Of a stretch of DNA of 35,090 bases, positions 1-35,090 are shown piece after piece. The number at the start of each line of letters is the position of its first letter. The stretch's first letter is position 1. The position numbers were made by a program, and so were the translations under genes. The stretch comes from Candidatus Bathyarchaeota archaeon (GTDB lineage Archaea; Thermoproteota; Bathyarchaeia; 40CM-2-53-6): contig VBBT01000120.1 of the NCBI GenBank assembly GCA_005881695.1, forward strand, positions 1 to 35,090. The letters are read 5' to 3'. A model generated the notes under the pieces. The model did not search any database, was not told where the DNA came from, and worked only from the letters and a program-made list of their open reading frames with translations.

Positions 1-155
1 TAGATTCCTGCCGACGCCTAGGGAATACAGCGCTGTCTGTGATATTCTCTGGATATACAAATGCGCTCGGTGATAGAAAACTCTTATATTCGCTGTTGAG
101 AGGTTACAGCCTATCTCGCAAATTCGCGAGCGGAAAAAACAAAAAAGGAATCAAC

Positions 156-2768
156 ATGAACAATCGTAAGAATATTAGACTCTTAGCCATATCAGCTATC
201 CTAATACTATTCGCACTACCCATAGGCAGCGGTCTCTATCCGCGCGTCTACGCTGTAACCACAAACCTCCTCGGAGTTGCATGCGGTTACGGTGCCTCGA
301 CCGGTGCATTCCCCACACCCATCACTACAAAGGACGGCACAGGCATTGCCAGCACTTCTTGCGACTGGGCCGGTGATATCGACGGCGACGGTGCCTTCGA
401 TCCTCTAGTCGCCGACAATCCCACTCTCCTACCCGCAGGCTCGGGCGGTGGCTTCACCGCTGACATCGTCGTCAACAACCTCAACACCATGCTCAACGGG
501 TTCGACATCACCATAAACTATGATACCAACACTCTCAACGCTCAAGCCATAGATCAGAGTGGTCTGGTGTTCGGTGGAAACGTTGGCTGTCCAGCCGCGA
601 ATCCACAATGCACTCTGACCACCGTGACCGAGATCAACCAGGGTATCGGCGAGGTTCGACTCGCCCAGGCCCTGTTGGCCTCGTCCGTTGGACCCAGCGG
701 AATCTGCAACACCACTGCAAATCCGAACTGTCAATCTGCTAACCAGGTGTTGTTCAGGATACGCTTTGATGTTGTTGGCGCCGGATCTGGCGCGATCAGC
801 TTCACGGCCCACATCCTGACGAACCCCAATGCTGTTGCCCACACCGCTCAGGACGGAGCACTAAGCACCAACGCTCTCTTCAGTCTAATCAACAGCCAGT
901 CTACGGTCGCCGCGTTCATCGTCTTCTGGAGTTTCGCACCCAATCCACCGGTTCCGGGTTCGCCTATAACCTTCTCAGCGACGGCAGGTTGTGCCTATTG
1001 CACTGGAACTCTGATGTTCAGCTGGGACTTTAGTAGCGTTGACTCGCCTACCTATGTTGCAAAGGTTGACGCGACCGGGTCCTCCGTGACCGTCACCGCA
1101 CCACCCACGGTGATAGGCCGTGTGACATTGACCGTTAGCGACGGAGCTCACAAGGCATTCGCCACTCGCGGTCTACCTCTCACTGCTGCTGCGACTCCAC
1201 CGGCTAGCACAGGTACCGGAACTGCTTCGGCTCCCTTCACAGCGACGTGGGTTGGTGGCACTCCTCCCTATACGGGATCGTGGCTGTTCTGTCCAGGAAG
1301 CGCCTCTGTCACGAGTGTCTGCAGCAACCCAACCGTTCCTGTAACCACAAACGGTCAGTCGAGCACTGTTCCAGCCGTTACATTCAATTTCGCGGGCAGC
1401 TACAATACCGCATTCACCATCTCTGACCCGGTGGTCGTCCATAACCTCTACACAGTAACAGGCACGCCAGCAGCGTACACTGTGGCTGTCACCTGCAACT
1501 GTACGAAAACAATTGAGGCCGGTGCTGCCATTACCTTCAACGCGGCTGTAACCTATGCTTCCACATATCCGACCCAGTTCCAATCTTCACTCTTCAGCTA
1601 TGCGTTCGACTTCGGCGACGGATCTTCTCAAACGGTCTCTGGCGGCTTGACTGCCTCTGCAACCCACACATACACTGACCCCGGCAACTTCGTAACCACA
1701 GTCGTGGCCGCCGAGACCGGCAACAACGCTCCAGCCCACATTCAAGAGATAGGCTTGTCCGGTGTGACCTCGGTCTTCGATTACGCGCTCTCGATCATGT
1801 GCAACACCCACTGTACAAGTGCTACTGAAGCAGCTGTCCCCTCTGGTGTCCTCACGAGCATTACGGCAACCGTCACAGCAACAATTATAGCGGGCACAAC
1901 CCAGGAAGTTGATCTAGCCGCGTGCAACCAAGCCTGCATCAACGGGAATGCGTTCTTCGGAGGTATCGACGTCGGGTTTGCGCCCGGCTTCGGTAATCCG
2001 ACCTACACATCCATCGTGACCATCAATGTCACCTCTTCCGCAAAACCAGGCGTCTATGACATCACCATCGGCGGATCTTCGCATCTCGTACCCGAGAGGG
2101 ACACGGACATCGTCATACGCGTAGGAAGTCTTGCGGCAAACTTTGGCCCAACCACCACACTAGTGGGTAAGACCAGCTTTGTCAGCACGATTGTAGGAGG
2201 ACTAAAGCCCTACTCGTGCTCATGGAACTTCGGGGACGGCAGCGCCCTCGACACGAGCTCTTGCAACCCAGCACACACCTACATCGCCGCAGGCAACTTC
2301 ACCGTCACCCTGACAGTGACTGACAGCGACACCCCAACAAGCACTTTCACAGTATCCCACTTCGTCATCGTACAGCCAAGCCCCGAGTTTTCAGGGCGCG
2401 GTGTCATCTCTAAGTCTTCCATAAGCGCGGGAAGCACACAGACCTTCAGGATAAACGCGGACAACCCATCGGCGTTCAACATGACTGTAACAGTGAAAAT
2501 TGACATATTCAGGGGTCCCGGTGCCGCCGTGGCCTCACTCACCACCAGCATAACAATCCCAGCAGGCTCGAGCACAGGTGTAATAGGACAGATACGGCTC
2601 AGCTTCACACCCACAACCGCCGGCGTCTATACGTTCACAGCAACTCTAACATTCTCAGGCACTGTACCAGTCCCGCCGACCAACGGCGCAACCACTCCGG
2701 CAGTGAAAGGGGCGGCAATCGTCTCTGGAACTGGCGGAATCCGGTCCGGAAGCTTCACAGCAGGGTAA
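156..2768 (+). CDS. Secreted cohesin-like + PKD domain surface protein (ORF opens at 39; ATG at 156 gives MNNRKNIRLL signal peptide)
   Basis: Signal peptide; N-terminal cohesin-like region (NGFDITINYDTNTLNAQAIDQSGLVF...GEVRLAQALL...NQVLFRIRFDVVGAGSG) with inserted DIDGDGAFD loop; PKD motifs (FDFGDGSSQTV, WNFGDGSALD); TATA-like 'cttatatt' near 90; no C-terminal TM segment. Confidence 0.8.
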   Translation: MNNRKNIRLLAISAILILFALPIGSGLYPRVYAVTTNLLGVACGYGASTGAFPTPITTKDGTGIASTSCDWAGDIDGDGAFDPLVADNPTLLPAGSGGGFTADIVVNNLNTMLNGFDITINYDTNTLNAQAIDQSGLVFGGNVGCPAANPQCTLTTVTEINQGIGEVRLAQALLASSVGPSGICNTTANPNCQSANQVLFRIRFDVVGAGSGAISFTAHILTNPNAVAHTAQDGALSTNALFSLINSQSTVAAFIVFWSFAPNPPVPGSPITFSATAGCAYCTGTLMFSWDFSSVDSPTYVAKVDATGSSVTVTAPPTVIGRVTLTVSDGAHKAFATRGLPLTAAATPPASTGTGTASAPFTATWVGGTPPYTGSWLFCPGSASVTSVCSNPTVPVTTNGQSSTVPAVTFNFAGSYNTAFTISDPVVVHNLYTVTGTPAAYTVAVTCNCTKTIEAGAAITFNAAVTYASTYPTQFQSSLFSYAFDFGDGSSQTVSGGLTASATHTYTDPGNFVTTVVAAETGNNAPAHIQEIGLSGVTSVFDYALSIMCNTHCTSATEAAVPSGVLTSITATVTATIIAGTTQEVDLAACNQACINGNAFFGGIDVGFAPGFGNPTYTSIVTINVTSSAKPGVYDITIGGSSHLVPERDTDIVIRVGSLAANFGPTTTLVGKTSFVSTIVGGLKPYSCSWNFGDGSALDTSSCNPAHTYIAAGNFTVTLTVTDSDTPTSTFTVSHFVIVQPSPEFSGRGVISKSSISAGSTQTFRINADNPSAFNMTVTVKIDIFRGPGAAVASLTTSITIPAGSSTGVIGQIRLSFTPTTAGVYTFTATLTFSGTVPVPPTNGATTPAVKGAAIVSGTGGIRSGSFTAG

Positions 2769-2789
2769 AACACTAAAAGTCAAGATAAA

Positions 2790-2818
2790 CTCCCATGCCC
2801 CCATGCTTTTTTGGGGAG
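2790..2818 (+). terminator. Possible T-rich/hairpin terminator after first surface protein gene
   Basis: ccccatgcttttttgggg: C4/G4 arms around a T-rich loop just after the stop at 2768. Confidence 0.35.
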
Positions 2819-2844
2819 ACCTAACCTAATGACGGGACCTTAAA

Positions 2845-4479
2845 ATGACAAGAAAACTGGCAGTGGTAGTGCTATTCCTCGGAGTTCTCCTGGCGGGAGA
2901 TATCAGCTCCCCGCTCCCAGCTTCCGCTGCCGCTGTCCGTTCCTCTCTCAGCACTACGTTGTCCAGCTTCGTTCGGTTCACGTCGACAGCCACGTACGAC
3001 TTTAGCCCCTCGGTTCTTTCATCGATTGATGGCAAGTCTTGGGTTTTCTGGACGTCGGCGCCGTTGTCAAACGCATTCAATGGTAGTATCGACTATAGGA
3101 TCAATAACGGGTCCTCGTGGTCCGCTGACCAGGTGGTTGTCCAAGGGCAGATCTGTGGCGTGACTTGTCCTCCTCCGATTCAGAATGTACGTCCTGCGGC
3201 TGCGCAGTTAAAGAACGGGACGATATATCTATCCTACTCGTCAAATCGAACCGGAAGTTTCGAGGTCTTTCTGAAAAGGTTCAACTTGTCCCCAGGATGG
3301 TCCGCGGATTATCAGCTCACTAACGCTCCTGGCGACGAGCTGGATTCCACGATACTGGCGGCGAGTGATGGCAGTCTATGGGTCTTCTACGACCGGCAGA
3401 CTTCCGCCGGCACCAATATCTATTACAGAGTAAACCGCAACGGGTCTTGGTCAAGCGAAGCTGCGCTCACCTTCGACCCTCTACCCGTGCGAGACCAAGA
3501 GCCCGCGGTCTTCCAGGCTCGCGATGGAAAAATCTGGGCCATCTGGTCCCAGGCGCTAGACACGCTCCAGACCACCGTCCACATCGAATACGCAACCTTC
3601 AACGGCGCCACCTGGTCGCCCCCGGTCCAGTTGACATCGTCCTCGTCGCCTGACTCTGGGCCCAGTGGGATCCAGGACTCAAATGGCACGATCTGGATCG
3701 CCTGGTCAAGGAGCCTCCCGTACTTCTGCCTGGGTGGAGGCTGCTTCCAGCACGACCTCTTCTACATCACTTCGACCAACAACGGTGCCGGCTGGGCTGC
3801 GGAGACGGCTCTCACAAACGACACGGCTTGTGTAGACCCGTTCTGCTTCGACGACCTCCAGCCCAGCCTAGGCCAGTTTAGAGACAGCAGGGTCTACGTC
3901 TTCTGGAGGACCAATCGCGACCCCGACGGCTACTGGAACATCTACTACGTCGCGACGAACACGATTCCCTATCACAATGTCGCCGTGACCAAGATCACCG
4001 CCGGCCCATCAACTCTCAGAGTCGGCCGGCTGCTCACCGTAAACGTCACCGTCGCGAACACTGGCGCGTTTAGCGAGAACTTTCAGTTGAACGTCCTGTT
4101 CACGAACAAGACGGCGTTCAACGCCGGCACGAAGACGCTGACATTGGCCTCATCCCTCACAAACACGTACACTTTCGTCTGGAACACAAGCGCCGCACCA
4201 TACGGTAAGTACGTGGTCTCCGCGAACATCCCACCAGTCCCCTACGAGTTCATCACCACCGATAACAACATGACTGGTCCAAGAATCATCCTGACCCTAC
4301 GAGGAGATGTTGACTTAAACGGAAGAGTTGACGTACTGGATGTCGCCAGAGTCGCTTATTCGTTCGGCTCTGTCCCTGGAAGCCCCAACTGGGATCCTGC
4401 TTGCGATCTGACCTATGACGGCAGGATCGACATTCTCGACGTCGCTATCGTAGCGTTCTGGTTTGGAAAATCGGTCTAA
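2845..4479 (+). CDS. Secreted beta-propeller (Asp-box/sialidase-like) protein with CARDB-like domain and C-terminal type I dockerin-like module
   Basis: Signal peptide; repeated 'xNxGxxW' blades (YRINNGSSWS, YRVNRNGSWS, ATFNGATWS, TNNGAGWA); C-term GDVDLNGRVDVLDVARVAYSFG ... CDLTYDGRIDILDVAIVAFWFG. Confidence 0.8.
   Translation: MTRKLAVVVLFLGVLLAGDISSPLPASAAAVRSSLSTTLSSFVRFTSTATYDFSPSVLSSIDGKSWVFWTSAPLSNAFNGSIDYRINNGSSWSADQVVVQGQICGVTCPPPIQNVRPAAAQLKNGTIYLSYSSNRTGSFEVFLKRFNLSPGWSADYQLTNAPGDELDSTILAASDGSLWVFYDRQTSAGTNIYYRVNRNGSWSSEAALTFDPLPVRDQEPAVFQARDGKIWAIWSQALDTLQTTVHIEYATFNGATWSPPVQLTSSSSPDSGPSGIQDSNGTIWIAWSRSLPYFCLGGGCFQHDLFYITSTNNGAGWAAETALTNDTACVDPFCFDDLQPSLGQFRDSRVYVFWRTNRDPDGYWNIYYVATNTIPYHNVAVTKITAGPSTLRVGRLLTVNVTVANTGAFSENFQLNVLFTNKTAFNAGTKTLTLASSLTNTYTFVWNTSAAPYGKYVVSANIPPVPYEFITTDNNMTGPRIILTLRGDVDLNGRVDVLDVARVAYSFGSVPGSPNWDPACDLTYDGRIDILDVAIVAFWFGKSV
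4303..4476 (+). other. Dockerin-like duplicated Ca2+-loop module within the 544-aa protein
   Basis: Two D-x-[DT]-x-[ND]-G-x-x-x-x-x-D loops each followed by a hydrophobic helix (DVARVAYSFG / DVAIVAFWFG). Confidence 0.8.
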
Positions 4480-4558
4480 CAAACCTTGTCTCCTCTCGAA
4501 GATGGGGATGTCTCGGAATAGAAAGCAATCTTTCGACCTCCAACTGACTTCCGAGCTT

Positions 4559-4574
4559 GGGAATACTTATTCCC
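4559..4574. promoter_or_regulatory. Perfect inverted repeat overlapping a TATA-like promoter element
   Basis: gggaata-ct-tattccc, 7-bp arms, ~32 nt upstream of the TTG start at 4606. Confidence 0.4.
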
Positions 4575-4605
4575 CCGGCCAGCCATTATTGACTGGGAAA
4601 CTATC

Positions 4606-6033
4606 TTGAATTCATCGCGCGGCGGTATTCTCATGATCCTTCTAGCCGCGCTTCTCATCGTTGCCATCCCTCCGCCTGCGCACTCTGACACTCAGACACT
4701 GGTTCAGCTAGGAGTCTTCATCGATACCTATAGGACGACGAACGTTACTGATCCCGACCTCGCTCCGAACCAGCCTGGGGGCGAGATCTACGTCACTGTC
4801 AGAGTATCCAACCTCCCGGACGTAACCAGCTCGTCCGCCGGCGGTCTTCAAGGCTTCGACATCTCGCTGAACTACAGTACAACAGTCTACAGAATTCTTG
4901 GTTACGATTACAACGGGCCCAACTGTTCTCGAGATGACACTTGCGTCTATGCCAACACTACACAATCCAACAGTCTAGTACTCAACAGCACCGTCGACTC
5001 GAACCAGGGCATCCTACATCTAGCAATGGTTGTGCTCGACCCGAGCCTCAGAGCACACGGCTCGGGAGTCTTGTTCAAAGTGCATTTTCAGATCATAGGC
5101 CGTGGGAAAAGCCAGTTCGCGATCATGCAATCATCTCGGCTCTTCGGCTACTCAAACAATTGCGGCCTACCCCTCGCGTACACTGCGACCTCGGCTTGGA
5201 TAGACAACCGACGTCCGTATCGGATAACCGCCGATCCACCGCCCTCACCGTTTCCCGTAGGCCAGAAAGTGTCCGTGAAGGTCACAGTCTGGAAAGTTAA
5301 CGCATTCGGTGACGGGTATGTTACGCTGATTCTCAGCAGCTGGCCTGGACCTTCGGGAGCAAACTACAGTTTCGCTCCGCGCACAGATCAGCTTAGTAGC
5401 TCACAACATATCACGAACTTCAACTCGACAATGACGCTCTACGCTCCTACCGGCACGCAGCAGGCAACATATTATCCGGAGATAATCGCCCACTTGAATA
5501 CTACACTTGACCAGTCGTATGAGGCACGGTTGATCTACCCTGTCACGGTCGGAGCCGGCTATACTCTAAGCTCCCCCCCTCCGATACCTGCCCAAGCCCA
5601 GAGTGTTGCTCTGACGACCCCGTACCTTGACACTCCAAGCGACACGCCTCTTCCCCTCCTAGCCAGCTTCACGGCCACCACAGCGACAGCCGGCGTCCCG
5701 GTATCGTTTACCCCGACAGTCTGCGGTGGGACTTCGCCATATCGCCTCCAATGGGGGTTCGGCGACGCCTTCGTAAACAGTAGTTCTCTCGATGCTCCCG
5801 GAATCGTAGCTCCGACAACACACACGTATACGTCTCCCGGACAATACAGCGTTAGACTCAACGTTACGGACTCGATGGGCCTAACCCTTACCGCATCCAG
5901 AACTCTCTCGGTTACCGGCAACCCCTCAACCTCGCCCGATGCAATCAGGACAATCCTACTGGTCACCATCGTCCCCGTCGTCCTGTTGGGCGCGCTGATG
6001 TATCTCAAGCGAGGGTGGAGTCGACGCCGCTAG
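4606..6033 (+). CDS. Membrane-anchored cohesin-like + PKD protein
   Basis: TTG start, signal peptide (alternative ATG near 4633), cohesin-like (GFDISLNYSTTVYRILGYD...GILHLAMVVL...GSGVLFKVHFQIIGRG), PKD (LQWGFGDAFVN), C-terminal TM + KRGWSRRR. Confidence 0.75.
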   Translation: MNSSRGGILMILLAALLIVAIPPPAHSDTQTLVQLGVFIDTYRTTNVTDPDLAPNQPGGEIYVTVRVSNLPDVTSSSAGGLQGFDISLNYSTTVYRILGYDYNGPNCSRDDTCVYANTTQSNSLVLNSTVDSNQGILHLAMVVLDPSLRAHGSGVLFKVHFQIIGRGKSQFAIMQSSRLFGYSNNCGLPLAYTATSAWIDNRRPYRITADPPPSPFPVGQKVSVKVTVWKVNAFGDGYVTLILSSWPGPSGANYSFAPRTDQLSSSQHITNFNSTMTLYAPTGTQQATYYPEIIAHLNTTLDQSYEARLIYPVTVGAGYTLSSPPPIPAQAQSVALTTPYLDTPSDTPLPLLASFTATTATAGVPVSFTPTVCGGTSPYRLQWGFGDAFVNSSSLDAPGIVAPTTHTYTSPGQYSVRLNVTDSMGLTLTASRTLSVTGNPSTSPDAIRTILLVTIVPVVLLGALMYLKRGWSRRR

Positions 6034-6189
6034 TTGCCAGATAGATCGACACTTTCGAGAACCCAGCGCAACAGGACTACTTCAGAATGCCTGCGCCTTA
6101 TCTGTAACCCCGGAGTAACCGACAGATATACAGATGCAGGTTCACCCAGTAACTCTTAACTAACACTTGACACAAAGTCCTAATCTGTT

Positions 6190-9100
6190 TTGTCGAAGGT
6201 CAACAATCCTGACAAGCCGTCAAGAAGCTGTCCCGGTCATATGCTCAAGGCAAAGACCTTCATTATCGCAATAATCCTCCTCAGCGGCCTGCTGAACCTC
6301 AATGTCCCAGCGCATCCTATCGGAACCGCAACTCCACCGCACAGCATTCACTTCGCGACCGCAGCCGATCCAAACAATCTAGGCATTAACTGCGCCTATG
6401 GCGCACTAGACGCCACCGGCTTGCCCATAACTACCGAGGATGGCGATGGGACCCTCAACACTTCTTGCCAGTGGGCGGGCGATGTGGACGGCGACACCGC
6501 TCCAGACCCTCTCGTCTCAGACAATCCCAGCACTGCGCTAGCGGGCTCTGGCGGCGGATTCACGGCTGACATCATAATCACGAGCCTCGACCCGAGCCTC
6601 CTCGGTATCAACGGTTTCGACCAGACCATTAGTTATGATACGCACGTTCTGAATGCTGTCCTCGTCGACCAGTCGGGTCTCACCTTCGGTGGAAACCTTG
6701 GATGCAACCCGGCAATCAACCCGTCGTGCACTGTTACCACTGCGCTCACGATCGACCGGGTCGGTGGTACTGTTCGTTTGGCTCAGGCTGTTCTCGGTAT
6801 TACCGTCGGCCCCGGCGGCTCTTGCTCTATCACAGCGAAACCTGACTGCACTTCCCCCACCCAGACGCTCTTCAGGATACGCTTCGATGTCGTGGGCGCG
6901 GGTACAGGATTCATCAAGTTCTCCACAGACCCGACGAAAAACGTTATCACATGTCCGTGCTCGGTTCCACACACAAGCCAGGACGGTGCTCTAGGCACTG
7001 ACACATTCTTCAGCGCGATCAACGGTGTCGTTGGGGGCACATTCGAGGTCAACTGGACTTTTAGTCCGAGCCCCGAGGTTCCAGGAAAGTCTCTAACCTT
7101 CTCCGCTCCCTCTGTCACCTGCACGTACTGCACTGGGACCCTAACGTACACCTGGGACTTCAGTAGCCTTGACTCACCGACATATGCGGCGAAAGTGGAC
7201 GCTACTGGAATGATGGCGACAGTTACGCCCCCTCCTCCAGTGATCCACCGAGTGACCCTGACTGTTACAGATGGAACTCACAAAGCGTCAGCCACTAGGC
7301 TTCTCCCCCTGGTCGTTACAGCAACAGGCCCCACGACCGTCGCCCAAGGAGCGCCGTCGACAGCGTTCAATGGGATCTGGCTAGGTGGTGTCGTCACCAG
7401 CACATCAGGCTATTCAGGACTGTGGCGCTTCTGTCCAGGCACCAACCTGAACAAGTTGGTCTGCAACACTCCGAGCTCCGCCGTCTCCCAGAGCGGTGCA
7501 TCCATAACTCAGACGAGCGCCGTCAGTTCAGTCATCTTCAACTTTGCAGGTCTCTACAACGACTTTCTCTCCTTATCCGACACAATTGTGTCGCAGATAT
7601 CTCCCACCGCCAACACCGGAGTTGCTCCTGTACCGGTCAACGTTACTGGTAGCACTCCGGCTTACACGGTAACAGTCAGCCCGAGCTTGACGACCATCAA
7701 TGCCGGGCAGAGTGTTGATTTTACTGTATCGGTAATTTACGCTGGCACCTACCCGCCAGGATTCAAGTCAACCAGCTTCAACTATTTCTTCGACTTTGGT
7801 GACGGGAGCACTAACACAGTTAGCAGCGGAACTTCAGTCACGTTTTCGCACACATTCAACCTCGGCGGCACCTTCATCGTCAGGGTTACACCACAAGAGA
7901 CCGGTAACGCGGCCCCAAACAAGATCCAAGAGAACGGCTACTCTTCAGTCATCACGGTAATTCCTCCGCTGGCTGCATCATTCACATTCTCGCCTCCGTT
8001 ACCTTCCGCAGGGCAGGAGATCACCTTCACCCCGACAGTCACCGGTGGGAATCCGCTGTACTCCTTCGCTTGGGATTTCGGCGACGGCTCAACATCCACC
8101 CTGCAGAGTCCAACCCACTCGTATGCGACAAGTGGTTCCTTCACGGTTGCACTGACGGTAACCGATTCCACAACCCCTACACCTCAGACCAGAAAAACTT
8201 CCCAGATGATTACCGTCTATCCGCCCGCTTTCGATTTTGGTGTTGTTTGGAGTCCGGCTAGTGCTTCTGTCACGGCTGGTGGTTCTAGTTCGCCTGATGT
8301 CGTGGCCACTTTGGTTTCTGGTACGTCGACTTCGGCTGCTTGTAGTGTGTCTCTTCCGTCGCCTGCGGTGGCGGGTTTGTCGGCTGTTCCGTTGACTTTC
8401 AGTCTGATGCCTAGTGCTGCTGGGGCCAGTCAGGCAGTGGCTATTGCGACCACTAGTGCTACTCCTGCTGGCACGTACACGATCAGCGTGAGCTGTGCTG
8501 GTGGTGGAGCCACTCGTGCTGCGAGCCCACAGCTCTCGCTAACCGTCACGGCACCAGCTTTCGATTACACTATTGCTTGGAGTCCCACAAGTGCTTCGAT
8601 CGCTGCTAGCGCTGGCACGACGCCCAGTATTGTTGCTACCTTGACATCAGGGACCACAACTGCAGTAACGTGCACTGTCAGTCTACCATCTCCAGCGGTC
8701 ACTGGTCTTTCTGCTTCCCCATTGAGCTTCAGCATTGCTCCCGCACTCGCTCCTGGTGCTTCTCAAGTTGTGACGATTTCTACAACTACGCTCACTCCTG
8801 CTGGCACATACACGATCGGTGTCAGCTGCACTGGCGGTGTTGGAACTCACACGGCCAACTTCTCGCTGATTGTTAGTGCTGCCGGCTTCGACTATACGGT
8901 CGCCTGGAGTCCTACAAGCGCTACCGTTGCTGCTGGCGCTAGCTCTACGCCGAATTTGGTTGCCATGTTGACGAGCGGCACTACTGCTTCAGTCACTTGT
9001 ACAGTGAGCCTTCCATCCCCAGCGGTTACAGGTCTTTCCGCATCTCCATTGACCTTCAGTATCACTCCAGCCGTTGCTCTTGGTGTTACTCAAGCAGTGA

Positions 9101-12100
9101 TGATCTCGACCACTGTCTTCACTCCTGGCGGCACGTACGCTATCAGCGTTAGCTGCACAGGCGGAGTTAGCAGTCACACTGCGAACTTCTCACTTAGTGT
9201 CACTGCTGCAGCCTTCGATTACACCGTAGCGTGGAGTCCAACCAGTAATACCATCACTGCGGGCGCGAGTACAACTCCTAACGTTGTTGCTACTTTGACC
9301 AGCGGTCAGGCCGCTTCGGTCACCTGCACCGTCACTCTTCCATCTCCCGCAGTCACTGGTCTATCTGCGAATCCACTTTCGTTCAGTATCACGCCTGCTC
9401 TCGCTTCCGGTACTTCACAAGCGGTAACGATCTCGACGACTACGCTTACTCCCACGGGCACTTACGCTATCGGCGTCAGCTGTACGGGTGGCGTCGGAAC
9501 TCATACTGCAAACTTCTCACTGACAGTCACTGCCGCGGGCTTCGACTATACAGTTGCCTTGAGTCCAACGAGCTCTAACATCGCTGCAGGCGCTAGTACT
9601 ACACCCAATGTGGTTGCCACGTTGACGAGCGGATCCACTTCTGCTGTTACGTGCACCGTCAGCCTTCCATCCCCGGCTGTGACCGGACTATCAGCCTCCC
9701 CGCTGTCGTTCAGTATTAGTCCAGTCGTTGCTCCCGGTGCTTCTCAGGCCGTAATGATCTCTACGACCGTGTTCACTCCGGGTGGAACGTACGCGATTAT
9801 TGTCAGTTGTACGGGTGGTGTTGGTGCTCATACCGCGAACTTCTCGCTGACTGTCACAGCTGCAGCTTTCGATTACACTGTTGCCTGGAGCCCAACCAGT
9901 AATACTGTCGCTGCTGGCTCCAGCACCACACCGAACATTGTCGCTACTCTGACAAGTGGTACCACCGCTTCAGTCACATGCACCATTAGTCTGCCGTCCC
10001 CGGCTGTAACAGGTCTATCCGCATCATCGCTCAGCTTCAGCATCACTCCAGCTCTTACTCCCAGCGCGATCAAGGCTGTGACGATTTCCACCACTAAGCT
10101 TACTCCTGCTGGCGTGTACATCATCGGTGTGAGTTGCACTGGCGGTGTTGGCACTCACACCGCGAACTTCTCGCTAACAGTTAGCGCCGCAGGTTTCGAC
10201 TATACGGTTGCTTGGAGTCCCACAAGTGCAACAATAGCCGCAGGTTCTGGCACCACACCGAATCTTGTTGGTATTTTGACGAGTGGTCAGACCGCGTCGG
10301 TCACGTGCACTGTTAGTCTTCCATCTCCGGCTGTAACGGGTCTCTCTGCTAGTCCACTTTCATTCAGCATTACCCCTGATCTCGCGCCGGGTGCTGCTCA
10401 AGCTGTAACGATCATGACAACAACACTCACTCCGGCTGGGACCTATACCATCGGTGTCAGTTGTACCGGTGGTGTGGGTACTCACACTGCCGACTTCTCG
10501 TTGACAGTCACTGCCGCGGGCTTCGACTATACGGTCGCTTGGAGTCCTACAAGCGCTACGACTGCTGATGGCGCTAGCACGATGCCTAACTTGGTTGCCA
10601 CGTTGACAAGCGGCACTGCTGCTTCAGTCACTTGCACAGTGAGCCTTCCATCTCCAGCGGTTACGGGATTATCTGCCTCCCCATTATCCTTCAGCATTAC
10701 ACCCGCACTCGCTCCTGGTGCTACACAGGTTGTAGCGATCTCGACCACCGTGTTCACACCGGGTGGAACCTATGCCATTAGCGTGAGCTGCACAGGTGGA
10801 GTCGGCACTCACACGGCCGACTTCCAGCTCACAGTCACAGCCGCAGCTTTCGATTTTGGTGTTGTTTGGAGTCCGGCTAGTGCTTCTGTCACGGCTGGTG
10901 GTTCTAGTTCGCCTGATGTCGTGGCCACTTTGGTTTCTGGTACGTCGACTTCGGCTGCTTGTAGTGTGTCTCTTCCGTCGCCTGCGGTGGCGGGTTTGTC
11001 GGCTGTTCCGTTGACTTTCAGTCTGATGCCTAGTGCTGCTGGGGCCAGTCAGGCAGTGGCTATTGCGACCACTAGTGCTACTCCTGCTGGCACGTACACG
11101 ATCAGCGTGAGCTGTGCTGGTGGTGGAGCCACTCGTGCTGCGAGCCCACAGTTCTCGCTAACCGTCACGGCACCAGTCGCCGTTCCCACCGTCACCGTGA
11201 ACAGTCCAACCCCCAACGCGGCCAACACAGGCGAGATAATCATGGTGACTTTCACTGTTACCAGCACTACAACGGTCACCGGCATAACAGTTGACTGGGG
11301 TGACGGAACAACACTCGACAGTCTTGCGGGAACGGCCACATCTGATCATCACATTTACACATCGACTGGAAATCTAAAATCACAGACTTTCACAATAACC
11401 GTTACAGCAACGAATACTGCTGGACCAGGATCCGGCACGACGATGGCGACGACTAATGATCGGCCTCCGACCGCGACTATCTCAAATGTCTCTCCGAACC
11501 CCGCGAACATTGGACAACTTGTCACAATTACCTTCGCCACCGCCGATCCTGATGGCACAGTCTCGTCCATAGCCGTCGACTGGGGTGACGGATTAGCAAT
11601 CGACAATCTCTCGGGCACTGCTACATCCGATACTCACATGTACGGTTCGGCCAACTCTTTCACCATTATGGTAACCGCCACAGACAACAGCGGTTCCACA
11701 GGATCCGCCACGGCAGGGGAAACTGTAACTTCTGTCACAGTAACCCATGTCCTGTTGACGTTCCAAGTGCAGGCTCCTCAGAGCCCCAGTAGAGGTCCAG
11801 GGAATCTCCAGGTCTTCGTCAACGGCCAACACGTCACAGACATCACTCTTGGACTGACCTTTACCAGCTTCGGGCCAATCGACATTACAACTTTCGTAAT
11901 ATCTGGAGGCCAGAACACTGTCACCTTCATCAACCCACAGACCAACCAATTCAATCTAGTCAAAAATGTCACCATAACACAAGGAGACACGATACTGCTT
12001 CGCGTCATCAAAACCCTGAAAGTTTCAGCTGGCGGCACACTCAACCTCACATTTTCACTCCCGGCTCTAGCAACGACTAGTATCACGGTTTCCAGCACCA

Positions 12101-12348
12101 GCCCGTTAGTGGGGCAGACCGTGACGTTCACAGCCAAGTTCACCGGTGGCACTGCACCCTTCAAGTGCTTCTTTCAGTTCGGAGACGATGAATCAGCAGT
12201 ATCTCGGGGAACTTCCGGTACCTGCAAAGCGACCCACGACTACGACAGCTCAGGAACCTTCACCGCCACCATCGTGATCAAGGGAACGAGCAAGAGCGAC
12301 CGAGTAGTCGCCCATCTCAGCGTAAACGTTCAGGAAGATGACGACTAG
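6190..12348 (+). CDS. Giant secreted surface protein: cohesin-like domain, PKD domains, nine tandem ~109-aa Ig-like repeats
   Basis: Cohesin-like N-terminus paralogous to 156-2768 and 12524-14707; PKD motifs; repeats beginning FD[YF]xVxWSPxSxx...; alternative ATG at 6241. Confidence 0.8.
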   Translation: MSKVNNPDKPSRSCPGHMLKAKTFIIAIILLSGLLNLNVPAHPIGTATPPHSIHFATAADPNNLGINCAYGALDATGLPITTEDGDGTLNTSCQWAGDVDGDTAPDPLVSDNPSTALAGSGGGFTADIIITSLDPSLLGINGFDQTISYDTHVLNAVLVDQSGLTFGGNLGCNPAINPSCTVTTALTIDRVGGTVRLAQAVLGITVGPGGSCSITAKPDCTSPTQTLFRIRFDVVGAGTGFIKFSTDPTKNVITCPCSVPHTSQDGALGTDTFFSAINGVVGGTFEVNWTFSPSPEVPGKSLTFSAPSVTCTYCTGTLTYTWDFSSLDSPTYAAKVDATGMMATVTPPPPVIHRVTLTVTDGTHKASATRLLPLVVTATGPTTVAQGAPSTAFNGIWLGGVVTSTSGYSGLWRFCPGTNLNKLVCNTPSSAVSQSGASITQTSAVSSVIFNFAGLYNDFLSLSDTIVSQISPTANTGVAPVPVNVTGSTPAYTVTVSPSLTTINAGQSVDFTVSVIYAGTYPPGFKSTSFNYFFDFGDGSTNTVSSGTSVTFSHTFNLGGTFIVRVTPQETGNAAPNKIQENGYSSVITVIPPLAASFTFSPPLPSAGQEITFTPTVTGGNPLYSFAWDFGDGSTSTLQSPTHSYATSGSFTVALTVTDSTTPTPQTRKTSQMITVYPPAFDFGVVWSPASASVTAGGSSSPDVVATLVSGTSTSAACSVSLPSPAVAGLSAVPLTFSLMPSAAGASQAVAIATTSATPAGTYTISVSCAGGGATRAASPQLSLTVTAPAFDYTIAWSPTSASIAASAGTTPSIVATLTSGTTTAVTCTVSLPSPAVTGLSASPLSFSIAPALAPGASQVVTISTTTLTPAGTYTIGVSCTGGVGTHTANFSLIVSAAGFDYTVAWSPTSATVAAGASSTPNLVAMLTSGTTASVTCTVSLPSPAVTGLSASPLTFSITPAVALGVTQAVMISTTVFTPGGTYAISVSCTGGVSSHTANFSLSVTAAAFDYTVAWSPTSNTITAGASTTPNVVATLTSGQAASVTCTVTLPSPAVTGLSANPLSFSITPALASGTSQAVTISTTTLTPTGTYAIGVSCTGGVGTHTANFSLTVTAAGFDYTVALSPTSSNIAAGASTTPNVVATLTSGSTSAVTCTVSLPSPAVTGLSASPLSFSISPVVAPGASQAVMISTTVFTPGGTYAIIVSCTGGVGAHTANFSLTVTAAAFDYTVAWSPTSNTVAAGSSTTPNIVATLTSGTTASVTCTISLPSPAVTGLSASSLSFSITPALTPSAIKAVTISTTKLTPAGVYIIGVSCTGGVGTHTANFSLTVSAAGFDYTVAWSPTSATIAAGSGTTPNLVGILTSGQTASVTCTVSLPSPAVTGLSASPLSFSITPDLAPGAAQAVTIMTTTLTPAGTYTIGVSCTGGVGTHTADFSLTVTAAGFDYTVAWSPTSATTADGASTMPNLVATLTSGTAASVTCTVSLPSPAVTGLSASPLSFSITPALAPGATQVVAISTTVFTPGGTYAISVSCTGGVGTHTADFQLTVTAAAFDFGVVWSPASASVTAGGSSSPDVVATLVSGTSTSAACSVSLPSPAVAGLSAVPLTFSLMPSAAGASQAVAIATTSATPAGTYTISVSCAGGGATRAASPQFSLTVTAPVAVPTVTVNSPTPNAANTGEIIMVTFTVTSTTTVTGITVDWGDGTTLDSLAGTATSDHHIYTSTGNLKSQTFTITVTATNTAGPGSGTTMATTNDRPPTATISNVSPNPANIGQLVTITFATADPDGTVSSIAVDWGDGLAIDNLSGTATSDTHMYGSANSFTIMVTATDNSGSTGSATAGETVTSVTVTHVLLTFQVQAPQSPSRGPGNLQVFVNGQHVTDITLGLTFTSFGPIDITTFVISGGQNTVTFINPQTNQFNLVKNVTITQGDTILLRVIKTLKVSAGGTLNLTFSLPALATTSITVSSTSPLVGQTVTFTAKFTGGTAPFKCFFQFGDDESAVSRGTSGTCKATHDYDSSGTFTATIVIKGTSKSDRVVAHLSVNVQEDDD
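8227..11176 (+). repeat. Nine in-frame tandem repeats of ~327-330 bp
   Basis: Repeat starts FDFGVVWSPAS / FDYTIAWSPTS / FDYTVAWSPTS (x7, one TVALSPTS) / FDFGVVWSPAS; first and last units nearly identical in DNA. Confidence 0.95.
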
Positions 12349-12523
12349 ATCGATTACCGTAGCGGACCCGAATACAAGTCTGTCGGAGAAGCGGGAGAGT
12401 TCAGAGTTTTTTTCACGATCAGTCCAGTTCCGCCCTCCTAGTTGAATTGACCACGATCCGGATCATCCGTTGAATGTCCACAAACGTCCCAAACTATATT
12501 AGAGCAAAAACTGAAGCTCCACA

Positions 12524-14707
12524 ATGACAAAGTTGCCTTTGCAATCTTCACTAGGAACCGGGCGCACCGCTCGGCGCCTCCTCTCTTGCCTAGTACTGTT
12601 CTGGATTCTTACAACAGCGGGACCCGTCGTTCACATTCTCGGCCTCGACCTGACATTGCTGCCCCGCGTACCACCAGTCTCCGCCGCCCCGAGCAATAAT
12701 ATCCTAGGCATTGACTGTGCTTATGGTGCCTCGGCCGATCCTCCTATTCCTTTCCCCGCTCCAATAACCACCAAGGACAGCGATGGGACCCTCGACAATA
12801 GCTGTCAGTGGGCGGGCGACGTGGACGGTGATGGTGCTCTAGATCCTCTCGTCTCGGACAATCCCAGTACCGGGCCAGCGGGCTCCGGCGGGGGGTTCAC
12901 CGCTGACATCATAATCACAAATCTTAACGTGAGCATCAACGCCTTTGATCAGACTATCGGCTACGATCCGCATGTTCTAGATGCCGTTCTCGTCGACCAG
13001 TCGGGTCTCACCTTCGGAGGTAACATTGGCTGCGGGAATAATCCACAATGCACCGTAACGACTGCGCTGACCATCGACCATATTCAAGGCCAGGTCAGAA
13101 TCGCTCAGGCACTTCTAGGCATTACCGTGGGTCCCGGCGGCAGTTGCGACACCGGGGTCAATCCCATCTGTACTGCCACCACTCAGACGCTTTTCAGGAT
13201 ACGCTTTGACGTCGTAGGCGCAGGCACCTCCTTCATCAACTTCTCCACCAACCCGACGAAAAATGTCATTATCGACCCTTCTACCGGGGTTGATATTCGT
13301 CACACAACTCAGAACGGTGCACTGAGTACCAATGCTCTCTTTGCTCTGATCAATGGAGTGCACTCTTTCACGAACGGTTACAATGCTTCCTGGACATTCT
13401 CGCCGAACCCAGAGGTCCCCGGCTCACCACTAACTTTCACGGCGACAGCAAGCTGCGGAAACTGCACTGGCGCGTTCACATATTCATGGGACTTTAGTAG
13501 CCAGGACTCTCCCACATATGTTCCAAAGATATCTACTTCGGGTGCTAGCGTAACAGTCACTGCTCCGCCCCCCATCATCAACCGCGTGACCCTGCTCGTT
13601 ACCGACTCGGCAACAACGCCTCACTTCGTAACCTCTACCAAGCGTCTTCCGCTCGCCGTCGCAGCAGCAGGTCCGACGACCGCGACCCAAGGAACCGCCT
13701 CCGCAGCGTTCAGTGCCCTCTGGCTGGGCGGCGTTGTCACCACGTCATCAGGCTATTCCGGATCTTGGCGGTTCTGTCCAGGCAGCCCTACCGTCAAGAC
13801 AGTATGCGACACCCCAATTTCCATAGTTTCGCAAAACCCTCCCGCGATAACCCAGACGAGCACAGTTAGTTCAGTCACCTACAATTTTGCAGGCGTCTAC
13901 AATGATCTTCTTTCGATATCTGACACTGCAGTATCCCAGATCTCTCCGAATCCCAACACCGTAACCGCACCAGTTGCCGTAAATGTCACTGGTACGACGC
14001 CGGCCTTTACAGTAGCTGTGAGTCCCTCCCCTAAGGCGCAGCTACAAGGACAATCGATCGGTTTTCCGATTACGGTGACCTATGCTTCAAGCTATCCTAC
14101 AGGCTTTCGAGCAAGTGGTTTCACCTACCAGGTTTTCTTCGGTGATGGAACGAGCGTTACTCAAACAGGGGGGTTAACGCTCTTGACGTTGACGCATATT
14201 TACAGCTCTACAGGTGTCTTCAATGTCAAAGTCATCGCCCAGGAAACAACCCCGAGTGCGAGTGTGCCTTCAAAGATCAAGGAAATAGGCACAGCCTCCG
14301 TAGATGTCGCGCAACAGTTGTTGACAGGAGACTTCAGCTTGAGTCCAGCTTCACCCACGCCAGGCCAATCCGCAACGTTCACCCCAGCAGCTTCTGGGGG
14401 TGCTGGTCCGTACACGTACTCATGGAGCTTCGGCGACGGTAACAACGGCACCGGGAGTTCCCCAGCACACACCTACTCTGCCGCAGGGACTTACAACGTA
14501 ACGCTGAAAATAACAGATTCCTTCGGAAGCACGTTCACCGTATCGCATACAGTGACCGTTGCTCCAGAGGGAGTATCTCTGCTCCTGATCGGCGGCGGAG
14601 TCGTGGCAGCACTGGCAGTCTTAGCCGGACTCTTGCTATTTCTAAGAAGGCGGAAGACGACGCCGAAAAAGGTGCTACTACCGCCGGGGTCGCCTACTCG
14701 GAGGTAG
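12524..14707 (+). CDS. Membrane-anchored cohesin-like + PKD surface protein
   Basis: Paralog of the 909- and 2052-aa proteins (QWAGDVDGDGALDPLVSDNPS, DQSGLTFGGN, TLFRIRFDVVGAGT); PKD YSWSFGDGNNG; C-terminal TM LLLIGGGVVAALAVLAGLLLFLRRRK; TATA 'ctatatta' ~30 nt upstream. Confidence 0.82.
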   Translation: MTKLPLQSSLGTGRTARRLLSCLVLFWILTTAGPVVHILGLDLTLLPRVPPVSAAPSNNILGIDCAYGASADPPIPFPAPITTKDSDGTLDNSCQWAGDVDGDGALDPLVSDNPSTGPAGSGGGFTADIIITNLNVSINAFDQTIGYDPHVLDAVLVDQSGLTFGGNIGCGNNPQCTVTTALTIDHIQGQVRIAQALLGITVGPGGSCDTGVNPICTATTQTLFRIRFDVVGAGTSFINFSTNPTKNVIIDPSTGVDIRHTTQNGALSTNALFALINGVHSFTNGYNASWTFSPNPEVPGSPLTFTATASCGNCTGAFTYSWDFSSQDSPTYVPKISTSGASVTVTAPPPIINRVTLLVTDSATTPHFVTSTKRLPLAVAAAGPTTATQGTASAAFSALWLGGVVTTSSGYSGSWRFCPGSPTVKTVCDTPISIVSQNPPAITQTSTVSSVTYNFAGVYNDLLSISDTAVSQISPNPNTVTAPVAVNVTGTTPAFTVAVSPSPKAQLQGQSIGFPITVTYASSYPTGFRASGFTYQVFFGDGTSVTQTGGLTLLTLTHIYSSTGVFNVKVIAQETTPSASVPSKIKEIGTASVDVAQQLLTGDFSLSPASPTPGQSATFTPAASGGAGPYTYSWSFGDGNNGTGSSPAHTYSAAGTYNVTLKITDSFGSTFTVSHTVTVAPEGVSLLLIGGGVVAALAVLAGLLLFLRRRKTTPKKVLLPPGSPTRR

Positions 14708-14819
14708 AACTTCACTACCTTGACCTGCTAGGAATTCTATTCCATTGCTCGTGTAACTCCTTGGCTCGCATAAACTTTTAAGTCGCCCTCGGAAAAAATC
14801 CGTTTCAGAGGATTGACAG

Positions 14820-16181
14820 GTGAAGCCTCGATTTACAACGCTCTTCTTTATCCTACTAGCCATTTCTTCCATACTGATCATCACCATTCTCCCTATGGAT
14901 AATGTCAAAGGCCAACCGGTTCCTCCTGCCGTCGTAAGCGTGTTCAGCAACCTATACGGAACAAACAACATAACGGACACGTCTTTGGGGCCAGGAGCCG
15001 AGTTTACCATCGACATCAATATTGCAAACGCTCCAAACTTCAACGCCTACGAGACTGCCCTCTTCTACGACCCTACATACATCACAGTAGCGTCGTACGA
15101 TTATTCCACTGGAACTATATTTCCCAGTCCTTTTCAAGCTTCATACCATAACATAGCGGGCGCTGTTCGTCTCAGCGTAGCGAACTTCGGTGCAACAACC
15201 GTTTCGGGAAGTGGGACGCTGTTCCACGTCACGTTTAGCGTCAACGGATACGGTGCGAGCCCGCTGGTCCTGGCGGCAGCAGTCCCAGACCCCGCTCAGT
15301 CGGCTCAGGGTGCCGACGGCTATACCCCTAATTGGACTAGGCTAGTCGTCAGCACTTCTACATCGACGAATCCGGTGGAGACTAACGTGACGACTACTGA
15401 TGGTTATTTCAGGAACGTGATCGGCCCGACAAGGCTCCCGCCCGTCGCACTGTTCAATTGGTCCCCCACGAAAATTGCTGCGGGCCAGGAGGTAACGTTT
15501 AACGCAACCGCTAGCTTCGACGCTGACAACAGACCTGGAGTGCACCCCAGCCGGATTGCCACCTATAGGTGGGATTTTGGAGAAGGAGGTATCGGCTATA
15601 CAGGACCGCTTTTTCCGCACGCGTTTCGCTATCAGGGAAACTATACGGTTCTCCTAACTGTAGCAGACAATGACACAGGCTACACGGATATGAGGTCACA
15701 ACTGTTGACGGTCTCTCTGGCACCCTTCCATGCGATCGAGATCCACTCTGTCTCGCTGAATGGTTCTCCCCAGGCAATCTTGAATCCAGCTGACACACTG
15801 CACATTATCGTGACGGTACTGAACCCTGGGACGTTTGTGGAGTCTTTCAACCTGACCATCTCCTACGGCCCCCCGACCAAGCTGATCCCTCCACCATTCA
15901 CAAACCAGACCATTCTCCCCGGAGCCAGTCATCAAAAGATCTACAACGCAACTTTGCCCACTTCAGAGCTCGGCCTCGGAACATACGAGGTTGATGTCGC
16001 GTTGGTGGACCATCCGTTCAACAAACCACCAATGGACAGCGTGGTTAAGTCGCTCTTTACGATAATCGAACCTTCAAACGTTCCCTACATTCCCATAATC
16101 GGTGGCATCTCCGCCCTTATTGCAATCCCGGTTGCCGTGATTGTTCTAAGGCGAAGATTAAGAGCAGAAGAGATCGAGTGA
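14820..16181 (+). CDS. Membrane-anchored cohesin-like + PKD + CARDB-like surface protein
   Basis: Signal peptide; cohesin-like YETALFYDPTYITVASYDYSTG...GSGTLFHVTFSVNGYG; PKD YRWDFGEGG; CARDB-like HIIVTVLNPGTFVESFNLTISY; C-terminal TM + RRRLRAEE. Confidence 0.75.
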   Translation: MKPRFTTLFFILLAISSILIITILPMDNVKGQPVPPAVVSVFSNLYGTNNITDTSLGPGAEFTIDINIANAPNFNAYETALFYDPTYITVASYDYSTGTIFPSPFQASYHNIAGAVRLSVANFGATTVSGSGTLFHVTFSVNGYGASPLVLAAAVPDPAQSAQGADGYTPNWTRLVVSTSTSTNPVETNVTTTDGYFRNVIGPTRLPPVALFNWSPTKIAAGQEVTFNATASFDADNRPGVHPSRIATYRWDFGEGGIGYTGPLFPHAFRYQGNYTVLLTVADNDTGYTDMRSQLLTVSLAPFHAIEIHSVSLNGSPQAILNPADTLHIIVTVLNPGTFVESFNLTISYGPPTKLIPPPFTNQTILPGASHQKIYNATLPTSELGLGTYEVDVALVDHPFNKPPMDSVVKSLFTIIEPSNVPYIPIIGGISALIAIPVAVIVLRRRLRAEEIE

Positions 16182-16283
16182 CGCGTCAGATTCCCCGGTC
16201 CACCTCGGGGTATCCGAAGCGACCTCTCTGGGGGATAATCTTAAAAGGACAATCGCCCTCGAACCCATTTCGAGGAAAAAATA

Positions 16284-19200
16284 ATGAGACTACAGACACC
16301 AGTGATAGTTCTAGTTCTAGCCATAACGATTTTGACAGCTCTACCAGGCGCATATATCAGATCGGTACACGCAGTGGACCAACTAGTTACCCCGACAGCA
16401 TGGTCGCCATTCGGACCCGCTACCGACACGTTGGTCATGCAGTTCTATTCAGACTTCTCCACGACCTTTCAGCATTTCCAGTCGGGAGAAATCGACGTCA
16501 CGGACTGGCCAGCTTTCAACACTAACATACAATGTACTACAACGAACGATCCCAACTGTTACCACACCTTCTCAGACTTCTTCCTAGGGACTCAGACGAC
16601 AGAGTACGGCATCTTCCAGCTTGACATCAACAGCCACCCCGCGCTTTTCGGTGTATCGCAGCTCACTGCGAGGGTCAAACCAGCGGTGAGCCTCGGCACA
16701 CCCACCAGCGGGACTGGATGTACACCGGGCTTCGGTTCAGTGACAGTCACACTTTTCAACACTGAAACCGGCGCAATCGTCACCCGAGACAGTGCCAGCC
16801 TCCCCAGTCTCAACAACATGACTATTTCCGGTCCGCAGACCTTCACCACAATGGACTCAGGGGCTAAGGCAAATGGCACGCCTAACGGCGTCTATGTCTT
16901 TCCCTGCGCATTACAGGGTAGCTACGTAGTCAGCAACAATGTCTTCGCCAACTGTCTGCCCTCAGCCCAGGCCACATGCACAGTCTCAATCGGAAGTAAC
17001 ACAGCAACAACAGTCCAGTTCAACTCTGCATGGAATAGCCCGAGCAACCAGCAGCCGACCGCTGCCGGAGTCGATGTCCGACGGGCGATCCTTCACCTCC
17101 TGAACCGACACCAGTTCACGGCAAGCCAGCCTGCTGGCAACATCATGGCCTGTGACGACGTATTCGCCCCTCCGAGCCAGAAGGTCGGAACAGGCTTTTG
17201 CAACCCCGCTGACGGGCAACCTTTGCCAAGCGACATACTGCAAGCAGACTGTGCGGCTCACGCCGCATGGCTCCCAGCTATAACATGCAACACAGACTAT
17301 GCGAACAGCCACGAGTCCTATCTGTTGAACGACACATCCCTCGGCCCATCGTCGTACTGGTGGGCTAAGCAAGGATCGGCGTTGCCCGCACCAGAGACCG
17401 CAGGATATCCAAGCATCACCGACCTCAGAGCCGCGTGCGACTATCTAATAATTCCAACCAGCGCTGGCGGACCAGGATTCTCGATAACTCCTTCTGGAGC
17501 GACATGCGTAGATGTGGTCCTTGCCGCTGAAGGCACACAGGCACAATTCCCGACCGGCAAGACAAACTACGCCCACCTAGTAACCAGCACACAGGTCGTC
17601 ACTTACATCAGAACCCACAACCCGAGGCGGGACTTCGGCCAGACGATTGCCGACGGTCTGAACTTCCTCTTCGGTACAGCGAACAACGGCGCCAACCTTG
17701 GTGCCGCCCCAACTAACGTACCGTGCGCCATCAACTACGGCTTCAAATCTCCCTCGCCAGGTTGCACAGCACAGTACTACACTATCGGCGATATCGCGTC
17801 AATAATCTTCGGTGACGGGTTCAAGCCTGATGGCTGGGGCCTATACACCGGAGGCTACAACCTCACACCGACCCCTGATCACCTATACGCGCTCGTTCAC
17901 AGCCAGTTCGCAAGCAATGTCTGCGGAGGCCCGGGAGCAGACTTCCCCAACAACTATCGATTCTTCTGCGACCCGCGCTACGACACGTACTCCGCGGCGG
18001 GTGAGTTCGCGATCAATGCCCAGAAGGGCTACGCAGGACTCTGGCAAGCAGCAGTGCAGGGCGTTCTTCAGGCCGCAGGCGCCCCTGTCTTTAGCCGCTA
18101 CGAACAGTTCGTAGCACTAAAGTCGTGGGATTGGCAATCGAACGCTCCTCAACACTCCAGTCTTGCCAACGGCAGAGGCACAGGCTTCGAAGCTGGCTCC
18201 CAAGGCGGGCTCATCTCGTTGCTGAACATGCGATGCAACCCAACAGCAAACGCAGCTGCAGGGACAGCATACAAATGCGGCGGAGGAACATCAGGACTCC
18301 TAAGGAGATCTGAATCCCAAGACACCGACAACCTGAACCCGTTCCAGGCTACTACAGTCTGGGACTTTGACCCGATCCTCGAGATCTGGGACACTATGCT
18401 TCAGCTCAACCCCAACGTAGGACCTGTTGATTCTGTCACCGGACAGGTTACCGAACAATTCGTTGACTGGATGACTAACAGTCATACGCAGAGCTTCAAC
18501 CCAACCGAGGTCTGTACGGCACTTGCGACCGGAATATCGACGGTAGGCTGCACGACCCAGATCTGGCACTTGAGGCCTGACCTCAAGTTCCACGATGGGA
18601 CACCAGTAACCGCAGCCGACATCGTGTTCAGTCTAAAGGCCGCGGACCTTGTTCCTTCAGCCATCTTTGCGCCAAGTGTCGCGAACATGCAGGACGCCAT
18701 AGCCCTCGACTCCAGTACCGTCCAGGTGAAACTGATCCTCCAGAGTCCCTTCTATGAAGGGAACATTGGAGGAGTTCCCATACTACCCGTTAGTAGGTGG
18801 GGACCCCTGTGCACGGGCACAGACGGCAAGCTCGGCGGTGTTGGAAACAGATGCGGAGACATTACCTTCGACCCCATGGCAGCGGGTGACATGATCGGCA
18901 GCGGACCATTCATTTGCAAGAACATCACCACAGGCGTCGTTGGCGGTACATGTAGCCGGAATGCTGATGGAAGTGCCGGCACCATGGTCGTCAGCTTCGG
19001 CGGCTCGATAACACTCAACAGGAACCGCAACTACATGCGATGCTGTGCGGACGTTCCGAACACAAGTCTCCACAAGCTCAGCTGGGCGGACAGGAACAAC
19101 GATGGAATCGTAAACATTCTCGACGTAGCTGACATTGCATTCCACTTCGGACAGGCCGACACCTACTGGAACACAGGCCAGAGCTCGCTGGCTCCCAACG

Positions 19201-19352
19201 TGGGAACGGATCCCGCTGTCGTTGACATCGGAGAAGTTGCCACGGTAGCATTCTATTTCGGAGCCGGAGTACAAACACCGTTTACACCATCTCAGGTCAA
19301 CGCGCTAGATCCGCAGATAGACCCGTACTTCTGTCCAATCGCCGGCTGCTAA
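16284..19352 (+). CDS. ABC-type peptide/nickel family (SBP_bac_5) extracellular substrate-binding protein, apparently circularly permuted, with C-terminal dockerin-like module
   Basis: SBP5 motifs: FQSGEIDVTDWPA, IFQLDINSHPALFG, GVDVRRAILHLLNRHQF, then LNPFQATTVWDFDPILEIWDTML, WHLRPDLKFHDGTPVTAADIVFSLKAADLV, MIGSGPFICK; dockerin ADRNNDGIVNILDVADIAFHFG; upstream of Dpp permease/ATPase genes. Confidence 0.85.
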   Translation: MRLQTPVIVLVLAITILTALPGAYIRSVHAVDQLVTPTAWSPFGPATDTLVMQFYSDFSTTFQHFQSGEIDVTDWPAFNTNIQCTTTNDPNCYHTFSDFFLGTQTTEYGIFQLDINSHPALFGVSQLTARVKPAVSLGTPTSGTGCTPGFGSVTVTLFNTETGAIVTRDSASLPSLNNMTISGPQTFTTMDSGAKANGTPNGVYVFPCALQGSYVVSNNVFANCLPSAQATCTVSIGSNTATTVQFNSAWNSPSNQQPTAAGVDVRRAILHLLNRHQFTASQPAGNIMACDDVFAPPSQKVGTGFCNPADGQPLPSDILQADCAAHAAWLPAITCNTDYANSHESYLLNDTSLGPSSYWWAKQGSALPAPETAGYPSITDLRAACDYLIIPTSAGGPGFSITPSGATCVDVVLAAEGTQAQFPTGKTNYAHLVTSTQVVTYIRTHNPRRDFGQTIADGLNFLFGTANNGANLGAAPTNVPCAINYGFKSPSPGCTAQYYTIGDIASIIFGDGFKPDGWGLYTGGYNLTPTPDHLYALVHSQFASNVCGGPGADFPNNYRFFCDPRYDTYSAAGEFAINAQKGYAGLWQAAVQGVLQAAGAPVFSRYEQFVALKSWDWQSNAPQHSSLANGRGTGFEAGSQGGLISLLNMRCNPTANAAAGTAYKCGGGTSGLLRRSESQDTDNLNPFQATTVWDFDPILEIWDTMLQLNPNVGPVDSVTGQVTEQFVDWMTNSHTQSFNPTEVCTALATGISTVGCTTQIWHLRPDLKFHDGTPVTAADIVFSLKAADLVPSAIFAPSVANMQDAIALDSSTVQVKLILQSPFYEGNIGGVPILPVSRWGPLCTGTDGKLGGVGNRCGDITFDPMAAGDMIGSGPFICKNITTGVVGGTCSRNADGSAGTMVVSFGGSITLNRNRNYMRCCADVPNTSLHKLSWADRNNDGIVNILDVADIAFHFGQADTYWNTGQSSLAPNVGTDPAVVDIGEVATVAFYFGAGVQTPFTPSQVNALDPQIDPYFCPIAGC
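19079..19290 (+). other. Dockerin-like module of the substrate-binding protein (first Ca2+ loop intact, second degenerate)
   Basis: DRNNDGIVNILD + VADIAFHFG; second half VGTDPAVVDIGEVATVAFYFG. Confidence 0.75.
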
Positions 19353-19376
19353 CAGTAACGACTCGGATTCCAACTC

Positions 19377-19394
19377 CCCCTTTTCTTTTTCTCG
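19377..19394 (+). terminator. Pyrimidine/T-rich putative archaeal terminator after SBP gene
   Basis: cccccttttctttttctc shortly after stop at 19352. Confidence 0.35.
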
Positions 19395-19661
19395 AACGTA
19401 TACCCGGAGGGCCAAAGAACACTCTGTTGCGAGAAGATCTCAAAAGCTGACTGCAAATCTCTCCAATTCGGACCTCTAGCCTTGGTGTCGGGTGTCTTCT
19501 TGCAAGAACCTCCAAGAGGTCTTGCAGGCGAGCGTGTCTGATCCGTAGGATCTGCTTACGAGCTTTCAGGAATCTGGGCAAACTAGAAAAGTTGGCGTTT
19601 TCTCACCGCAAAGCTAAATTAGGCTCAGTCGGCTCGTACCGAGAGTAGTAAGGCGTCTGGG

Positions 19662-20693
19662 ATGGGGCTTCGTGGTTACCTTCTGAAGCGCGCGTTCAAC
19701 ACGTTCATATTAATCCTATTTGTTATAACGCTCAACTTTGCAATTTTTCAGTTAATACCCGGGACTCAGGGAGTAATTGCAAATCTTCTCCAGAATCCTA
19801 GGTTGACGGACAAGAGCATAATTGGCAGGTACGAGAATCAGTTTGGTCTCTGTGCATCTTACGATCCTGCCACGCAGCACTGTGTGCTCGCCACAGCCTC
19901 TCAGCGTTTCGGAAAGTACTTTGTCAACATGCTAACTTTCAACTTCGGCGTTTCGTATCAGTCCGGTCATCCAATTCTCGACGACATGATTGGAACTGGG
20001 CGATTATACAACACCCTCCTCTTACTGGGAGTCTCCACTCTGTTCTCACTGTTGATCGGAATATTCATAGGGGTTTTTGTAGCCTCGAGAAGGGGCACTG
20101 CATTCGACACCGGCTGGGTCACCACATCCCTCGTCACATACTCGCTGCCGACGTTCTGGATGGGGCTAATATTCATACTGGTGTTCGCTCAAGACCTTCA
20201 CTGGTTTCCCCCAGGCGGGGTCACTCCGTTTCCCACCGGGGCACCATTACCTCCTTTCCTCCAGCAGATTCCTACAAGGATAGCGCATCTCTTTCTCCCG
20301 GCCCTTGTGTTGACGCTCTATTTTTACGGCGGGCATCTCCTTCTAACCAGAGCAACGATGCTAGAATCCCTGAGCGAAGACTACATTACAACGGCAAGAG
20401 CGAAAGGATTGTCGAATACTAAGGTGCTTTTCAAGCACGCGCTGAAGAACGCGTCCCTCCCCATCGTCACCAATGCCGCCCTTTCCTTCGGAGGCCTTTT
20501 GGGTGGAGCTATCATAACCGAGACCGTCTTCAACTGGGACGGCCTTGGCCACTGGATCTTCAGCGCGATAAGCTACAAGGACTTCCCTGTCATGCAAGCC
20601 ATGTTCTATATCATCGCTCTATGCGTGATCGTTGCCAACTTCATCTCCGACATTTTCCTGGGAGTAATTGACCCTAGGATAAAATACGAGTGA
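19662..20693 (+). CDS. dppB: Dipeptide/oligopeptide ABC transporter permease, DppB/OppB type
   Basis: LLKRAFNTFILILFVITLNFAIFQLIPG; EAA-type motif LSEDYITTARAKGLSNTKVLFKHALKNASLPIVT. Confidence 0.9.
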   Translation: MGLRGYLLKRAFNTFILILFVITLNFAIFQLIPGTQGVIANLLQNPRLTDKSIIGRYENQFGLCASYDPATQHCVLATASQRFGKYFVNMLTFNFGVSYQSGHPILDDMIGTGRLYNTLLLLGVSTLFSLLIGIFIGVFVASRRGTAFDTGWVTTSLVTYSLPTFWMGLIFILVFAQDLHWFPPGGVTPFPTGAPLPPFLQQIPTRIAHLFLPALVLTLYFYGGHLLLTRATMLESLSEDYITTARAKGLSNTKVLFKHALKNASLPIVTNAALSFGGLLGGAIITETVFNWDGLGHWIFSAISYKDFPVMQAMFYIIALCVIVANFISDIFLGVIDPRIKYE

Positions 20694-20703
20694 AAATTTT
20701 CCG

Positions 20704-22119
20704 TTGACTCTGCAAAAGCGAGTGCCGTTTAGGCTTATTAGACTAAAGAATTTTTTCCTTATCCTGGTGAAGAACCGACTGGCGTTTGCCGGCTTAATTC
20801 TTCTCCTTCTCTTCGTTTTTGCAGCAGCTGCAGCCCCCCTGTTAACAAGCAACTACCCGACTGAGAAGGCGGGCGGAAAATTAGCTCCACCATTCTGGGT
20901 ATCTTACATCTACGGCAACGCGAGATATAGTCAGAACGCCCAGTTTGGCTCACTAACCACCTACACTAACACGTCAAGCCTTGGTGTCAGCGTGCAATCC
21001 ACCTCGCTGGGACCCAATGACGTTAACGTCACTGTCCGCTCGGTCGCGGGTGGAACGGTCATCGTTGGAAAAACTCTAGACTATTCATATAGTGCGCCAC
21101 CCTCCGAGATGTTCGGAACCCTCGTCGTAACCCCCTCCTCCTTAAGTCTCGGATCCTCGCAACCACAGGTCGCCGTTTTCTTTGATAGGATTGGCGTCCG
21201 CGAATGGGGGCCTCTCTGGAATGACACGCTAAAACCGGGACTGACATCCCAGACAACAATTCGTTCCACCGACCCAGGCCTGGCCGCGCGGCTCGGCTAC
21301 CAGTCAGGAACGGACCTTGGCCAAATCGTCTTCTCGGCGAAGGGAGCATACCGGTACTTTGTGATGATAAATCTCCCGCCAGGTCAGTTTCAGGCCAGTT
21401 TCCTGATAAAACAGTTCTCCATGAGCTTGTACGGAAACACATATGGGCTGATGGGAACCGACTTTACCGGAGCTGACATATTCAGCCAGTTCGTATACGG
21501 AACCCAGCTCTCTTTGATGGTGGGGCTTATCGCCACGATCATTGGGATCGGGGTCGGATTGATCATTGGGCTTCTGGCCGGGTTTCTCGGAAAGATGGTT
21601 GACGAGGTCTTGATGCGTTTCACTGACATGATGTTGGTCATCCCCAGTCTCCCCTTGCTGATAGTCCTCGCTTCGGTCTTGGGCTCATCGCTCTGGAACA
21701 TCATCCTAATCCTCGGTTTCCTAGGCTGGATGGGTTTTGCCCGCCTGGTCAGGTCCCAGGTTCTTAGTCTGAGGGAGAGACCGTTCATAGAAGCGGCCAA
21801 GGCGTCAGGAGCGGGGACGAGCTACATCCTGGCACGCCACATCTTTCCCAACATAGTCGGGTTAACCTACGTGAACTTGGCACTTTCTGTTCCCGCGGCG
21901 ATAGTGGGAGAAGCTGCGCTAAGCTTCCTTGGACTCGGAGACCAGACAGCTATTACATGGGGAAAGATGCTGGAGTCCGCACGCGAGTCCTTCACCGGCC
22001 TCGCTTGGTGGTGGATCATCCCTCCCGGGCTTGGAATAGCAATGTTATCGCTCTCGTTTATCCTGATCGGCTACTCTCTCGACGAGCTTTTCAACCCGAG
22101 GCTCAGAAGACGCCGGTAG
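20704..22119 (+). CDS. dppC: Dipeptide/oligopeptide ABC transporter permease, DppC/OppC type with ~190-aa extracytoplasmic insertion
   Basis: TTG start; GTDFTGADIFSQFVYGTQLSLMVGL, FIEAAKASGAGTSYILARHIFPNIVG, GEAALSFLGLGDQTAITWGKML; 471 aa, much longer than ordinary DppC. Confidence 0.9.
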   Translation: MTLQKRVPFRLIRLKNFFLILVKNRLAFAGLILLLLFVFAAAAAPLLTSNYPTEKAGGKLAPPFWVSYIYGNARYSQNAQFGSLTTYTNTSSLGVSVQSTSLGPNDVNVTVRSVAGGTVIVGKTLDYSYSAPPSEMFGTLVVTPSSLSLGSSQPQVAVFFDRIGVREWGPLWNDTLKPGLTSQTTIRSTDPGLAARLGYQSGTDLGQIVFSAKGAYRYFVMINLPPGQFQASFLIKQFSMSLYGNTYGLMGTDFTGADIFSQFVYGTQLSLMVGLIATIIGIGVGLIIGLLAGFLGKMVDEVLMRFTDMMLVIPSLPLLIVLASVLGSSLWNIILILGFLGWMGFARLVRSQVLSLRERPFIEAAKASGAGTSYILARHIFPNIVGLTYVNLALSVPAAIVGEAALSFLGLGDQTAITWGKMLESARESFTGLAWWWIIPPGLGIAMLSLSFILIGYSLDELFNPRLRRRR

Positions 22120-22156
22120 TCCCTGATCCGGATACTTTCCAGAAAATGTACTCAGC

Positions 22157-23182
22157 GTGAAGCCACCTCCCAAGACTTATCAGATAGCAGACGATACCCA
22201 CCGAAGTAATAGCGAGAAAAATACTATGCCAGTGCTCAGCGTCGAAGGACTGACAACAAACTACCGAACACTTAGAGGCTGGGTCAAAGCTGCTGAAAAC
22301 GTCAACTTCGACGTTGAGAAAGGACAGGCAGTCGGTGTTGTAGGCGAGTCCGGATGCGGTAAGACCACAGTCGCCCTTTCGATCCTCAAGCTTCTACCTA
22401 GAGGGGGAAAGATTCGACGGGGAAAGATCATTTTTGACGGGACGGATATAGTCCCCTTAAGCGACAAGGAGATGAGAGCAATACGCTGGAAGGGCATCTC
22501 AATAGTTTTCCAGGGTGCAATGAATGCGCTCAATCCCGTCTTCAAAGTTGGTGACCAGATCATAGAAGCGATCAAGACCCATGAACCAGATCTCCCAAAG
22601 TCGGACGCTAGAGCGCGGGCCGAGGGCCTTCTTGAGATGGTGGGCGTCGAACCGTCGCGCATCAACAACTACCCCCATGAGTTCAGCGGCGGGATGAGGC
22701 AGAGAGCCCTCATCGCAATGGCCTTGGCGTCGAACCCGAAGCTTCTCATCGCAGACGAGCCAGGAACTGCGCTAGACGTCATCGTTCAAGCCCAGGTTCT
22801 TCAATTGATGCGGGGTCTTAAGGAGAAACTTGGGCTTTCGATGATGATGATCAGTCATGATCTCTCGATAGTTGCTGAGGTCTGCGAAAAAGTCGTCATC
22901 ATGTATGCGGGTCATGTGGTTGAATATGGAGAGATAGGAGAGATTTTCAAGGAGCCACTGCATCCGTACACGCAGGGGCTTATGGGAGCATTTCCCAGCA
23001 TCAAGGGCAACAAGCAGAAACTCGTCTCTATTCCAGGACAGCCACCCGACCTCCTTAATCCTCCACCAGGATGCCCTTTCTACCCGCGCTGCCCCTATGC
23101 CATGGATGTCTGCAAGACAAAGTTCCCTGAATCGAAGAAGATGGGGTCAGCTGAACACTACGTGTCCTGCTACCTGTATTGA
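22157..23182 (+). CDS. dppD: Dipeptide/oligopeptide ABC transporter ATP-binding protein, DppD/OppD (probable start ATG at 22226)
   Basis: Walker A GESGCGKTT, signature FSGGMRQR, Walker B LLIADEPGTALDV, C-terminal oligo_HPY CPFYPRCPYA. Confidence 0.92.
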   Translation: MKPPPKTYQIADDTHRSNSEKNTMPVLSVEGLTTNYRTLRGWVKAAENVNFDVEKGQAVGVVGESGCGKTTVALSILKLLPRGGKIRRGKIIFDGTDIVPLSDKEMRAIRWKGISIVFQGAMNALNPVFKVGDQIIEAIKTHEPDLPKSDARARAEGLLEMVGVEPSRINNYPHEFSGGMRQRALIAMALASNPKLLIADEPGTALDVIVQAQVLQLMRGLKEKLGLSMMMISHDLSIVAEVCEKVVIMYAGHVVEYGEIGEIFKEPLHPYTQGLMGAFPSIKGNKQKLVSIPGQPPDLLNPPPGCPFYPRCPYAMDVCKTKFPESKKMGSAEHYVSCYLY

Positions 23183-23204
23183 GGCTCAATAGAGGCAACG
23201 AGAT

Positions 23205-24212
23205 TTGGAAGATAGCATGATAGTATCGGCGCAAGGATTAAAGAAATACTTCCCGATAAAACGAGGATTCTTCACAACCCTATTTTCAGCATCTGACCTA
23301 TTTGTGAAGGCCGTAGACGGAATAGATTTCTACGTGAAAAAAGGCGAGATCTTCGGCCTTGTTGGAGAGAGTGGAAGTGGCAAGACCACAACTGGCCGGT
23401 TATTACTTAGGCTTCAGAGCCCGACCCAGGGCAAGATACTGTACAAGGGCCAAGATATCACCAATCTATCGCCCAAAGAGATGAAGCCGCTTCGGCGAAA
23501 GATGCAGATTATCTTTCAGGACCCGTTTGAGTCACTGGACCCACGGATGACGATAAAGGACATAGTAGCCGAACCGCTGCGGATCCAGAGGGTCACCAGC
23601 GGTGAGGGGGAGTTGGAGGAGAGAGTCAAACAGATTCTGCGAGATGTTGAACTCTTGCCCCCGGAAGAGTTCATGCTAAGGTTTCCCCACGAGATGAGCG
23701 GAGGGCAGAGGCAGAGGGTAGCGGTGGCCCGCGCTTTCGTCTTGGACCCTGATTTCGTTGTGGCAGATGAGCCTGTCTCCATGCTGGATGTCTCCATTAG
23801 AGCAGAGATTCTCAACCTGATGATCAGCCTCGTCCAGAAGAGGGGTGCTTCCTTCCTTTACATCACCCACGACCTTGCCCTTGCCAGGCACATGTGCGAC
23901 CGGATCGCGGTGATGTATCTCGGACGGATCGTAGAGCTGGGCGACGTTGACGCCATCATAAAGATGCCTTTGCATCCGTACACTAAAGCCCTCATCGCGG
24001 CAGTTCCGGTTCCAGACCCGTCCTCGAAGAGGATTGGAGAGGTGATCAGCGGAGAGATTCCAAGCCCCATCTTTCCACCCCCTGGTTGCCACTTTCACAC
24101 TCGATGCCCATACGTCCATACGAGGTGCACCCTCGAAGATCCACCCCTCATCGAGGTTGAGCCGAATCACTGGGTAGCATGCCATCTGGTCGGCAAGTCT
24201 CTCAACAGCTAA
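23205..24212 (+). CDS. dppF: Dipeptide/oligopeptide ABC transporter ATP-binding protein, DppF/OppF
   Basis: Walker A GESGSGKTT, signature MSGGQRQR, Walker B FVVADEPVSMLDVS, oligo_HPY CHFHTRCPYV. Confidence 0.92.
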   Translation: MEDSMIVSAQGLKKYFPIKRGFFTTLFSASDLFVKAVDGIDFYVKKGEIFGLVGESGSGKTTTGRLLLRLQSPTQGKILYKGQDITNLSPKEMKPLRRKMQIIFQDPFESLDPRMTIKDIVAEPLRIQRVTSGEGELEERVKQILRDVELLPPEEFMLRFPHEMSGGQRQRVAVARAFVLDPDFVVADEPVSMLDVSIRAEILNLMISLVQKRGASFLYITHDLALARHMCDRIAVMYLGRIVELGDVDAIIKMPLHPYTKALIAAVPVPDPSSKRIGEVISGEIPSPIFPPPGCHFHTRCPYVHTRCTLEDPPLIEVEPNHWVACHLVGKSLNS

Positions 24213-24268
24213 CGGCAGTAGGAATTTCGGGCCTCATCTCATATCCCGGCGCCCATAGTCAGATCCTA

Positions 24269-25183
24269 CTAGGGTAGAAGGCAGTTTCCGGAGATCGTTG
24301 ATGATAAGCTGGACCACGTAATGATTATCCAGTCATAGCCATTTGACAAGCCGATTAGGGGACTGACGCATCTCTCTGGGTCTTTCCCGTCGGACATCAC
24401 CGGAGGAGGTTGCCTCAGATCGTAGGTTGAGTCGCCGTTGGATTCGACATAATTGATCTTGGGATCAGAACTTAGAGTGGAGCCCAGCGAAATGTTTGAC
24501 GTTCCCGATTGAGCGATCGCATCGCCCGCGTCGTACTGGCCGTTGCTGTTTGAATCGTAGACGACCGTCTCGCCTGGATCCCAACGACTATTTCCGTCAG
24601 AATCAACATATTTGAGATTAGAGTCAGAGCTCAAAAGAGTACCGAGCGGAGGAATGTTATTTCCCGCTGCATAAATCACCCTGTCTGGTGTCGAGTACAT
24701 TCCGTTTGAGTCGTTGTCATAGACGATGGTTTCACCAGGGCTCGTGCAGTAGCTTAAGACACAAGACTTGCTGAGGGGCTTCCCCCATTCGCTGAAAAAG
24801 TAGCCGAGAGTGAAAATGTACGCCGGGCAGCAATGCGTTGACTGGACGTATATCGTTCCACTGTCATCCCTGGTGTTTAGAGGGGCATAACCGGGGGAGC
24901 CTACCCAAACGCCGTTCACTGAGTCATAGGTATGATTGTACCAATATCTGCCGCCAGGCACTCCTATCCCAGCTGGAGGCGTAGAATTGGTCATGTATCT
25001 AACGTCGAGTATGTGCAGCTTAACCCGCCAATCGATCACGAGACCCCCGGAATATTGGTTCGATGGAAGGTATTCCAAAAAGAAGAAGACCCCAGCAATG
25101 GTGAGAGCTATAATCGCCACCGCCAGTCTCACCCTCGCATCTCTCAGTCCCCGAGGCTTCCGTTCCTTGAAATCGCGTGTCAT
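24269..25183 (-). CDS. Unknown membrane-tethered extracellular protein with duplicated Ca2+-loop-like motifs
   Basis: N-terminal TM (VRLAVAIIALTIAGVFFFLEYL); two ~54-aa repeats: ETIVYDNDSNGMYSTPD...YVDSDGNSRWDPG / ETVVYDSNSNGQYDAGD...YVESNGDSTYDL. Confidence 0.65.
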   Translation of the reverse strand: MTRDFKERKPRGLRDARVRLAVAIIALTIAGVFFFLEYLPSNQYSGGLVIDWRVKLHILDVRYMTNSTPPAGIGVPGGRYWYNHTYDSVNGVWVGSPGYAPLNTRDDSGTIYVQSTHCCPAYIFTLGYFFSEWGKPLSKSCVLSYCTSPGETIVYDNDSNGMYSTPDRVIYAAGNNIPPLGTLLSSDSNLKYVDSDGNSRWDPGETVVYDSNSNGQYDAGDAIAQSGTSNISLGSTLSSDPKINYVESNGDSTYDLRQPPPVMSDGKDPERCVSPLIGLSNGYDWIIITWSSLSSTISGNCLLP

Positions 25184-25276
25184 GAAGTATCCTCCGGGAT
25201 CGACACTATCATTCTTGCTGCGCTTCCTTTAAGAGCATCGTTTGCCAGATAGCTGTCCATCAAACGGAGTCGTGCG

Positions 25277-26272
25277 ATGCGAGCCAGACTTTGGACGATC
25301 GGGCTCATTTCACTAGTGTTGCTATCTCTTCCTCCCGGACCTGTCCATGCCACACCAGCTTTACCAAGCTACGCGCTTAGTGTTCACGATGGTAAAGTCT
25401 CTGTCCTGATAAGTCTGAGCTTCCAACAAAACCTAACAGCGCTCGCGAGTTCCTTCTCCTTGCCGCAGCTCAGAGGATCGCTTGTGGGCTTAAACTCTAC
25501 GGCCGCACTCCATACTATTCAGGACGCGATCAGCTCCAAAGACTCTCAGGCCAATGTAAACGATCTTGTGCTAACTGCTACTTCCAATGCCATAAACAAC
25601 GCAACCAACAGCCAGTGGCTCAACCTGACTCTCAGTTTCGACATAACCGGTGTAGTGAACAATGTTCCCTTGGGGGGCGAAAGAATAGACCTTTCGTGGA
25701 AGTCCTTCACAATCCTCCAGGACTTGGCAGTTGGCGGGACAGAGATCAACAATATCGGCGCCAAGTACATGGCAGCATATGCGCTACAGATAGCTTCCAG
25801 TCAAGTCTCCAGTCGGTTCATCACATTCACCCTCAGGGTTGACGGGAAACTCGCCGGAGCCAGCGGATTCTCGGAGGCCATCGCGTCGTTCAAGACCATG
25901 AACTTTTCACGACTATCTGCACCAGTCTCGACCTGGCAGGAGGCCTATGACTCAAGCTCTAACCAGGTCACTTGGTCCTATGAGCCCGCGCGTAACCTAG
26001 GGCTCAGCGTCACAGGAATTGCCCAAGAACCACCCGACCAAGGTGGAGGGAGTGCGACCTTTCGTTACGGTCTCTTCTACAGTCTCGCAGCCCAGGTGAG
26101 GGGGCCAAACCGATCGACTGCGAACGTCGACACAATTATCGCCATCTTCAACGACTCTTCAGAAGCGTTGATGAGTACGATCATCGCCCTCATCGCGATT
26201 CCCGGCATAGGTGCCTTCGTCTACGAGCACCACCTCTCCGCCAAGACTCAAAGAAAGAAATCACGGAGGTAG
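25277..26272 (+). CDS. Unknown surface protein, signal peptide and C-terminal TM anchor
   Basis: Signal peptide LISLVLLSLPPGPVHA; C-term TIIALIAIPGIGAFVYEHHLSAKTQRKKSRR. Confidence 0.6.
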   Translation: MRARLWTIGLISLVLLSLPPGPVHATPALPSYALSVHDGKVSVLISLSFQQNLTALASSFSLPQLRGSLVGLNSTAALHTIQDAISSKDSQANVNDLVLTATSNAINNATNSQWLNLTLSFDITGVVNNVPLGGERIDLSWKSFTILQDLAVGGTEINNIGAKYMAAYALQIASSQVSSRFITFTLRVDGKLAGASGFSEAIASFKTMNFSRLSAPVSTWQEAYDSSSNQVTWSYEPARNLGLSVTGIAQEPPDQGGGSATFRYGLFYSLAAQVRGPNRSTANVDTIIAIFNDSSEALMSTIIALIAIPGIGAFVYEHHLSAKTQRKKSRR

Positions 26273-26355
26273 ACCTTCTCCATAAAATCGAGACGTGCAT
26301 CCCAACAAGAGGCTCCCAGCGAGTTGTTCTTTGATTCGCTACAAGCCGCAGCCTG

Positions 26356-27282
26356 CTAGCGTGGCGATACTCTGAAGGTTATGTCGGCAGAGTGGGATAT
26401 GAGGCCGCTCGTCGCTGTTACAGTAACAGTGAATTCTACCGGAGGTGTTGTTGGGAATGTAACTATTAACAGTAGCATGAGCGTCGAAGTCCCAGGCTCA
26501 AGAAACACCTTTGCAGAGGTGAGGAAGAAGGCGACAGGGCCCGACTTCCGCAGGGGAGAAACAGATATTGAGAGACTCAACCCTCCGAAGAACCCTTCCT
26601 TGCTCTCAAGACTGACAGAGCCCAGCCGGTCTGAGTTCTTCTGGAGCGTAGGACAGCAGAACGCGGAGGAGATGCCGAAGTCTCCGGGTAGGCCTGTGCT
26701 TCCCTGCACAGTCTCAGGAACGATGTTTGCCCCGTTGACAACAGTGACACAAAAGTCAGGAGAGACGCTTGTCATGGAGCAGCCAGTCTGGAAGTCCACT
26801 TCCACTGCCGATGAACTCTGGGTGGCGTTGTAGGTGATGCTAAAAAGTCGCCCTGTTGTTGGGGCCGGTGTGCTGAAGCCCAGGGCAACCGCGGCAACTT
26901 CCACCGCGCCGATACCGTTCGCCCCCGAGCAACCAAACCCCTTGAAGTCAATACATTCTGCAATTGGTAGAATGTTTGAACCTAGCACGCTCCCACCTAG
27001 ATCCACGCTCGAACCACGCAGGACCTTCGGGTCTCCTTTTACAAGGATGTCAAACCCGTTCAACCGATCTGAGCGCTGGATGTTCACTGCTACTGTCAGT
27101 TGAGTCCCGTTCAGGGCAGAGATGGCTAGAGGTGTAGGAGGACAGTCTGCGGATTGGGGACCTGCGAGACACACCAAACCGATGCTCTGTCCATAAACCT
27201 CTAATTGGGAAAGTGGGCCGAGTCCGGAGAAGGCTATGATGACAAGGATTGTAACAAGCATAGGGCTCCCGATGAACCTCAT
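26356..27282 (-). CDS. Secreted cohesin-like domain protein with C-terminal Ig-like region
   Basis: Signal peptide; LTVAVNIQRSDRLNGFDILVKGDPKVLRGSSVDLGG...GAVEVAAVALGF...GRLFSITYNA; C-terminal TVTATSGLISHSADITFRV resembles the Ig repeats of the 2052-aa protein. Confidence 0.65.
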   Translation of the reverse strand: MRFIGSPMLVTILVIIAFSGLGPLSQLEVYGQSIGLVCLAGPQSADCPPTPLAISALNGTQLTVAVNIQRSDRLNGFDILVKGDPKVLRGSSVDLGGSVLGSNILPIAECIDFKGFGCSGANGIGAVEVAAVALGFSTPAPTTGRLFSITYNATQSSSAVEVDFQTGCSMTSVSPDFCVTVVNGANIVPETVQGSTGLPGDFGISSAFCCPTLQKNSDRLGSVSLESKEGFFGGLSLSISVSPLRKSGPVAFFLTSAKVFLEPGTSTLMLLLIVTFPTTPPVEFTVTVTATSGLISHSADITFRVSPR

Positions 27283-27364
27283 AAAATCCTGAGCTGCCTA
27301 ACAACCAATTCTCGTTTAAGGCTTGCGGACTTTGTTCGTGAACTCTAGACGTATTTCTCAGTGG

Positions 27365-27475
27365 TGCGGGGGGTGGGATTCGAACCCACGAAGGCCTTCG
27401 CCACAGGGTCCTAAGCCCTAGGCAGGCTCTCGGCGTGAGCCAACTGCCCATTTGACCTGGCTATGGTACCCCCGC
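27365..27475 (-). tRNA. tRNA-Leu(UAG) with a 26-nt noncanonical intron; CCA encoded (27362-27364)
   Basis: Acceptor GCGGGGG/CCCCCGC, T-arm GTGGG-TTCGAAT-CCCAC, long variable arm, loop CTTAGGA; removing 27418-27443 restores anticodon stem CAGGG/CCCTG (85-nt mature tRNA). Confidence 0.9.
27418..27443 (-). other. tRNA-Leu intron at position ~29/30 (anticodon stem 5' strand)
   Basis: Transcript ...GGGC-AG|T-TGGCTC...GAGCCT-GCCT-AG|G...: 4-bp central helix (one G-U) flanked by 3-nt bulges AGT/AGG. Confidence 0.75.
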
Positions 27476-27601
27476 TCGCAGCGAAAAATACGTAGATAGT
27501 CTAGCCAAATTAAGCCCTATCATCGTTTAGAATCGTGCGTCCGCAGATTTGCTGACAAACCTGGGTCTCGCAAGAGCCACTGTAAAGTGCTCCGGGCGGG
27601 A

Positions 27602-27623
27602 TTTTCAGCAGCTGGGTGCCGCT
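27602..27623 (-). other. Intron 3 of the multi-intron tRNA (22 nt, T-loop position 59/60)
   Basis: Textbook hBHBh': T-stem GCGGG/CCCGC, central TTCA/TGAA, bulges AA|A and AA|T, inner helix GCGGC(ACCCA)GCTGC; splicing restores TTCAAAT. Confidence 0.88.
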
Positions 27624-27645
27624 TTTGAACCCGCGATCAACGGCT

Positions 27646-27683
27646 CTGGAGCCTCCGGATTCTCCGCCGCTAACGGTAACGCT
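27646..27683 (-). other. Intron 2 of the multi-intron tRNA (38 nt, compatible with canonical position 37/38; boundary ambiguous by a few nt)
   Basis: Removal joins TCG|AGCCGT; relaxed motif (anticodon stem + internal loop + GAGC/GCTC helix), no perfect 4-bp BHB. Confidence 0.5.
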
Positions 27684-27686
27684 CGA

Positions 27687-27714
27687 TTGGCCGCCCAACC
27701 GTTCCTCTTGGGCT
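27687..27714 (-). other. Intron 1 of the multi-intron tRNA (28 nt, position 34/35 within the anticodon)
   Basis: BHB-type: GGCC-TT|A-GCCCAA(GAGGAACGG)TTGGGC-GGCC-AA|T. Confidence 0.65.
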
Positions 27715-27804
27715 AAGGCCGCTATGCTAAACCGGGCTACACCACCGGAGCATCATTCCGGGCTACGCCCTCATGGTCTTTTACCTTTTTGTCAAGCCTA
27801 GGAC

Positions 27805-28563
27805 CTAGACTGGTTTGGAGCTTTCCCAGAGAAATTCGAAGTAGCTCTTTCCAAATCTTACGAGTCCAGCGTGTTCCGAGGATATTGCCAGTGTGAGTCC
27901 CTTTTCAGGCTCCTCTCCTAGGAATATGATGATCTGATTGCTGTCTGAGATCATTCCTCCTCCGAACATTTGCTCTCGGACCCTGACCTCTGCCAGCCCC
28001 TTCAATTTTCTGATCGAGTCTTTGCCCGTGAGGCTGGGAACCATTATCGAGACTTTGATTCCTCGACTATTCATGAGCGCGAGGAGGGGCGTGGCCACGG
28101 AGATTACGGACTCTGGGACCACAGGCATGGCAACTAGGAGTTCTCTCTTTGTTCTCCCAAGTGTTTCTTTGATTCTATCTAGAATGTTATTCTGTCCTCT
28201 AACGATCCATATGTCCGGTCTTTCTTGGACTCTTTTCTTCTCGTAGAGGGGTTGTAGCTCTGACATTGCATCTGTCTGGCTGGACTTGAGCGTGTTCTCC
28301 ATTCTCACTCTGGAGAATTCGAGGGCGGTGCTGGGAGGTTTGGGAAAATACTTACTTGGTCTGCCCTGTTCGCTTTCTACCCAGCCCTTTCTCTCCAGAT
28401 TGCCCAGTATTTCGTATATCTTCGAGTAGGGAATCGCGGCTGTAGTACTCAGCTGACTGGCAGGCATTGGTCCAGATTCCACTAGGGCAATGTACGCTTT
28501 GACCTCGTATTCTGTGAGCCCGAATTCCTTTAGGGCTCTTCTAGTTGTTTCGGAGACCATCAT
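27805..28563 (-). CDS. TrmB-family transcriptional regulator (ORF track opens at 28602; likely start MMVSETTRR)
   Basis: Winged-helix ALKEFGLTEYEVKAYIALVESGPMPASQLSTTAAIPYSKIYEILGNLERKGWVESEQGRPSKYFPKPP. Confidence 0.88.
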   Translation of the reverse strand: MMVSETTRRALKEFGLTEYEVKAYIALVESGPMPASQLSTTAAIPYSKIYEILGNLERKGWVESEQGRPSKYFPKPPSTALEFSRVRMENTLKSSQTDAMSELQPLYEKKRVQERPDIWIVRGQNNILDRIKETLGRTKRELLVAMPVVPESVISVATPLLALMNSRGIKVSIMVPSLTGKDSIRKLKGLAEVRVREQMFGGGMISDSNQIIIFLGEEPEKGLTLAISSEHAGLVRFGKSYFEFLWESSKPV

Positions 28564-28611
28564 GACATCTTCTTGCTCCTCGAGCTGAACAAGTGACCTC
28601 ATATTGCACCG

Positions 28612-29820
28612 TTGAAGGAGGGTGTAAATAGCAAGAAAGGCTTCATAATCGTGTTTCGAACTGTGGGCTATCGTTTGGTCGATAAGAACCTAGTCTTGGA
28701 AAAACTGAGGGGCGTGCTGGACCCGGAGATTGGCCGGAGTATAGTTGATCTAAAAATGGTCCGAGATATCTCAGCTAGCGATGGGAACGTCTACGTGAAA
28801 ATTGCCCTGACCGTTGCGCACTGTCCGCTTGCAAAGACTCTACAGGCAGATGTCGAGAATGCTGTGCGAAAGATCGAGGACGTAAGATCGGTGAAAGTCG
28901 AGACAACGACCATGTCGAGAAAGGAGTTGGAGGAGTTGAAGCAACAATTGCAACCTGGAGTAAGACCCTCAACCCCGTCAAAGGATGGACTAGGGGTTGG
29001 ACCTGGGATTGAACGTCTCGGAAAGCGAGGCATCCGCAGCATTATCGCCGTCATCTCAGGGAAGGGAGGCGTTGGAAAATCCTTCGTCACGAGTATGCTC
29101 GCATCAGAGCTAAAGAGAAGCGGATACGAGGTAGGAGTCCTAGACGCGGACCTCACTGGTCCAAGCATCGCCAAGGTACTTGGTGTCGCCGGTAAGCCGT
29201 ACAAGAGTCCCGGGGGCGGAATCGTCCCCCTTAGGACGAAAACCGGAATCAAGGTCATGTCAATCAACCTTGTTCTGGACGACCCCAGCACGCCGGTGGT
29301 CTGGCGAGGCCCAATCGTTAACAGCGTAATCCGGCAACTATACTGGGACGTCGATTGGGGCGACCTCCATTATCTTCTCGTGGACCTTCCACCGGGGACC
29401 AGCGATGCCCCTCTAACAGTGTTCCAATCTCTTCCATTAGACGGCGTCATCGTAGTCTCCTCGCCACAAGATCTCGCTTCAATGATAGTCTCAAAAGCAG
29501 TGAACATGGCCAAGAAAATGGACGTCCCAATACTTGGTCTAGTTGAGAACATGAGCTATCTCAAATGTCCAGGTTGTGGGAAGACGCTGAATGTTTTCGG
29601 AGAGCCGAAGGGAGAGAACCTCGCATCGAGCCTAGGGCTGCCGTTCTTAGGCGGCATTCCCTTAGACCCCGCCATTGCCAAATTGTCTGACCAAGGGAAA
29701 ATCGAAGAGTATTCCAACTCAATAATCGGAGGCATTGTGAACGAGCTCAGAACCCGAGCCGCCAAACAGGTTGAACAACTAACCCAAGGCCTTCCAATCG
29801 CCTGGTCTATCGAGCCCTGA
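28612..29820 (+). CDS. DUF59 (MIP18-like) + Mrp/NBP35-type P-loop ATPase, Fe-S cluster carrier (start uncertain, possibly ~28675)
   Basis: LDPEIGRSIVDLKMV DUF59 motif; Walker A SGKGGVGKS; LVDLPPGTSDAPLTV; CPGC near C-terminus. Confidence 0.92.
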   Translation: MKEGVNSKKGFIIVFRTVGYRLVDKNLVLEKLRGVLDPEIGRSIVDLKMVRDISASDGNVYVKIALTVAHCPLAKTLQADVENAVRKIEDVRSVKVETTTMSRKELEELKQQLQPGVRPSTPSKDGLGVGPGIERLGKRGIRSIIAVISGKGGVGKSFVTSMLASELKRSGYEVGVLDADLTGPSIAKVLGVAGKPYKSPGGGIVPLRTKTGIKVMSINLVLDDPSTPVVWRGPIVNSVIRQLYWDVDWGDLHYLLVDLPPGTSDAPLTVFQSLPLDGVIVVSSPQDLASMIVSKAVNMAKKMDVPILGLVENMSYLKCPGCGKTLNVFGEPKGENLASSLGLPFLGGIPLDPAIAKLSDQGKIEEYSNSIIGGIVNELRTRAAKQVEQLTQGLPIAWSIEP

Positions 29821-29915
29821 CTGCAACTCACCGCCCCAATTTAGAGGCTATTGCGAAGCCGCGAATCTTTTAACTCAGCTTCCACCATACATAGGTAGTT
29901 CAGAGGCTCTAGGTC

Positions 29916-30359
29916 ATGGCAACAAAACGGCGAGCTGTTACACGACGGGCGAAGAAATCAGGGAAGAAGCTTAGGCAGGCAAAAACTGGGAAGGCCGGTC
30001 ACTCTCGAAAGAGAGTCGAAGTGAAGAAATCTCCACCCGTGCTCCCACCGGTTGTGTTGCCACGTCTTGACATCGAACGACCAGCTCGGGAGCGGTCAAG
30101 GATAACGGTCGAAAATATTCGCGGCGACACCGCGATCGGCGACCTTCTCGTTACCTTCCCTCGAATAAGAGATGTTCTGGTCAGAAAGGGTCTGAGACTA
30201 GAGGCGGAGGATGCGGGAGATATCTACATGACCCTCGATGCTTTCTCCGCAATGAACGGATTGAAAGCTGAGAGTCTCGTCCAAGAACTCGTTGAGGCCG
30301 CCAAGGAGCCTCCACCTCAGCAACCGGTAACCCAACTCATAGCACCCACTGCCGCTTAG
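29916..30359 (+). CDS. Small protein: very basic N-terminal tail + DUF1858-like domain
   Basis: MATKRRAVTRRAKKSGKKLRQAKTGKAGHSRKR tail; ITVENIRGDTAIGDLLVTFPRIRDVLVRKGLRLE... resembles DUF1858; promoter 'cttttaa' ~45 nt upstream. Confidence 0.6.
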   Translation: MATKRRAVTRRAKKSGKKLRQAKTGKAGHSRKRVEVKKSPPVLPPVVLPRLDIERPARERSRITVENIRGDTAIGDLLVTFPRIRDVLVRKGLRLEAEDAGDIYMTLDAFSAMNGLKAESLVQELVEAAKEPPPQQPVTQLIAPTAA

Positions 30360-30427
30360 GTCAACTTTCTTGTGTCTGAATATTTCGCGATCAGCGAAAA
30401 CTTGGTAGTCTAGAAAGTAATCAGTGT

Positions 30428-30709
30428 ATGAGTTTGGATGCTCGCGCGCGAATTCTGATCTCTGGACTAGTACAAGGCGTTTTCTTTCGTCGCGGGATCG
30501 CCGACTTGGCACGGCAACTGAGTGTCACGGGCTGGGTGAGGAATCTCCGAGATGGTAGTGTTGAAGTGGTTTGCGAGGGAGACAAGGACAAGCTTGACAG
30601 GGTCGTCCAGTTCTGCCGGGTCGGTCCTTCTGGGGCCAGAGTGAAGAATGTTGACGTGGACTGGTTTGATTTCAGGGGCGATTTTCGAGGTTTCAAAATC
30701 ATTCGTTAG
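30428..30709 (+). CDS. acyP: Acylphosphatase
   Basis: ISGLVQGVFFRRGIADLARQLSVTGWVRNLRDGSVEVVCEG: acylphosphatase signature. Confidence 0.93.
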   Translation: MSLDARARILISGLVQGVFFRRGIADLARQLSVTGWVRNLRDGSVEVVCEGDKDKLDRVVQFCRVGPSGARVKNVDVDWFDFRGDFRGFKIIR

Positions 30710-30716
30710 TGTTGTC

Positions 30717-31154
30717 CTATGTCGTATACTGCGATTGTGCGTTGAATGAACCAAACTCGTCATAGTACTTTCGAGCGATGTTCACTGCATCATCGCTCCT
30801 TTTGAGAATGGTTTGGTACTCAGGATGCGAGTCGCCAGCGAACGATGCTGCCTTTTCGAAGTACTTCCTCACTCCATCAAGGTCACCCTTGTACAGAGAG
30901 ATTCCACCAGCGATCCTATAGCCGACCTCGGCTCGCAATTTGTTTCCTTGAGCCTCGAAGCCTTGCGCCTCGGTTAGGACTTGATCAAGTGGTGCTATGA
31001 TTTTTTTGGGGTCGAGAAACATGAGGTGGGACATTGCTTTGTATAAGTCGCCGTCGCCACCGCAGAGTTCTTTCAGTCTATTGGCCACCGCGGACTGAGC
31101 ATTGAGCTCGAGAGGGGGATCTTTCTGTTTCGTCTTGCCAAAGCCTAGCTTCAA
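30717..31154 (-). CDS. Hypothetical helical (TPR-like) protein
   Basis: 145-aa ORF with helical, charged composition (GYRIAGGISLYKGDLDGVRKYFEKAASFAGDSHPEY); convergent with acylphosphatase gene. Confidence 0.6.
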   Translation of the reverse strand: MKLGFGKTKQKDPPLELNAQSAVANRLKELCGGDGDLYKAMSHLMFLDPKKIIAPLDQVLTEAQGFEAQGNKLRAEVGYRIAGGISLYKGDLDGVRKYFEKAASFAGDSHPEYQTILKRSDDAVNIARKYYDEFGSFNAQSQYTT

Positions 31155-31276
31155 GGTGCTCGGGGTCTCCTAGAGGACTGGTTAGCTCTTTAGTGAACAA
31201 TTTAAGAATTGACTCTTTTGGGAGCAGAGCTGGGAGTGAACCATGGGAGGCGCGATGAGTGAGTTTTGAGGACAAG

Positions 31277-31369
31277 ATGATTCGGAAGAGAGAATCAAAG
31301 AATAAGGCTCGAAGACGGAAGAGAGGACCTTACAGGAAATCCTCCAGTGGAAGAATCATCAAGTACTAG
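31277..31369 (+). CDS. Candidate 30-aa highly basic mini-protein MIRKRESKNKARRRKRGPYRKSSSGRIIKY
   Basis: ATG...TAG ORF in an otherwise empty intergenic region, TATA-like 'aatttaagaa' ~75 nt upstream; extremely K/R-rich. Confidence 0.35.
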   Translation: MIRKRESKNKARRRKRGPYRKSSSGRIIKY

Positions 31370-31497
31370 GACCAGTCTGAACACCGCCAAAGCTGGACTA
31401 GTGTAGTTGATGATAGGTCGAAGACAATCCAAATCAGGGGAAGTCGCCTAGAACTAGACTACTTGCCTGATCGGGTATCGAAATTGGGTGAGGTCAG

Positions 31498-31947
31498 TCA
31501 GTGTTGGATCGGTATTTTTCTATACTTTGCTATGCTGTCAGGCTCGATACTGATGGTTTCGGCGCAGCTGTGATGCCCGAAGCAGATCGTGCAGTGCTCA
31601 ACATCCCAGCTAGGGTCGACCTTCCTGCACGTCTCGCACATGAGGCCTAGCGCACGAATGTCCGTGCAGGCTTGACAGAACTTCCTTGACACGTCTAGCG
31701 GGCTCGGGTCATCGACAAGCGTGGAAGCAATGTCTCTGCTCATCTGACGTACCTCTGCTGCAGCCCCCAAGTCGACCGCTTCTCCGCGAACCTGGTGTCT
31801 GTATTTGCTGACAGCCGCCTGTGTAACTCCCAATCGTTGTGCGACTAGTTCCTGTTTCATTCCGTAGTCTTCTATCAACTCACGGGCTATCATCGCCCGT
31901 AATGCGGGAATGACTGATTTCGTTGCGACTTCGCAAGGAATGATCAA
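31498..31947 (-). CDS. HTH transcriptional regulator, COG2522-like, with Cys-rich C-terminal region
   Basis: QELVAQRLGVTQAAVSKYRHQVRGEAVD HTH; CQACTDIRALGLMCETCRKV and CTICFGH zinc-ligand-like motifs. Confidence 0.82.
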   Translation of the reverse strand: MIIPCEVATKSVIPALRAMIARELIEDYGMKQELVAQRLGVTQAAVSKYRHQVRGEAVDLGAAAEVRQMSRDIASTLVDDPSPLDVSRKFCQACTDIRALGLMCETCRKVDPSWDVEHCTICFGHHSCAETISIEPDSIAKYRKIPIQH

Positions 31948-31978
31948 TAAGACGACCGAGTTACCTCTCCGTAAAATC

Positions 31979-32001
31979 TATTTAAACATGACCTATGTCA
32001 T
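31979..32001 (-). promoter_or_regulatory. TATA-like box with adjacent inverted repeat upstream of the HTH regulator
   Basis: Minus-strand TTTAAATA ~35 nt upstream of ATG (31947); atgac-ctat-gtcat at 31988-32001. Confidence 0.45.
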
Positions 32002-32342
32002 AATCTAGAAGGGTATTCCCTTCGAGACGGAATCGTCCATTGCGCTCCCAGATCTCGAATGTTTGAGGGTCACCTGACCGTCCAAAAGAGGACCCGCGCT
32101 GGAAAACGCCAAATTTTCGATCGATCAGGCCCATTCCATGTTTTGAACGGCTTAATTCGTTTATGATGAGCTCCAGGCAGCGAGTATCAGAAGAAGGGGG
32201 GCTTACACAAAGTATCCCTTGAACGCGTGAAGCGGAAGTATCATTTTTTTTCGCGACTCAAAACTAGCCGGCGCTGAGAGACGCTGATGTGTCTACTTTG
32301 ATCCCTCCCTCCTCTTGCGCCCCAGTTTTACCCTCCAAGGAA

Positions 32343-32351
32343 CCTATAAAT
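32343..32351 (+). promoter_or_regulatory. Archaeal TATA-like box for DUF59 gene
   Basis: cctataaat ~35 nt upstream of ATG at 32385. Confidence 0.5.
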
Positions 32352-32384
32352 CGAAACAGGGTACACTGTCTCTCAGAAGAGAAC

Positions 32385-32723
32385 ATGGTTACTGTCGATG
32401 CGGTTGAAAAGGAGCTTGAGAAGGTTGTTGACCCAGAGATCGGGCTCCCGATCACTGAGATGCATCTTGTTGACGAGATAAAAATTCAGGAAAACGGAGA
32501 GATCTTCATCAAGTATCATCTTACCGCGCCATTCTGTCCCCCAATCTTCGCGGAAGACATTGGAATGAACATACGGATGTTAACATCCAAGCTTGAAGGG
32601 GTCAAGAAGGTCACCGTTATCCTCCATGGACACGCCCTCGCAAACGAGATCAACCAGAGAGTAAACCCTGGCTACACTCCCCCGCCCGCTCAGCAGGCTT
32701 CACCCGCTCAGACAAAGGCATGA
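32385..32723 (+). CDS. DUF59/MIP18-family protein (putative Fe-S assembly factor)
   Basis: VEKELEKVVDPEIGLPITEMHLVDEIKIQENGEIFIKYHLTAPFCPP. Confidence 0.88.
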   Translation: MVTVDAVEKELEKVVDPEIGLPITEMHLVDEIKIQENGEIFIKYHLTAPFCPPIFAEDIGMNIRMLTSKLEGVKKVTVILHGHALANEINQRVNPGYTPPPAQQASPAQTKA

Positions 32724-32938
32724 GTCAGTCACAACCTCCGTTCATCAGACTCTGTTCCATCGAAGAAGTCCCCGAAGGAACTTTCAAACGTTTCCTAATC
32801 GAGGCAAAGGAGATTCTACTACCTAAATCGAAGGCCAATACTACGCTTGGGAGGAAAGGGGCACTCGCCGGGAGGACCCCTCTCTGCGGCCATGGAAGAT
32901 CGAGCGATTACGTGTCCTCAGCATTTCGGCTAGTTTAG
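32720..32938 (+). pseudogene. Decayed Rieske-type [2Fe-2S] ferredoxin (frameshifted)
   Basis: Frame 1 FIRLCSIEEVPEGTFKRFLIEAKEILL; another frame IEGQYYA; third frame GGKGHSPGGPLSAAMEDRAITCPQHFG; together resemble one Rieske domain, with first C-x-H ligand pair missing. Confidence 0.55.
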
Positions 32939-33043
32939 CCTATCAACAAGACTGCCGGTGCACCCTAATCTAACTGTCTCTTAGAACACGCGCGGTTAGA
33001 CTGGAGAACGGCTCTTCTTCGTGTCAAAGTCCTCGCTAACGCT

Positions 33044-33751
33044 CTACCTAAAGGCATCATACAAGAAGGCTCCTAGCAAACCTCCGAGGACTGGTCCGAC
33101 GACATATATCCATAGGTTTCCCAGTGGAGTCAGACTAAAGACTGCTGAAGCTAATGTGGGCCCCCATGTTCTAGCTGGGTTGAGAGACCCTCCAGAAATG
33201 GGGCCGAACATCCAGACGATGGCGGCTAGAGCGAATCCTATGGTGACTCCTGCCCGGCTCGGGTCCGCAGTCTTGTCCGTTGCCCCGAATACGGTGAAGA
33301 CGAGAATGGCAGTGCCAATCACCTCGGCTAGAAGTACTGCGCCAATGCCGAATTCGGGGCTTGGAATGGTATCTCCAAGAAAGGTTGAATGAGCGGCCTG
33401 AACGAGTCCTCTGTTATTGCTAGATGTCCACAACGCCAGCTGGACGAACCCCGCAACAGATGCGCCCGCAAGTTGGCCAAGAATGTAGGGTGCCACCTTC
33501 TTTGTTTCTATCCTCCGGGTAGCCCAGTGAGCGATTGTGACCGCAGGATTAATGTGAGCACCGGTCAGCCGGCCTATGGTGTAGACCGCCAGTAGCAATG
33601 CCACTCCGTGGGCAAGACCGATGAAGCCGAGACCTGCACTCGTGACGGAGCCATCAAGAAACGTCACCGCTATAATTGTCCCGGGACCAATCATGGTAAG
33701 AAGAAACGTCCCGTAGGCCTCAGCCAATGCCGCGCGTCCCGTCCGATTCAT
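33044..33751 (-). CDS. MIP-family channel (aquaporin / glycerol facilitator)
   Basis: Two NPA boxes: GAHINPAVTIAHW and GGSLNPARTWGP. Confidence 0.95.
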   Translation of the reverse strand: MNRTGRAALAEAYGTFLLTMIGPGTIIAVTFLDGSVTSAGLGFIGLAHGVALLLAVYTIGRLTGAHINPAVTIAHWATRRIETKKVAPYILGQLAGASVAGFVQLALWTSSNNRGLVQAAHSTFLGDTIPSPEFGIGAVLLAEVIGTAILVFTVFGATDKTADPSRAGVTIGFALAAIVWMFGPISGGSLNPARTWGPTLASAVFSLTPLGNLWIYVVGPVLGGLLGAFLYDAFR

Positions 33752-33913
33752 GGAGAAACGAGTTTACGCTTGACTCTGTGTATATAGCGCTTGTTTTCAA
33801 GTGCCTCGCTTCGCTTTCCGTTCAGATCGACACCGATTCCCACTCTGAACACCATGAACCCCGTAGGGGCAAAGAATTTTCTATAGTATACGATCACATA
33901 ATAGTGCGGGAAT

Positions 33914-35090
33914 TTGACAGTAACAAACAGTTTCACCTGGATGATAGGCGGTCCCCAAGGCAGCGGGATCAACTCGGTAGCGGAGAATTTTGCAAAGGCA
34001 TGCATTAGAGGCGGGCTTCACATATTTGCAAATATCGAATATCACTCTAACATCAAAGGGGAACACAGCTATTACAGGCTCAGGGTGGAATCGAAGGCTC
34101 CTCGCTCCCATGTAGACTGGGTAGATCTGCTGGTCGCCCTCGATCGAGAAACACTATTCGGCGACCTAAACAAGGTTCACCCGACCCATCGAGGTCACAG
34201 GCACGAGGTTAGCCCTGGCGGCGGAATAATCTACGACCGTAGCCTGAACCTGACACCTGAATCGTTCGGAAGAGATGACATCCAACTCTTTCCCATCCCG
34301 TACATGGACCTCCTTGTCGACGCTCTCAAAGAGTTCGGGAAGGACAAGGAACTCAGCAAGTACCAAGTAATGGTAAACACGATCGCTCTAGGCGCCTCAT
34401 TAGGCCTCGCCGACTACGACTTCGACCTCGCCACCGAAGCTATCAGAGAAGGGTTCACGGGACGAAAGGCGGCGCTCGGGGACCTGAACGTTAGTGCTGC
34501 GAAGCATGGGTATGACTACGCGAAGAGAAGCTTCGGTGAAGACGCATTTCCGATCAAACTGCGAAAACAACCATTAACAGGAAAACGGATGATGATCAGA
34601 GGTGTCCAAGCAGTTGCAATCGCGAAACTTAAGGCTGGATGTGGCTTCCAAACCTACTACCCTATCACGCCAGCTACTGATGAGAGCGAGTACTTGGAGT
34701 CCCATCAAAAAGACTACAACATGATTGTCGTACAGGCAGAAGATGAGATTTCTGCGATCAACATGGCCACCGGTGCCGCGCACGCTGGCCTCCGATCTTC
34801 AACCTCGACATCCGGGCCAGGGTTTTCGCTTATGGCGGAAGGTTTGGGATGGGCAGGAATAACTGAAGCCCCTGGACCAGTTATCATACTATACCAGCGA
34901 GCGGGTCCCGCCACGGGCCTGCCGACTCGGACTGAGCAGGCGGATCTAAGATTCGCCCTCCATGCAGCTCACGGAGAATTTCCCAGAATCATCATTGCAC
35001 CCGGAGATGTGGTCGAAAACTATTACGACACCTTTGACGCGTTCAACTACGCGGAACATTACCAAGTACCCGTGATACTGCTAACTGACA
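33914..35090 (+). CDS. 2-oxoacid:ferredoxin oxidoreductase, fused gamma-alpha subunit (truncated by window end; TTG 33914 or ATG 33941 start)
   Basis: Open frame not in ORF track: TWMIGGPQGSGINSVAENFAKACIRGGLHIFANIEYHSNIKGEHSYY...YPITPATDESEYLE...VVQAEDEISAINMATGAAHAGLRSSTSTSGPGFSLMAEGLGWAGITE. Confidence 0.9.
   Translation, partial: MTVTNSFTWMIGGPQGSGINSVAENFAKACIRGGLHIFANIEYHSNIKGEHSYYRLRVESKAPRSHVDWVDLLVALDRETLFGDLNKVHPTHRGHRHEVSPGGGIIYDRSLNLTPESFGRDDIQLFPIPYMDLLVDALKEFGKDKELSKYQVMVNTIALGASLGLADYDFDLATEAIREGFTGRKAALGDLNVSAAKHGYDYAKRSFGEDAFPIKLRKQPLTGKRMMIRGVQAVAIAKLKAGCGFQTYYPITPATDESEYLESHQKDYNMIVVQAEDEISAINMATGAAHAGLRSSTSTSGPGFSLMAEGLGWAGITEAPGPVIILYQRAGPATGLPTRTEQADLRFALHAAHGEFPRIIIAPGDVVENYYDTFDAFNYAEHYQVPVILLTD

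Follow-up and report, generated by a model that had tools for sequence, protein, structure and literature searches.

Receptors comparable to the bathyarchaeal protein

Solute-binding proteins (SBPs) of family 5 (SBP_bac_5, cluster C), among them DppA, OppA, AppA and NikA, belong to the most abundant nutrient receptors of prokaryotes. Among SBPs of ABC transporters, TpMglB-2 (Tp0684), a member of the "Type Ic / Cluster Bc" clade of tethered receptors, has been described as naturally permuted, and its authors also raised tethering as a possible explanation (PMC4990184). Dockerin-bearing SBPs of the NikA/OppA type have been reported for ANME archaea (PMC9012536). For permuted SBPs of family 5 (cluster C) we found no report in the open-access literature searched, which excluded subscription papers and is not proof of novelty.

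The protein studied here is encoded at 16284..19352 on the forward strand of the window, i.e. the complete stretch of 35,090 nucleotides of contig VBBT01000120.1 that was analyzed. It consists of 1022 amino acids, originates from a soil archaeon assigned to Candidatus Bathyarchaeota and is a permuted family-5 SBP with a dockerin-like tail. By profile it belongs to the same family as DppA, OppA, AppA and NikA, and its gene resides before dppBCDF; it differs from cluster C SBPs by a chain order rotated at about profile position 188, by an insertion and by a dockerin-like tail that replaces the anchor. Permuted SBP5 proteins sharing its cut near 188 are termed class A in the following. The window protein is not a cluster Bc protein, as SBP_bac_5 is its sole Pfam match and the structural matches listed for a class A relative belong to family 5 (cluster C). 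TpMglB-2 features a cluster B sugar-binding fold, an unrelated cut point and a single class, whereas several cuts are found in family 5. The ANME proteins resemble the window protein in combining an SBP with a dockerin in a cohesin-containing archaeon; permutation is not mentioned in the relevant passages of that study.

Chain order and domain composition

An initial annotation, made from the sequence alone, had proposed that the order of the two lobes is reversed in this protein. Its open reading frame, strand and coordinates all held, and all six motifs it quoted were found in the order it gave, with GEIDVTDWPA (residues 68-77), IFQLDINSHPALFG (110-123) and GVDVRRAILHLLNRHQF (262-278) in the first part of the chain and NPFQATTVWDFDPILEIWDTML (685-706), WHLRPDLKFHDGTPVTAADIVFS (761-783) and MIGSGPFICK (870-879) in the last. 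Absent from it were the insertion (about residues 124-261) and the dockerin-like C-terminal module (about 932-993).

The chain begins with a signal peptide or N-terminal hydrophobic segment (16284..16373, approximately residues 1-30), as judged from the hydropathy of residues 1-28 with the cleavage site untested. It is followed by the old C-terminal part of SBP5, now first (16410..18233, approximately residues 43-650), which opens with the strand preceding SGEID, closes with "..GLISLLNMR" at the old C-terminus and is matched in hhalign by pieces 44-113, 242-288 and 499-586 of the family profile. The insertion (16653..17066) lies within this part, between the "fNxxxpP" and "vRqAi" motifs; it is conserved across the window family according to the family alignment, is of unknown type and has no Pfam match. 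No SBP5 aligns well to the middle of the protein (about residues 280-500). A linker defined by the family alignment (18234..18275, approximately residues 651-664) leads from the old C-terminus to the old N-terminus, and the hhalign alignment of the window family with class A runs through it. The old N-terminal part, now last (18276..19037, approximately residues 665-918), extends from "GGGTSGLLRR..LNPF" to "LNRNRNYM". The SBP portion ends with "..ITLNRNRNYM" (918), a strand that in ordinary SBP5 proteins directly precedes the point at which the window chain starts (about residue 43). The cut resides between the "..RNRNYM" strand and the next strand, "LVMQFYSDF..SGEID".

Profile evidence for a circular permutation

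With 61.4 bits (E=1.1e-16) the whole window protein matches SBP_bac_5 (PF00496) well above the Pfam gathering cut-off of 32.4 bits, and it does so in two stretches. Residues 757-884 correspond to positions 17-129 of the Pfam model, and residues 43-80 (approximately) to positions 144-182 when the N-terminal part is scanned alone (E=0.0026). Later model positions precede earlier ones, which is independent evidence of the reversed order from a curated model.

A profile of the window family (14 members, 38-67% identity to the window protein) was compared globally, using hhalign, with a 498-position normal-order profile that represents 13 archaeal SBP5 proteins. Among 35 rotations tried, the best alignment was obtained at rotation 188 (score 141.4, E=5.8e-26, 482 columns), with scores dropping to either side and a score of 88.5 for the unrotated comparison. 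Fifteen column-shuffled controls reached a maximum of 9.3, which places the result above chance. At rotation 188 the whole SBP5 fold is covered once, in ring order; the canonical N-to-C order of the SBP_bac_5 fold is not met. A class A profile derived from 41 proteins matches the window protein with 153 bits (E=7.1e-48) over residues 8-117 and 518-883, the latter stretch spanning the old C-to-N junction. Likewise, hhalign of the window family against class A gives one alignment across this junction (window residues 525-928, E=1.1e-19). The permuted order and its breakpoint are thereby shown. A sequential full-length alignment in normal order would have refuted the permutation; it was looked for and none was obtained. 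The claim of a circular permutation has thus held, on the grounds of profile rotation, the class A model described below and the clade-wide order.

Predicted structure

The AlphaFold2 model of the window protein, computed with 14 homologs, was unusable (pLDDT 47). A class A relative of 613 amino acids from the same taxonomic order (L077), which shares the cut, was modelled with a pLDDT of 90.5 and a pTM of 0.84. Two incomplete separate domains, a further outcome that would have spoken against a permutation, are not what is seen in this relative, which instead forms one confident structure; the window protein itself remains unmodelled. In Foldseek searches against the PDB the class A model retrieved the family-5 SBPs AppA, DppA, NikZ and NikA. 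The best matches are sequential alignments of only about 290-330 columns with a TM-score of about 0.5 and an rmsd of mostly 2-4 Å. A partial alignment of some 300 columns is what would be predicted for a permuted whole fold under a sequential aligner; this rests on the model, and no permutation-aware alignment is available. It is likely that the window protein represents a complete, circularly permuted family-5 fold, with the evidence for its own fold resting on the profile comparison with class A.

Distribution of class A

Homologs with the same order were searched for, as the initial annotation had suggested, and the order proved to be that of a clade-wide family. The motif order of the window protein recurs in five further genomes (G014, G011, G018, G012 and G005), and the window family has its named relatives in metagenome-assembled genomes (MAGs) of Candidatus Bathyarchaeota and in one MAG labelled only "bacterium". 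Continuous class A matches extend through numerous families of both the window's class and its phylum, the best match outside the class having E=8e-154. Class A forms one clade, with an SH-aLRT support of 99, in a quick, unrooted tree computed from 87 de-permuted cores. No homologs of the window protein were found among viral contigs, and a search of a viral structure library gave no match.

Eight proteins of 865-895 amino acids (L091-L097 and L099) have a class A-like start, with profile positions of about 190-485 coming first, and a second part that is barely recognizable. They possibly constitute a further diverged branch of class A.

Gene neighborhood and dockerin-like tail

The window SBP gene is directly followed by dppBCDF on the same strand: genes for a DppB-like permease (19662..20693; BPD_transp_1, E=3.3e-43), a DppC-like permease (20704..22119; BPD_transp_1, E=3.1e-30, and OppC_N), a DppD-like ATPase (22157..23182; ABC_tran and oligo_HPY) and a DppF-like ATPase (23205..24212; ABC_tran and oligo_HPY). 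In G014, G005 and G012 (contig C13), as in the window, dppB-C or dppBCDF genes come directly after the SBP gene; in G018 they are located close by. Since the gene precedes dppBCDF, a peptide receptor is the simplest reading; the operon is shown, while the peptide ligand and its delivery to DppBC are inferred without ligand data. In another contig of G012 (C25), four window-family SBP genes are arranged in tandem (L031), without dpp genes in the stretch read.

Upstream, also on the forward strand, reside a gene for a cohesin and PKD protein with a C-terminal transmembrane anchor (14820..16181; Pfam Cohesin, E=3.5e-7; E=2.6e-8 in a genome search with PF00963) and a gene for a PKD protein with a C-terminal membrane anchor, whose N-terminal region is cohesin-like by eye only (12524..14707). 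The order cohesin-TM, SBP, dppB is repeated in sister genomes. A PKD-repeat protein of 2052 amino acids is encoded further upstream of the cohesin genes (6190-12348). Additional members of a cohesin/dockerin surface set are found at 2845-4479, 4606-6033 and 26356-27282, comprising one BNR-repeat protein with a dockerin over the Pfam cut-off and two weak cohesin matches below it.

The dockerin-like module itself (19077..19262, residues 932-993) contains a canonical first calcium loop, D936-N938-D940-G941-N944-D947, that is invariant in the family. The second dockerin repeat is degenerate and lacks the first calcium ligands. With 13.2 bits (E=0.11) the match to Dockerin_1 (PF00404) stays below the Pfam cut-off of 22.9. 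Most class A relatives carry a membrane anchor where the window family has this tail: in the sampled set, 21 of 30 C-termini are transmembrane anchors and four are dockerin-like. The tail is not confined to the window's family: the class A proteins L204, L207, L209 and L210, which belong to other families within the class, likewise end in dockerin-like repeats. Family f1 and genome G025 yielded cohesin and dockerin genes, and the sampled families f2-f5 of the order yielded none. The presence of the dockerin-like and cohesin genes is shown; docking is inferred, without docking data.

Other cut points in family 5

Using a doubled profile, two further cuts were detected. Class B (cut at about 235) is present in four genomes, all of the window's genus; a further candidate (L084) was rejected as it is a class A protein truncated by a contig end. 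Class C (cut at about 330) occurs in Bathyarchaeia, haloarchaea and Alphaproteobacteria. A class C protein from a Nitratireductor plasmid, used as tblastn query, yielded single-piece matches in haloarchaea and Alphaproteobacteria, and all nine plasmid proteins from these groups checked with the doubled HMM (L234 and L236-L243) were of class C; proteins from Meiothermus and Azospirillum were the normal-order controls. These plasmid class C genes are carried on complete, circular records of cultured organisms, adjoin ABC permease or ATPase genes wherever flanks are annotated and are annotated merely as "ABC transporter substrate-binding protein". Class C members from culturable organisms include WP_238532955.1 of Halalkalicoccus jeotgali and WP_113156578.1 of Nitratireductor.

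The history of these cuts was assessed on the quick, unrooted tree described above for class A. In it, class C2 and B proteins cluster tightly within a normal-order clade, and given its starred branches class C needs at least three changes. A single origin of all cut C proteins as one clade was rejected by the AU test (p 0.0004), as was a clade of C1 and C2 (p 2.6e-65). The test did not reject C1 together with haloarchaeal and proteobacterial plasmid C proteins (p 0.25), nor A, C1 and plasmid C combined (p 0.13), and we therefore claim no higher count of origins. As C2/B arose apart from C1, it can safely be stated, within the limits of such a tree and the AU tests, that cut C has been used at least twice and that one further shift separates B from C2. 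An older permuted ancestor common to A and C1 is possible, being neither supported nor excluded.

Two sister species of the window's genus, G007 with class B and G015 with class C2, contain a dpp operon at the same syntenic site, with receptor loci L219 (8836-10614) and L221 (8491-10230), one of cut B and one of cut C2. The SBPs match in swapped order, residues 145-592 of B to 47-463 of C (E=7e-159) and residues 48-145 of B to 471-561 of C (E=1e-24). Upstream neighbors are 91-99% identical, ATPases 81-89%, permeases 66-69% and the SBPs 54%. The flanks have diverged less than receptor and permeases, and exchange for a divergent allele is for this reason just as likely as a re-permutation in situ.

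Proposed function, origin and alternative explanations

The best explanation for the window gene is that it encodes a permuted peptide receptor of the adjacent DppBCDF importer that is tethered via a dockerin, which we consider likely (probability of about 0.8), with ligand, docking and delivery inferred. The chain would start at the strand before the "LxxGEID" helix, traverse lobe II to the old C-terminus, cross the linker (residues 651-664, approximately) into the old N-terminus and end at "..LNRNRNYM" close to its own start. As in DppA/OppA, the two lobes would close upon peptide binding. A dockerin-cohesin contact, instead of an anchor of its own, would keep the receptor at the membrane, the cohesin encoded at 14820..16181 being the proposed partner.

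The permutation would have been inherited from an old class A lineage distributed over the class and the phylum beyond it. As its origin, the initial annotation had given tandem duplication plus terminal loss. The array of four permuted genes in G012 (C25) makes an origin by duplication plausible, but it is only inferred: the permutation predates this gene by far, and a fused N-C-N-C intermediate did not turn up. Four long open reading frames considered as such intermediates (L228, L229, L102 and L103) were rejected, none having a second SBP copy. The class A event is too old for traces of it in the window.

It is conceivable, albeit unlikely, that the permuted SBP5 has given up uptake for a role as a cell-surface adhesin or scaffold component and that dppBCDF use other SBPs. 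The large insertion, the dockerin-like tail, the secreted PKD, BNR-repeat and cohesin proteins in the neighborhood and the four-SBP array without dpp genes in the stretch read would fit this view. However, a dpp block follows the gene in the window, G014, G005 and G012 (C13) and is near it in G018, and dockerin-bearing SBPs of NikA/OppA type are on record for ANME archaea (PMC9012536).

The existence of tandem arrays such as L031 could also point at a fusion or misassembly, in which the C-terminal half of one SBP was joined to the N-terminal half of the next. This is all but excluded by the occurrence of the same order in numerous independent genomes, where every such protein has a signal peptide of its own and a single reading frame, by the 99 support for class A as one clade and the single confident folded unit of a class A protein, and by class C on complete, circular plasmids of cultured organisms. 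Finally, the window family might comprise two partial domains, dimerising in trans for example, with class A proteins as the true permuted monomers. The lack of a model for the window protein, its long insertion and its poorly matching middle leave some room for this reading; yet each SBP5 part is covered once and in ring order, as is also the case for the class A relative with the confident model, rendering it very unlikely.

A bolder reading, on which we remain tentative since we would place the odds against it, is that family-5 SBPs have undergone recurrent permutation, confined to a small number of preferred loops and with independent reuse of cut C; that selection favors permutation because the tethered end, be it a TM anchor or a dockerin, is thereby shifted to a different face or lobe of the receptor; and that one differently permuted receptor can then take the place of another at one operon, as in the two sister species of the window's genus.

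Implications for family-5 receptors

Profiles, annotation and structure searches assume one chain order, and permuted members are consequently recorded as partial or low-scoring. If permutation is recurrent, proteins of the same fold and transporter type with different termini provide natural comparisons for studying the influence of chain ends, tethers and lobe motion on uptake, and the natural cut points would be pre-tested sites useful in biosensor design. Natural permutants are available in uncultured archaea as well as in culturable organisms, e.g. Halalkalicoccus and Ketogulonicigenium.
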